Shown piece after piece: positions 1-64,000 of a stretch of DNA of 64,000 bases. The position numbers and the translations under genes are program-made. This DNA is from Agelas oroides (lineage: Eukaryota > Porifera > Demospongiae > Agelasida > Agelasidae). The notes beneath the pieces are model-generated. The model had not been told where the DNA came from and made no database searches. It saw only the letters and a program-made list of their open reading frames with translations. The stretch's first letter is position 1, and every line of letters begins with the position of its first letter. Location of the stretch: NCBI GenBank assembly GCA_949130485.1, contig OX422199.1, positions 3,395,402 to 3,459,401 on the forward strand, written 5' to 3'.

Positions 1-290
1 CCAGCCATTGTAGCAACTTCAATTGTTGCAGTACTCCATGCTCCAGATGGCAAAGACAGTGGATAAAACATCTTTTTGTTCAAGTGTACAATACTTGTAT
101 CCATCATGAGTCAGCTATGGGTAAACAAGAATACACTACAACTATATATGGATATACAAAGCAAAGGGCATTGTTCCTATATCAACTATCTGTGGCCAAA
201 TATACACAGTCTTGTACTATTTTTGGGTATTTATGTATGGCCATATATGGAATTTTTCTGTTTGTTTGATCGCATCTAACTTCTGTGTCC
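1..290. repeat. Monomer repeat block (end of B, all of C)
   Basis: Starts inside a B-type copy of the array's monomer of about 255 bp (core CTCCAGATGGCAAAGACAG near 41) and continues through a C-type copy (GGCATTGTTCCTATATCAAC near 160). It ends in a repeat tail (GATCGCATCTAACTTCTG near 269) that is directly fused to the broken 3' end of the first collagen gene. Confidence 0.75.
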
Positions 291-1213
291 TGATCATAAT
301 GTGCTGACATGAGGTAGCCAGAGTACTCCAGAGTCCATGTTGATGGACACTGAGTTTTAGCTGGGATCATTGTGACTGCCACCCTTGTTGAAGCATAGCA
401 CACAGCACAGGGAACATTGTGCTGGACAACAGCTCTCAGTGGTCCTCCCCCTGTCTTATACTCTGCTCCATACACATTGCTGTGCCCTTGAACTCCAGGT
501 TGGTAGCTGAGATAGTCTGGATCATCAGGCATGCAGAGGTAGTTGGCTGCTCCTCCCTTATGTTGAAACCATGTTCCACCAACCCTTCCTGCATACACCA
601 GTGTTGTGCCTGTGACATTTGGACAGCTACTTTTCCCCCACCTCGTGTAGACCACTCCTCCATTCCTTGGTCCAGGAGGACCTGCTACTCCTTGGTCTCC
701 CTTCTGTCCTTGCAGTCCACGAGGACCAGGCACCCCATCTCGTCCATCTCGTCCATCTCTTCCATCTCGTCCTCGCAGCACCTCAATGTAGGGGAAGGAG
801 CCTGTGTTCACACTGTTCCCTCTACTCTGAGTGTCAGCACTCCTCTGGGGCCTGTGCAGAGCTCCAGCTACAGTGTGCGGTATAGTAGAAACATGGGGTT
901 CAAAACACAAGCAATACATCAAACATCAAATATAGTTTTTGCCCACATAGTGATCACACAACAATTAGTTAATCATACTTCAAACAACTTCAGTATAGCA
1001 GACAACAGCATAAGCACATCTGAAGTACATTTCAACACACACCCTTTACCCTTCAGTGAAAATAGAGTACTTACATTACACATAGTGAGCACAACATTAA
1101 GAGAATTTCACATCAAAAGTACATTTTAACACACAATCTTTACCATCAGGCAGTCCTTCAGCACATGCTGCAAGGACCAAAACAGTTGCAATCACCACCT
1201 TTGCCAGTTGCAT
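290..1213 (-). pseudogene. Short-chain collagen copy 1, 3' end replaced by repeat DNA
   Basis: Two-exon member of the sponge short-chain collagen family, secreted to the extracellular matrix. Exon 1 (1144-1213) encodes signal peptide MQLAKVVIATVLVLAACAEG. The donor GTAAAG joins the acceptor at 868-869, and exon 2 starts at 867. Exon 2 carries the RPQR site, 12 Gly-X-Y triplets (four GRD) and most of the ten-cysteine C-terminal domain, with an NVT glycosylation sequon just after its first cysteine. Homology stops around 290-300, after YSGYLMS. The last 50 or so residues of the family, with their final five cysteines, are missing. The frame runs on into monomer repeat and stops at 182, giving a foreign tail of about 35 residues. 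It probably cannot fold normally, so I call it a pseudogene, but its promoter and exon 1 look intact. Confidence 0.85.
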
Positions 1214-1229
1214 TCTTGTTCTTCCAGTA

Positions 1230-1420
1230 CCAGTATTGACAACTGCAACTTGTGCAACTGTCAGAATGTCAGTGAGCAACAAGTGCAGAGATTTTTATAG
1301 CAAGTTGAGGCTATGTGTGCCATATAATAAATTGGAGCTGTTGAATTTATATTATTCATAATTGTATGGTACATGCATAGTGGTTGCTGTTCTGTCAGTG
1401 TGTCAACTTGTGACATCATA
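1230..1420 (-). promoter_or_regulatory. Promoter of collagen copy 1
   Basis: TATA box TATAAAAA on the minus strand at 1292-1299, about 80 bp upstream of the ATG. It is followed by the 5'-UTR block shared by the family (GCACTTGTTGCTCACTGACA). The conserved distal block TGTCAACTTGTGACATCAT, containing the bZIP-like TGATGTCA on the minus strand, lies at 1401-1419. Confidence 0.65.
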
Positions 1421-1735
1421 GCCCATTTACAATGATGGTCATCGATCGTGAGTAAAATGTGATCTGATAACCCCAGTGCTATTGCTGTGATCTGAACCAT
1501 ATCAATCTCAGCAGCAAATGTTGGCCCACGAAAGTGGTGTACCCCTCATGGCGCTTCAGAGAAGGCCTTTCATCAACACATCATGTCTCAGTCTCACATA
1601 GCACTAAGACTGTGAGGGTCCTCAGAATCCTGTGCAGAGAAAATTTGAAGTTGTTGAATAACATTGTTGAACTTGTGGTATGATGTTTTGTTAGTGTGTC
1701 AATAAAGACCTTGGTTAAAACAAAGGGGTTATTGA
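1420..1735. other. Upstream module without gene
   Basis: Follows the distal promoter block. Similar to the module 5' of other copies (for example 8995-9225 and 13505-13830), including 'agcagcaaatgttgg' and the 'gtgtgtcaataaa' segment near 1696. No gene seen. Confidence 0.5.
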
Positions 1736-2440
1736 ACTGGTGAGTACTACTCAACTAAAAGCATCGCCTTGTCATGCATTTGAACTATATGACTCATTAG
1801 CTGTCTGTGGCCTACTGTCCCCAGCCCTTAATTGTTACAAGCTCCAGTTGGTGAAGGCAATAGTAAACCATTTGAATAAATGTATTCCTTCATGACAGCC
1901 AACTAGGGACAAATACAAAATGTGTGTATGGAGTACAAACAATGAAATTTCTACTATGACTGGAAAGTTTTCACAGACCAAAGGTAAGCCAGCTGCAAAG
2001 CAAAAGGCATTGTTCTTTATCTTGTGATGTGAACTGGAAGACTCATAAACTATCTGTGACCTATGTATCATTCCCAGCCATTGTAGCAACTTCAATTGTT
2101 GCAGTACTCCAAGCTCCAGATAGCAAAGACAGTGGATAAAACATCTTGTGTTCAAGTGTACAATACTTGGGTCCCTCATGAGCCAGCTATGGGTAAACAT
2201 GAATACACTACAAGTGCAGGGAAGTTTATGTATGTATATACAAAGCAAAAGACATTGTTCCTATGTCAACTATCTGTGGCCAAATATACATAGTCTTGTA
2301 CTATTTTTGGGGTACTCATGTATGGGATTTTTGTTCGATTGCATCTGATTTCTGTGTTCTACCATATAGTCTATCATAGTGCATATTGCAAGAAAATAGA
2401 ACTTTCCTACTATCAAGCCAATCAATCAAAAGACAACTGA
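1735..2440. repeat. Monomer repeat block A-B-C
   Basis: Three successive divergent monomers recognised by AAAAGCATCGCCTTGTCATG (A, 1758), AAAAGGCATTGTTCTTTATC (B, 2001) and AAAGACATTGTTCCTATGTC (C, 2247). The spacing is close to 245 bp. B and C each contain or follow the GTTGCAGTACTCCAAGCTCC core. Confidence 0.7.
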
Positions 2441-3075
2441 ACTACACTGTCACATACTGTAGTCCAGATGTGGCGCTACAGTATCATGGTGTGAAAGTCA
2501 CACACAAGTTGCCTAAAGGAAAAGCTTAGAGTACTGCATCACGGCTTTCCTGCATTACACAGTTGGTTGTTGGTTGTTACATGGAGGTTCTGCCACATTG
2601 TGGAGAGGTTTCTGATCCTGGCGAAGTTGATATTCCCACTAGATCATATATACGATCATATGTATGTTGTGTACACTATGCATAAATCAATCCTCTCAGT
2701 AGTACATACGATGGCTACTGTGTACCTGTGTATGGCCACTGCATTACTGCTGTAATAGCCTATTACCAAATCCTTGTTTTCCAGACCCTTGTTTGCTGTT
2801 CAACTAAATATGCACACCTGAGGACAGTACTTCAATGAATGTTGTGTTCAGCTTGCTGTTTGCCAGCAACATGTGATACTAGTCTGTAGTTTCTGTTGTA
2901 TTATCATCATCAGTTTAGACACTATCTGTGTTCATAGATACCTGACTCCACTACACTGTCTATGAGAATTGCCTGTAACATGATAGTGAGAAAAAATCTT
3001 GCACAACAGCTAAGAATACAGCCTAGGAGAATCTATATTTGAGCACAAGAATACATTTCAACACACAACTTATAC
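2440..3075. repeat. P module (repeated intergenic unit)
   Basis: Intergenic module found downstream of C monomers and ending at a relict first exon. It includes the 'ggcttttcctgcattacaca' segment, the palindrome ATCATATGTATGATCAT-like stretch near 2643-2660 and 'cacacctgaggacagtactt'. Related copies lie at 19740-20100, 29740-30440, 34440-34880, 49390-49910 and 59260-59690. No coding gene. Confidence 0.6.
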
Positions 3076-3134
3076 CTTCAGGCAGCCTTTCTGCTCATGC
3101 TACAAGGACCAAATACCACCTTTTCCAGTAGCAT
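3076..3134 (-). pseudogene. Relict signal-peptide exon (59-nt type)
   Basis: Degenerate copy of the collagen first exon. CAT at 3132-3134 would be the start codon, and the donor GTATAA follows 3076. It is 11 nt shorter than the 70-nt exon, so the frame is lost (MLLEKVVFGPCSMSRKAA then stop). A TATA-like TTTATATAA lies at about 3220 and an ACGTCA-type site at about 3255. There is no second exon downstream before copy 1. Confidence 0.7.
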
Positions 3135-4138
3135 TCTTGTTATTCCTGCACCAGTGCTGTGGAATAGTTTGATATGAGACAACTTGCAACTTGTGCAACT
3201 GTCAGAATGTCAAGTGCAGCAATTTATATAACCCATTCAAAAATAATTATGCTACGTCAGTTAGTAATATTCATAGTTGTATTGATAGATGCATTGCGTG
3301 ATATATGTCAACTTGTGACATCAATGACATATGTAGTAAACATGTACCAGTCATACTGTGGTACACTTGATAGCTGTATTAAACCCCTTGGGTAGCAGAT
3401 CTTTGTTCAATTTTTGGCCACTGAAGGTGGCACTTTTGAGAAAGCTGTCCATCTTGCTTATAACCAACACACCATGCTGCTCTTTAGCCTAACATGACAT
3501 GATGACTGCACCTGTTCATACATAGATAATCCCACCCTATCCTGTTACAGCATGGAATTAATGGCATGTCTAACTGTACATCTATACATTTCTATGACCT
3601 CGAAGTCTTGTGTTTACCGTGATATCAGTTATTGTCATATGCAACATACCAAGGCAAGGTGAACTATTCATAATCTGAAACACATCTTCCATCTTCCACA
3701 AAATAGACACTGTGCTGGCTCATATATTGTCATTTCCTCAAGCACTTCATTTGATGTACAAACTGGGCAGATATATTCTACTTCTCCTCCCAGCTGTGAG
3801 TGAATAATCAAACGACGCCATTATTTCGGCATCTGTTTTTCACTCATTTTTGTTCATTGGCAACAGGGGAAACTTCTGCCAGAAGCACAAGCATATTCAG
3901 ACTACCATGCAGTTCAGAGAGCTTTCTAGCTTCATTGTTAACTTGTTATACATGTACAAGTTATATGCCCCCGAGTGTACCTGGCAATATAGTGTGTTTA
4001 ATATTGGAATATGCTTTAATGTATCAGGCATCTTGTATAAAAAAGCATGATCAGTTCACTCAGCATTGGCAAGTACACACTATTGCCTCAAAATTACACT
4101 CAATATTATAGTAATTCCCCAAAGTAATTAATGTCTTC
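3135..4138. repeat. Q module (repeated intergenic unit)
   Basis: Runs from the relict promoter to the 3' end of the next collagen. It contains the distal block TGTCAACTTGTGACATCA near 3306, the 'gtaaacatgtaccagtcata' segment, 'gcagatctttgttcaatttt', and the 3' flank of copy 2 ('cagcattggcaagtac'). Homologues lie at 20165-20524, 30500-31460, 44520-45470, 50172-50830 and 60980-61470. No gene. Confidence 0.6.
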
Positions 4139-4141
4139 TCT

Positions 4142-5223
4142 CTATGTACAAACTGCACAGGTGAGTTCTTTCTGTGGATCATAAGGTGGACACAACATTC
4201 CTTTGCAGCTGGCTTCAACATGGTAAAGCAAAGCACCATCTGTATTAGAAGCACTACCTGGTACTGAGTCTGGGATTGTGTCAACACACTCATAGATGGT
4301 GTGACAATGATTATAATACCCTGACATGAGCCATGTGGATGGACACTGAGTTGTAGCTGGGATCATTGTGACTGCCACCTTTGTTGACACATAGCACACA
4401 GCACAGGGAACATTGTGCTGGCTAACAGCTCGGAGTGGTCCTCCCCGTGTGCTGTGCTCTGCTCCATACACATAGCTATACCCTTGAACTCCGGGTGTGT
4501 AGCTGAGATAGTCTGGATCATTATCCGGCATGCAGAGGTAATTGGCTGCTCCTCCCTTATGGTTCCACCACGTTCCACCAGCCCTCCCTGTATACATTAG
4601 CATGGTACCTGAGACACTTGGACAACTGCTTTTCCCCCACCGTGTGTAGACCACCACTCCAATCCTTGGTCCAGGAGGACCTGCTACTCCTTGGTCTCCT
4701 CTCTGTCCTTGTAGTCCACGGGGACCAGGCACCCCATCTCGTCCATCTCTTCCTCGCAGCACCTCAATGTAGGGGAGGGAGCTTGTGTTCACACTGTCCT
4801 CTCCACTCTGAGTGTCAGCACTTCTCTGGGACCTGTGCAGAGCTTTAGCTATAAAATGCAGTGTAGAATTACTGTAACATTGGGTTCAAAACAAAAGCAA
4901 TACATCACGCACGATCTTTCCGTAACAAGTATTTTGAGTAATTGTGCATGGCTATAACTTTACTTCCATCTTGAGAACTTATGAGCAAAATACAGTTAGT
5001 AATCTTATACTGCAGTCACTTTAGTACCACAGTCAAGGTGGTGAAGATAGTAATGTCGAACATTTTGCCATGTACCGTCTAAAGCTAATATCCACATCTG
5101 AAGGTGTACAGCCTCACTTCTGGAGTACATTTCAACACACACCCTTTACCTTCAGGCATGCAGCCCTTCTGCACACGCTGCAAGAACCAGGGCACTTGTA
5201 ATCGCCACCTTTGCCAGTTGCAT
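4142..5223 (-). pseudogene. Short-chain collagen copy 2, frameshifted
   Basis: Family member with exon 2 at 4142-4848 and exon 1 at 5150-5223. Exon 1 is 74 nt rather than 70. Four extra bases near 5156-5159 change the frame, so translation reads AEGLHA then stop before the donor. Exon 2 itself is open: ten Gly-X-Y triplets (the fewest in the array), an RGD across the GQR-GDQ boundary, and the C-terminal domain. It lacks about seven residues between CPSTW and LMS, has an extra residue in PDNDPDY, and loses the terminal lysine. Normal splicing from this exon 1 cannot give the protein. A different first exon would be required, so I call it a pseudogene. Its upstream region is cut at 5343 by unrelated sequence, removing the distal promoter block although the TATA box (5321-5328) remains. 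Confidence 0.8.
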
Positions 5224-5342
5224 TTTTGTTCTTCCTGCACTAGTACTGTGGAATAGTTTGGTATGAGACAACTGCAACTTGTGCACCTGTCAGACTGTCA
5301 GCGAGCAACAAGTGCAGTGATTTTTATAGCCAGTTGAGGTAT

Positions 5343-6300
5343 TAAGGCCCGTCACTCGGCGGAGGTTAACGAAACGTAAACCTGGGTTACAGTCAGGACC
5401 AGGGTTACTCCTAGTTTCAGGGTTAAGGTTTGCTTTAGGGAAATCTTGCTTTTCCTAATTTTAAAAAGGGTTTTAGTAGCTCATTAATATATTCATGAAC
5501 CCAAATTGCCACTGATGGACGCATCTACACGCTCACTGTAGGTAGCGTCCTAACCACCAATGTATCTCAAATCAGTCTGTGCCAGCTTTTGTTCAGAGCT
5601 ACTCCCAAAGTCAGGCTAGACTCATGTTTGTCACTACTCTTGGAAAGGACAACTTTGACTGCACCAAAATCAATGCACATTTCAAAAAATTCACAGCTTG
5701 TCTATGGGAGGGGCTCATTCACGAGTGGAAGCAAGAAGTATTACTACCCCACCTCTCCCCCTTATGTCGCTAAACAACTCACGGCTCTGTTCCACATACA
5801 ACCACTCTTCAGCGTTCTTGTGTACTGCAGCGTAGTACCATTGCGCATTCTAGTTAAAGCCCAGCCCAGCACTCGAAGCACCGGGCCACGGTCACCTACT
5901 AGGCTTGGCATACGATCGCAAGACCTGGGCCTACCCAATGAGTATAGTCTTGGCCACTGTGGCCTTTCTGCTGCTTCTAGACACAAGCTTGCTTTCACAA
6001 GCAGGCATTACGCACTACTCACAGCTACTAACACTACAGCACTCTACTTTTTTTTTTAAGTCGATCTAAGCTTATCTTCAAAGTTCCGACCACCACATGA
6101 GGGGTTCCGCCAGGCCACATCTTAACTAACTTAATTATAAACTGATTATAGAATGCCGACAAGAAACGGGGAAAATCCCCAATTTTACGGACAGTGAACG
6201 GATGAAGACTCCCAAAACTGACTATTCACTACAAGTTTCAGAAGACAAAGAAGTCTATCAGCTTGGATTCCAGGTTTGTTGACCTTGAAAATACAGGGCT
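5343..6300. other. Non-array sequence, no gene recognised
   Basis: Begins abruptly after the TATA region of copy 2 (junction near 5343) with sequence not found elsewhere in the window. It includes a 'gggttac' rich stretch, a possible tRNA-like repeat on the minus strand near 5880-5990 (GTGGCCAAGACT followed by AGGTCTTGCGATCG) and poly-T at 6048-6057. Open frames here show no recognisable domain. Confidence 0.4.
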
Positions 6301-7038
6301 CCGTGCCACCTTGAAATTGATATTCCCACTGATTGCACTGGCATACATCTGTCACTCTCCACAATCATGCATAAAGGCCCACCTCCTTTCATGTGCCACC
6401 TTAAACTGATGAATAATATATTCTCAGTTGTATGATGTCATATGCCAATGGTTGATGTTCTGTCAATGTGTCAACTGGTGACATCATAGTACCGGGGGTA
6501 TATAGTAAAGGTACACATACTGTGATGAGATAACCTCATAAGTGGGTAGTAGTCTTGCTGTGTTGCATTGCCCTGAACATTTTCACGTGTCAATCTTTAT
6601 CTACAGTATTGCAATCTCTCATAAACATGGGCAATGAACTTCATTGCTCCACAAAAGAGAGGAGTGGGCATATTTTCTAGAGTTTGACATGGTATTTTAC
6701 TTGAATTACACCTCACCACCAATAGTTTAGTCCATACAATGACAGTCACTGCAATTTCTCTCTTCTCATGGGCTACCGGTATAGCAGCAAATACTGCCTG
6801 CCCATATGGGATTGCTACCTTTTTTTACTGCACTATTCCTGTTTTACATAACATTTACTACATCGTAAATAGGTGGGTGGTACTTTCGAGAGAAAAGGGC
6901 CTTTTGCAACTAACTTTTGATTGGGTGGGCTTATTTTTGGGAGGTGACAACATGAATCACATTGCATAGAGCAATCATTACTGTTGTCATGTTGGTATGT
7001 ATGTACTATGACAGTTGAACCCAAGCCGACTGTCTGTG
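6300..7038. repeat. Duplicated intergenic segment
   Basis: About 6310-6740 matches 15350-15730 (shared 'gtagtcttgctgtgttgcat', 'gcatattttc' and others). About 6869-6970 matches 38207-38300 and 62403-62505 (shared 'gacaacatgaatca'). No coding gene is visible. Confidence 0.5.
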
Positions 7039-7413
7039 TTATCATACATCTAACTCATGCAAATTTATAGGAGTCAATGGGGAAGCCTTGCAGCTGCATG
7101 CAGCTTATGAAAAGCCGTATTTTCTATTGCAAGCCACACAAGAATCATTATCAGTACTATGAGTTGTATGAGCATCTGTATCAGTAGTAAAAGTCACACG
7201 GGAATCCGTATCAGGTACTGCCAATCACACACACTGTGTCTGAATGTACAATGAAATTGAAGGTTCATATTTTATCACCTTGGTACAAAACTATACCGGG
7301 AAATATCACTTCTTTGTTGCTGTCTGTATTGTTACTCGTGCTGCGCACTCGTAGCAATACAGACAGCAACAAACTTGTGATATTTTCCAGTATAGCTTTG
7401 TACTATGGTGCTA
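7039..7413. mobile_element. Foldback MITE, copy F1
   Basis: Begins TTATCATAC. It has two or three degenerate internal repeats of about 30 bp containing 'ATCCGTATCAG', and ends in a near-perfect palindrome at about 7282-7411 whose arms carry GCTATAC and TTTGTTGCTGTCTGTATTG. A second copy in opposite orientation lies at 18937-19292. It is non-coding. The last bases (GGTGCTAC rather than GGTGATAA) are diverged. Confidence 0.7.
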
Positions 7414-7757
7414 CTTCTACATTTTATTTCAGCTGTGTAGGGTCTTGTTGTCGGTGCAGATTGCTAGGACATTCTTTGGTGACCCCTATATATTTCTGGA
7501 CAATTTTCACTGTATAGATTCAGTCCCAAATACAAAATCTTGAATTTCTGTCGCTGCGAACCGCTCACCAAAGTTACTTGCAGCCAGTGCTTGTCAGTGT
7601 GAAATTCCCGAGAACAGTAAAGAACATTTTATTGCCTCAAAATTGCACTCAACATTGTTGTGCATTACTTCACAAAAAGAAATCCATGTAAAAAAAAAAA
7701 AAGGCGTTATGTAAAAAAATACCACAAAGTAATACCTACTGCATGGGTTAATACTCT
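7414..7757. other. 3' flank of collagen copy 3
   Basis: Non-coding. Contains poly-A at 7690-7702 and the 3'-UTR homologous block ('attgcctcaaaattgcactc') shared by the array. No additional gene. Confidence 0.5.
7628..7633 (-). terminator. Candidate polyadenylation signal AATAAA of copy 3
   Basis: AATAAA on the minus strand, about 125 bp past the stop codon of copy 3. At the homologous place other copies have altered hexamers (for example AATAGT at copies 2 and 7, AATAGA at copy 4), so only copy 3 keeps the canonical form here. Confidence 0.45.
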
Positions 7758-8802
7758 CTACTTGGTACAAACTGCACAGGTAAGTTCTTTCTGTGGATCA
7801 TAAGGTGGGCACAGCATTCCATTGCAGCTGGCTTCAACATGGTAAAAAGAAGCACCATCTGTACTAGAAGCACTACCTGGTACTGAGTCTGGGTTCTTGT
7901 CAACACACTCATACATGGTGCGATGGAGGGTATATCCTTCTGACATGAGGTAGCCAGAGTACTCCAAAGTCCAATTTGATGGACACCGAGTTTTAGCTGG
8001 GATCATGGTGACTGCCACCCTTGTTGAAGCATAGCATACAGCACAGGGGACATTGTGCTGGTTAACAGCTCTCAGTGGCATTCCATTTGTTGCATACTCT
8101 ACTCCATACACATAGCTTGATCTTTGAACACGAGATGTGTAGCTGAGATAGTCTGGATCATCCGGCATGCACAGATAGTTGGCTGCTCCTCCCTTATGCT
8201 GCCACCACATTCCACCAGCCTTCCCTGCATACACCAGTGTGGTGCCTGAGACACTTGGACAGCTAGTTTTCCCCCACCTTGTGTACACCACCCCTCCATT
8301 TCTTGGTCCAGGGGTACCTGCTACCCCTTGATCTCCCCTCTGTCCTTGTGATCCACGAGGACCAGGCACCCCATCTCGTCCATCCCTTCCATCTCGTCCT
8401 CTTAGCACCTCAATATAAGGGAAGGAGCTTGTGTTCACACTGTTCCCTCCACTCTGACTGTCAGTACTCCTCTGGGGCCTGTGCAGAGCTCCTGCTACAG
8501 TGTGCAGTATGGTAGAAAGATTAAAACATGAGAAATTTATCAAATATCCCTGCTAGTGGAAAATACAGTGAATCATATATGGTTAAAATACTCCCCACAT
8601 AGTGAACACACAACAATTAGTTAATTGTACTGCAAACAACGTTGGTGTAGCAGACAACAGTTTGAGGAAATTGACATCAAAACTAAATTTGTTATGTCAC
8701 AATTTGAATACATTTCAACGCACAACCTTTACCTTCAGGCAGCCCTTCAGCACATGCTGCAAGGACCAAAGCACTTGCAATCACCACCTTTGCCAGTTGC
8801 AT
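7758..8802 (-). CDS. Short-chain collagen C4-like protein, copy 3
   Basis: Secreted small collagen of the extracellular matrix, 268 residues. Exon 1 (8733-8802) encodes signal peptide MQLAKVVIASALVLAACAEG. The intron is 8495-8732 (GTAAAGG...CTGTAG) and exon 2 is 7758-8494. Residues 29-32 (RPQR) fit a minimal furin site. Residues 56-88 are 11 Gly-X-Y triplets starting with three GRD, and GQR-GDQ creates an RGD at 76-78. Residues 89-268 form the C-terminal domain with ten cysteines (SC, YLC, PCAVC, RCP, YEC, SCN, LCPP, TCAVC). In known short-chain collagens this domain resembles collagen IV NC1 and is expected to drive trimerisation. The variable loop between YLMS and MYEC reads EGYTLHRT. The sequon seen in some paralogues is lost here (SVS). 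No disabling change seen. The binding partner is unknown. Confidence 0.9.
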
Positions 8803-8829
8803 TCTTGTTCTTCCTGCACCAGTGCTGTG

Positions 8830-8995
8830 GAATAGTTTGATATGAGACAACTGTAACTTGTGCAACTGTCAGAATGTCAGTGAGCAACAAGTGCAGAGAT
8901 TTTTATAGCCAGTTGAGGGTACGTCATGTAAGCTGTTGAATAATATTCACACAGTGGTTGGTGTTCTGTCAATGTGTCAACTGATGACATCATCC
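8830..8995 (-). promoter_or_regulatory. Promoter of collagen copy 3
   Basis: TATAAAAA at 8900-8907 (minus), about 100 bp upstream of the ATG. A CRE-like ACGTCA lies at 8921-8926. The distal block TGTCAACTGATGACATCAT ends near 8993. The order and spacing are the same as at copies 4, 5, 7, 9 and 12. Confidence 0.65.
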
Positions 8996-9225
8996 CACAC
9001 AGTGATAGTGCATCCATTGTCAATGTTCTGGAGTAAGAGTTGATGTAATCTGATAACCTCAGTGCTGTTGCTGTGATATTCTGATCTGAACCAAGTCTCT
9101 ATCAGTAATGCAGTTTAGACATTACTGGTGCATGCATAACTGCATTACCACTCTCAGCAGCAGATGTTTGCTGTTGGTCTACGAAAGCAGATTTGTGTGT
9201 CAATAAGCTACTCAGTCTAATGACC
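8996..9225. other. Upstream module of copy 3
   Basis: Gene-free module shared with 56746-56870 and 13505-13700 ('agtgatagtgcatcc', 'gaaccaagtctctatcagta'). It lacks the Tourist-like MITE present at this site in copies 4, 5, 7 and 9, and so serves as an empty-site comparison. Confidence 0.5.
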
Positions 9226-9957
9226 TTGGTGTAGTTACAGTTTTAGAAATGTTGAGTCTACACAACAAATGGCATTCCCTTGTCGTGCATGTGAACTATA
9301 AGATTGATTAACTGTCCGTGCATGGCCTACTGTATATATATTCTCCAGCTCTTAACTCTTATTGTTGCGCAATGCTCCAAGTTCCAGATGGCGAAGGCAG
9401 TTGTAAATAATTATATCCCTTCATGTGTGACAGCCAGCTGTGACCATATACAAAGGGCATGCATGGACAAATAAATGAATTTGCTACTAGGACTGGAAAC
9501 TTTACTTAGTTGGATGCTGTAGTAGGCCATTCTATCGTTAATTTCTAATTTTTAAATTTGATACATCGAAGACCAAAGTTAAGCACAATGCAAATAAATG
9601 GCATTGTTACTTTATCTTATCATGTGAACTGGAAGGCTCATAAACTGTTTGTGGCCTATGTACCATTCCCAGGCCTTATAGCAACTTTACTTGTTGCAGT
9701 ACTCCAAGCTCTAGATGGCAATGACAGTGGATAAAACATCTTTTGTTCAAGTGCACAATACGTATATGAGCCAGCCATGCTAATACAAAGCACATGAATA
9801 CACTACTGTAACAAGTGAAAGGAGTTTGTATATACAAAGCAGAAGGGCATTGTTCCTATGTCAACTATCTGTGGTCAATTCAAATATACACCGTCTTGTA
9901 CGATTTTAGTGTATGGCCACATGTGGCATTTGTGATTGCATATTGCAAGAAAATACA
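9225..9957. repeat. Monomer repeat block A-B-C
   Basis: A (AATGGCATTCCCTTGTCGTG, 9267), B (AAATGGCATTGTTACTTTAT, 9595) and C (AAGGGCATTGTTCCTATGTC, 9841). Each carries the TGTTGCA...CTCCAAGCTC core in degraded form. Confidence 0.65.
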
Positions 9958-10014
9958 TACTATCGAACGATGTACAAGCTTGTACATCATTCGATAGTAC
10001 ATCGTTCGATAGTA
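9958..10014. repeat. Hairpin with third arm copy
   Basis: Arms of 21 bp at 9958-9978 and 9979-9999 are inverted copies with one mismatch (TACTATCGAACGATGTACAA). A further direct copy of the right arm (CATCGTTCGATAGTA) follows at 10000-10014. The same structure is found at 29341-29397 and 48992-49047, while other units have only the single left arm. Confidence 0.8.
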
Positions 10015-10380
10015 TACTATTTCATTTCTCAAGCTAGGTAACACATGCAAGCAAGGCCCAACAAACAGCTCCTTGGCTAGGGGATGGAAGTGGCACAGAA
10101 AGTCACAAACATCTACTCTGAGGTCTTTTTGCATTCCCACATTGACTTTAAACATTTATGGCTCCCCAACCCACCTTCAACCTCAGACCCAGACCAAAAA
10201 ACTAATTGGCCTTGTCTCAGCTTACCTAGCTTGAAAAGTGTTTATTAGAAGTCACTAGTTGTCTAGACTCACGACAGCATAGCTTGCTCATTTTTGCCGG
10301 ATTGCATTGTCTTGGTGGCTAGACTTTACAGTAGAATGTGAAAGTTAGATGCAAACTTCCACATATACAGTATGTACACT
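10015..10380. other. Intergenic, no gene
   Basis: Shares 'ccaacaaacag' and 'aagtggcacagaaagtcaca' segments with 29430-29590 and 49080-49260. No coding feature recognised. Confidence 0.4.
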
Positions 10381-10860
10381 TCCCAGCCCTCAACTTTAAG
10401 TGTTGCATTACTCTGATCTTCAGATACGTAGCAAAGGCAAATTAAATCTTATGTTCAATATCCCTTCGTGACAGCCAACTAGGGACAAACCCAAAGTGCA
10501 TGTATGCAGTACAAACAATGAAATTGCCACTAGGACTAGGAAGTTTACTTACATCAAAGTTAAGCACAATGCAAAGCAAAAGGCACTGTTCTTTATCGTG
10601 GTCATGTGAACTGGATAACTCATATACTCTCTGTGGCCTTGTAGCAACTTCAATTGTTGCAGTACTCCAAGCTCCACATATCAAAGACAGTGGATAAAAC
10701 ATCAAGTGTACAATAGTTATACCCCTCATGAGCCATTTATGGGTAAAATACAAAGCACATGAATACAATACAAACAACATTATGCAAGTGTATACAAAGT
10801 AAAAGGGCATCGTTCCAATGTCAACGTGAACTACCTGTGGCCAAATGTCAGTTCCTTGGC
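10380..10860. repeat. Monomer repeat block
   Basis: Two divergent monomers (markers AAAAGGCACTGTTCTTTATC at 10577 and AAAAGGGCATCGTTCCAATG at 10801), with the GTTGCAGTACTCCAAGCTCC core near 10656. Confidence 0.6.
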
Positions 10861-10879
10861 CTTGCAGTGCAATATAATG

Positions 10880-11440
10880 GGAAAACTTGGTGGTGGTTTT
10901 AATTTGGCGATTTGGCGATTTTGTCCCTGATCTAAATTCCCACCAATTTTTGACAGCCAGCTGTTCTGACACATGCACATGCATAGTAGCGGAAACAGTG
11001 TTGCTGTACAAGTACCTTGCGGAGGAATGATGGACCTGTATCGTACATTGTTGGAGCTTCCTCACTTTCCAAGAAAGAAATCTGGAGGGCAAATAAGGCG
11101 GTAAAGCATACTCTTGAGGACGTAAACACAACATATTTTCAGTACTGCCACTGCATATGGATCATCGGAATTGCTGTGGTAGTTTAGTCTTTTGTGGACT
11201 GCAGGGCTCCATATATTCTTGAAGATGTGATGGCCTCGACTGCAACTTCCACTTCATACACTTCCATCTCCTTTGCACTTGATTGCTCTCAACAGTCAAC
11301 TGCTCAAGGTAATAGTAACAAGAGACGATTAAAGACAGTTATGTCATGTAAATACTTTGCACAAAATTGCCAAACTCTTGCAAATTCACCAAATTTAATG
11401 CACGCTAAATTTCCCCATTATACGGTATGCATCTGTACAT
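10880..11440 (-). pseudogene. HIRAN-like gene fragment, copy 1 (tentative)
   Basis: On the minus strand about 11180-11270 can be read in part as GHHIFKNIW, and about 11135-11175 as NSDDPYAVAVL. These resemble the opening and the D-x-YAVAV motif of metazoan HIRAN-domain proteins of unknown role. The match needs several frames, so the piece is decayed. Part of the region (11030-11125) is open as FTALFALQISFLESEEAP, ending at a GTACTT donor-like site. It is bounded on both sides by short repeats built of 'GGCGATTTGG' and 'GCCAAATTTAA' motifs. A second, about 85-90% similar copy lies at 14340-14900. Recognition is from memory and uncertain. Confidence 0.35.
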
Positions 11441-11670
11441 ACTCTATAGTCTCAAGGGACTATGGCAATGATTTAAAACATTCCATCATGACATGAGGTA
11501 TTATTATGTAGGAGGTGGGATATTATGCATGATTGTGGAGAGTGACAGATGTACGTATGCTAGTGCAATTAGTGGGGAAATCAATTTTAAGTCTAACATT
11601 AATACAATATACAACCTCACCACACCTGTACTAATGGCACATCTGGAGTACATTTCAACTCAAATATTTT
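11440..11670. repeat. Linker shared by three orphan-exon units
   Basis: Contains 'actatggcaatgatttaaaa', 'gattgtggagagtgacagat' and 'tacaacctcaccacacctgt'. Copies lie at 13035-13250 and 14940-15140, each just 3' (plus) of the 'GCCAAATTTAA' repeat and ending at an orphan signal-peptide exon. Confidence 0.6.
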
Positions 11671-11673
11671 TAC

Positions 11674-11743
11674 CTTCAGGCAGTCCTTCTGTACATGCTG
11701 CAAGGACCAAAGCACTTGCAATCACCACCTTTGCCAGTTGCAT
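11674..11743 (-). other. Orphan signal-peptide exon, intact (O2)
   Basis: A 70-nt exon identical in plan to functional first exons. It encodes MQLAKVVIASALVLAACTEG then LPE, and ends in phase 1 at a GTAAAA donor. A TATA box (TATAAAAA minus, about 11840-11847), ACGTCA and the distal block near 11925-11942 are all present. No second exon follows before copy 3's own exon 1 at 8802. It could be an alternative distal first exon for copy 3 (about 3.2 kb to its acceptor) or a leftover of a deleted gene. Confidence 0.7.
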
Positions 11744-12290
11744 TCTTGTTCTTCCTGCACCAGTGCTGTGGAATAGTTTGATATGAGACAACTGCAACTT
11801 GTGCAACTTCAGAATGTCAGTGAGCAACAAGTGCAAAGGTTTTTATAGCCAGTTGAAGCTACGTCATGTAAAATTATTGAGCTGTTGAATAATATTCACA
11901 CAGTGGTTGGTGTTCTGTCAATGTATCAACTGATGACATCATCTCACACAGTGATGGTCCATCAATTGTTGTGATCTGGAGTAAGAGTTGATGTGATCTG
12001 ATAACCCGAGTGCTGCTGTTTGTCTAGTACCTTGAAGTAGCTGTGATACTGCTATTAACATAGCATGCTTCAATACTAATCCCATAGTCTCATGATATAC
12101 AGTGAAATGCCAAAACAAAGCAGTTAAGCCAACAGAAAAACATGTTGCATCATGTGAAAAATTTGAGGTTGTTAAATGATATTCATAGTTATGGTGTTTT
12201 GTCAGTGTGTCAATAAATTACTCAGTTAAATGAACTCATTACCCTTTGTGTAGCTGCTCCAGCTTTAGGGATTATTAAACTGGTGAGTGC
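11744..12290. other. Orphan-exon promoter and upstream module
   Basis: 5'-UTR block, TATA, ACGTCA (about 11861), distal block, and the upstream module with 'agtgctgctgtttgtctagt'. No gene. Confidence 0.5.
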
Positions 12291-12845
12291 TACACAATAT
12301 AAGGCATTGTTCCTTTTTGATCCTTGCCGTACTTGTAACACTCTATCTTCCTTGTCTGTGACCTACAGTATGTACATCTTCCAGCCCTTAATTACTTGCA
12401 TTACTCCAATCTTCAGATGGCAAAGGCAATAGTAAATCTTTTGTTCAAAGAATTATTACATCCCTCGTGACAGCCAGCTGTGAACAACTACAAAGTGGAT
12501 TACAACAAAAGAAATTGCCACTAGGACTGGGAAGTTTACTTAGACCCACAATGCAAAGCAAAAGGCACTGTTCTTTATCTTGTGACTCATGAACTGTTTG
12601 TGGCCTACCCAGCCCTTGTAGTAACTCAATTGTTGCAGTACTCTAAGCTCCAGATGGCAAAGACAGTAGATAAAACTCGAGTGTACAATACTTATATCCC
12701 TTATGAGCCAGCTATGGCTAAATACAAAAGCACATGAATACACCACAAGCATAGGAACATTATGTAAGTGTATACTAAGCAAAAGGCCACTGTTCCTATG
12801 TCAACTGTGAACTACCTGTGACCAAATGTCAGTTCCTTGCCCTTG
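12290..12845. repeat. Monomer repeat block
   Basis: Divergent monomers marked by AAGGCATTGTTCC (12301), AAAAGGCACTGTTCTTTATC (12560) and AAAAGGCCACTGTTCCTATG (12781), spaced about 220-260 bp. Confidence 0.6.
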
Positions 12846-12859
12846 CAGTACCATAAAAA

Positions 12860-13250
12860 CTGTCAGTGGTATTAATTTGGTGATTTGGCATTTTGTCCCC
12901 GATTGCCAAATTAAATTTACACCAGACAGTTACGTATGTTATGTACTTTGCACAAAATTGCCAAACTCTTGCGAATTCGCCAAATTTAAAGCCTGCTAAA
13001 TTTTCCATTATACAGTATACACCTGTACGTACTCTAGTCTCAAGGGACTATGGCAATGATTTAAAACATTCCATCATGACATGAGGTATTATTAGTAGGA
13101 GGTGGACCAATATGCATGATTGTGGAGAGTGACAGATGTACGTATGCTAGTGCAATTAGTGGGAAAATTTTTAACTCTAACTTTAACACAATATACAACC
13201 TCACTACACCTGTACTAATGCCACATCTGAAATACATTTCAACACACAGT
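12860..13250. repeat. 'GCCAAATTTAA' repeat plus linker
   Basis: Shorter version of the 10.88-11.67 kb unit. The HIRAN-like middle part is missing, so TTTGGTGATTTGG is followed after only about 60 bp by CTTGCGAATTCGCCAAATTT (12967) and the shared linker. Confidence 0.55.
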
Positions 13251-13256
13251 CTCTAC

Positions 13257-13326
13257 CTTCAGGTGGCCCTTCAGCACATGCTGCAAGGACCAAAGCACTT
13301 GTAATCACCACCTTTGCCAGTTGCAT
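13257..13326 (-). other. Orphan signal-peptide exon, intact (O3)
   Basis: A 70-nt open exon encoding MQLAKVVITSALVLAACAEG then PPE, with donor GTAGAG. Its TATA position (about 13412) reads TTTAAA instead of TATAAAAA and the 5'-UTR is shortened, so promoter strength may be reduced. The distal block is present near 13485-13505. There is no matching exon 2 nearby. Confidence 0.65.
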
Positions 13327-13840
13327 TCTGCACCAGTACTGTGGAATAGTTTGATATGAGACGACTGCAACTTGTGCAACTGTCAGAATGTCAGTGAGCA
13401 ACAAGTGTAGTGATTTTAAAGCCAGTTGAGGGTACATCATGAAAGCTGTTGAATAATATTCACACAGTGGTTGGTGTTCTGTCAATGTGTCAACTGATGA
13501 CATCATCCACAGTGATAGTGCATCGATTGTTAACATTCTAGAGTAAGAGTTGGTGAGATCTGATAACCCCAGTGCTGTTGCTGTGATATTCCCTTCTGAA
13601 CCAAGTCTCTATCAGTAATGCAGTTTAGCCATTACTGGTACATGCATAGCTGCATTACCACTCTCAGCAGTTGATGTTTGCTGTTGGTCTGTGAAAGTGG
13701 TGTACACCTCACGGCACTTCAGAGAAAGCTGTTCAGTTTGTTGTTCACATCATGCTGCAGTGTAGTCCCACATATATAGCATGAAGACCGTGAGGGTCAG
13801 CATTCCTCAGGGACCTGTGCAGAGTGTTCAGCTACAATTT
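13327..13840. other. Orphan-exon promoter, upstream module and relict exon-2 start
   Basis: After the promoter comes the upstream module. Around 13793-13845, 'gtcagcattcctcagggacc' with 'tgtgcagag' matches the reverse strand of the first 45 bp of collagen exon 2 (TGTAG acceptor, then HRPQRSADT), now with stops. This suggests the module descends from a decayed exon 2. Confidence 0.5.
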
Positions 13841-14340
13841 TTTACACTTACAGCAACTTTAATTGCCGCAGTACTCCAAGCTCCAGATGGCAAAGGCATT
13901 AATTTTATCCCTTCGGGACAGCTGACTATGGGCAAGCACAAAGCACTACAGCCAGCTGTGAGTGCATGCATGGAGTACCAACAAATGAATTTGCCACTAG
14001 GAATGGGAAGTTTACTTAGACCCAAGTTAAGCACAATACAAAGCAAAAGGCATTGTTCCTTTATCTTGTCATGTGAACTGGAGACTCACAAACTATCTGT
14101 GACCTATGTATCATTCCCAGTCATTGTAGCAACTTCAATTGTTGCAGTACTCCAAGCTCCAGATGGCAAAGACAGTGGATAAAACATCTTTTGTTCAGGT
14201 GTACAATACTTGTATCCCTCATGAGCCAGCTATGGGCAAACATGAATACACTACAATCATAGGAACATTATGTAAGTGTATACAAAGCAAAAGGACACTG
14301 TTCCAATGTCAACTGTAAACTACCTGTGGCTAAATTTCAA
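13840..14340. repeat. Monomer repeat block A-B-C
   Basis: Cores CTCCAAGCTCCAGATGGCAA at 13870 and 14152, AAAAGGCATTGTTCCTTTAT at 14045 and AAAAGGACACTGTTCCAATG at 14288. Confidence 0.65.
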
Positions 14341-14900
14341 TTCCCAGCCCTTGCAGTACCATATAATGGAAAAACTTGGTGGTGGTTTCAATTTGGCGAT
14401 TTGGCCATTTTGTCCCTGATCACCAGATTAAATTCCCACCAATTTTTGACAGGCATCCTGACACATGCAATGCATAGTAGCAGAAACACTGTCACTGTAC
14501 AATTACCTTGTCGAGGAACATTGGACCTGTATCGTACATTGTTGGGGCTTTCTCACTTTCCAAGAAAGAAATGTAGAGGGCAAATAAGGCAGTAAAGTGT
14601 ACTCTTGAGAACACAAACACAACACATGTTCAGTACCGCCACTGCATACGGATCATCGGAATTGCTGTGGTAGTTTAGTCTTTTGGGAACTGGGGGCTCC
14701 ATATATTCTTGAAGATGTGATGGCCTCGACTACAACTTCCACTCGGTACACTTCCATCTCCTTTCCACTTGATTGTTCTCAACAGTCCACTGCTCAAGCT
14801 GAGTATAGTAACAAGAGATGATTATAAGACAGTTATGTACATCATGTTTAAGTACTTTGGACACTCTCTTGCGAATTCACCAAATTTAATGCTTGCTAAA
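14340..14900 (-). pseudogene. HIRAN-like gene fragment, copy 2 (tentative)
   Basis: Second copy of the 10.88-11.44 kb fragment in the same orientation. It has the same GHHIFKNIW and DDPYAVAVL stretches in differing frames, and an open piece ending in APTMYDTGPMFLDK before a GTAATT donor-like site. The comparison shows scattered substitutions and small indels. A small insertion ('ctgagtat') lies near 14799. Confidence 0.35.
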
Positions 14901-15142
14901 TTTTCCATTATACCGTATACACCTGTACATACTTTAGTCTCAAGGGGTATGGCAATGGTTTAAAACCTTCCATCATGACATGAGGTATTATTATATTGGA
15001 GGTGAGCTATTATGCATGATTGTGGAGAGTAACAGATGTACGTAGGGAAATCAATTTTAGGTCTAACTTTAATACAAAGTACAACCTCACCAAACCTGTA
15101 CTAATGCCACATCTAGAGTACATTTCAACACAAAACTTTTAC
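14900..15142. repeat. Linker before orphan exon O4
   Basis: Third copy of the linker ('actttagtctcaaggggtat', 'gattgtggagagtaacagat') that precedes each orphan first exon in the 11-15 kb part. Confidence 0.55.
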
Positions 15143-15216
15143 CTTCAGGCAGCCCTTCAGCACATGCTGCAAGGACCAAAGCACTTGCAATCACCACCTA
15201 GCTTTGCCAGTTGCAT
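15143..15216 (-). pseudogene. Orphan signal-peptide exon, frameshifted (O4)
   Basis: Like O2 and O3 but 74 nt. Four extra bases (AGCT-type) near 15199-15202 shift the frame after MQLAK and give an early stop. TATA (about 15318) and the distal block (about 15413-15430) are present. No second exon is paired with it. Confidence 0.7.
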
Positions 15217-16067
15217 TCTTGTTCTTCCTGCACCAGTGCTGTGGAATAGTTTGATATGGGATAACTGCAACTTGTGCAACTGTCAAATTTTCATTGAGCA
15301 ACAAGTGCTGAGATTTTTTATAGCTAGTTGAGGCTACGTCATCTTTGAGCTGTTGAAAAATATATTCATAAGTTGTATTGATGTCACATGCACAGTAGTT
15401 GATGTTCTGTCTATGTGTCAACTGGTGACATCCTGTATAGTAGAAGTACACACAGTGTGATCAGATAACCCCATGAAGTGGGTGGTAGTCTTGCTGTGTT
15501 GCATTGCTCTGAACCTTGAGAAGATCTCATGTGTCAATCTTCATCAGTAATACGTATGATTCAGTCATGACTAGTACAGTATTGCAATCTCTTGCATATA
15601 CTGGACATTGAACTTCAGTGCTCCAAAAATGGAGAGTAGGCATATTTTCAAGAGTTTTGCCATGGAATTTTACTTGCAAATATGCCCACCTCACTGTTAA
15701 AATCCTATTGCTGTATTCCTACAATGATAGCCACCGATCAAGATCACCATCATACTATCCTGTAATCTTCCATATAGCATAAAGACTACACATGTTTATA
15801 GATAAACCCACGCCCACATATTATAATGTAATATAGCATTAGAGAAGTGTGTGCCTGTACATCTATATGATCTTGAAGGCATATAAGCTTCCATTGGCAC
15901 ACAATCTATACAATCATACTAGGTATCTAGGAAGAAAAAAGATTGAATGCGCTCAGCATTGACGTGTACATTCTATTGCCTCAAAATTGCACGCAACATT
16001 GATTCACAAAAATTAATATCTACTGTAAAAAATGCCTACTGGGCTGATCTCTATAAAGTAATGCCTT
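15217..16067. other. O4 promoter and 3' flank of copy 4
   Basis: 15350-15730 duplicates 6310-6740. 15950-16067 is the collagen 3' flank ('attgcctcaaaattgcacgc'). No gene. Confidence 0.5.
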
Positions 16068-17083
16068 CTACTTGGTACAAACTGCACAGGTGAGTTCTTT
16101 TTGTGGATCATAAGGTGGACACAACATTCCATTGCAGTTGGCTTCAACATGGTAAAACACAGCACCGTTAGTATTAGAAGCACTGCCTGGTACTGAGTCT
16201 GGGTTTTTGTCAATACACTCATACATTGTGCGATGATGATTACGATAGTCCGACATGAGGTAGCCAGAGTACTCCAGAGTCCATGTTGATGGACACCGAG
16301 TTTTAGCAGGGATCATTGTGACTGCCACCCTTGTTGAAGCATAGCACACAGCACAGGGAACATTGTGGGCATTAACAGCTCTTAGTGGCCCTCCCCCTGT
16401 ATGATACTCTGCTCCATACACATAGTTCAATCCTTGGACTCCAGATGTGTAGCTGAGATAGTCTGGATCATCAGGCATGCAGAGGTAGTTGGCTGCTCCT
16501 CCCTTATTTGCATACCGTGTTCCACCAGCCCTCCCTGCATACACCAGTGTGGTACCTGAGACACTTGGACAACTACTTTTTCCCCACCTTGTGTAGACCA
16601 CTCCACCATTCCTTGGTCCAGGAGGACCTGCTACTCCTTGGTCTCCCCTCTGCCCTTGGTCTCCCCTCTGTCCTTGCAGTCCAAGGGGACCAGGCACGCC
16701 ATCTCGTCCATCTCTTCCATCTCGTCCTCGCAGCACCTCAATGTAAGGGAAGGAGCTTGTGTTCCCACTGTTCCCTCTACTCTGAGTGTCAGCACTCCTC
16801 TGGGGCCTGTGCAGAGCTCCTGCTACAGTGTGCAGTATAGTAGAAACAAGGGGTTCAAACCACAAGCAATGTATCGAACTACAGCTAATGAAACTAAAGT
16901 ACTTGCTCCTACACTCAGTGAGCACACAAGTAGTTAATCATACTCCAAACAACTTTAGTGTAACAATTTGAAAACATTTCACATCTGAAATGCAGTTAAT
17001 ACACACCGTTTACCTTCAGGCAGCCCTTCTGCACATGCTGCAAGGACCAAAGCACTTGCAATCACCACCTTTGCCAGTTGCAT
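16068..17083 (-). CDS. Short-chain collagen C4-like protein, copy 4
   Basis: 274 residues, predicted secreted matrix collagen. Exon 1 (17014-17083) encodes MQLAKVVIASALVLAACAEG, and exon 2 is 16068-16822 after a CTGTAG acceptor. It has 13 Gly-X-Y triplets, tied for the longest helix in the array. A tandem duplication of the GQR-GDQ pair gives two RGD tripeptides, and GPL replaces the usual GPR in one triplet. The C-terminal domain has all ten cysteines. The variable loop is DYRNHHRT. The site following AGGT reads RYANKGG, where most paralogues have an aromatic residue and histidine. A strong promoter with two Tourist-like MITEs lies upstream. Open and complete. Confidence 0.9.
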
Positions 17084-17109
17084 TCTTGTTCTTCCTGCAC
17101 CAACGCTGT

Positions 17110-17306
17110 GGAATAGTTTGATATGAGACAACTGCAACTTGTGCAACTGTCAGAATGCCAGTGAGCAACAAGTGCAGTGATTTTTATAGTCAGTTGAAGC
17201 TACGTCGTGTAAAATTTTGAGCTGTTGATTAATATTCGTAAGTTGTATTGTGGCACATGAACAGTGGTTGGTGGTTGTGTCAATGTGTCAACTGGTGACA
17301 TCGTAA
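17110..17306 (-). promoter_or_regulatory. Promoter of collagen copy 4
   Basis: TATAAAAA at 17181-17188 (minus). The CRE-like site is changed to ACGTCG (17202). The distal block TGTCAACTGGTGACATC ends near 17303. Confidence 0.6.
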
Positions 17307-17317
17307 CACAATCGTAA

Positions 17318-17516
17318 GCCCTGTTTACACTAGCACTTAAACTGGTTTCAAATCAGTTTACATTAAACTAGTTTTGCCAAACCACATCCATTTTGTGGAT
17401 TACAGAAAGTAGTTTCCAAAATGCATTAAGGGCATTTATACACCTGCTGTACACCGATTTGAAACCGATTTGAAACCGATTTGAAACCGATTTGAAACTC
17501 CTAGTGCAAACGGGGC
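17318..17516. mobile_element. Tourist/Harbinger-like MITE, copy M1
   Basis: Starts GCCCTGTTTACACTAG and ends in its inverted form (CTAGTGCAAACGGGGC). Both sides are flanked by TAA (17315-17317 and 17517-17519), the target duplication typical of PIF/Harbinger. The interior has four consecutive GATTTGAAACC-type units near 17456-17495. Non-coding. Confidence 0.7.
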
Positions 17517-17716
17517 TAAAGTGATAGTGCATCCATTGAGAACATCCTTTTAGTAAGAATTGATGTGGTGTGATGACGTTCATAAGCTCCTGCTTGAAGC
17601 TACGTCGTGTAAAATTTTGAGCTGTTGATTAATATTCGTAAGTTGTATTGTGGCACGTGAACAGTGGTTGGTCTTCTGTCAATGTGTCAACTGGTGACGT
17701 CGTAACACAGTCGTAA

Positions 17717-17865
17717 GTCCTGTTTACACTAGCACTTAAAACTGGTTTCAAATCTGTTTACATTAAACCAGTTTTAAGGTAAGACGTTTCCAAAGCGCAT
17801 ACACCTGCCCTAAATCGATTTGAAACCGATTTGAAACCAGTTTAAAATCCTAGTGTAAACAGAGC
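17717..17865. mobile_element. Tourist/Harbinger-like MITE, copy M2
   Basis: 149-bp version with terminal inverted repeats and flanking TAA (17714-17716, 17866-17868). It has two GATTTGAAACC units only and an internal deletion relative to M1. Confidence 0.7.
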
Positions 17866-17869
17866 TAAA

Positions 17870-18480
17870 GTGATAGTGCATCCATTGTGAACATCCTTGT
17901 AGTAAGGATTGATGTGATCTGATGACCCCAGTGCTGTTGCTGTGTTATGTTGACCTGAACCAACAGTTCAGTCATTACTGGTACATGCGTAGCTGCATTA
18001 CCACTCTAAGCAGCAGATGTTTGCTGTTGGTCTGTGAAAGTGTTTTACATCTCACAATACTTTTCATAAGGCCATTCAGCTTGCTGTTCATTGACAGCAC
18101 ATCATGCTGCAGTGTAGTTTCACATGGCATAAAGATTGAAGGGTCAGCATTCTTCAGGGACGTGGGTATGAGACTAATGGAGAAGCTAGAGGGGGAGATA
18201 AGTCAAGTCTGCAGTCTCAATCTTCTTGCACTCCTTTTTTCTCTTGCCTGCAGTGCCTTGAAGTAGTTGTTCATATACTAGTATGAACATAGCTTGTTTG
18301 GTTATTAACCTCGTGATATGTATATAGTGAAACACCAATTAGCGAAGCCACACACATTGTATTATGTGAAAATTGAAGGTGTTGAATAATAGTTGTACTG
18401 CCGGCACATGCACAGTGGTATGGTGTTTGTCAGTGTGTCAATAAAATATTTAGTCAAATATCCATTTGTGTAGTTATGTA
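17870..18480. other. Upstream (U) module
   Basis: Gene-free module also at 23800-24390, 25940-26505, 32890-33445 and 46900-47470. It contains 'gcagcagatgtttgctgttg', 'gggtcagcattcttcaggga' (a relict exon-2 start) and a pyrimidine tract ending CCTGCAG near 18252. The plus-strand frame through it recurs only because the copies are recent. Confidence 0.55.
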
Positions 18481-18936
18481 GTTACAGTTTTAGAACTATT
18501 GAGTCTACACAACAAAAGGCATTCCGTTGTCATGCATGTGAACTATAAGACTCATTGACGGTCTGTGCATGGCGTACTGTATATATATTCTTCAGCCCTT
18601 AACTCTTATTGTTGCAGTGATCCAAGCTCCAGATGGCGAAGGCAGTTGTAAATAATTATATCCCAGCCAGCTGTGAACATATACAAAGTGCATGCATGGA
18701 GTAAATGAATTTGCTACTAGGACTGGACAGTTTACTCAGACCAAAGTTTAGCACAATGCAAAGCAAAAGGCATTGTTGTTTATCTTGTCATGTGAACAGG
18801 AAGACTCACAAACTATCTGTGACCTATGTATCATTCCCAGCGCTTGTAGCAACTTCAATTGTTGCAGTACTCCAAGCTCCAGATGGCAAAGACAGTAGAT
18901 AAAACATATTTTGTCCAAATGTACAATACTATATAA
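18480..18936. repeat. Monomer repeat block A-B
   Basis: A (AAAAGGCATTCCGTTGTCAT, 18514) and B (AAAAGGCATTGTTGTTTATC, 18765) lie about 251 bp apart. The clean alignment of these two shows that the A/B/C types share one ancestor. Confidence 0.7.
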
Positions 18937-19292
18937 TTATCACCATAGTACAAAGCTATACAGGAAAATATCACGAGTTTGTTGCCGCTCTATTGTTACG
19001 AGTGCGCAGCACGAGTAACAATGCCAACGGCAACAAACGAGTGATATTTTCTCCGGTATAGCTTGGTACTATGGTGATAATGATTTTATCATATGAACCT
19101 TCGATTTCATTGCACGTTCAGACGCAGCGCACGTGACTTGTAGTACCTGATACGGATTCTCGCATGACTTGCAGTACTGATACGGATTCTCACGTGACTT
19201 GCAGTAAAAAATACGGCTTTTTATAAACTGTGCGCAGCTGCAAGGCTTCCCCATTGACTCCCATACATTAGCGTGAGTTAGACGTATGATAA
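18937..19292. mobile_element. Foldback MITE, copy F2
   Basis: TTATCACCATAG to CGTATGATAA. The first 140 bp form a long palindrome centred on GTGCGCAGCACGAGT. The rest has three direct repeats of about 30 bp (TGATACGGATTCTCGCATGA-type). Comparison with the uninterrupted sequence GTACAATACTTTGTATCCC at 33891, 47911 and 58301 shows AATAC on both sides of the insertion. It is inverted relative to F1. Confidence 0.75.
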
Positions 19293-20100
19293 TACTTTGT
19301 ATCCCTTGTGAGCCAGCTATGGGTTAACATGAATACACTACAATTGTAGGGAGGTTTATGTATTATGTATATACAAAGCAAAGGGCATTGTTCCTATGTC
19401 AGTTCTATCTGTGGCCAAATATACACAGTCTTGTACGTGTGGCCATGTAAGGGATTTTTTGTTGATCGCATCTAACTTCTGTGTCCTACCGTATAGTCTA
19501 TCATAGTGCATATTGCAAAAAATTAGAACTGTCAACTGTCACTCAAGCGATGTACAAACAAAGCCAATGAATCAAAAAACAAGCGAACTATGCTGTCACA
19601 TACTCAGATGGTACTCGACAGCAATGTCTGCTACTCTCTTCATTTCTCAAGCTAGGTAACACAAGCAAGGCCAACAAACAGTTGCTTGTAGATGTGCAAA
19701 CGTCAAAGCCACAAACCTAAAACCTATAACCAACTGTTTGCGGAGCCTTGCTCAGCTTACCAAGATTCCCACTAGATCATATGTGTGATCATATGGATGT
19801 TGTGTACACACTATGCATAAATCAATCATCTCAGTAATCCTTTCAGTAATACATACAATGACTGCTATGTACCATTTATGGCTACTACACTACTGCTGTC
19901 AGTAGCTTATTTCCAGACCCTTGTTTGCTGTTCAACTAAATGCACACACCTGATGACAGTACTTCAATGAATGTTGTGTTCAGCTTGCTGTTTGTCAGCA
20001 ACACGTGATACTAGTCAGTAGTCTCTGTCATATAAGACATGCAGCCTTAGAAAGAATCTATATTTGAGCACAAGAATACATTTCAACACACAAATTTTAC
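19293..20100. repeat. C monomer and P module
   Basis: C monomer (AAAGGGCATTGTTCCTATGT near 19379), then the P module as far as a relict first exon. 19893 marks the start of a tandem duplication. No gene. Confidence 0.55.
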
Positions 20101-20524
20101 CTTCAGGCAGTCTTTCTGCTTAAGCTGTAATGACCAAAATACCACTTTGCCAGTTGCATTCTTGTTCTTCCTGTGTGGAATAGTTTGATATGAGACGACT
20201 TCAACTTGTGTAACTGTTAGTGCAGCAGTTATATAACCAGTTACAAACGTCAGAAATGTTCATAGTTGTATTGATGGGTGCATTGGGTGGTATGTATATA
20301 GTGTCAATGTGTCAACTTGTGACATCATATGTAGTAAACATGTACCAGTCATATTGTGGTACACATAGTTGATTCATGTCTGTAGGGTAGCTGTGTTAGA
20401 CTCCCTGGGCAGCAGATCTTCATCGATTTTAGTCCACTAAAGGTGGCACTGCTGAGAAGACTGTTCATCTTGTTTATAGCCAACACATCATGCTGCTCTA
20501 TAACCTCACACAACATGATGACTG
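19893..20524. repeat. Direct duplication, copy 1 (partner 21277-21908)
   Basis: 632 bp repeated with an offset of 1384 bp and only a few differences. It includes a relict signal-peptide exon and its TATA region. Confidence 0.8.
20101..20159 (-). pseudogene. Relict signal-peptide exon (59-nt type)
   Basis: Begins MQLAKWYFGHYSL and stops after 18 codons. An 11-nt deletion is shared with 3076-3134 and 21485-21543, so these descend from one defective ancestor. The 5'-UTR is shortened here. Confidence 0.7.
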
Positions 20525-21007
20525 TATAGTATAGTGTTTACCGTCGAACGGTCCTTTACGAGAGGTTCAGAAAGGTATGCCCACAGTGTAATACCATAGT
20601 GCATGCAATGGAGTGCAATAGGTCTATGCGTCTGAGAAAGGTATGCGCACAGTGTAATACCGTGGTGCACGTGAAGAGATCAGTTTGACTGTGGCCATGC
20701 CTTCGCATCGAAGAAAGGAAAGCATAGTGTACTGCTGTTAGGGAGCCTGAGAACGCAATGAAACGTAGAAAAGCCTTACTGTCTGAGGAAGGGTTATTAG
20801 TGGGGAAAGAGAGAGACAAAGTCCGCAAAACGAGTAAGGGAGCTTCTGAAACACGTGAGCAGACTTTGCACAGGTAAGAACAGAACCAAACACATCTGGC
20901 AAGCATGACAGCTTCTATTGTTCACAAGACAGTGATCGATTCTAGTCAACACACAAGTACAATCACATGCACTGCTGCGCCGAGGGTTTGGCACTTTAGT
21001 GCCTTTC
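20525..21007 (+). pseudogene. Inserted STPR-like repeat protein fragment
   Basis: Sequence unlike the array, interrupting the Q module. On the plus strand it reads RKVCPQCNTIVHAMECNRS, then a second RKVCAQCNTVVH copy, then DCGHAFASKK. A basic segment follows (NAMKRRKALLSEE..., KERDKVRKTSKGASETREQT). The CxxC repeats followed by R/K-rich 'ASET-EQT-HR' repeats resemble a family of transposon-linked proteins abundant in sponges and cnidarians. I recall this resemblance and could not check it. Internal stops show it is decayed. A 'caggtaag' donor-like site occurs near 20870. Confidence 0.45.
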
Positions 21008-21276
21008 ATTCATGTATGTAGGGCAGCTGTGTTAGACCCAGATCTTTGTTCAGTTTTTGGTCACTGTAGGTGGCACTTCTGAGAAGGCTGTTCAGCTTGT
21101 TTATAACCAACATATCATGATGCTCTATAGCCTCACACAACATGATGACTGCATATGTTCATGCATAGATAATCCCACCCTATCCTGTTACATACAGTCA
21201 TAAATAATCTCTCTCCATCCTTTTGCAGCGTGGAATTAATGGCATGTCTAGCTGTACGTCTATACATTTCTATGAC
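21008..21276. repeat. Q module piece
   Basis: Resumes the Q module exactly where the insertion ends ('ttcatgtatgtagggcagct') and runs to the second copy of the duplication. Confidence 0.55.
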
Positions 21277-21908
21277 CTGCTGTCAGTAGCTTATTTCCAG
21301 ACCCTTGTTTGCTGTTCAACTAAATGCACACACCTGATGACAGTACTTCAATGAATGTTGTGTTCAGCTTGCTGTTTGTCAGCAACACGTGATACTAGTC
21401 AGTAGTCTCTGTCATATAAGACATGCAGCCTTAGAAAGAATCTATATTTGAGCACAAGAATACATTTCAACACACAAATTTTACCTTCAGGCAGTCTTTC
21501 TGCTTAAGCTGTAATGACCAAAATACCAATTTGCCAGTTGCATTCTTGTTCTTCCTGCATCAGTGCTGTGGAATAGTTTGATATGAGACGACTTCAACTT
21601 GTGTAACTGTTAGTGCAGCAGTTTATATAACCAGTTACAAATGTCAGTAATGTTCATGGTTGTATTGATGGGTGCATTGGGTGGTATGTATATAGTGTCA
21701 ATGTGTCAACTTGTGACATCATATGTAGTAAACATGTACCAGTCATATTGTGGTACACATAGTTGATTCATGTCTGTAGGGTAGCTGTGTTAGACTCCCT
21801 GGGCAGCAGATCTTCATCGATTTTAGTCCACCAAAGGTGGCACTGCTGAGAAGACTGTTCATCTTGTTTATAACCAACACATCATGCTGCTCTATAACCT
21901 CACACAAC
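21277..21908. repeat. Direct duplication, copy 2
   Basis: Partner of 19893-20524. It holds the relict first exon 21485-21543 with the full 5'-UTR block that copy 1 lacks. Confidence 0.8.
21485..21543 (-). pseudogene. Relict signal-peptide exon (59-nt type)
   Basis: Same 59-nt defective exon as at 20101, starting MQLAK, out of frame before the donor. TTTATATAA lies upstream near 21621. Confidence 0.65.
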
Positions 21909-22364
21909 ATGATGACTGCATATGTTCATGCATAGATAATCCCATCCTGTTGCAGTGTGGAATTAATGGCATGTCTAGCTGTACATCTATACATTTCTAT
22001 GACCTTGAAGTTTTATTGTAATCTCAGTTATTATCATATGCAACATACCAAGGCAAGGTGAACTAATAATATGTTTAGCTTAGAAAATCAAAGTATCAAA
22101 ACAAAGTCTGCTCTTTTTTGCAACAAGAAGCACAAGCATATTCAGACTACCAATTCAGAGAGCTTTCTAGCTTCCATGTTAACTTGCATTTTGTTATAGA
22201 AGTTATAAGCCCCTGAGTGTACCTGGCAGTATAGTTGGAATGGGCTCAATTGTATCAAGTATCTTGTATGAAAAAAAGCATGATAAACAGCTAGTTCACT
22301 CAGCATTGGCAAGTACATAATATTGCCTCAAAATGTGTTAATTCCCAAAAGTAATGTCTTCTAG
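21909..22364. repeat. Q module and 3' flank of copy 5
   Basis: Matches 50340-50831 closely ('gaagcacaagcatattcaga', 'cattggcaagtacataatat'). No gene. Confidence 0.5.
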
Positions 22365-23387
22365 CTACTTGGTACAAACTGCACAGGTGAGTTCTTTCTG
22401 TGGATCATAAGGTGGACACAGCATTCCATTGCAGCTGGCTTCAACATGGTAAAACAAAGCACCATTAGTACCAGAAGCACTGCCTGGCAATGAGTCTGGG
22501 TTCTTGTCAACACACTCATACATGGTGCGGACATTCCATCTTCTTTCTGACATGAGGTAGCCAGAGTATTCCAGAGTCCATGTTGATGGACACTGAGTTT
22601 TAGCTGGGATCATTGTGACTGCAACCCTTGTTGAAGCATAGCAAACGGCACAGGGGACATTGTGGTTGTTAGCAGCTCGGAGTGGTCCTCCCCCTGTATG
22701 ATACTCTGCTCCATACACATAGCTATACCCTTGAACTCCAGGTTGGTAGATGAGATAGTCTGGATCATCAGGCATACAGAGGTAGTTGGCTGCTCCTCCC
22801 TTATGTGCATACCATGTTCCACCAGCCCTTCCTGCATAAACCAGTGTTGTGCCTGTGACATTCGGACAGGTATTTTCCCCCCACCTCGTGTAGACCACCC
22901 CACCATTCCTTGGTCCAGGGGGACCTGCTACTCCTTGGTCTCCCTTCTGCCCTTGGTGTCCACTCTGTCCTTGTGGTCCACGGGGACCAGGCACCCCATC
23001 TCGACCATCCCTTCCATCTCGTCCGCGCAACACCTCAATGTAGGGGAAGGAGCTTGTGTTCACACTGTTCCCTCCACTCTGAGTGTCAGCACTCCTCTGG
23101 GGCCTGTGCAGAGCCCCTGCTACAGTGTGCAGGATAGTTGAAACATTAAAAACATAAGCAATGCATCAAATATCACAGCTAGTTAAAATAGAGTACTTAT
23201 CATTACACATAATGAGCACAAAACAGTTAATCCATCATACTGCAAACAATTTTAGTATGCAAACAACAGTTTGAAGAGATTTCACGTCTTGAATACATTT
23301 CAACACACACCCTTTACCTTCAGGCAGCCCTTCTCCACATGCTGCAAGGACCAAAGCACTTGCAACCACCACCTTTGCCAGTTGCAT
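22365..23387 (-). CDS. Short-chain collagen C4-like protein, copy 5
   Basis: 274 residues. Exon 1 (23318-23387) encodes MQLAKVVVASALVLAACGEG, and exon 2 is 22365-23119. It has 13 Gly-X-Y triplets, but the extra pair differs from copy 4: GQS-GHQ precedes GQK-GDQ, so the helix was lengthened independently, with KGD in place of RGD. The first cysteine lies in ENTCPNVTGT, which carries an N-glycosylation sequon. The C-terminal domain is complete, the variable loop is ERRWNVRT, and LPGSAS replaces VPGSAS. The promoter with MITE M3 is complete. It is extracellular by its signal peptide, with no membrane segment. Confidence 0.9.
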
Positions 23388-23414
23388 TCTTGTTCTTCCT
23401 GCACCAGTGCTGTG

Positions 23415-23612
23415 GAATAGTTTGATAGGAGACAACTTGCAACTTGTGCAACTGTCAGAATGTCAAGTGCAGCAACAAGTGCAGTGATTTTTATAGCCAG
23501 TTGAAGCTACGTCATGTAAAATTTTGAGCTGTTGATTAATATTCATAAGTTGTATTGTGGCACATGAACAGTGGTTGGTGTTCTGTCCATGTGTCAACTG
23601 GTGACATCATAA
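23415..23612 (-). promoter_or_regulatory. Promoter of collagen copy 5
   Basis: TATAAAAA at 23488-23495, ACGTCA at 23509-23514, and distal block TGTCAACTGGTGACATCAT ending near 23610. Confidence 0.65.
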
Positions 23613-23623
23613 CACAATCATAA

Positions 23624-23796
23624 GCCCTGTTTACACTAGCACTTAAACTGGTTTCAAATCGGTTTACATTAAACTAGTTTTGCCAAACCACGTCCATTAT
23701 GTGGATTGCAGAAAGACTTTCCAAAGCACATACACCTGCCCTAAACCGATTTGAAACCGATTTGAAACCAGTTTAAAATCCTAGTGTAAATGGGGC
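23624..23796. mobile_element. Tourist/Harbinger-like MITE, copy M3
   Basis: 173 bp, GCCCTGTTTACACTAG to CTAGTGTAAATGGGGC. Left flank TAA, right flank TAT (diverged). It sits at the same place relative to the promoter as M1, M4 and M5. Confidence 0.7.
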
Positions 23797-24390
23797 TATA
23801 GTGATAGTGCATCCATTGTGAACATCCTTGTAGTAAGAATTGATGTGGTCTGATGACCCCAGTGCTGTTGCTGTGTTATGTTGACCTGAACCAACAGTTC
23901 AGTCATTAATGGTACATGCATAGCTGCATTACCACTCTAAGCAGCAGATGTTTGCTGTTGGTCTGTGAAAGTGTTTTACATCTCACAATACTTTTCATAA
24001 GGCCGTTCAGCTTGCTGTTCATTGACAGCACATCATGCTGCAGTGTAGTTTCACGTGGCATAAAGACTGAAGGGTCAGTATTCCTCAGGGACGTGGGTAT
24101 GAGACTAATGGAGAAGCTTGAGGGGGAGATAAGTCAAGTCTGCAGTCTCAATCTTCTGGTATTTCTTTTTTCTCTTGCCTGCAGTGCCTTGAGGTAGTTG
24201 TTCATATACTAGTATGAACATTGCTTGTTTGGTTTGTTAACCTCATGATATGTATATAGTGAAACACCAATTAGCCAAGCCAGTGTGAACACATATTGCA
24301 TATGTGAAAATTAAAGATGTCGAATAAGTGTGTTTGTCAGAGTGTCAATTAAACATAACCATTGTATGGTTACTCCAATTTTAGAACTGG
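23797..24390. other. Upstream (U) module
   Basis: Nearly identical to 25938-26505. Contains the relict exon-2 start and the CCTGCAG pyrimidine tract. No gene. Confidence 0.5.
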
Positions 24391-25070
24391 TGAATCTACA
24401 CAACATAAGGCATGCATCACCTTGTCATGCATAAGAATTGTAAGACTCGTTAACTGTCTGTGCATGGTCTATGGTATGTAAGTTTCCTAGCCCTTGACTT
24501 TAATTGTTGCAATGATCCAGCTCCAGATGTTGAAAATAATTATAATCCTAACTTCATGACAGCTGCTGTGAACCAATACAAAGCACATGCATGGAGTACA
24601 ACAAATGAATTTGCCACTAGGACTGGGAAGTTTTCATAGACCAAAGTTAAGCACAATACAAAGCAAAAAGGCATTGTTCTTTATCTTGTCATGTGAACTG
24701 GAAGACTCGTGAACTATCTGTGACCTATGTACCATTCCCAGTCATTGTAGCAACTTCAATTGTTGCAGTACTCCAAGCTCCAGATGGCAAAGACAGTGGA
24801 TAAAACATCCTTTGTTCAAGTGTACAATACTTGTATCCCTCATGAGTCAGCTATGGGTAAACATGAATACACTACAAGTGCAGGGAGGTTTATGTATGTA
24901 TATACAAAGCAAAGGGCATTGTTCCTATATCAACTATCTGTGGCCAAATATACACAGTCTTGTACTATTTTTGGGTATTTATGTGTGTGGCCATGTATGG
25001 GATTTTTCTGTTTGTTTGGTCACATCTAACTTCTGTGTTCGACCGTATAGTCTATCATAGTGCATATTGC
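24390..25070. repeat. Monomer repeat block A-B-C
   Basis: A (AAGGCATGCATCACCTTGTC, 24406), B (GGCATTGTTCTTTATCTTGT, 24670) and C (AAAGGGCATTGTTCCTATAT, 24910) in order. This is the best-preserved three-monomer run. 24730-25020 is almost the same as the left edge of the window. Confidence 0.7.
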
Positions 25071-25548
25071 ATATATACACTCAAACAATGTACAAGCCAG
25101 GCCAATCAATCAAAAAACAAGCGAACTATGCTGTCACATACTCAGATGGTACTCGACAGCAACGTCTGCTACTCTCTTCATTTCTCAAGCTAGGCAACAC
25201 AAGCAAGACCCAACAAACAGTTGCTTGTAGATGTGCAAACTTCAAAGCCACAAACCTAAAACCTATAACCAACTGTTTGCGGAGCCTTGCTCAGCTTACC
25301 AAGATTCCCACTAGATCATATGTGTGATCATATGGATGTTGTGTACACAATGTGTCAACTTGTGACATCATATGTAGTAAACATGTACCAGTCATATTGT
25401 GGTACACATGATAGTTTATTCATGTCTGTAGGGCAGCTGTGTTAGACCCCCTGGGCGGCAGATCTTCGTCGATTTTTGGTCACTGAAGGTGGCACTGCTG
25501 AGAAGACTGTTCAGCTTGTTTATAACCAACATACATCATGCTGCTGTA
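25070..25548. repeat. P and Q module pieces joined
   Basis: The P module breaks off at about 25348 and jumps into the Q module at TGTCAACTTGTGACATCAT. The relict first exon and its promoter are missing, indicating a deletion between repeats. Confidence 0.5.
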
Positions 25549-25917
25549 TACTCCAGAGTCCATGTTGATGGACATTGAGTTTTAGCTGGGATCATTGTGA
25601 CTGCCACCCTTGTTGAAGCGTAGCACACAGCACAGGGAACATTGTGCTGGGTAACAGCTCTCAGTGGTCCTCCCCCTGTCTTGTACTCTGCTCCATACAC
25701 ATAGTTCTGCCCTTGAACTCCAGGTTGGTAGCTGAGGTAGTCTGGATGATCAGGCATGCAGAGGTGGTTGGCTGCTCCTCCTTTATGTGTAAACCATGTT
25801 CCACCAGCTCTTCCTGCATACACCAGTGTGGTGCCTGAGACACTTGGACAACTACTTTTCCCCCACCTTGTGTAGACCACCCCACCATTCCTTGGTCCAG
25901 GAAGACCTGCTACTCCT
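25549..25917 (-). pseudogene. Short-chain collagen exon-2 fragment, copy 6
   Basis: Internal piece of exon 2 from the end of the Gly-X-Y part (GRPGPRNGG) to TWTLEY. It lacks the GRD triplets, exon 1, the promoter and the C-terminal third with its last five cysteines. At its 3' side it joins the Q module at 'tgtatactcc'. At its 5' side it joins the interior of a Tourist-like MITE at 25917-25919 (shared CCT). The surviving sequence is open, and it is closest to copy 11 (PDHPDYLSYQPGVQG, KTGGGPLRAVTQHN), which implies recent origin by deletion. Confidence 0.85.
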
Positions 25918-25918
25918 A

Positions 25919-25937
25919 ATCCTAGTGTAAATGGGGC
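25919..25937. mobile_element. Right-end stump of Tourist-like MITE (M7)
   Basis: Only the terminal 19 bp (AATCCTAGTGTAAATGGGGC-type) remain, fused to the collagen fragment. Confidence 0.6.
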
Positions 25938-26505
25938 TATAGTGATAGCGCATCCGTTGTGAACATTCTTGTAGTAAGAATTGATGTGGTCTGATGACCC
26001 CAGTGCTGTTGCTGTGTTATGTTGACCTGAACCAACAGTTCAGTCATTAATGGTACATGCATAGCTGCATTACCACTCTAAGCAGCAGATGTTTGCTGTT
26101 GGTCTGTGAAAGTGTTTTACATCTCACAATACTTTTCATAAGGCCGTTCAGCTTGCTGTTCATTGACAGCACATCATGCTGCAGTGTAGTTTCACGTGGC
26201 ATAAAGACTGAAGGGTCAGTATTCCTCAGGGACGTGGGTATGAGACTAATGGAGAAGCTTGAGGGGGAGATAAGTCAAGTCTGCAGTCTCAATCTTCTGG
26301 TACTCCTTTTTTTCTCTTGCCTGCAGTGCCTTGAAGTAGTTGTTCATATACTGGTATGAACATTGCTTGTTTGGTTTATTAACCTCATGATATGTATATA
26401 CTGAAACACCAAATAGCCAAGCCAGTGTGAACACATACTGCATATGTGAAAATTAAAGATGTCGAATAAGTGTGTTTGTCAGAGTGTCAATAAAATATAA
26501 CCATT
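25938..26505. other. Upstream (U) module
   Basis: Near-identical partner of 23797-24390. No gene. Confidence 0.5.
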
Positions 26506-27900
26506 GTATGGTTACTCCAATTTTGGAACTGGTGAGTCTACACAACATAATTCATGCATCAACTTGTCATGCATAAGAATTGTAAGACTCGTTAACTGTC
26601 TGTGCATGGCCTATGGTATGTATGTTTCCCAGCCCTTTAACTTTAATTGTTGCAGTGATCCAGCTCTGGATGTTGAAGGCAGTAGTAATCCTAACTTCAT
26701 GTCAGCCGCTGTGAACCAATACAAAGTGCATGCATGGAGTACAACAAATGAATTTGCTTACTAGGACTGGACAGTTTACTTAGACCAAAGTTGAGCATAA
26801 TGCAAAGCAAAAGGCATTGTTCCTTTATCTTGTCATGTGAACTGGAAGACTCGTGAACTATCTGTGGCCTATGTATCATTCCCAGCCATTGTAGCAACTT
26901 CAATTGTTACAGTACTCCAAGCTCCAGATGGCAAAGACAGTGGTTAAACCGTTCATTACTTTGTATCCCTTGTGAGCCAGATATTGATGTGACCTGATAA
27001 CCCCATAATGTGGCACAATGCTGTTGCTGTGAAAGTTCACACAAAGTTCTGCAAAGTAAACTTGTTCACTGCATGTCTGGTGCCTTGAAGTATAGTTGTT
27101 CATACATGATACTGCTATTAACATAGTGTGCTCCGTGATTTCATGACATATAGTGAAACACAAAGCAATGTAGCCGAACCAACGGAAGAATATGTTGCAT
27201 CGCGTGAAAGTTTGAACTTCTTGAATAATATTCATAAGTAGCTGTACTGACGGCACATGCACAGTGGTATGGTGTTCTGATTGTCAATAAACTAATCAAT
27301 TAAACTAACCTTTGTGTGGTTACTCCAGTTTCAGGATTGATTGCAGTGAGTGCTACACAACATAAGGCATTTCCTTGTCATGTATGAAAACTCACAGTCT
27401 GTGGCCTACAGTATGTACCATTCCCAGCCCTTACAGCAACTTTAATTGTTGCAGTATTCCAAGCTCCAGATGGCAAAGACAATAATTATATCCCTTCGTG
27501 ACAGCCAACTAGACAAAGCACAGGCATGGAGTACAACAAATGGATTTGCTGCTAGGACTGGGAAGTAACTTCAATTGTTGCAGTACTCCAAGCTCCAGAT
27601 AACAAAGACAGTGGGTAAACCATCTTTTGTCCAAATGTACAATACTTGGGTCCCTCATAAGTCAGCTATGGGCAAACATGAATACACTACAAGTGCAGGG
27701 AGTTTTTTGTATGTGTATACAAAGCTAAAAGGGATTGTTCCTATGTCAACTATCTGTGGCCAAATATATACAGTCTTGTACAATTTTGGATACTTATGTG
27801 TGGCCATGTAAGGGATTTTTTGTTTGATCGCATCCAACTTCTGTGTTCTGCTGTATAGTCTATCATAGTGCATATTGCATAAAAGTAGTTTTCATACTAT
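26505..27900. repeat. Monomer repeat block with linker
   Basis: A (CATAATTCATGCATCAACTT, 26546), B (AAAAGGCATTGTTCCTTTAT, 26808), a linker of about 400 bp (26960-27330, also at 33910-34190, 47930-48230 and 58320-58660), then A (AAGGCATTTCCTTGTCATGT, 27364) and C (GGGATTGTTCCTATGTCAAC, 27730). The B copy between them is cut short at 27567. Confidence 0.6.
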
Positions 27901-28730
27901 CAAACGATGTACAAACCAAGCCAATCCATCAAAAGACAACTGAACTACACTGTAGTCCAGATGTGATGTATCATGATGTGAAAGTCACACACAAGTTGCC
28001 TAAAGGAAAAGCTTAGAGTACTGCATCATGGCTTAGAGTACTGCATCATGGCTTTCCTGCATTACACAGTTGGTTGTTGGTTGTTACATGGAGGTTCTGG
28101 TACATTGTAGAGAGGTTTCTAGTCCCATTATAACAAAACAAATCTTAACTGCTAAGTTTTATCCCAGTGCTACACTACCAACTTTAGAGAAAGTTTACCT
28201 GGTGAACTTGATATTCCCACTAGATCATATGTATGATCATATTTATGTTGTGTACACTATGCATAAATCCATCATCTCAGTAGTACTTCGTTGATGATGT
28301 GGTCAGACTGGGGGTGGAGCCTTGGAGAGGGTGCAAATTTTTATTTTAGCTGAGGGACTAAAAATTGAGTTTTTTGGCATTATCAGCTAGAGAAAGCAGT
28401 TTGGTACAAACTTTTTGTGAATCTTGTGTACGCTTAGACATTACCCATCAGTCCGTCCACATGGCTCGGAGATTTGTGATTCAAGGTTGTCCTACCTTAA
28501 CTGCTAAGTTTTATCCCAGTGCTACACTACCAACTTTAGAGAAAGTTTACTTGATATTCCCACTAGATCATATGTATGATCATATTTATATTATGTACAC
28601 TACGCAATGTACGCATAAATCAGTGATCTCAGTAGTACATACAATGACTACTATGTACCTGTGTATGGCCACTGCTGTCAGTAGCCTGTTATCAAACCTT
28701 TGCTTGCTGTTCATCACTGAATGTGGCAGT
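27900..28730. repeat. P module with internal tandem duplication
   Basis: TTAACTGCTAAGTTTTATCC and the following 140 bp occur at 28144-28284 and again at 28497-28634. The 210 bp between them ('gggggtggagccttggagag') are not seen elsewhere. No gene or first-exon remnant follows; the module jumps back into monomer B at 28725. Confidence 0.6.
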
Positions 28731-29340
28731 ATTCCAAGCTCCAGATGGCAAAGGCATTAATTATATCCCTTTGTGACAGCCAGCTAGGGACAAGCACAAT
28801 TAAGCGATGCAGCCAGCTGTGAATGAATAAAAGTGCATGCATGGAGTACAACAAATGAATTTGCTACTAGGACTGGGAAGTTTACTTAGACCAAAGTTAA
28901 GCACAGTAGAAAGCAAAAGGCATTGTTCTTTATCTTGTTGTGTGAACTGTAAGACTCACAAACTATCTGTGGCCTATGTATCATTCCCAGCGCTTGTAGC
29001 AACTTCAATTGTTGCAGTACTCCAAGCTCCAGATGGCAAAGACAGTGGATAAACATCTTGTGTTCACGTGTACAATACTTATATCCCTCATGAGCCAGCT
29101 ATGCTAATACAAAGCATGCACATGAATACACTACAACTGCAGGGAAGTTTATGTATGTATATACAAAGCAGAAGGGCATTGTTACTATGTCAACTATCTG
29201 TGGTCAATTCAAATATACACTGTCTTGTATGATTTTAGGGTAGTTATGTATGGCCATATATGGCATTTTTGATCGCATCTAACTTCTGTGTTCTACTGCA
29301 TGGTCTGTCATAGTGCATATTGCAAGAAAAAGAATTTTCA
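28725..29340. repeat. Monomer repeat block B-C
   Basis: AAAAGGCATTGTTCTTTATC at 28915 and AAGGGCATTGTTACTATGTC at 29172, with the core GTTGCAGTACTCCAAGCTCC at 29012. Confidence 0.65.
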
Positions 29341-29397
29341 TACTATCGAACGATGTACAAGTTTGTACATCATTCGATAGTACATCGTTCGATAGTA
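29341..29397. repeat. Hairpin with third arm copy
   Basis: Same structure as 9958-10014, with centre AAGTTTG. It is followed here by TATAAAAGCTC. Confidence 0.75.
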
Positions 29398-30440
29398 TAA
29401 AAGCTCTATTTCATTTCTCACGCTAGGTACCACAAGCAACGAAAACAAGCTAGGCAAGCTGACCAAGGCCCAACAAACAGTTGGTTATAGGTTTTTACCT
29501 CAGAGTAGATGTTTGTGACTTTCTGTGCCACTTGCATCTCCTAGCCAATACTACACACACACATGTACAAGCAACTGTTTGTTAGGCCTGTCAAATACTG
29601 TCTAGATTCATTAGCTTCCTCATCTTTTGCCTGGTTGCCTTGGACTTTACACCATTCAATAGTACAAAAGCACTGTTTTCTTGCTATAATAAACTGTACC
29701 GTAGAACACGAAAGTTAGATGCAAAATGGGAAAATCCCATATGGTGTAGGACTGAAGTCCAGATGTGATGTAGCACTATAGTATCTGGTATGAAAAGTCA
29801 CACACAAGTAACCTAAAGGAAAAGCTTAGAGTACTGCATCATGGCTTTCCTGCATTACACGGTTGGTTGTTGGTTGTTACATGGAGGTTCTGCTACATTG
29901 TGGAGAGGTTTCTGTTCCTGTTGCATGTGATATAAGAAAACAAATCTTGCCATGACTTTTATCTTAGTGCTAAACTTTGGAGAAAGTTTTCCTAGCAAAC
30001 ATGATATTCCCACTAGATCATATATGATCATATTTATATTATGTACACTATGCATAAATCAATCAGTCCTCTCAGTAATACATGCGATGACGTCTATGTA
30101 CCTGTTAATGGCCACTGCGTTACTGCTGTCAGTAGCCTATTTCCTCACCCTTGCTTGCTGTTCATCACTGAATGCACACACCTGAGGACAGTACTTCAAT
30201 GAATGTTGTGTTCAGTTTGCTTTTTGTCAGCAACACTTTATACTAGTCTGTAGTCTCTGTTGTATTATCATCCTCAGTGCAGAGACTGTGTCTGTTCATA
30301 GATACCTGACTCCACTTCACTTCCTATGAGAATTGCCTGTAATGTGATAGTGAGAACAATTTTGCACAACAACGTATGTAGCCTATATAGGGGAATCTGT
30401 ATTTGAGCATGTGAATACATTTCAACACACAACTTTTACC
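29398..30440. repeat. P module
   Basis: Gene-free. It contains 'ggtcagctaggaga'-like segments early, ATCATATATGATCATATT near 30017, 'cacacctgaggacagtactt' near 30176, and ends at a relict first exon. Confidence 0.5.
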
Positions 30441-30495
30441 TTCAGGCAGTCCTTCTGCTCATGCTGCAAGGACCAAAATATTATGTACCATTCAT
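30440..30495 (-). pseudogene. Relict signal-peptide exon
   Basis: Only the donor side is well kept (CCTGAAGGTAAAAG at about 30434-30447 in minus orientation). The MQLAK start is destroyed. The left border of the 2.9-kb segmental duplication (30450) falls inside it. Confidence 0.55.
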
Positions 30496-31462
30496 TCTTG
30501 TTATTCCTGTACCATTACTGTAGATTAGTTTGATATGAGACAACTTCACCTTGTGTACGTAACTGTCAGTGCAGCAATTTACATAACCAGTTAAAAACGT
30601 CAGTCATATTCATAGTTGTATTGATGGGTGCATTGGGTGGTATGTATATGGTGTCAATGTGTCAACTTGTGACATCATATGTAGTAAACATGTACCAGTC
30701 ATATTGTGGTACACATGATAGTTCATTGAACCCCTTGGGCAGCAGATCTTTGTTCAGTTTATGGCCACTGAAGGTGGCACTTCTGAGAAGGCTGTTCATC
30801 TTGCTTATAACCATCACATCATGCTGCTCAATAGCCTCATACAAGATGATGAATGTATATATTCATACATAGATAATCCCACCCTATCCTGTTGCAGTGT
30901 GGAACTAATGCATGTCTAACTGTACGTCTATACATTTCTATGACGAAGTCTTGTGTTCACCGTGATAACAGTTATTGTCATATGTATGCAACATACCAAA
31001 CATATAGGCAAGGTGAACAATATAGACACTGCAAAGCTTGTACTGGCTCATGTATTGTCATTTCCTCCTTCATTTTGTGTACAAACTGGGCAGATATATT
31101 CTAGTTCTCATCCCAGCTGGGAGTGAATATGTCAAAGATGCTATTCTTTCAACATCTGTTTATCAAAACAAAATCTGCTCATTTTTGTTCACTAGCAACA
31201 TGGGAGACTTCTGCTGAAGCACAAGCATATTTAGACTACCAGTTAGAGAGCTTTCTAGCTTCCATGCTAACTTGTTATAGAAGTTATATGCCCCTGAGTG
31301 TACCTGGCAGTATAGTGTGTTTTATATTGGAATATGCTCAAATATGTCAGGCATCTTGTATAAAAAAAGCATGATCAGTTCACCCCAGCATTGGCAAGTA
31401 CATACTATTGCATCAAAATTACACTCAATATTATAGTAGATGTGTAAAGTAATGTCTTCTAG

Positions 31463-32477
31463 CTACTTGGTACAAACTGCACAGGTAAGTTCTTTCTGTG
31501 GATCATAAGGTGGGCACAGCATTCCATTGCAGCTGGCTTCAACATGGTATAACAAAGCACCATTAGTATTAGAAGCACTGCCTGGCACTGAGTCTGGGTT
31601 CTTGTCAACACATTCATACATGATGCGATAATGTGTCCCTCCAATATATTCTGACATGAGGTAGCCGGAGTACTCCAAAGTCCATGTTGACGGACACTGA
31701 GTTTTAGCTGGGATCATTGTGACTGTCACCCTTGTTGAAGCATAGCACACGGCACAGGGGACATTGTGCTGGTTAACAGCTGAGAGTGGTCCTCCCCCTG
31801 TCTCATACTCTGCTCCATACACATAGCTGTACCCTTGAACTCCAGATTGGTAGCTGAGATAGTCTGGATCATCAGGCATGCAGAGGTAGTTGGCTGCTCC
31901 TCCTTTATGTTGATACCACGTTCCACCAACCCTCCCTGCATACACCAATGTGGTGCCTGAGACATTTGGACATCTACTTTTCCCCCACCTCGTGTAGACT
32001 ACTCCACCATTTCTTGGTCCAGGGGGACCTGCTACTCCTAGGTCTCCTTTCTGCCCCTGTGGTCCACGGGGACCAGGCACCCCATCTCGTCCATCTCTTC
32101 CATCTCGTCCTTGCAGCACCTCAAAGTAGGGGAAGGAGCTTGTGTTTACACTGTTCCCTCCACTCTGATTGTCAGTACTTCTCTGGGGCCTGTGCAGAGC
32201 TCCAGCTACAGTGTGCAGTATAGTAGAAAGATTAAAACACAAGAAATGCATCAAATATCCCTGCTAGTGGAAATAGAGTACCTAGCATATTATAAAATAG
32301 AGAGCACACAACCGTTTGTTAATTGTACTGCGTACAATGTTTGTTATAGCACACAACAGTTTGAGGAAATTCACATCTGAACTACCTTTCAACACATAGC
32401 TTTTTACCTTCAGGAAGCCCTTTTACACATACTGCAAGAACCAAAATACTTGCAATCACCACCTTTGCCAGTTGCAT
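31463..32477 (-). CDS. Short-chain collagen C4-like protein, copy 7
   Basis: 270 residues. Exon 1 (32408-32477) encodes MQLAKVVIASILVLAVCVKG, an unusual signal peptide with lysine replacing the usual glutamate near the cleavage region. Exon 2 is 31463-32205. It has 11 Gly-X-Y triplets (LQGRD start, GQK-GDL, so KGD), an RSTDNQS linker after the RPQR site, an NVS sequon at the first cysteine and a complete ten-cysteine C-terminal domain. The variable loop is EYIGGTHYRI, two residues longer than in copies 3-5. The gene lies in a 2.9-kb duplicated unit whose partner, copy 9, differs almost only in this loop. All splice signals and TATA are intact. Confidence 0.9.
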
Positions 32478-32499
32478 TCTTGTTATTCCTGCACCAGTG

Positions 32500-32697
32500 C
32501 TGTGGAATAGTTTGATATGAGACAACTGCAACTTGTGCAACTGTCAGAATGTCAGTCAACAACAAGTGTAGAGATTTTTATAGCCATTTGAAGCTACGTC
32601 ATATAAAATTTTGAGCTGTTAATTAATATTCATAAGTTGTATTGTGGCACATGAACAGTGGTTGGTGTTCTGTCAATGTGTCAACTGGTGACATCAT
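32500..32697 (-). promoter_or_regulatory. Promoter of collagen copy 7
   Basis: TATAAAAA at 32575-32582, ACGTCA at 32596-32601, and distal block TGTCAACTGGTGACATCAT ending near 32697. Confidence 0.65.
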
Positions 32698-32710
32698 AAC
32701 ACAATCATAA

Positions 32711-32884
32711 GCCCTGTTTACACTAGCACTTATACTGGTTTCAAATCGGTTTACATTAAACTAGTTTTATCAAACCACATCCATTATGTGGATTACAGAA
32801 AGACGTTTCCAAAACGCATACACCTGCCCTAAACCGCTTTGAAACCGATTTGAAACCAGTTTAAAATCCTAGTGTAAATGGGGC
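32711..32884. mobile_element. Tourist/Harbinger-like MITE, copy M4
   Basis: 174 bp with inverted ends. TAA on the left, TAT on the right. One GATTTGAAACC unit is changed to GCTTTGAAACC. Confidence 0.7.
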
Positions 32885-33445
32885 TATAGTGATAGTGGAT
32901 CCATTGTGAACATTCTTGTAGTAAGAATTGATGTGGTGTGATGACCCCAGTGCTGTTACTGTGTTATGTTGACCTGAACCAACAGTTCAGTCATTACTGG
33001 TACATGCATAGCTGCATTACCACTCTAAGCAGCAGATGTTTGCTGTTGGTCTGTGAAAGTGTTTTACATCTCACAATACTTTTCATAAGGCCATTCAGCT
33101 TGTTGTTCATTGACAACACATCATGCTGCAGTGTAGTTTCACATGGCGTAAAGACTGAAGGGTCAGCATTCCTCAGGGACGTGGGTATGAGACTAATGGA
33201 GAAGCTAGAGGGGGAGATAAGTCAAGTCTGTAGTCTCAATCTTGTGTGATACTCCTTTTTTCTCTTGCCTGCAGTACCTTGAAGTAGTTGTTCATATACT
33301 AGTATGAACATAGCTTGTTTGGTTTATTAACTTCGTGATATGTAGTGAAAAACCAAATAGCCATACCAGTGTGAACACATATTGCGTATGTGAATTAAAG
33401 ATGTCGAATAAGTGTGTTTGTCAGAGTGTCAATATATGGTTACTC
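32885..33445. other. Upstream (U) module
   Basis: Third well-kept U module. It carries the relict exon-2 start and the pyrimidine tract ending CCTGCAG near 33272. No gene. Confidence 0.5.
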
Positions 33446-35490
33446 CAATTTTAGAACTGGTGAGTCTACACAACATAAGGCATGCATCACCTTGTCATAC
33501 AAAAGAACTGCAAGCCTCGTTAACTGTCTGTGCATGGCCTATGGTATGTATGTTTCCCAGCCCTTAACTTTAATTGTTGCAACGATCCAGCTCCAGATGT
33601 TGAAAATAATTATAATCCTAACTTCATGTCAGCCGCTGTGAACCAATACAAAGCACATGCATGGAGTACAAGAAATGAATTTGCTTACTAGGACTGGACA
33701 GTTTACTTAGACCAAAGTTAAGCACAATACAAAGCAAAAGGCATTGTTCTTTATCTTGTCATGTGAACTGGAAGACTCCTAATCTTCTGTGGCCTATGTA
33801 TCATTCCCAGCCATTGTAGTAACTTCAATTGTTGCAGTACTCCAAGCTCTAGATAGCAAAGACAGTGGCTTTTGTTCAAGTGTACAATACTTTGTATCCT
33901 TGTGAGCCAGATATTGATGTGACCTGATAACCCCATAATGTGGCACAGTACTGTTGCTGTGAAAGTTCACACAAAGTTCTGCAACATAAACTTGTTCACT
34001 GCCTGTCTGGTGCCATGAAGTAGCTGTTTATACATGATACTGTGATTGACATGGTGTGCTCCATGATCTCATGTGCAGGGAGGTTTATGTATGAACAATC
34101 AACGAACCACATCTCCCTTATAAAACAGGCTTAGATGTTATGACATATAGTGAAACACAAAGCAATGTAGCCGAGCCATGACATATATGGGCAAAGATGA
34201 ATACACTACAAGTGCAGGGAGGTTTATGTATGTGTATACTAAGCTAAAAGGGATTGTTCCTATGTCAACTATATGTGGCCAAATATATACCGTCTTGTAC
34301 CATTTTTGGGTACTTATGTATGGGATTTTTTGTTTGATCGCATCTAACTTCTGTGTTCTACCGTATAGTCTATCATAGTGCATATTGTATAAAATTAGAG
34401 CTTTCGTACTATCAAACAATGTACAAACCAAGCCAATCAATCAAAAGACAACTGAACTACACTGTCACATACTGTAGTCCAGATGTGACGTAGCTCTACA
34501 GTATCATGGTGTGAAAGTCACACACAAGTTGCCTAAAGGAACAGCTTAGAGTACTGCATCATGGCTTTCCTTCATTACACAGTTAGTTGTCAGTTGTTAC
34601 ATGGAGGTTCTGCCACATTGTAGAGAGGTTTACATTTGATATAAGAAAACAAATCTTAACTGCTAAGTTTTATCCCAGTGCTACACTACCAACTTTGGAG
34701 AAAGTTTACCTGGTGAACTTGATATTCCCACTAGATCATATGTATGATCATATTTATGTTGTTTACACTATGCATAAATCCATCATCTCAGTAGTACATA
34801 CGATGACTACTATGTACCTGTGTATGGCCACTGCTGTCAATAGCCTGTTATCAAACCTTTGCTTTGTGTTCATCACTAATTGTGGCAGTATTCCAAGCTC
34901 CAGATGGCAAAGGCATTAATTATATCCCTTTGTGACAGCCAACTAGGGACAAGCACAAAGCGGTGCAGCCAGCTGTGAATGAATAAAAGTGTATCCATGG
35001 AATACAACAAATCAATTTGCTACTCCGTAGGACTGGAAGTTTACTTAGACCAAGGTTAAGCACAATACAAAGCAAAAGGCATTGTTCCTTTATCTTGTCA
35101 TGTGAACTGGAAGACTCGTGAACTATCTGTGACCTATGTACCATTCCCAGCCATTGTAGCAACTTCAATTGTTGCAGTACTCCAAGCTCCAGATGGCAAA
35201 GACAGTAGATAAAACATTCTTTTTATTCAAGTGTACAATACTTGTATCCCTCATGAGTCAGCTATGCTAATACAAAGCACATGAATACACTACAAGTGAA
35301 AGGAGTTACAAATCAGTTGTATATACATGAGTCAGCTATGGGCAAACATGAATTGCAACTGCAGGGTAGTTTATGTACGTATATACAAAGCAGAAGGCAT
35401 TGTTCCTATGTCAACTATCTGTGGTCAATTCAAATATACACTGTATTGTATGATTTTAGGTATGGCCATATATGGCATTTTTGATCGCAT
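33445..35490. repeat. Mixed monomer and P-module block
   Basis: A (33478) and B (33736) monomers, the 26960-type linker (33910-34190), C (34246), P module (34440-34880), then B (35067) and C (35393) again. 'CTCCAAGCTCCAGATGGCAA' occurs at 34894 and 35184. No gene. Confidence 0.55.
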
Positions 35491-36110
35491 GTAAGAACCA
35501 AGCCAAAAGACAAGTGAACTAAGCTGTCACATACTCAGATGGTACTCGACAAGAAAACTAGCAATGTCTGCTACTCTCTTCATTTCTCAAGCTAGGTAAC
35601 ACAAGCAAGGCCCGACAAACAGTTGCTTGTGTAATATTGGCTAGGAGATGGAAGTGGTGCAGGAAGTCACAAATACCTGTTCTGAAGTAAAAACCTATAG
35701 TCAACTGTTGGGCCTTGCTCAGCTTACCTACCTAGTTTGTAGTACAAAGGCTCTGTTTTCTTGCTATAATAGACTGTACAGTAGAACATGGAAGTTAGAT
35801 ACAAAATCCCATATACAACCAGTACCTCAAAAGGTGTAAGACTGTAGTCCAGATGTGACGTAGCTCTACAGTATCATGGTGTGAAAGTCACACACACATT
35901 GTAGCCTAAAGGAAAAGCTTAGAGTAAAAGTGTTGTCTCTGTCGTATTATCATCCTCAGTACAGACACTGTGTGTGTTCATAGATACCTGACTCCACTTC
36001 ACTGCCTATGAGAATTGCCTGTAACATGATAGTGAGAACAACCTTGCAGGTGTGCAGCCTGGGAGAATCTATATTTGAGTACATGAATACATTTCAACAC
36101 ACAACTTTTA
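35490..36110. repeat. P-module remnants
   Basis: Gene-free. 35560-35760 matches 48350-48510 and 60290-60500. 35830-36110 is a shortened P module missing its middle part. Confidence 0.45.
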
Positions 36111-36300
36111 TCTTCAGGCAGTCTTTCTGCTTAAGCTGTAATGACCAAAATACCACCTTTGCCATTTGCATTCTTGTTCTTCCAGTACCAGAATCTATAT
36201 TTGAGCATGTGAATACATTTCAACACACACCTCTTATCGTTAAGCTGCAAGGACCAAACATTTGTAATCACCACCTTTTGCTAGTTGCATTCTTGTTATT
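36108..36300 (-). pseudogene. Two relict signal-peptide exons in tandem
   Basis: Two first-exon remnants with their 3' flank 'catttcaacacac', at about 36114-36175 and 36235-36290. Each keeps parts of the MQLAK-side and donor-side sequence but neither is open. A small local duplication of about 120 bp explains them. Confidence 0.55.
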
Positions 36301-36768
36301 TCTGCACCAGTACTGTGGAATAGTTTGATATGAGACAACTGCAACTTGAGCAACTGTCAGTCCAGCAGTTCATATAACCAGTTAAAAATATGCTACATCA
36401 AAAATGTTCATAGTTGCATTGTTGGGTGCATTGGGCAGTATGTGTATTGTGTCAATGTGTCAACTTGTGACATCATATGTAGTAAATCTGTACCAGTCAT
36501 ATTGTGGTACACATAGTTGATTCATGTCTGTAGGGCAGCTGTGTTAAACCCCCTGGGCGGCAGATGTTCGTTCAATTTTTGGTCACTGAAGGTGGCACTT
36601 CTGAGAAGGCTGTTCAGCTTACTTATAACCAACACATCATGCTGCTCTGTAGCCTTGCACAACATGATGACTGCACATGTTCATACACAGATAATCCCAC
36701 CCTATCCTGTTGCAGTGTGGAATTATGTCTATACATTTCTATGACCTTGAAGTTTTGTGTTCATCAGT
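36300..36768. repeat. Q module
   Basis: TATA-like and distal block (TGTCAACTTGTGACATCAT near 36457), 'gcagatgttcgttcaatttt' and 'gataatcccaccctatcctg'. No gene. Confidence 0.5.
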
Positions 36769-37290
36769 AATGCATGCGAGTCTGTGAGTGTTGTCATGTC
36801 GAATTTGGAGTGCGAGACCACTGACAGCACAGAAATGACTGTCTTAGTCAATTCTGGCAGCTCTTCTACAGAGGAAAATTGTGCAAATACCTTGTCTTCC
36901 ACTACTGTATCGCTACTGGACTGAGTCCGAGCTACCTGTCCATCGGGCATAATGGGGACAACAACCGATGTTACTTTTGACTGTCGAGACCAGTATCGTG
37001 AGAACCAACCCCCTCCCCCCCCCCCCCAAACCCATCATGCTGGTGTCCATGGATACAACCTTTCCTGTTACCTAGGCAACAATTGGTGATAAAGTACACA
37101 GTAATTGACTCTTATCAGCTGTCTAATCTGGTTTGTGGATCTTGTCAGACTCCATTCAGTCTACATCGGACCTCGAAATTTATTCTGTAAGCACTGTCAT
37201 CAAATCTGGTATGAATAAGTAATGAGCTCAACACCCGGAAACACTGCATCTCCCAGTTAGCAAGCTTAATCAAGACGATACTTATGCGAC
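36769..37290. other. Insertion absent from the 61.4-kb paralogous copy
   Basis: The duplicated unit at 61440 runs straight from 'ttttgtgtttatc' to 'tgactcagttattatcaaca'. Here about 520 bp of other DNA lies between. It has a minus-strand frame of about 70 codons (PDGQVARTQSSSDTVVED..., 36770-36950) extending upstream as WFSRYWSRQSKV, poly-C at 37010-37027 and a perfect RFX-type X-box. I do not recognise the protein. Confidence 0.5.
37067..37080. promoter_or_regulatory. X-box-like palindrome
   Basis: GTTACCTAGGCAAC is a perfect 14-bp inverted repeat fitting the RFX X-box consensus. It lies in the 520-bp insertion, upstream of the minus-strand frame at 36770-36950. Function is inferred from the motif only. 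Confidence 0.4.
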
Positions 37291-37502
37291 GTGATGACTC
37301 AGTTATTATCAACATGGCAAAGATAGGCACGGTGGATTCATACTTGTACATACGTATATTGTCAAACACTTCATTAGGTGTACAAACTGGGAAGATATAT
37401 TCTAGTTCTCATCCCAGCTATGAGTGAATAAGCAATCGACGCTATTCTATTGATCTCTATCCTTCATAGTACCAATAAAAGTCTGCTTGTTTTCTTTCCA
37501 TT

Positions 37503-37739
37503 TGCAACAGCATTGTGAAGGCACTAGAGGAACACTTGAAATTTCAATGTCCTGTCCCTGATTTTCCCATTCTGTCTAACATAGTGCACAAACTTGGTTG
37601 CATCCAACTGCACTATCCGATCAACTTCAGGCTTGGAGGACTTGAGTGTCTCTCTTATATTGCTAACCAGTCATTTCTAGATGTGGCAGCAAAAGCATTA
37701 GGCTCAACAGTAGCAGGATTCAGACCCTTTTCAGGATGA
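37503..37739 (+). other. Conserved open frame of unknown nature
   Basis: After an acceptor-like TTTGCAACAG (ending near 37510) a frame reads IVKALEEHLKFQCPVPDFPI and continues open for about 75 codons to a stop at 37739. The copy at 61733-61905 keeps the frame for about 55 codons before a stop. The changes are a mix of silent and conservative. I recognise no domain. It could be a captured exon or chance. Confidence 0.3.
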
Positions 37740-39522
37740 GAAACATAGGTATGTGAATCCTCAGCAACATGCTTAGCTTCAGGAGTTAGCTACTACATGA
37801 GCTTGTCTGCTATTCAAACAGGAAAATTCTTTGAAAGATGTTCAACTTCAGAAGTTACTGTCTGTATAGACTGCTTGGTAAATATTTTCAACGTTTTGAG
37901 TTGCTATGAATGGAGCCTAGAAGGGGACCAACTTCCTCTGCTGGTTGTTCAAGTTAGAGCCCACCTCTTCATCATAATGCCTTGTATTGCTAACTGACCT
38001 CCACACTAATTGCACTAGCATACTTCCGGGCACTCTCCATGAGAGCTGGACTCCTCAAAGCAAGCCTTAGGCGGGGAGTGGTTCCATCCTTTCTGTAGTA
38101 AGCCACGAGTTGGGATTTTAAAGGGATCGAAACCCGTGGTCATGTTATGATCGGAAAGGGTACTCCCCTGAACATAACAGCATGTACTACAGCATGAATA
38201 AGTGGGCATACTTTCAACAGAAAAGAACCTTTTGCAATAACTTGTGATTGGAAAAGGATTAGGCTTATTTTCGAGAGATGACAACATGAATCATTTCTAG
38301 TACTGTGTAGGGAAGCCAATACTGTTGTCAGGAATCAATTTTCTTACTGCTGTTCATCATTAAAGGTCCTAATGGAAAGAAAAAGGATGAGGGATGAAAA
38401 GCCATAAGAGTTAATGTATATTTTAATGTTTCTCGCCCAGCCTGAGAGAACTTAGATATTAATAGTTGGAAGCAGTTACCATTAAAGTATCCACGGTGCA
38501 AGTGCTAAGGTTGATAGCTAATCCACAGCAACCACACGGGGCCAAACATATATATTTGCCATTAATGGGTGGCACCTAAGGTCACACAGGATTTTACAGT
38601 AGCAGAACTAACTATCTTAACATGAATGTAATTGTATTCCATGAATTTGAGAATACATGATTTTTTTAAACCACTGCAGGCCTGAGTTATGACCAAAAGT
38701 GTTGACACTTCAGTGACCACACATGCATTATCCCAACTTGCAGCTCTGGAGCCTTGTATAAAGCCTAAGGTAGGCCGGTACACTGTCACCAAACTATATC
38801 TACTAACTACAAGTTTCTGATAGTGAAGTAGGTCTGTTAGCTGGAAATATCAACTGATTGACTGACTGTTTAAACTGAGTGAACACAGACACACACTGAC
38901 ACTTCAGTCTCATTCACAAACAAGTCTGGGAATGAGACCACTTCACTGCGGTACTGGTCACGTGACCGTCCATGTAGCTGTAGTTGCTGTGAGGTCTTAT
39001 GATAACTATTGAACTGGAATATGGATTGATGCGTATGCATGTGTGTATGTGGGACCTTGTGTGTTGTACTATCTACAACATATGTAGATATAGTGCTACC
39101 TATGGGGCTGTCAGCAGAAAGTACCAATCGTTAATATAGTTACGTGCAAATATATAAGTAAATATATATGCAGAGAGGCTAATGCCATTAGTTAGCACAA
39201 TCTTTGTTGTCTGCATGATGGTGCCTTCATTTGAAGATAAAAGCATGATAAAAAACAGTTCAAAGCACTCAACATTGACATCTACATTATTGCCACTCAA
39301 CATCCACATGTATTAATTATAATTTGCACTGCGTACTGGGGTAAATATCCTCTATTTGGTACAAACAGCATGGTAAAATTCTATGTTGGCATGCAAACAT
39401 ATCAGTTACTAATTTTGATGAACAAAAATTCAGGTTGACTCTCAACATTGGTATGCATGCTCACATTATTTTGTCCAAGTTACACTCAACATTAATGCTT
39501 TCAATTTACAAATTAATGCCCT
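37740..39522. other. Duplicated gene-free DNA and 3' flank of copy 8
   Basis: Everything here recurs at 61960-63767. Part (38207-38300) also recurs at 6869-6970. 'GGTTTCGATCCC' on the minus strand near 38125 resembles a tRNA B box, but no A box is convincing. The minus-strand frame at 38562-38792 is kept in both copies but resembles nothing I know. Confidence 0.45.
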
Positions 39523-40551
39523 CTACTTGGTACAGACAGCACAAGTGAGTTCTTTCTGTGGATCATAAGGTGGACACAGCATTCCATTGCAGCTGGCTTC
39601 AACATGGTAAAACGAAGCACCGTTAGTACTAGAAGCACCACCTGGTACTGAGTCTGGGTTTTTGTCAATACATTCATACATGGTGCGATGATGGTTAGTA
39701 TTATGTTCAGACATGAGGTAGCCGGAGTACTCCAGAGTCCATGTTGACGGACACTGAGTTTTAGCTGGGATCATTGTGACTGTCACCCTTGTTGAAGCAT
39801 AGCACACTGCACAGGGGACATTGTGCTGGTTAACAGCTGAGAGTGGTCCTCCCCCTGTCTCATGTGTCTCATACTCTGCTCCATACACGTAGCTGTACCC
39901 TTGAACTCCAGATTTGTAGCTGAGATAGTCTGGATAATCAGGCATGCAGAGGTAGTTGGCTGCTCCTCCCTTGTGTGCATACCACGTTCCACCAGCCCTC
40001 CCTGCATACACCAGTGTGGTACCTGAGACATTTGGACATCTACTTTTCCCCCACCTTGTGTAGACTACTCCACCATTCCTTGGTCCAGGGGGACCTGCTA
40101 CTCCTTGGTGTCCCCTCTGCCCTTGCAGTCCACGGGGACCAGGCACCCCATCTCGTCCATCTCTTCCATCTCGTCCTCGCAGGACCTCAATGTAGGGGAG
40201 GGAGCTTGTGTTTACACTGTTCCCTCCACTCTGAGTGTCAGCACTCCTCTGGGGCCTGTGCAGAGCTTTAGCCATAAAATTCAGTATAGTTGAAAGATTA
40301 AAATGCAAGCAATGTATCAAATATTTTCTGCTAGTGAAAATAGAATACTTGCCCTTACAATTAGTTAATTGTACTGCAAACAACTTTAGTATAGCAGACA
40401 ACAGTTTGTCTGCTTTAGTATAGCAGACAACAGTTTGAGGAAATTGACATCAAAACCACATTTTCAACACACACACTTTACCTTCAGGCAGCCCTTCTGC
40501 ACATACTGCAAGGACCAAAGCACTTGCAATCACCACCTTTGCCAGTTGCAT
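39523..40551 (-). CDS. Short-chain collagen C4-like protein, copy 8
   Basis: 270 residues if spliced to the downstream acceptor. Exon 1 (40482-40551) encodes MQLAKVVIASALVLAVCAEG. The usual acceptor TATAG is changed to TATGG (40272-40273), but an AG six bases further (AAAG, exon 2 from 40265) keeps the frame, giving LPEALHRPQRS instead of LPEAKALHRPQRS. Exon 2 has 11 triplets (GQR-GHQ, so neither RGD nor KGD), an NVS sequon and ten cysteines. A 9-bp tandem duplication gives ETHETGGG in the segment after VYGAEY. The variable loop is EHNTNHHRT. The 5'-UTR is shortened next to the ATG. GGAS replaces GSAS near the end. Confidence 0.85.
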
Positions 40552-40569
40552 TCCAACACTAGTGCTGTG

Positions 40570-40748
40570 GAATAGTTTGATATCATATGAGACAACTGCA
40601 ACTTGTACAACTGTCAGAATGTCAGTGAGCAACAAGTGCAGTGATTTTATAGCCAATGGAAAAATAATTCTGTCATGTAAAATTTTTGAGCTCTTAAATA
40701 TTATTCAGGCATAGTGGTTGGTGTTGTGTCAACTCATGACATCATAGT
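40570..40748 (-). promoter_or_regulatory. Promoter of collagen copy 8
   Basis: TATAAAA at 40645-40651. The CRE-like ACGTCA is degraded (TGTCATG near 40671). The distal block is shortened to TGTCAACTCATGACATCAT, ending near 40745. Confidence 0.55.
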
Positions 40749-41110
40749 ATTATAGTAATGGTACACATACCTATAGTATCCCATGAATAACTAGTAATAA
40801 GTAGTGCCATGAAGAAGTTGTATGTAGTGTTGCTGTGTTACATTGACCTGGAGTTTGAAAAGGTGTCACAAGTCAATCTATCTAATACACATGATGGTTT
40901 AGTCATGACTGGTGCTCCAGAGCTCAAATCTTTTCTCACTGCTGCAGCAGTGAGAAAAGATTGAGCTGTATACACCTTATCGAACTTGTAAGAAGGTTGT
41001 TCAGCTTGCTGTTCATCATGCTGCTCTCTAGTCTCACTCAACGCAAGGACTGTCAGCATCAGCACTCCTCATGGTCCTGCACAGAGCTTCAGCAACAGAA
41101 TGTTTTGTTT
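40749..41110. other. Upstream region of copy 8, no gene
   Basis: Contains an inverted repeat, AATCTTTTCTCACTGCTGCAG facing its complement, at about 40926-40963. 'gtcagcatcagcactcctca' near 41053 is another relict exon-2 start. No MITE at this copy. Confidence 0.5.
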
Positions 41111-41112
41111 AA

Positions 41113-41775
41113 GAGTACAGCAGTGACATTAGTATCAGTAAGCTTTCTTTCAAAAGTGATCACATAGCTACATACACAACCAGGACTGAAATTTTAGAGA
41201 AGCCAGCTTCATCAGACAGAGCTCAATACTTACTTGAAGTTGGAATTTATGAACCTGATATGGTAGTTTTTGTGGATGAGTCTGGCACAGATCGCAGAGA
41301 TGCCATGCGTCGTTTTGGTTACAGCCTGAGAGGCAGACCTTGCATTGCCAAATTTCTCTTGGTAATAGGAAAATGTGTGTCAGCGGTTGCTGCTTTGGCT
41401 GTTGACAGTGTACTTGATTTTTACTTCACACGTGGTACTACAAATGGATTGAACGATCATTGCTTCCACATTTGATGCCCTTTGATGGAACCAACCCAAG
41501 GAGCGTGGTAATTCTCGACAATGCTTCCATTCATCACTGTGATGGTGTTGTGGAGCTAATTGAGAGTACTGCATTAGTAATATTTCTACCACCCTACAGC
41601 CCAGACTTAAATCCCATAGAGGAGACGTTTGCATCAATCAAATCCTACTTAAGGACACATGAGAATTCCATCCAATCGGACATTGACCTTCAGGAAGTTA
41701 TGATGCACGTGTCACTGCAGAGAGCTGTCAGGCTTGGTTTAAGGATTGTGGATACTGATGAAATACAGTAGATGA
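41113..41775 (+). mobile_element. Decayed IS630/Tc1-type DDE transposase
   Basis: Plus-strand remnant of a DNA transposon. Readable parts, in order: YLLEVGIYEPDMVVFVDESG followed by DRRDAMRRFGYSLRGRP (first catalytic Asp), LLPHLMPFDGTNPRSVVILD then NASIHH (second Asp), and LPPYSPDLNPIEE (final Glu), the classic DDE_3 signature. The N-terminal helix-turn-helix half is missing. A frame change with a short deletion lies near 41430-41445. A second frame change lies near 41700, before TAESCQAWFKDCGY and its stop at 41757-41766. No terminal inverted repeats were found. It is inactive and was probably inserted between the copy-8 promoter and the later-arriving duplicated unit. Confidence 0.8.
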
Positions 41776-41779
41776 GTGT

Positions 41780-41960
41780 GTCACTGTGAATTGCAATGTT
41801 GTTTGAATAATCACAGTTGCTCTAGCATTCAATTGCAAAGTATCAAGAAACCTATCTACTCAGGTACATTCTGCATGATAGCTACGTAACTTGCTGGGTT
41901 ACACATGGTCAATTATTATCTAGTCTAGAATGATGTGCTTGCATGTCATGCCCCCCATAA
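41780..41960. other. Spacer, nothing recognised
   Basis: Short AT-rich interval between two transposon-derived coding remnants. Confidence 0.3.
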
Positions 41961-41964
41961 ACAG

Positions 41965-42707
41965 CTACTTCAGCCTCTTAAGGTTGTCAATGATGTTGTC
42001 CTTCTCATTTTGGAATTCATCCAGAGTGAGAATCCCATCAGCTCTCAAATTTTGGATCATCTTCAGTTGTTGGAGGTATTGTTGACGCAAGTTGACTTTC
42101 TTCCCTGGGGAAATGCCGTCTTGGGGAAAGGGAGAAGACCGTGGTGGACTTGGCAATGGGTTTTTCAGTGCTTGCACAACTGCAACTGCATGCAGCACCA
42201 GCAATAATATCAGCAACAGTGTCTTTATCCTTTTTTGCTGTCTTGCCACTTATTTTTATTGGTGGGGGATCATCCATTTTATCCCACTGTGAGTTCTTTA
42301 TCATTCTATATAGCCCACACCTTGTATGCAGGGTAAGTATACTTATCTCCATGAAGCTTCATTAGTTCCATGGTCAGCTTGTCAACTTCATCTTCATGAT
42401 GCAGTCTCCTGCTAGATGTTTCATCATTATCCTTACTTTTCTTTCCTGTAGGTTTCTCCATTGCACTGGGTGACAAGTCGCAGCCATCACACCACAATAG
42501 TATTTCATCGCCAGAACAGAAGTGGGAGTACATAGCAGACAAATCTACTTCGCTATCAATCCATTTCTTTTTCTGTGCTCGACCAGACTGTAGGAAGTAA
42601 CCTACTTGCATATTTTCTAAGTTACGGGGAACATGGTTTGCAAAAGATTCCTGAAGTTTATTTTTCAGTTCCAATGGTGTTTGAAACCGTTGTGTACTGT
42701 TATGCAT
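41965..42707 (-). pseudogene. Transposon-associated protein, decayed
   Basis: A minus-strand coding remnant in three frames. First part (42707 down to 42306): MHNSTQRFQTPLELKNKLQE, then VGYFLQSGRAQKKKWIDSE, SAMYSHFCSGDEILLWCDG, and HGDKYTYPAYKVWA. Middle: MIKNSQWDKMDDPPPIKISG. Last: ISPGKKVNLRQQYLQQLKM, ending LTLDEFQNEKDNIIDNLKRL. I recall this order (VGYFE..GR, GDEILLWCDG, HG..YT..Q...WA, PP.IP, ISPGK, coiled C-terminus) from multi-copy proteins of sponges and cnidarians that look transposon-borne. The enzymatic role is unknown. At least two frame changes (near 42315 and 42130) make it non-functional. Confidence 0.55.
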
Positions 42708-42709
42708 AT

Positions 42710-43030
42710 CTAGAACAAGAAAGTCCTGTCCTTACACAGTAAGAATACCCAGCAGCAATGGGCATAGGATGCTCTGTGCTTACATCAGTATCCTGTCAAA
42801 GTGGTCAACACATGCATAAGTTAATAGGAACTGACAGTCATAAAATCATGAATGCTCATCTACGAACCTACGCCAACTTCCACAACCTTAGTATCGGGGG
42901 CCAGAATAATTTTTAAAGTCTGGCCCGCGAGGCTGCTACGATCAAGAACAAAGAACGGCCCCTCGGCGAAGTAAAGTGGGCGTGGCACCGGAAGTCACGT
43001 GGAACGTGGGCGGGGCCTTGCGATCACTTC
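42710..43030. other. Spacer with GC-richer end
   Basis: Nothing coding to 42900. From about 42940 base composition turns GC-rich for this window (GTGGGCGTGGC, ACGTGGGCGGGGCC), which may be promoter-like or a repeat end. Confidence 0.35.
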
Positions 43031-43034
43031 GACA

Positions 43035-43159
43035 AGTGGGTGGTGATGAGATTGGCCAACTGCCAACAGAGCAGCATGATGTGTCTGGGACACTGCATGT
43101 GACTGACACAAGGACACTCTCATTTGAGGGCTTCAACTATGATGGTTTAGGACCAGGTA
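43035..43159 (+). other. Orphan exon resembling a DM13 domain
   Basis: Open plus-strand frame reading LRQVGGDEIGQLPTEQHDVS then GTLHVTDTRTLSFEGFNYDG and LGPG, stopping just past a CAG|GTAATT-type donor. The H-x-VSGT-x-x-V-D-x-x-TL-x-x-x-F-x-YDG-GP pattern matches the N-terminal half of DM13 domains (Skeletor-type, extracellular or nuclear-matrix proteins). The AYFW half, expected in a following exon, is not found before the Merlin remnant. It is either a stranded exon of a host gene, captured by a mobile element, or part of a gene broken by the insertions here. Confidence 0.5.
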
Positions 43160-43164
43160 ATTAG

Positions 43165-43470
43165 TGTTAATACTTGCATGACGCCCAGGGTGTGAAATAT
43201 GAAACTGAATTAATTGAACCTTCTAATGCCACATTGGATGATAAACCAGGAATGGGGCTCAGTTCCCTCCATGCCCACAAGCTGCTCGCCTTGCAATCAA
43301 CGGCGAACGCACGAAGCCCGGAACCGAGCTAGGTGGGGCTGGCCATGTTAACGCATGACATGGGTGGGGCTAGACTTAGTAGTAACCCATAACATGGGTG
43401 CAGCTGATATTCAAAATAAGCGCGGGATTCTCGCGGGATTAGCGAGGGATCAGCGAGGGACCAGGCAAAT
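43165..43470. other. GC-rich non-coding, possible transposon end
   Basis: Contains two similar tracts, 'acatgggtggggctagactt' and 'acatgggtgcagctgatatt', and CGCGGGATTCTCGCGGGATT repeats near 43420. It may be the 5' end of the Merlin element, but no inverted terminal repeat can be paired because the right end is missing. Confidence 0.35.
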
Positions 43471-44459
43471 ATGTCTTTACTTGAGTTGGGACTGGTAATC
43501 TTCGTGGGGGACAGAGGGCATTATCACTTTTATGAGAAGTCATGGATTGCTTGCACAAAGCAAAAACTGTGTTCGGTGAGTAAATAAAAAAAAATAGTAT
43601 AGGAGACATGGATTGATTACTATATATGTATGATACTAGATGTGGGATACTGATGGTAGAGAGGCCGAGAAATGATGTGACTGATGGGAAGAGCTGGAAA
43701 TGTCCTCAATGCAAAACTAGAAACAGTATTCGGGAAGGAAGTTTTTTTTCCAAGTCGAGGATGTCCCTTCAGAAGTGGCTGTTGATCATCTATCTTTGGG
43801 CAAGAGATTACCCAGTAACTGATGCTGCTCAGGAAGTGGAGATCACTAAAACATCTGCAATTGATGTAAGGAGCATGCACAACGAAGCTCCTCCAAAACC
43901 AAATCATTCTTGGGGGTCCTGGGACAATTGTGCAAATTGATGAATCCCTTTTTCGTCACAAACCAAAGGTATGTCATTTGAAGTGTAACATATTAACAAG
44001 ATGTTTGACTGCACGCTCTGCTTACAGAACCACAGAGGAAAGGCAACATCTCAGGAAGTGTGGGTGTTTGGGATGGTTGACACCTCACACCATCCAGCAC
44101 TAGGTTACATGGAGATTGTGCAACACAGAGATGCTGCCACACTTCTTCCCATCATTCAAGTCCACACTGCTCCTGGGACAATCGTCCACTCAGATGAATG
44201 GGCAGCCTACAACAGAGTCCCTACTGTTGCTTCACATGGGGTCGTAAATCACTCTGTGATGTTCGTCAACCCAACAACGGGAGTCCATACTCAACATGTT
44301 GAGTCCTACTGGGGGAGAATTAAGAAAAAGTTAAAGAGGATGAAAGGATGCCATGCTCACCAGCTACCCTCCTATTTAGGAGTTTATGTGGCAAGAACGT
44401 CATGGAACAACAGCACGCCAAGCATTTAACAACATTATAGCTGATATAGCACAACAGTA
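43471..44459 (+). mobile_element. Merlin DNA transposon (ISXO2-like transposase), truncated
   Basis: Three coding blocks. Exon a (43471-43579) MSLLELGLVIFVGDRGHYHF..., ending at a GTGAGT donor. Exon b (about 43630-43970) with the zinc-binding pair WKCPQCKTRNSIREGSFF, the helix WLLIIYLWARDYP, and the first catalytic Asp in GTIVQIDESLF. A clean intron, 43971-44028 (GTATGT...TTACAG). Exon c (44029 on) with EVWVFGMVD, VHSDEW (second Asp) and QHVESYWGRIKKKL (Glu). A frame change precedes GTIVQIDES, where about 20 residues also seem to be missing. One extra G near 44380 shifts LPSYLG away from EFMWQERHGTTARQAFNNII. The element stops at 44459, exactly where the duplicated collagen unit starts. Not functional. 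Confidence 0.8.
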
Positions 44460-45472
44460 TCCTTCTGCTCATGCTGCAAGGACCAAAATATTATGTACCA
44501 TTCATTCTTGTTATTCCTGTACCATTACTGTAGATTAGTTTGATATGAGACAACTTCACCTTGTGTACGTAACTGTCAGTGCAGCAATTTACATAACCAG
44601 TTAAAAACGTCAGTCATATTCATAGTTGTATTGATGGGTGCATTGGGTGGTATGTATATGGTGTCAATGTGTCAACTTGTGACATCATATGTAGTAAACA
44701 TGTACCAGTCATATTGTGGTACACATGATAGTTCATTGAACCCCTTGGGCAGCAGATCTTTGTTCAGTTTATGGCCACTGAAGGTGGCACTTCTGAGAAG
44801 GCTGTTCATCTTGCTTATAACCATCACATCATGCTGCTCAATAGCCTCATACAAGATGATGAATGTATATATTCATACATAGATAATCCCACCCTATCCT
44901 GTTGCAGTGTGGAACTAATGCATGTCTAACTGTACGTCTATACATTTCTATGACGAAGTCTTGTGTTCACCGTGATAACAGTTATTGTCATATGTATGCA
45001 ACATACCAAACATATAGGCAAGGTGAACAATATAGACACTGCAAAGCTTGTACTGGCTCACGTATTGTCATTTCCTCCTTCATTTTGTGTACAAACTGGG
45101 CAGATATATTCTAGTTCTCATCCCAGCTGGGAGTGAATATGTCAAAGATGCTATTCTTTCAACATCTGTTTATCAAAACAAAATCTGCTCATTTTTGTTC
45201 ACTAGCAACATGGGAGACTTCTGCTGAAGCACAAGCATATTTAGACTACCAGTTAGAGAGCTTTCTAGCTTCCATGCTAACTTGTTATAGAAGTTACATG
45301 CCCCTGAGTGTACCTGGCAGTATAGTGTGTTTTATATTGGAATATGCTCAAATATGTCAGGCATCTTGTATAAAAAAAGCATGATCAGTTCACCCCAGCA
45401 TTGGCAAGTACATACTATTGCATCAAAATTACACTCAATATTATAGTAGATGTGTAAAGTAATGTCTTCTAG

Positions 45473-46487
45473 CTACTTAGTACAAACTGCACAGGTAAGT
45501 TCTTTCTGTGGATCATAAGCTGGGCACAGCATTCCATTGCAGCTGGCTTCAACATGGTATAACAAAGCACCATTAGTATTAGAAGCACTGCCTGGCACTG
45601 AGTCTGGGTTCTTGTCAACACATTCATACATGATGCGATGATGGTCATTCCGCTTTCCTTCTGACATGAGGTAGCCGGAGTACTCCAAAGTCCATGTTGA
45701 CGGACACTGAGTTTTAGCTGGGATCATTGTGACTGTCACCCTTGTTGAAGCATAGCACACGGCACAGGGGACATTGTGCTGGTTAACAGCTGAGAGTGGT
45801 CCTCCCCCTGTCTCATACTCTGCTCCATACACATAGCTGTACCCTTGAACTCCAGATTGGTAGCTGAGATAGTCTGGATCATCAGGCATGCAGAGGTAGT
45901 TGGCTGCTCCTCCTTCATGTTGATACCACGTTCCACCAACCCTCCCTGCATACACCAATGTGGTGCCTGAGACATTTGGACATCTACTTTTCCCCCACCT
46001 CGTGTAGACTACTCCACCATTTCTTGGTCCAGGGGGACCTGCTACTCCTAGGTCTCCTTTCTGCCCCTGTGGTCCACGGGGACCAGGCACCCCATCTCGT
46101 CCATCTCTTCCATCTCGTCCTTGCAGCACCTCAAAGTAGGGGAAGGAGCTTGTGTTTACACTGTTCCCTCCACTCTGATTGTCAGTACTTCTCTGGGGCC
46201 TGTGCAGAGCTCCAGCTACAGTGTGCAGTATAGTAGAAAGATTAAAACACAAGAAATGCATCAAATATCCCTGCTAGTGGAAATAGAGTACCTAGCATAT
46301 TATAAAATAGAGAGCACACAACCGTTTGTTAATTGTACTGCGTACAATGTTTGTTATAGCACACAACAGTTTGAGGAAATTCACATCTGAACTACCTTTC
46401 AACACATAGCTTTTTACCTTCAGGAAGCCCTTTTACACATACTGCAAGAACCAAAATACTTGCAATCACCACCTTTGCCAGTTGCAT
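45473..46487 (-). CDS. Short-chain collagen C4-like protein, copy 9
   Basis: 270 residues. Exon 1 (46418-46487) is identical to that of copy 7 (MQLAKVVIASILVLAVCVKG). Exon 2 is 45473-46215. Outside one loop it differs from copy 7 by only two amino acids I can see: E for K in HEGGAANYLC and A for P in LCPAYDPQ. Its stop-proximal codon change is silent. The loop between YLMS and MYEC is EGKRNDHHRI instead of EYIGGTHYRI, from 14 substitutions in 19 bp (45640-45658) with no length change. The A-for-P change hits a position conserved in all other copies. The gene is complete with TATA and MITE. Confidence 0.9.
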
Positions 46488-46509
46488 TCTTGTTATTCCT
46501 GCACCAGTG

Positions 46510-46708
46510 CTGTGGAATAGTTCGATATGAGACAACTGCAACTTGTGCAACTGTCAGAATGTCAGTCAACAACAAGTGTAGAGATTTTTATAGCCATTTG
46601 AAGCTACGTCATATAAAATTTTGAGCTGTTAATTAATATTCATAAGTTGTATTGTGGCACATGAACAGTGGTTGGTGGTAGTGTCAATGTGTCAACTGGT
46701 GACATCAT
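46510..46708 (-). promoter_or_regulatory. Promoter of collagen copy 9
   Basis: TATAAAAA at 46585-46592. Same as copy 7 except that GTTCTGTC before the distal block reads GTAGTGTC, one base longer. This variant resembles copy 4 and suggests a short conversion. Confidence 0.6.
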
Positions 46709-46721
46709 AACACAATCATAA

Positions 46722-46895
46722 GCCCTGTTTACACTAGCACTTATACTGGTTTCAAATCGGTTTACATTAAACTAGTTTTATCAAACCACATCCATTATGT
46801 GGATTACAGAAAGACGTTTCCAAAACGCATACACCTGCCGTAAGCCGCTTTGAAACCGATTTGAAACCAGTTTAAAATCCTAGTGTAAATGGGGC
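46722..46895. mobile_element. Tourist/Harbinger-like MITE, copy M5
   Basis: Duplicate of M4 carried along with the 2.9-kb unit. Two or three substitutions. Confidence 0.7.
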
Positions 46896-47470
46896 TATAG
46901 TGATAGTGGATCCATTGTGAACATTCTTGTAGTAAGAATTGATGTGGTGTGATGACCCCAGTGCTGTTACTGTGTTATGTTGACCTGAACCAACAGTTCA
47001 GTCATTACTGGTACATGCATAGCTGCATTACCACTCTAAGCAGCAGATGTTTGCTGTTGGTCTGTGAAAGTGTTTTACATCTCACAATACTTTTCATAAG
47101 GCCATTCAGCTTGTTGTTCATTGACAACACATCATGCTGCAGTGTAGTTTCACATGGCGTAAAGACTGAAGGGTCAGCATTCCTCAGGGACGTGGGTATG
47201 AGACTAATGGAGAAGCTAGAGGGGGAGATAAGTCAAATCTGTAGTCTCAATCTTGTGTGATACTCCTTTTTTCTCTTGCCTGCAGTACCTTGAAGTAGTT
47301 GTTCATATACTAGTATGAACATAGCTTGTTTGGTTTATTAACCTCATGATATGTATATAGTGAAACACCAAATAGCCAAGCCAGTGTGAACACATATTGC
47401 ATATGTGAAAATTAAAGATGTCGAATAAGTGTGTTTGTCAGAGTGTCAATAAAATATAAGCATTGTATGG
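46896..47470. other. Upstream (U) module
   Basis: As 32885-33445 up to about 47341, then switching to the 24240-type sequence. No gene. Confidence 0.5.
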
Positions 47471-48995
47471 TTACTCCAATTTTAGAACTGGTGAATCTAC
47501 ACAACATAAGGCATGCATCACCTTGTCATCCATAAGAATTGTAAGACTGTCTGTGCATGGCCTATGGTATGTATGTTTCCCAGCCCTTAACTTTAATTGT
47601 CGCAACAATCCAGCTCCAGATGTTGAAAATAATTATAATCCTAACTTCATGTCAGCCGCTGTGAACCAATACAAAGCGCATGCATGGAGTACAACAAATG
47701 AATTAGGACTGGGCAGTTTACTTAGACCAACGTTAAGCACAATGCAAAGCAAAAGGCATTGTTCCTTTATCTTGTCATGTGAACTGGAAGACTCGTGAAC
47801 TATTTGTGACCTATGTAGCATTCCCAGCCATTGTAGCAACTTCAATTGTTGCAGTACTCCAAGCTCCAGATAGCAAAGACAGTGGATAAAACATCTTTTG
47901 TCCAAATGTACAATACTTTGTATCCCTTGTGAGCCAGATATTGATGTGACCTGATAACCCCATAATGTGGCACAATGCTGTTGCTGTGAAAGTTCACACA
48001 AAGTTCTGCAACATAAACTTGTTCCCTGCCTGTCTGGTGCCATGAAGTAGCTGTTTATACATGATACTGCTATATTGACATGGTGTGCTCCATGATCTCA
48101 TGACATATAGTGAAACACAAAGCAATGTAGCCAAGCCAACGGAAGAATATGTTGCATCGTGTGAAAATTTGAACTTCTTGAATAATTAGCTGTACTGATG
48201 GCACATGCACAGTGGTATGGTGTTCTGTGACTCTTACAGTTCACATGACAAGATAAAGAACAATGCCTTTTGCTTTCTATTGTGGTACTGGTTGTATATG
48301 GGATTTTGTATCTAACTTTCATGTTCTACTAAAACAGAGCCTCAATGTCTGCTACTCTCTTCATTTCTCAAGCTAGGTAACACAAGCAAGGCCTGACAAA
48401 CAGTTGCTTGTGTACAAACACCTCTTCTGAGGTAAAAACCTATAGTCAACTGTTGGGCCTTGCTCAGCTTACCTATAGTTTGTAGTGCAAAGGCTCTGTT
48501 TTCTTGCTATAATAGACTGTACAGTAGAACATGGAAGTTAGATACAAAATCCCATATACAACCAGTACCTCAATAGAAAGCAAAAGGCATTGTTCTTTAT
48601 CTTGTCATGTGAACTGTAAGAGTCACAAACTATCTGTGACCTATGTATCATTCCCAGCGCTTGTAGCAACTTCAATTGTTGCAGTACTCCAAGCTCCAGA
48701 TGGCAAAGACAGTGGATAAAACAACTTTTGTTCAAGTGTACAATACTTGTATCCCTCATGCGTCAACTATGGGTGAATACAAAGCACATGAATGCACTAC
48801 AACTGCAGGACAGTTTATGTAGCTATGTATTACAAATCGGAAGGGCATTGTTCCTATGCCAACTATCTGTGGTCAATTCAAATATACACTGTCTTGTACG
48901 ATTTTAGGACTTATGCATGGCCATATATGGCATTTTTGATTGCATCTAACTTCTGTGTTCTTCTGCATGGTCTATCATAGTGCATATTGCAAACT
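47470..48995. repeat. Mixed monomer block
   Basis: A (47507), B (47750), the 26960-type linker (47930-48230), an inverted piece of B monomer (48235-48320, TCACATGACAAGATAAAGAA), then B (48584) and C (48840). No gene. Confidence 0.55.
48235..48590. repeat. Inverted repeat of B-monomer segment
   Basis: 48235-48330 read on the minus strand matches 48530-48625 on the plus strand (ATACAAAATCCCATATACAA and the following GGCATTGTTCTTTATCTTG). The two arms flank about 200 bp. Confidence 0.6.
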
Positions 48996-49047
48996 ATCGA
49001 ATGATGCACAAGCTTGCAGATCATTCGATAGTACATCGTTCGATAGT
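48992..49047. repeat. Hairpin with third arm copy (diverged)
   Basis: Third occurrence of the 9958-type hairpin. The left arm has several changes (AACTATCGAATGATGCACAA), but the direct third arm is perfect. Confidence 0.65.
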
Positions 49048-49915
49048 ATAAAAGCTCTATTTCATTTCTCGAGCTAGGTACCACAAGCCAAGCCCAACAA
49101 ATAGTTGCTTGTACATGTGTGTATAATAATGACTAGGGGATGGAAGTGGTGCAGAAGGTCACAAACATCTACTCTGAGATAAAACCTATAACCAACTGTT
49201 TGCTTACCAAGCTTGAGAAACAAAGGAAGTATTTATTAGAAGTCACGTCGAGTACTGTCTAGATTCATTAGCTTCCTCATCTTTTGCCTGGTTGCCTTGA
49301 GGTTTGCACCATTCAATAGCACCCTTGCTATAATAAACTGTACCGTAGAACATGAAAGTTAGATGCAAAATGGGAAAATCCCATATGGTGTAAGACTGTA
49401 GTCCAGATGTGATGTAGCACTCTGGTATGAAAAGTCACACACAAGTTGTAGCCTAAAGGAAAAGCTTAGAGAACTGCATCATGGCTTTCCTGCATTACAC
49501 AGTTGGTTGTTGGTTGTTACATGGAGGTTCTGCTACATTGTGGAGAGATTTCTGATCCTGTTGCATGGAACAAATCTTAAGTGCTAAGTTTTATCCCAGT
49601 GCTACACTACCAACTTTAGAGAAAGTTTCCTAGGAAACTTGATATTCCCACTAGATCATATGTATGATCATATTTATGTTGTGTACACTATGCATAACTC
49701 AATCCTCAAAAATCAATTGCCTATTACCAAGTCCTTACTTGCTGTTCATCACAGAATGTACACATCTGAGGACAGTACTTCATGAATGTTGTGTTCAGCT
49801 TGCTGTTTGTCAGCAACACTTTATACTAGACTGTAGTCTCTGTCGTATAAGATATGCAGCCAACGTGAATCTGTATTTGAGCATGTGAATACATTTCAAC
49901 ACACAACTTTTTACC
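49048..49915. repeat. P module
   Basis: Gene-free copy of the P module with a shortened middle (49690-49740), ending at a first-exon stump. Confidence 0.5.
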
Positions 49916-49945
49916 ACCTTTGCCAGTTGCATTCTTGTTCTTCCT
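49912..49945 (-). pseudogene. Stump of signal-peptide exon
   Basis: Only the first codons (MQLAKVV, minus) remain, joined directly to the intron-side sequence 'cacaactttttacc'. The hydrophobic core is deleted. Confidence 0.55.
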
Positions 49946-50050
49946 GCACCAGTTCTGTGGAATAGTTTGATATGAGACAACTTCACCTTGTGTAACTGTC
50001 AGTACAACAATATATATAACCAGTTACAAACGTCAGTAATATTCATAGTT

Positions 50051-50171
50051 GGCACCCCATCTTGACCATCTCTTCCATCTCGTCCTCGCAGCACCTCAAT
50101 GTTGGGGAAGGAGCTTGTGTTCACACTGTTCCCTCTACTCTGAGTGTCAGCATTCCTCTGGGGCCTGTGCA
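50051..50171 (-). pseudogene. 121-bp collagen exon-2 fragment inside a promoter
   Basis: Contains HRPQRNADTQSRGNSVN through IEVLRGRDGRDGQDGVP, the same allele type as copy 11 (PQRN, FPNIEV) apart from one Arg-to-Gln change. It replaces the stretch between the TATA region and TCATATGTAG of a relict Q-module promoter. Small, precise and recent. Confidence 0.8.
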
Positions 50172-50831
50172 TCATATGTAGTAAACATGTACCAGTCATA
50201 TTGTGGTACACATGATAGTTTATTCATGTCTGTAGGGCAGCTGTGTTAGACCCCCTGGGCAGCAGATCTTTGTTCAGTTTTTGGTCACTGAAGGTGGCAC
50301 TGCTGAGAAGACTGTTCATCTTGTTTATAACCAACACATCATGGTGCTCTATAGCCTCACACAACATGATGACTGCATATGTTCATACATAGATAATCCC
50401 ACTCCATCCTCAGGCTGGTACAGTGTGGAATTAATGGCATGTCTAACTGTACGTCTATACATTTCTATGACCTTGAAGTTTTGTGTTCATATGCAACATA
50501 CCAAGACAATGTGAACTAATAATATGTTTAGGTAAGAAAATCAAAGTATCAAAACAAAATCTGCTCATTTTTGTTCATTGGCAACAGGGGTGACTTCTGC
50601 CAGAAGCACAAGCATATTCAGACTACCAGTTCAGAGAGCTTTCTAGCTTCCATGTTAACTTGCATTTTGTTATAGAAGTTATAAGTCCCTGTGTGTACCT
50701 GGCAGTACAGTTGGAATGCACTCAATTGTATCAAGTATGTTGTATAAAAAAAAGCAGCTAGTTCACTCAGCATTGGCAAGTACATACTATTGCCTCAAAA
50801 TGTGTTAATTCCCAAAAGTAATGTCTTCTAG
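50172..50831. repeat. Q module and 3' flank of copy 11
   Basis: Close relative of 21790-22364. No gene. Confidence 0.5.
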
Positions 50832-51833
50832 CTACTTGGTACAAACTGCACAGGTGAGTTCTTTCTGTGGATCATAAGGTGGGCACAGCATTCCATTGCA
50901 GTTGGCTTCAACATGGTAAAACAAAGCACCATTAGTACTAGAAGCACTGCCTGGCACTGAGTCTGGGTTCTTGTCAACACACTCATACATGGTGCGATGA
51001 TGATAATAATACTCTGACAAGAGGTAGCCAGAGTACTCCAGAGTCCATGTTGGTGGACATTGAGTTTTAGCTGGGATCATTATGACTGCCACCCTTGTTG
51101 AAGCGTAGCACACAGCACAGGGAACATTGTGCTGGGTAACAGCTCTCAGTGGTCCTCCCCCTGTCTTGTACTCTGCTCCATACACATTGCTGTGCCCTTG
51201 AACTCCAGGTTGGTAGCTGAGGTAGTCTGGATGATCAGGCATACAAAGGTAGTTGGCTGCTCCTCCTTTATGGGAATAATATGTTCCACCAGCCCTCCCT
51301 GCATACACCAGTGTGGTGCCTGAGACACTTGGACAGCTACTTTTCCCCCACCTTGTGTAGACCACTCCACCATTCCTTGGTCCAGGAAGACCTGCTACTC
51401 CTTTGTCTCCTTTCTGTCCTTGAGGTCCATGGGGACCAGGCACCCCATCTCGACCATCTCTTCCATCTCGTCCTCGCAGCACCTCAATGTTGGGGAAGGA
51501 GCTTGTGTTCACACTGTTCCCTCTACTCTGAGTGTCAGCATTCCTCTGGGGCCTGTGCAGAGCTTTAGCTACAGTATGCATTATAGTTGAAAGATTGGGT
51601 TAAAAACACAAACAATACATCAAACTAGTTAAAATGGAGTACTTATCATTACACATAATGAGCACAAAACAGTTAGTTAATCATACTGCAAACAATGTTA
51701 GTATGCAGACAATAGTTTGAAGAATTATTACGTGTTGAATACATTTCATCGCACGCACTTTACCTTCAGGTAGTCCTTCTGCACATACTGCAAGGAGCAA
51801 AATACTTGTAATCACGACCTTTGCCAGTTGCAT
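50832..51833 (-). CDS. Short-chain collagen C4-like protein, copy 11
   Basis: 268 residues. Exon 1 (51764-51833) encodes MQLAKVVITSILLLAVCAEG, and exon 2 is 50832-51568 after CTGTAG. It has 11 triplets including GPH-GPQ and GQK-GDK (KGD), and GLP in place of GPP. The first cysteine lies in SSCPSVSGT (no sequon). It has PDHPDYLSYQPGVQG and a complete ten-cysteine domain. The variable loop is EYYYHHRT, and LLS replaces LMS just before it. The RPQR site is kept (RPQRN). Copy 6 and the 121-bp fragment at 50051 are its closest relatives in the window. Promoter TATA is present, but the sequence upstream of it is diverged. Confidence 0.9.
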
Positions 51834-51854
51834 TCTTGTTCTTCCTGCACCAGT

Positions 51855-52030
51855 ACTGTGGAATTGTTTGATATGAGACGACTGCAACTTGTGCAACTGT
51901 CAGAATGTCAGTGAGCAACAAGTACGGAGATTTTATAGTAAATGGAAAAATATGTTATGTCTTTTGTTAATAATATTCGTAGTTGTGTTGATGGTGTATT
52001 TCCATTAATGTGTCAACATGTGACATCATA
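51855..52030 (-). promoter_or_regulatory. Promoter of collagen copy 11
   Basis: TATAAAA at 51931-51937. The CRE-like site is not recognisable (TTATGTC near 51955). The distal block TGTCAACATGTGACATCAT lies at 52011-52029. Confidence 0.55.
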
Positions 52031-53845
52031 ACACGTAATTAAACTGTGCTCATTCATTAGTTTTTAGCAAGTCATCTGCATGAAGTCGGAAATAAACACA
52101 GCCCTATGGTGTTATTGTGACCTGAACTATCTTTAGTCATGATGCAACACCACTCTCAGCAGCAGCTATTTATCCCTGTAGTTTAGCTTGCTGTTCATCA
52201 TCAACACATCCTGCTGTTCGCTACTCTCAAGTGTCATCTCTTCTCTGCAGAGATCTATCTACAAATCTTGTGTATATTAGTAACAGTAAAGACATATTTT
52301 GGGTGAACCTGAGCGTAAATTTTAAATTTAAATATTTCACGAAGTCTGAACATGAACGTCCTCTGATAGTCTTGTGTCCAGCCCGCTGCTGGTGAAGGGC
52401 TACCGCCAGAGCGCAGTGTCGGAGTGAAAGAAACCTGGAGCGAAGATGACTCAAGTTTACGCATGCAATGCAACTGCGGACCATGATAGACAAGGGCAGG
52501 CTGCTCACAGACAGTACAAATTACGCATAGTAGTTGAGTTGCTGGTAAGGGCCATGCATAATCGACACTTATAATCATCAGAGATTCAGCTCACAACTTC
52601 AGTGTGAAGTTTAGTCCAAGCGTGTGTGTAGCCGTAGTAGCTTCCTTGACTGGAGAAAAGACTGCAATTTGTTAGCATGTATGATCATCTATATCTGGTG
52701 ACAACTGTACTGCTTGGCTACGTGAAGTTTTGCTTACCATGCTCATGGAACAGCAGACAGTGACAAATCCTGCTGTTATGCATGGTTTGTGTGCCATGAC
52801 AAAACAATGAATCAGCAAAGCATTCCTTGCTCATGTATGCTTGCCCCACGATGATAAATCATCTTATTAGTAGATATTAAATCTATTCAGAAAGTTGTTG
52901 GATCCAGAAAAGTTTCAGAGTGATTGCAAATATAGATTTATATTAGAAACTAACAGATTGGTAAATAACAATTATGTGAGTGATCATGCACAATTGGAAA
53001 TGAATTTTAATGGTTGAATGATATTCAACTAGTAATGGGTTGCTAACACATATGACCACTTGACTATTTGCTTATTGGGACACATTATGTTAGTTCAAAC
53101 TGTCGCAGAATTGATCTTCTGAATTACATCTCCACATAAATGCCTGGTTATTTGGAAGAGATAGGTCAAATCAAGAGTGGATGTATAGGAATGGGCATAG
53201 GGAGGAAGAGCGTGTACGTCTGGTCAGAACTTTGAAAATAAAACATCCTCCAGTCACATGCAAAAGCTGTTTCAATGGCTCCTATGAATGCAACTACACT
53301 CTTGCCTCAACTAATAGCATTGCCAATGTGTCAACTCAGAACATTTCAAGCAACAGCATACTGGTAATTGAGCCTACAGCTCTGAAAAGACAAATCAGGG
53401 TTTCATACAGAATTTTTTCTTTGGGGGGGGGGATGTAGATGCGTGCAAAGGGTGAATGGGTGAATCTGCACGTCGGTGCACCTGCTAGATTTTAATGAAA
53501 TTCTGGACATGTTTAAGGACAAGAAACGTCAGATTCAGCTATAGTACATTAAGGCTATAATTATGCTTCCTATTGTAGCTGTTGAGGCAATTATGACATC
53601 ATAATTTTCACATTTCTGGGAGGGGAACTCTGACTGGGGAGGAGAAATCCCAGTGCCACCCCTCCCCCCCCCTTATGTATGAAACCCTGGAAATGACCAG
53701 CAACAGTTTTACTGGAGTCAACTCTTGGGTAGCAGATGCCAGCAGGGGAATTAATCGTATAATACCATTGTTGAATGTGAATTTAAACCTCTTATCATTA
53801 CTCAACATAACTGGTATGTAGCAAAATGGTTCTACTGTAAATTTC
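52031..53845. other. Non-array DNA without recognised gene
   Basis: 52031-52250 is a decayed upstream module. The rest is not repeated in the window. Frames at 52227-52578 (minus) and 53181-53438 (plus) have no family resemblance. Poly-G lies at 53423-53432 and poly-C near 53662-53672. Confidence 0.4.
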
Positions 53846-54011
53846 ATTATACATACAGTATACTGTATAGCACCATATTTCTGAGGAACGAAAATTGTGA
53901 GGATAATTTTCACAGATCAAAGTTTCTGATTAGCTATGCCTATTTGTGGCGACTGCGCATAAAGTTTCTGTTAGCCACACTCATCCAGAGTTAACAGCAA
54001 TACCATGGTCT
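53846..54011. repeat. Inverted repeat, left arm
   Basis: About 85 bp at 53929-54011 (TTAGCTATGCCTATTTGTGG to ATACCATGGTCTA) match the reverse strand of 54835-54923 at above 90%. Weaker similarity continues outward through ACATACAGTATA and a GAGGA-CAAAATTTG-type stretch. Confidence 0.75.
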
Positions 54012-54834
54012 ACAAATTAAAGTCCAGGAAGAATGTGCAGTATGTGCTACAATTTATTGCTTTAAAAAATTGTAGTTACATGTATACACTAACTCTTCCT
54101 CCCCACACCCATTGCACTCTTGATCAATTGAAGCTTCCCCCATTGCCTTGAACTAGCTGGTCATACATGATACTGCTATTGATCAGCGCACTTCACAATT
54201 TGCCCATATCTTCAGATATGCTGGAATTACATGTAGTAATGTTACAATTAACCTCATGATATAAAGTGCACCAAAACAAAGCCAAGTCAACAAAAAACAT
54301 ATATTCATAACAACATTCATAGTTGTATATGCACAGTTGTGTGGTGTCCTGTCAACATGTGACATCATAACACATCATAAAAGTTATTGGAATAAGAGTT
54401 GATGTGACCAGATAACCTCATGAAGTGGGAGATATACACAGTATATTGTTGCTGTGTTACTTTGACCTGAACCTTGAGATGATTATCATGAAAGGCACTT
54501 TTCACTATGATTATAGAAGTGTCTGTTTACAGTATTTGGAGCCAGTGAAGTTTAGAGTACTGTGTCACAACTGCATTTCATGTTTATGTAGCATTGGAAC
54601 TACATCTTGCTAATGGCTTGGTCATTGGCATGGGAGCAAGACGTTACCTATTTTACTTTTGTACTTTGTTTGTGAACATCAAAATTAACATGGCCCTCTG
54701 CTGTTATTTTAAGTCAAATGATACAAAGCTTCCAGAGCTGTGAAGTTTACTTTCAAAGTGATTTTCTTCAGCCTTCAAGGCGTCCATGAGCGGGGATGGT
54801 GAGAGAGCTTCAGTGATGAATCCAACTGTACCTA
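54012..54834. other. Interior between inverted arms
   Basis: A strongly diverged upstream module of the array, still showing TGTCAACATGTGACATCAT near 54348 and 'gagttgatgtgaccagataa'. No gene or first exon. Confidence 0.45.
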
Positions 54835-54990
54835 GACCATGGTATTGCTGTTAACTTGGGATGAGTGTGGCTAACAGAAACTGTATGTGCAGCCGCCACA
54901 AATAGGCATAGCTAATCAGAACCTCTGTGAAATTTGATTTTGTTAAATTGGCATAAGGCCGATCCACACAAATTTTGGTCCTCGAAAATT
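54835..54990. repeat. Inverted repeat, right arm
   Basis: Partner of 53846-54011 in opposite orientation. Together they span about 1.15 kb. Confidence 0.75.
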
Positions 54991-55496
54991 TATACTGTAT
55001 GTCTAATGATGACCCTTGAAATGTGGACACCTCGCTATTCCGTATAGAAGACAGGTTTTTCGGTCCCAGTAGTACCGGGACTGTACAAAATTCACTGGAT
55101 AATGCGGACTCTCGCATGCCTCTCACACAAAAATGCCCACCACTGCTGCATGATCCAACAACTGGAGTTGTAATAGCACTGGTACATGTAGCCTCTGGTT
55201 AGCCTTTCTCACAAACGTGCAGCTCTGGAATGCGGCTTCATAACGCTCAGCAGCACAAGTATGTATTGCCATGCCTACCAGAAATGTATCAGAAGCCTCC
55301 GAAATACAGACGCCTCCGTATTCCAGACATGCAACACATGCTGCATAGACCAATTTTGTTACATACCAGTTACATTGAGTAATGATAAAAGGTTTAATAG
55401 TAATTGTACATACACTTAGCATTAGCAAGTACATACTTTTGCTTCAAATTTACACTCAGCAACGGCATTATACCTAATTCCCAAAAGTAATGCCTT
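54991..55496. other. Possible pogo/Tigger-like remnant and 3' flank of copy 12
   Basis: Short tracts such as GTGGACACCTCGCTATTCCG, GGATAATGCGGACTC and CCTCCGTATTCCAGACA recall terminal regions of Tigger-type transposons. No transposase is present. 55400-55496 is the collagen 3' flank. Confidence 0.3.
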
Positions 55497-56554
55497 CTAT
55501 TTGGTACAAACAGCACAGGTAAGTTCTTTCTGTGGATCATAAGGTGGGCACAGCATTCCATTGCAGTTGGCTTCAACATGGTAAAACAAAGCACCATTAG
55601 CATCTGAAGCACTGCCTGGCACTGAGTCTGGGTTCTTGTCAACACACTCATACATGGTGCGATAGTGATCATTCCACTTTCGTGATGCTGACATGAGGTA
55701 GCCGGAGTACTCCAGAGTCCATGTTGGTGGACACTGAGTTTTAGCTGGGATCATTGTGACTGCCACCCTTGTTGAAGCATAGCACACGGCACAGGGGGCA
55801 TTGTGGTTATGAACAGCTCGAAGTGACCCTTGATTTGATTCATACTCTACTCCATACACAAAGTTGTACCCTTGAACTCCAGGTTGGTAGCTGAGATAGT
55901 CTGGATCATCAGGCATGCAGAGGTAGTTGGCTGCTCCTCCCTTATGTTGATACCATGTTCCACCAGCCCTCCCTGCATACACCAGTGTGGTACCTGAGAC
56001 ACTTGGACACCTTTTTTCCCCCCACCTAGTGTAGACCACCCCACCATTCCTTGGTCCAGGGGGACCTGCTACTCCTTGGTCTCCCTTCTGTCCTTGCAGT
56101 CCACGAGGACCAGGCACCCCATCTCGTCCATCTCTTCCATCTCGTCCTCGCAGCACCTCAATGTAGGGGAAGGAGCTTGTGTTTACACTGTTCCCTCTAC
56201 TCTGAGTGTCAGCACTCCTCTGGGACCTGTCCAGAGCTCCAGCTACAGTGCGCATATAGTTGAATTTAAAGATTAAAACACGAGAAATTTATCAAATATC
56301 CCTGCTAGTGGAAAATACAGTGAATCATATATGGTTAAAATACTCCCCACATAGTGAGCACACAACAATTAGTTAATCGAATTGCAAACAACTTTGGTGT
56401 AGCAGACAACAGTTTGAGGAAATTGACATCAAAACTAAATTTGTTATGTCACAATTTGAATACATTTCAACGCACAACCTTTACCTTCAGGCAGCCCTTC
56501 AGCACATACTGCAAGGAGCAAAACACTTGCAATCACCACCTTTGCCAGTTGCAT
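55497..56554 (-). CDS. Short-chain collagen C4-like protein, copy 12
   Basis: 271 residues. Exon 1 (56485-56554) encodes MQLAKVVIASVLLLAVCAEG, and exon 2 is 55497-56242. The site before the helix is RSQR within ALDRSQRSAD, so RxxR is kept although the flanking residues changed. It has 11 triplets (GQK-GDQ, KGD). The first cysteine lies in EKRCPSVSGT. It differs most from its relatives in the middle of the C-terminal domain: NFVYGVEYESNQGSL replaces VYGAEY-GGGPL, and HNHNAPC replaces QHNVPC. The variable loop, ASRKWNDHYRT, is the longest in the array. Ten cysteines, complete, with a canonical promoter. Confidence 0.9.
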
Positions 56555-56579
56555 TATTGTTCTTCCTGCACCAGTACTG

Positions 56580-56746
56580 TGGAATAGTTTGATATGAGAC
56601 AACTGCAACTTGTGCAACTGTCAGAATGTCAGTGAGCAACAAGTGCAGTGATTTTTATAGCCAGTTGAGGGTACGTCATGTAAGCTGTTGAATAATATTC
56701 ACACAGTGGTTGGTGTTCTGTCAATGTGTCAACTGATGACATCATC
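56580..56746 (-). promoter_or_regulatory. Promoter of collagen copy 12
   Basis: TATAAAAA at 56652-56659, ACGTCA at 56673-56678, and distal block TGTCAACTGATGACATCAT ending near 56745. Almost the same as copy 3. Confidence 0.65.
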
Positions 56747-57540
56747 CCACTCAGTGATAGTGCATCCATTGTCAATGTTCTAAAGTAAGAGTTGATGTGA
56801 TCTGATAACCACAGTGCTGTTGCTGTGATATTCTGATCTGAACCAAGTCTCTATCAGTAATGCAGTTTAGAGAGTCTGGTGCCTTGAAGAAGTTGTTCAT
56901 ACGTGATACTGCTATTGACATGGTGTGCTCCATGATCTCATGACATATAGTGAAACACAAAGCAATGAAGCCAAGCCAATGGAAGAATATGTTGCATCGC
57001 GTGAAAATTTAAACTTCTTGAATAATATTCATAAGTAGCTGTACCGACGGCACATGCACAGTGGTATGGTGTTCTGACTATCAATAAACTAATCAATTAA
57101 ACTAACCTTTGTGTGGTTACTCCAGTTTAAGGATTGATTGCAATGAGTGCTACACAACATAAGGCATTCCCTTGTCATGTATGAGAACTCACAGTCTGTG
57201 GCCTACAGTATGTACCATTCCCAGCCCTTACAGCAACTTTAATTGTTGCAGTACTCCAAGCTCCAGATGGCAAAGATATATCCCTTCGTGACAGCCAACT
57301 AGGGACACACAGGCATGGAGTACAACAAATGGATTTGCTGCTAGGACTGGGAAGTAACTTCAATTGTTGCAGTACTCCAAGCTCCAGATAACAAAGACAG
57401 TGGGTAAACCATCTTTTGTCCAAATGTACAATACTTGGGTCCCTCATAAGCCAGCTATGGGCAAACAAGAATACACTACAAGTGCAGGGAGGTTTATGTA
57501 TGTATATGCAAAGCAAAAGGCTGTTAATTAATATTGATAA
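56747..57540. repeat. Upstream module, linker and monomers
   Basis: Copy-3-like upstream module to about 56875, the 26960-type linker, then A (57160) and shortened B/C monomers. No gene. Confidence 0.5.
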
Positions 57541-57850
57541 GTTGTATTGTGGTTGATGTTCTGTCAATGTGTCAACAGGTGACATCATAACACAATCATA
57601 AGCTAGCCCTGTTTACACTAGCACTTAAACTGGTTTCAAATCAGTTTACATTAAACCTGGTACTCCTTTTTTCTCTTGCATGCAGTGCCTTGAAGTAGTT
57701 GTTCATATACTAGTATGAACATAGCTTGTTTGGTTTATTAATCTCATGATATGTAGTGAAAAACCAAAAGCCAAGCCAGTGTGAACACATGTGAATTAAA
57801 GATGTCGAATAAGTGTGTTTGTCAGAGTGTCAATAAAATATAACCATTGT
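57541..57850. other. Patchwork junction with MITE left half
   Basis: A promoter-side fragment (TGTCAACAGGTGACATCAT near 57568), then the left half of a Tourist-like MITE, then the U module entered at its pyrimidine tract (57660). A deletion removed everything between. Confidence 0.55.
57606..57656. mobile_element. Tourist-like MITE, left half (M6)
   Basis: GCCCTGTTTACACTAGCACT onward for about 50 bp, ending abruptly at TTAAACCTGG. Confidence 0.65.
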
Positions 57851-60235
57851 GTGGTTACTCTAATTTTAGAACTGGTGAGTCGACACAACATAAGGCATGC
57901 ATCACCTTGTCATGCATAAGAATTGTAAGACTGTCTGTGCATGGCCTATGGTATGTATGTTTCCCAGCCCTTATCTTTAATTGTTGCAACAATCCAGCTC
58001 CAGATGTTGAAAATAATTATAATCCTAACTTCATGTCAGCCACTGTGAACCAATACAAAGCACATGCATGGAGTACAAGAAATGAATTTGCTTACTAGGA
58101 CTGGACAGTTTACTTAGACCAAAGTTAACCACAATACAAAGCAAAAGGCATTGTTCTTTATCTTGTCATGTGAACTGTAAGACTCGTGAACTATCTGTGA
58201 CCTATGTATCATTCCCAGCCATTGTAGCAACTTCAATTGTTGCAGTACTCCATGCTCCAGATAGCAAAGACAGTGGACAAAACATCTTTTGTCCAAATGT
58301 ACAATACTTTGTATCCCTTGTGAGCCAGATATTGATGTGACCTGATAACCCCATAATGTGGCAAAATGCTGTTGCTGTGAAAGTTCACACAAAGTTCTGC
58401 AATGTAAACTTGTTCACTGCCTGTCTGGTGCCATGAAGTAGTTGTCCATACATGATACTGCTATATTGACATGGTGTGCTCCATGATCTCATGACATATA
58501 GTGAAACACAAAGCAATGAAGCCGAGCCAATGGAAGAATATGTTGCATCATGTGAAAATAAGTAGCTGTACTGATGGCTCATGCACAGTAGTATGGTGTT
58601 CTGATTATCAATAAACTACTCGTTAAACTAACCTTTGTGTGGTTACTCCAGTTTCAGGATTGATTGCAATGAGTGCTACACAACATGAGGCATTTCCTTG
58701 TCATGTATGAGAACTCACAGTCTGTGGCCTACAGTATGTACCATTCCCAGCCCTTACAGCAACTTTAATTGTTGCAGTGCTCCAAGCTCCAGATGGCAAA
58801 GACAATAATTATATCCCTTCGTGACAGCCAACTAGGGACACACAGGCATGGAGTACAACAAATGGATTTGCTGCTAGGACTGGGAAGTAACTTCAATTGT
58901 TGCAGTACTCCAAGCTCCAGATAACAAAGACAGTGGATAAAACATCTTTTGTCCAGTTCAAGAGTACAATACTTGTATCCCTCATAAGCCAGCTATGGGC
59001 AAAGATGAATACACTACAAGTGCAGGGAGGTTTATGTATGTGTATACAAAGCTAAAAGGGATTGTTCCTATGTCAACTATCTGTGGCCAAATATATACAG
59101 TCTTGTACTATTTTTGGGTACTTATGTGTGGCCATGTTTTTGTTTGATCGCATCTAACTTCTGTGTTCTACCGTATAGTCTATCATAGTGCATATTGCAA
59201 AAAAAAATTAGAGCTTTCGTACTATCAAACGATGTACAAACCAAGCCAATCAATCAAAAGACAACTGAACTACACTGTCACATACAGATGTGACGTAGCA
59301 CTACAGTATCATGGTGTGAAAGTCACACACAAGTTGCCTTAAGGAAAAGCTTAGAGTACTGCATCATGGCTTTCCTGCATTACACAGTTGGTTGTTGGTT
59401 GTTACATGGAGGTTCTGTCAAGTTGTGGAGAGGTTTCTAGTCCCATTATAAGAAAACAAATCTTAACTGCTAAGTTTTATCCCAGTACTACACTACCAAC
59501 TTTAGAGAAAGTTTACTTGATATTCCCACTAGATCATATGTATGATCATATTTATGTTGTGTACACTATGCATAAATCAATCATCTCAGTAGTACATACG
59601 ATGACTACTATGTACCTGTTAATGGCCACAGCTATCAGTAGCCTGTTATCAAACCTTTGCTTTGTGTTTATCACTAATTGTGGCAGTACTCCAAGCTCCA
59701 GACGGCAAAGGCATTAATTATATCCCTTTGTGACAGCCAGCTAGGGACAAGCACAAAGCGATGCAGCCACTGTGAACCAATACAAAGCACATGCATGGAG
59801 TACAACAAATGAATTTGCTTACTAGGACTGGAAAGTTTTCACCAAAGTTAAGCACAATAGAAAGCAAAAGGCATTGTTCTTTATCTTGTCATGTGAAATG
59901 GAAGACTCACAAACTATCTGTGACCTATGTATCATTCCCAGCGCTTATAGCAACTTCAATTGTTGCAGTACTCCAAGCTCCAGATGGCAAAGACAGTGGA
60001 TAAAACATCTTGTGTTCAAGTGTACAATACTTGTATCCCTCATGAGTCAGCTATGCTAATACAAAGCATGCACATGAATACACTACAACTGCAGGGAAGT
60101 TTATGTACGTATTACAAAGCAGAAGGGCATTGTTACTATGTCAACTATCTGTGGTCAATTCAAATATACACTGTCTTGTATGATTTTAGGACTTATGTAT
60201 GGCCATATATGGCATTTTTGATCGCATGTAAAAAC
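57850..60235. repeat. Mixed monomer and P-module block
   Basis: A (57891), B (58141), linker (58320-58650), A (58688), C (59053), P module (59260-59690), B (59866) and C (60125). Strongly similar to 33445-35490 and 26505-29340. No gene. Confidence 0.55.
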
Positions 60236-60915
60236 CAAGCCAATCAATCAAAAGACAAGCTGTCACATGCTCAGATGGTACTCGACAAGAAAACTAGCAA
60301 CGTCTGTGGTTACCTCTTCATTTCTCAAGCTAGGTAACACAAGCAAGGCCTGACAAACAGTTGCTTGTGTAATATTGGCTAGGAGATGGAAGTGGTGCAG
60401 GAAGCCACAAACACCTCTTCTGAGGTAAAAACCTATAGTCAACTGTTGGGCCTTGCTCAGCTTACCTAGTTTGTAGTACGAAGGCTCTGTTTACTTGCTA
60501 TAATAGACTGTACAGTAGAACATGGAAGTTAGATACAAAATCCCATATACAACCAGTACCACAATAGAAAGCAAAAGGCATTGTTCTTTTACAATGACTA
60601 CTATGTACCTGTGTATGGCCACTGCATTACTGCTGTAAACCAAGTCCTTGCTTGCTGTTCATCACTAAATGTGCACACCTGAGGACAGTGCTCCATGAAT
60701 GTCGTGTTCAGTTTGCTGTTTGTCAGCAACACCCCACGCTAATCTGTAGTTTCTGTCATATTATCATCCTCAGTGCAGAGACTGTGTCTGTTCATACCTG
60801 ACTCCACTTCACTGCCTATGAGAATTGCCTGTAACATGATAGTGAGTGCAACCTTGCAGGTGTGCAGCCTGGGAGAATCTATATCTGAGCACATGAATAC
60901 ATTTCAACACACACC
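60236..60915. repeat. P-module pieces
   Basis: Matches 35500-36100 and 48350-48590. Gene-free, ending at a relict first exon. Confidence 0.45.
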
Positions 60916-60917
60916 TC

Positions 60918-60977
60918 TTATCTTCAAGCTGCAAGGACCACAACATTTGTAATCACCACCTTTGCCAGTTGCATTCT
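60918..60977 (-). pseudogene. Relict signal-peptide exon
   Basis: Starts MQLAKVVI (minus, CAT near 60969) but the hydrophobic core is cut and the donor side is missing ('cacctcttatcttcaagctg'). It is most like the second remnant at 36235-36290. A full 5'-UTR block and TATA-like region follow. Confidence 0.6.
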
Positions 60978-60979
60978 TG

Positions 60980-61455
60980 TTCTTCCTGCACCAGTGCTGT
61001 GGAATAGTTTGATATGAGACAACTGCAACTTGTGTGACTGTCAGTCCAGCAGTTCATATAACCAGTTAAAAATATGCTACGTCAGTAATATTCATAGTTG
61101 TATAGTTGGGTGCATTGGGTGGCATGTGTATTGTGTCAATGTGTCAACTTGTGACATCATATGTAGTAAACATCATATTGTGGTACACATAGTTGATTCG
61201 TGTCTGTAGGGCAGCTGTGTTAAACCCCCTGGGCGGCAGATCTTTGTTGGCCACTGAAGGTGGCAATTCTGAGAAGGCTGTTCAACTTACTTATAACGAA
61301 CACATCATGCTGCTCTATAGCCTCACACAACATGATGACTGCACATGTTCATACATAAATAATCCCACTCCATCCTGTTGCAGCGTGGAATTAATGGCAT
61401 GTATAGCTGTATGTCTATACATTTCTATGACCTTGATGTTTTGTGTTTATCGTGA
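60980..61455. repeat. Q module
   Basis: Distal block TGTCAACTTGTGACATCAT near 61142 and 'cggcagatctttgttggcca'. No gene. Confidence 0.5.
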
Positions 61456-64000
61456 CTCAGTTATTATCAACATGGCAAAGAGGCACGGTGGATTCATACT
61501 TAGCTAAGAAAATTCATAATCTGAAACACATCTTCCATCTTCCATGAAATAAACACTGCCGAACTTGTACATACGTATATTGTCAAACACTTCATTAGGT
61601 GTACAAACTGGGAAGATATATTCTAGTTCTCATGCCAGCTATGAGTGAATAAGCAAACGACACTATTCTATTGATCTCTATCCTTCATAGTACCAATAAA
61701 AGTCTGCTTGTTTCCTTTCCATTTGCAACAGCATTGTGAAGGACCTAGAGGAACACTTGAAATTTCAATGTCCAGTCCCTGATTTCCCTATTGTGTCTAA
61801 CATAGTGCACAAACTTGGTGGTATCCAACTGCACTATCCAATCGACTTCAGGCTTGGAGGAATTGAGTGTCTCTCTTATATTGCTAACCAGTCATTTCTA
61901 TAGATGTGGCAACAAATGCATTAGGCTCAACAGTAGCGGGATTCAGACCCTTTTCAGGATGAGAGACATAGGTATGTGAATCCTCAACAACATGCTTAGC
62001 TTCAGGAGTTAGCTACTGCATGAGCTGATGTCTGATATTCTTTGAAAGATGTTCAACTTCAGAAGTTACTGTCTGTATAGACTGCTTGGTAAATTCAACA
62101 TTTTGAGTTGCTATGAATGGAGCCTAGAAGGGGACCAACTTCCTCTGCTGGTTGTTCAAGTTATAGCCCACCTTTGATCATAATGCCTTGTATTGCTAAC
62201 TGACCTCCACACCAATTGCACTAGCATACTTCTGGCACTCTCCATGAGAGCTGGACTCCTCAAAGCAAGCCTTAGGCAGGGAGTGGTTCCATCCTTGCTG
62301 TAGTAGGCCACAAGTCGGGATTTTAAAGGGATCGAAACCCACGGTCATTTTATGATCGGAAAGGGTACTCCCCTGAACATAACAGCATACAAACTACAAT
62401 GTGAATAAGTGGGCATACTTTCAAGAGAAAAGGACCCTTTGCAATAACTTGTGATTGGAAAAGGAATGGGCTTATTTTTGGGAGACGACAACATGAATCA
62501 TTTCTAGTACTGTGTAGGGAAGCCAATACTGTTGTCAGGAGCAAACAATTTTTTCACTGCTGTTCATCACTAAAGGTGTTATACACCCCAAATGGAAAGA
62601 AAAAGGATGAGGGATGAAAGGCCATAAGAGTGCATGTATATACCTAGTATTTTAATGTTTCTCACCCAGCCTGAGAGAACTTAGATATTAATAGTTGGAA
62701 GCAGTTATCATTAAAGTATCCACGGTGCAAGTGCTAAGGTTGATAGCTAATCCACAGCAACCGCACGGGGCCAAACATATATATTTGCCATTAATGGGTG
62801 GGACCTAAGGTCACACAGGATTTTTACAGTGGCCGAAGTAACTATCTTAACATGAAGGTAATTGTATTTCATGAATTTGAGAATATATGATTTTTTTAAA
62901 CCACTCCTAACCAGAGTTATGACCAAAAGTGTTGATACTTCAGTGACCACACATGCATTATCCCAACTTGCAGCTCTGGAGCCTTGTGTAAAGCCTAAGG
63001 TAGGCCGGTACACTGTCATCAAACTATAGCTACTAACTACAAGTTTCTGATAGCGAACTAGGTATGTTAGCTGGAAATATCAACTGATTGACTGACTGTT
63101 TAAACTGAGTGAGCACAGACACACACTGACACTTCAGTCTCATTCACAAACAAGTCTGGGAATGAGACCACTTCACTGCGGTACCGGTCACGTGACCGTC
63201 CATGTAGCTGTTGTTGCTGTGAGGTCATAACTATTGAACTGGGATATGTCCATGCTTCAGGATTGATGCGTATGCATGTGTGTATATGGGACCTTGTGTG
63301 TTGTACTATCTACAACATATGTAGATATAGTGCTACCTATGGGGCTGTCAGCAGAAAGCTTTAGCAATTACCAATCGTTAATATAGTTACGTGCAAATAC
63401 ATAAGTAAATATATATGCAGAGAGGCTAATGCCATTAGTTAGCACAATCTTTGTTGTCTGATGATGGTGCCTTCATTTGAAGATAAAAGCATGATAAAAA
63501 ACAGTTCAAAGCACTCAACATTGACATCTACATTATTGCCACTCAACATCCGCATGTATTAATTATAATTTGCACTGCGTACTGGGGTAATATCTTCTAT
63601 TTGGTACAAACAGCATGGTAAAATTCTATATTGGCATGCAAACATATCAGTTACTAATTTTGATGAACAAAAATTCAGGTTGACTCTCAACATTGGTATG
63701 CATGCTCACATTATTTTGTCCAAGTTACACTCAACATTAATGCTTTCAATTTACAAATTAATGCCCTCTACTTGGTACAGACAGCACAAGTGAGTTCTTT
63801 CTGTGGATCATAAGGTGGACACAGCATTCCATTGCAGCTGGCTTCAACATGGTAAAACGAAGCACCGTTAGTGCTAGAAGCACTGCCTGGTACTGAGTCT
63901 GGGTTCTTGTCAACACACTCATACATGGTGCGATGATGGTTAGTATTATGTTCAGACATGAGGTAGCCGGAGTACTCCAGAGTCCATGTTGACGGACACT
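61455..64000. repeat. Segmental duplication, copy 2 (runs off window)
   Basis: Partner of about 37290-40160. It includes the unknown 61733-61905 frame, the 62403-62505 repeat and the 3' part of another collagen gene. Confidence 0.85.
63768..64000 (-). CDS. Short-chain collagen C4-like protein, copy 13 (partial, right edge)
   Basis: C-terminal 77 or so residues of exon 2, open to the window edge: CPSTWTLEYSGYLMS, loop EHNTNHHRT (identical to copy 8), MYECVDKNPDSVPGSAS, and the last five cysteines to CAVCTK. It is the duplicate of copy 8, with V for I in YECVD and GSAS for GGAS. Exon 1, the helix and the promoter lie beyond the window. Confidence 0.9.
   Translation of the reverse strand, partial: CPSTWTLEYSGYLMSEHNTNHHRTMYECVDKNPDSVPGSASSTNGASFYHVEASCNGMLCPPYDPQKELTCAVCTK

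Follow-up and report, generated by a model that had tools for sequence, protein, structure and literature searches.

Why do two copies of a collagen gene that are otherwise almost identical differ nearly everywhere across one stretch of 19 bp? The question is raised by a 64-kb window (the whole stretch of DNA analyzed here), which carries, on the minus strand, approx. 12 genes and pseudogenes for spongin-type short-chain collagens ("short-chain collagen C4") in tandem array; the array continues beyond position 64000. The two copies concerned, c7 and c9 (see Table 1), each have an intact gene model of two exons for a 270-aa protein, in which a signal peptide and a linker are followed by approx. 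12 Gly-X-Y triplets and then by a C-terminal domain rich in cysteines. Collagens of the spongin type are found in sponges, in cnidarians and in further invertebrates (PMC5395295), and the spongin short-chain collagens (short-chain collagen C4; Aouacheria et al. 2006) are described, in the excerpted text of that paper, as having seven cysteines in common with collagen IV, three specific cysteines and no HSQ motif. The array encodes secreted proteins with a short collagenous stretch and a C-terminal NC1-like domain, and ten cysteines (12, 42, 84, 87, 104, 132, 159, 164, 175, 178) are invariant in nine copies, a count equal to the published seven plus three; HSQ is absent from the domain. The family is thus matched by description; Pfam and PDB sequence searches with the C-terminal domain found no significant homologue and no Pfam C4 match, and no relatives were found in viral and bacterial/archaeal collections.

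Table 1. Positions in the 64-kb window of the array members and of the features discussed (5' and 3' refer to the coding strand)
Feature	Position	Strand	Remarks
c1 C-terminal exon	215-733	-	
c1 break	288-304	-	Exon homology stops within the loop, followed by array intergenic sequence
c2 C-terminal exon	4145-4753	-	21-bp deletion directly 5' of the c2 loop
c3 C-terminal exon	7761-8369	-	
c4 C-terminal exon	16071-16682	-	
c5 C-terminal exon	22368-22994	-	
c6 C-terminal exon	25545-25919	-	Fragment
c6 exon fragment	25549-25917	-	3' break at 23 bp from where the loop block lies
Near-identical unit with c7	30450-33330	-	99.6% identity to 44460-47341 outside the block
c7 exon 1	32408-32477	-	Signal peptide MQLAKVVIASILVLAVCVKGLPE, GT donor
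c7 exon 2	31463-32205	-	Linker, short Gly-X-Y stretch, spongin-type NC1 domain, stop
c7 C-terminal exon	31466-32110	-	
c7 variable loop 1	31904-31918	-	WYQHK (W30-K34); corresponds to the rewritten loop in the internal repeat alignment
c7 block, 19 bp	31630-31648	-	Encodes YIGGTHY, C-terminal domain residues Y120 to Y126
Recombination breakpoint, c7/c9 body	31609-31613	-	c8-like on the 5' side, c10-like on the 3' side (MaxChi)
c8 C-terminal exon	39526-40146	-	
c8 loop	39685-39708	-	Identical to the c12 loop (63930-63953)
Near-identical unit with c9	44460-47341	-	Base-by-base alignment
c9 exon 1	46418-46487	-	Signal peptide
c9 exon 2	45473-46215	-	
c9 C-terminal exon	45476-46120	-	
c9 block	45640-45658	-	GKRNDHH; homologue of the c11 loop
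c10 C-terminal exon	50835-51443	-	
c11 C-terminal exon	55500-56117	-	
c11 loop	55664-55682	-	Within the window, the loop most closely related to that of c9
c12 C-terminal exon	63771-64000	-	Truncated by the window end

The array also holds orphan copies of the signal-peptide exon on the minus strand (11672-11743, 13255-13326 and 15141-15197); no C-terminal exon is recognisable from 8.4 to 16.0 kb, and these copies may be decayed genes or genes with a different second exon. Another recent duplication (19893-20528 and 21277-21922; 97.4% identity across 646 bp) involves DNA outside the coding exons. On its left side, the c9 unit borders non-array DNA with an IS1595/ISXO2-like transposase domain (43989-44429; Pfam E 1e-18), which adjoins the unit's left end at 44460.

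Base-by-base alignment of the c7 and c9 units identified 26 differing columns, 14 of which fall, with no gap, in the 19-bp block. Outside the block, the units differ by 11 substitutions and one 1-base indel across 2.86 kb (approx. 0.4%), in agreement with the roughly ten scattered differences reported in an initial annotation of this DNA. Such clustering has a scan expectation of approx. 8 × 10-22 (binomial; P = 4 × 10-27 for the block as compared to the rest, Fisher's exact test), and the mismatch within the block (74%) compares to 75% expected for unrelated DNA. The cluster coincides, as the initial annotation had also proposed, with the loop codons following YLMS-E in exon 2 of both copies (EYIGGTHYRI in c7 and EGKRNDHHRI in c9; loop DNA GGAAAGCGGAATGACCATC and TATATTGGAGGGACACATT). 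Synonymous sites are affected as well, with 2.5 of 4.7 changed in the loop, as compared to a pS of 0.009 elsewhere in the domain. As these synonymous sites were rewritten, a block of DNA was replaced, and selection on single amino acid changes alone is insufficient to account for the difference; the annotation's rejection of drift is thus borne out. A simple duplicated haplotype block was considered as an origin of the two units and rejected, since c8 sits between c7 and c9 and the distance from c7 to c8 (8066) is not that from c9 to c10 (5353).

The hypervariability at which this two-unit comparison merely hinted holds across the whole family. Among 36 copy pairs, the loop was the most divergent 24-nt window in 25; eight of the 11 exceptions include c2, in which the deletion beside the loop dominates, and with c2 omitted the loop was the most divergent stretch in 25 of 28 pairs. 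Mean pN and pS over the 36 pairs were 0.46 and 0.67 for loop codons and 0.073 and 0.21 for the rest of the domain. The high nonsynonymous divergence is what would be expected if point substitution had been accelerated in the loop, by hypermutation or by successive episodes of positive selection; however, synonymous divergence is equally raised, the changes span more than one base type, and the c8 and c12 loops are the same at a unit divergence of 4.1%, so that we regard this explanation as extremely unlikely. Point hypermutation as such was rejected on account of the rewritten synonymous sites together with the unchanged c8/c12 loop, which argues against a constantly hypermutating loop and indicates that replacement is episodic and not continuous. 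A diversity-generating retroelement fits poorly, as the changes are not confined to adenines (5 of the 14 differences have no adenine on either side, coding strand). In a tblastn scan of the window, no non-coding loop template came up. There is hence no need for a special targeted mutator of the kind that the initial annotation had offered as an alternative.

Two further observations concern c8. All six coding differences between c8 (39628-39673) and c12 (63873-63918) lie within 46 bp, directly 3' (coding) of the identical loop, and c8 has the ECID variant in common with c4; this cluster may represent a further short tract of conversion adjoining the loop. In addition, c8 (39865-40164) carries an in-frame 9-bp insertion, ATGAGACAC, which extends a further variable part of the domain by the residues ETH.

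Where the replaced block came from was addressed by comparing loops across the window. The c9 loop is a homologue of the c11 loop: 14 of 16 aligned bases are identical, both differences are transitions, and none of 500 shuffles scored equally, whereas the alignment of the c7 and c9 loops is no better than that of shuffled DNA (P = 0.49). Outside the block, by contrast, c7 and c9 are 99.6% identical to each other and 86-95% identical to c11. The loop is thus inherited separately from the gene body. The proposal that a third paralogue had converted one of the loops gains from this homology and from the replacement of the block, but c11 itself was not the direct donor, given 5 mismatches in 19 positions in register and a 3-bp difference in length. 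Neither 19-mer has a same-strand match with fewer than 5 mismatches elsewhere in the 64-kb window, the best matches being c11 for the c9 block (5 mismatches) and a chance 4-mismatch site on the opposite strand for the c7 block. Because the c7 and c9 bodies differ by only approx. 0.4%, a recent direct donor should be near-identical, and would therefore lie outside the window or be an allele. A further suggestion of the initial annotation, that the end of the loop resembles that of its copy 3, proved unspecific, as several copies (c4, c8 and c10) have the HHR ending.

Loop lengths differ among copies by multiples of three, and indels therefore do happen at the loop, as would be required if one copy had been rewritten de novo by a complex mutation, whether through compensating indels or by a template switch to nearby DNA. 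A k-mer search for a template-switch source of either loop gave nothing convincing, only isolated 11-12-mers with none nearby and none spanning the block, and c11 carries a true homologue of the c9 loop; we consider such an origin highly improbable. It is also very unlikely that the assembly or its polishing drew the loop of one copy from another allele or from a paralogue. Near-identical repetitive units are the classic setting for misassembly, but each loop is in frame, has a plausible length for the family and is flanked by copy-specific differences, and since all other copies are equally hypervariable, mosaic loops are nothing unusual in this family.

The gene bodies themselves carry a record of exchange next to the loop. 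To the 5' side of the loop (coding strand), the c7/c9 body is nearest to c8 (3/168 differences, as compared to 17/168 for c10), while on the 3' side it is nearest to c10 (5/159, as compared to 14/156 for c8). A MaxChi test that omitted the loop columns placed the breakpoint at the informative sites just past the loop (0 of 1000 permutations). Both c7 and c9 are thus mosaics with discordant relationships across a breakpoint beside the loop. The breaks of decayed copies (c1, c6 and c2) also cluster at the loop, a pattern that was spotted post hoc and is only suggestive. Furthermore, the RI codon that follows the loop, 3 bp from the block, is exclusive to c7 and c9, since RT or HT is present in all the other intact copies. 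The exchange boundary should therefore lie within approx. 3 bp on that side, and a tract from a donor of the common RT type must end within the 3 bp between block and RI codon, unless the donor has RI, as an allele would.

Overall, these data make it highly probable that loops move between genes as blocks, whatever the order of events, and the best reading is conversion from a paralogue or allele. Under this reading, c7 and c9 belong to a tandem array of genes for secreted spongin-type short-chain collagens and would have been duplicated or homogenised recently. The hypervariable hairpin of one of them would then have been swapped as a whole through gene conversion, ectopic or interallelic, with a tract visible over at least 19 bp and a donor that is another member or an allele outside the window. 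Mosaic islands arising from gene conversion have precedent in the excerpted text of PMC3728101. The near-identical flanks on either side of the hairpin could serve as homology arms, so that only the non-homologous loop would show as a change, and selection for differing loops may then retain such exchanges. We favor this specific order, duplication or homogenisation first and loop conversion in one copy second, by a modest degree, as an unconverted island would give almost the same pattern.

That main rival holds that c7 and c9 are older paralogues with distinct loops and that one or more 2.9-kb conversions homogenised the rest, skipping the loop or failing to fix it, either because strongly heterologous DNA was repaired separately or because selection held the loops different. 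No outside donor is then necessary, and the c9 loop need not be a recent arrival, its divergence from the c11 loop (approx. 12-19%) being similar to the background between c9 and c11. The near-identity of the units also stops abruptly at approx. 33330, as would be seen where a conversion tract ends; upstream of that point, homologous flanks that are approx. 94% identical, with indels, as for any two array members, extend to approx. 34073. However, unequal crossing-over also predicts a sharp boundary, and as the low divergence is equal on both sides of the block, the homogenising event must have skipped approx. 19 bp at no more than 3 bp from a codon found only in c7 and c9. We therefore hold an unconverted island to be possible but rather doubtful.

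What the loop might do was approached through the domain that carries it. This domain is an internal two-fold repeat (better than 100 of 100 column shuffles), in which the W30-K34 hairpin and the rewritten loop (residues 119-126) occupy equivalent positions; c7 and c9 differ in the former by K/E at 31906 (T/C). Comparison with a sequence verified as collagen alpha-1(IV) NC1 gave an hhalign P of 0.0011 across 32 columns, with the second half of the domain, and not the first, scoring better than 60 of 60 shuffles. Direct hhalign mapping of loop 1 to collagen IV failed, and loop 1 is thus placed by the internal repeat only. Like collagen IV NC1, the domain appears to consist of two internal subdomains, and it has a CP-x-x-W...GY motif directly ahead of the hairpin (CPSTWTLEYSGY / CPSGWSSLWIGY). 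By this weak homology, the rewritten loop may correspond to the SM1' hairpin that lines the trimer core (beta3'-beta4', residues 144-154). In the excerpted account of PMC6211539, that hairpin points into the central tunnel and is of key importance in determining whether protomers form. The alignment makes a role in the choice of trimer partner plausible, with the loop as a contact hairpin of a trimeric NC1-like head; recognition of a ligand by a head on a collagen stalk is no less plausible. AlphaFold models of nine sequences from the window (pLDDT 36, pTM 0.25) were set aside as evidence. A bolder and unlikely proposal is that both hairpins, WYQHK and the rewritten loop, together act as a specificity code made of interchangeable cassettes, which are exchanged by conversion and would specify mainly trimers of a protein's own kind or its own ligand; if true, the array would represent diversified soluble collagen-stalked recognition molecules in an invertebrate.

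The locus represents a true and well-bounded exchange of loops in a tandem collagen array, by a class of mechanism that is already known, and the c7/c9 pair offers a testable case of a small divergent island retained within homogenised genes. Array members that differ mostly in one hairpin, itself moved between genes as a block, resemble a recognition or assembly-specificity system. Recognition genes, including those of the MHC and of variable antigens, are diversified by short conversion tracts, and the array similarly reshuffles short blocks in putative contact loops among otherwise similar copies; unlike these systems, it is a germline array without sign of somatic or programmed switching, and its recognition role is putative. 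The GOT1 paralogues of Tigriopus show a comparable mosaic of near-identical and highly divergent sequence, in which conversion both homogenises and moves divergent segments (PMC3728101, as excerpted), whereas the c7/c9 island measures 19 bp and lies in the variable hairpin of a family arrayed in approx. 12 copies. In collagen IV, the hairpin region is not described as a hypervariable array trait in the excerpted text of PMC6211539. The accessible portions of the literature treat spongin short-chain collagens as structural matrix proteins, and no report of a hypervariable, exchangeable hairpin in them was found in the portions under open licence. The genes described here have in common with these collagens a signal peptide, a short Gly-X-Y stretch, an NC1-like domain, ten cysteines and the absence of HSQ, and depart from the family, as it is described in those portions, in forming a dense tandem array with one hypervariable hairpin that is swapped among copies.
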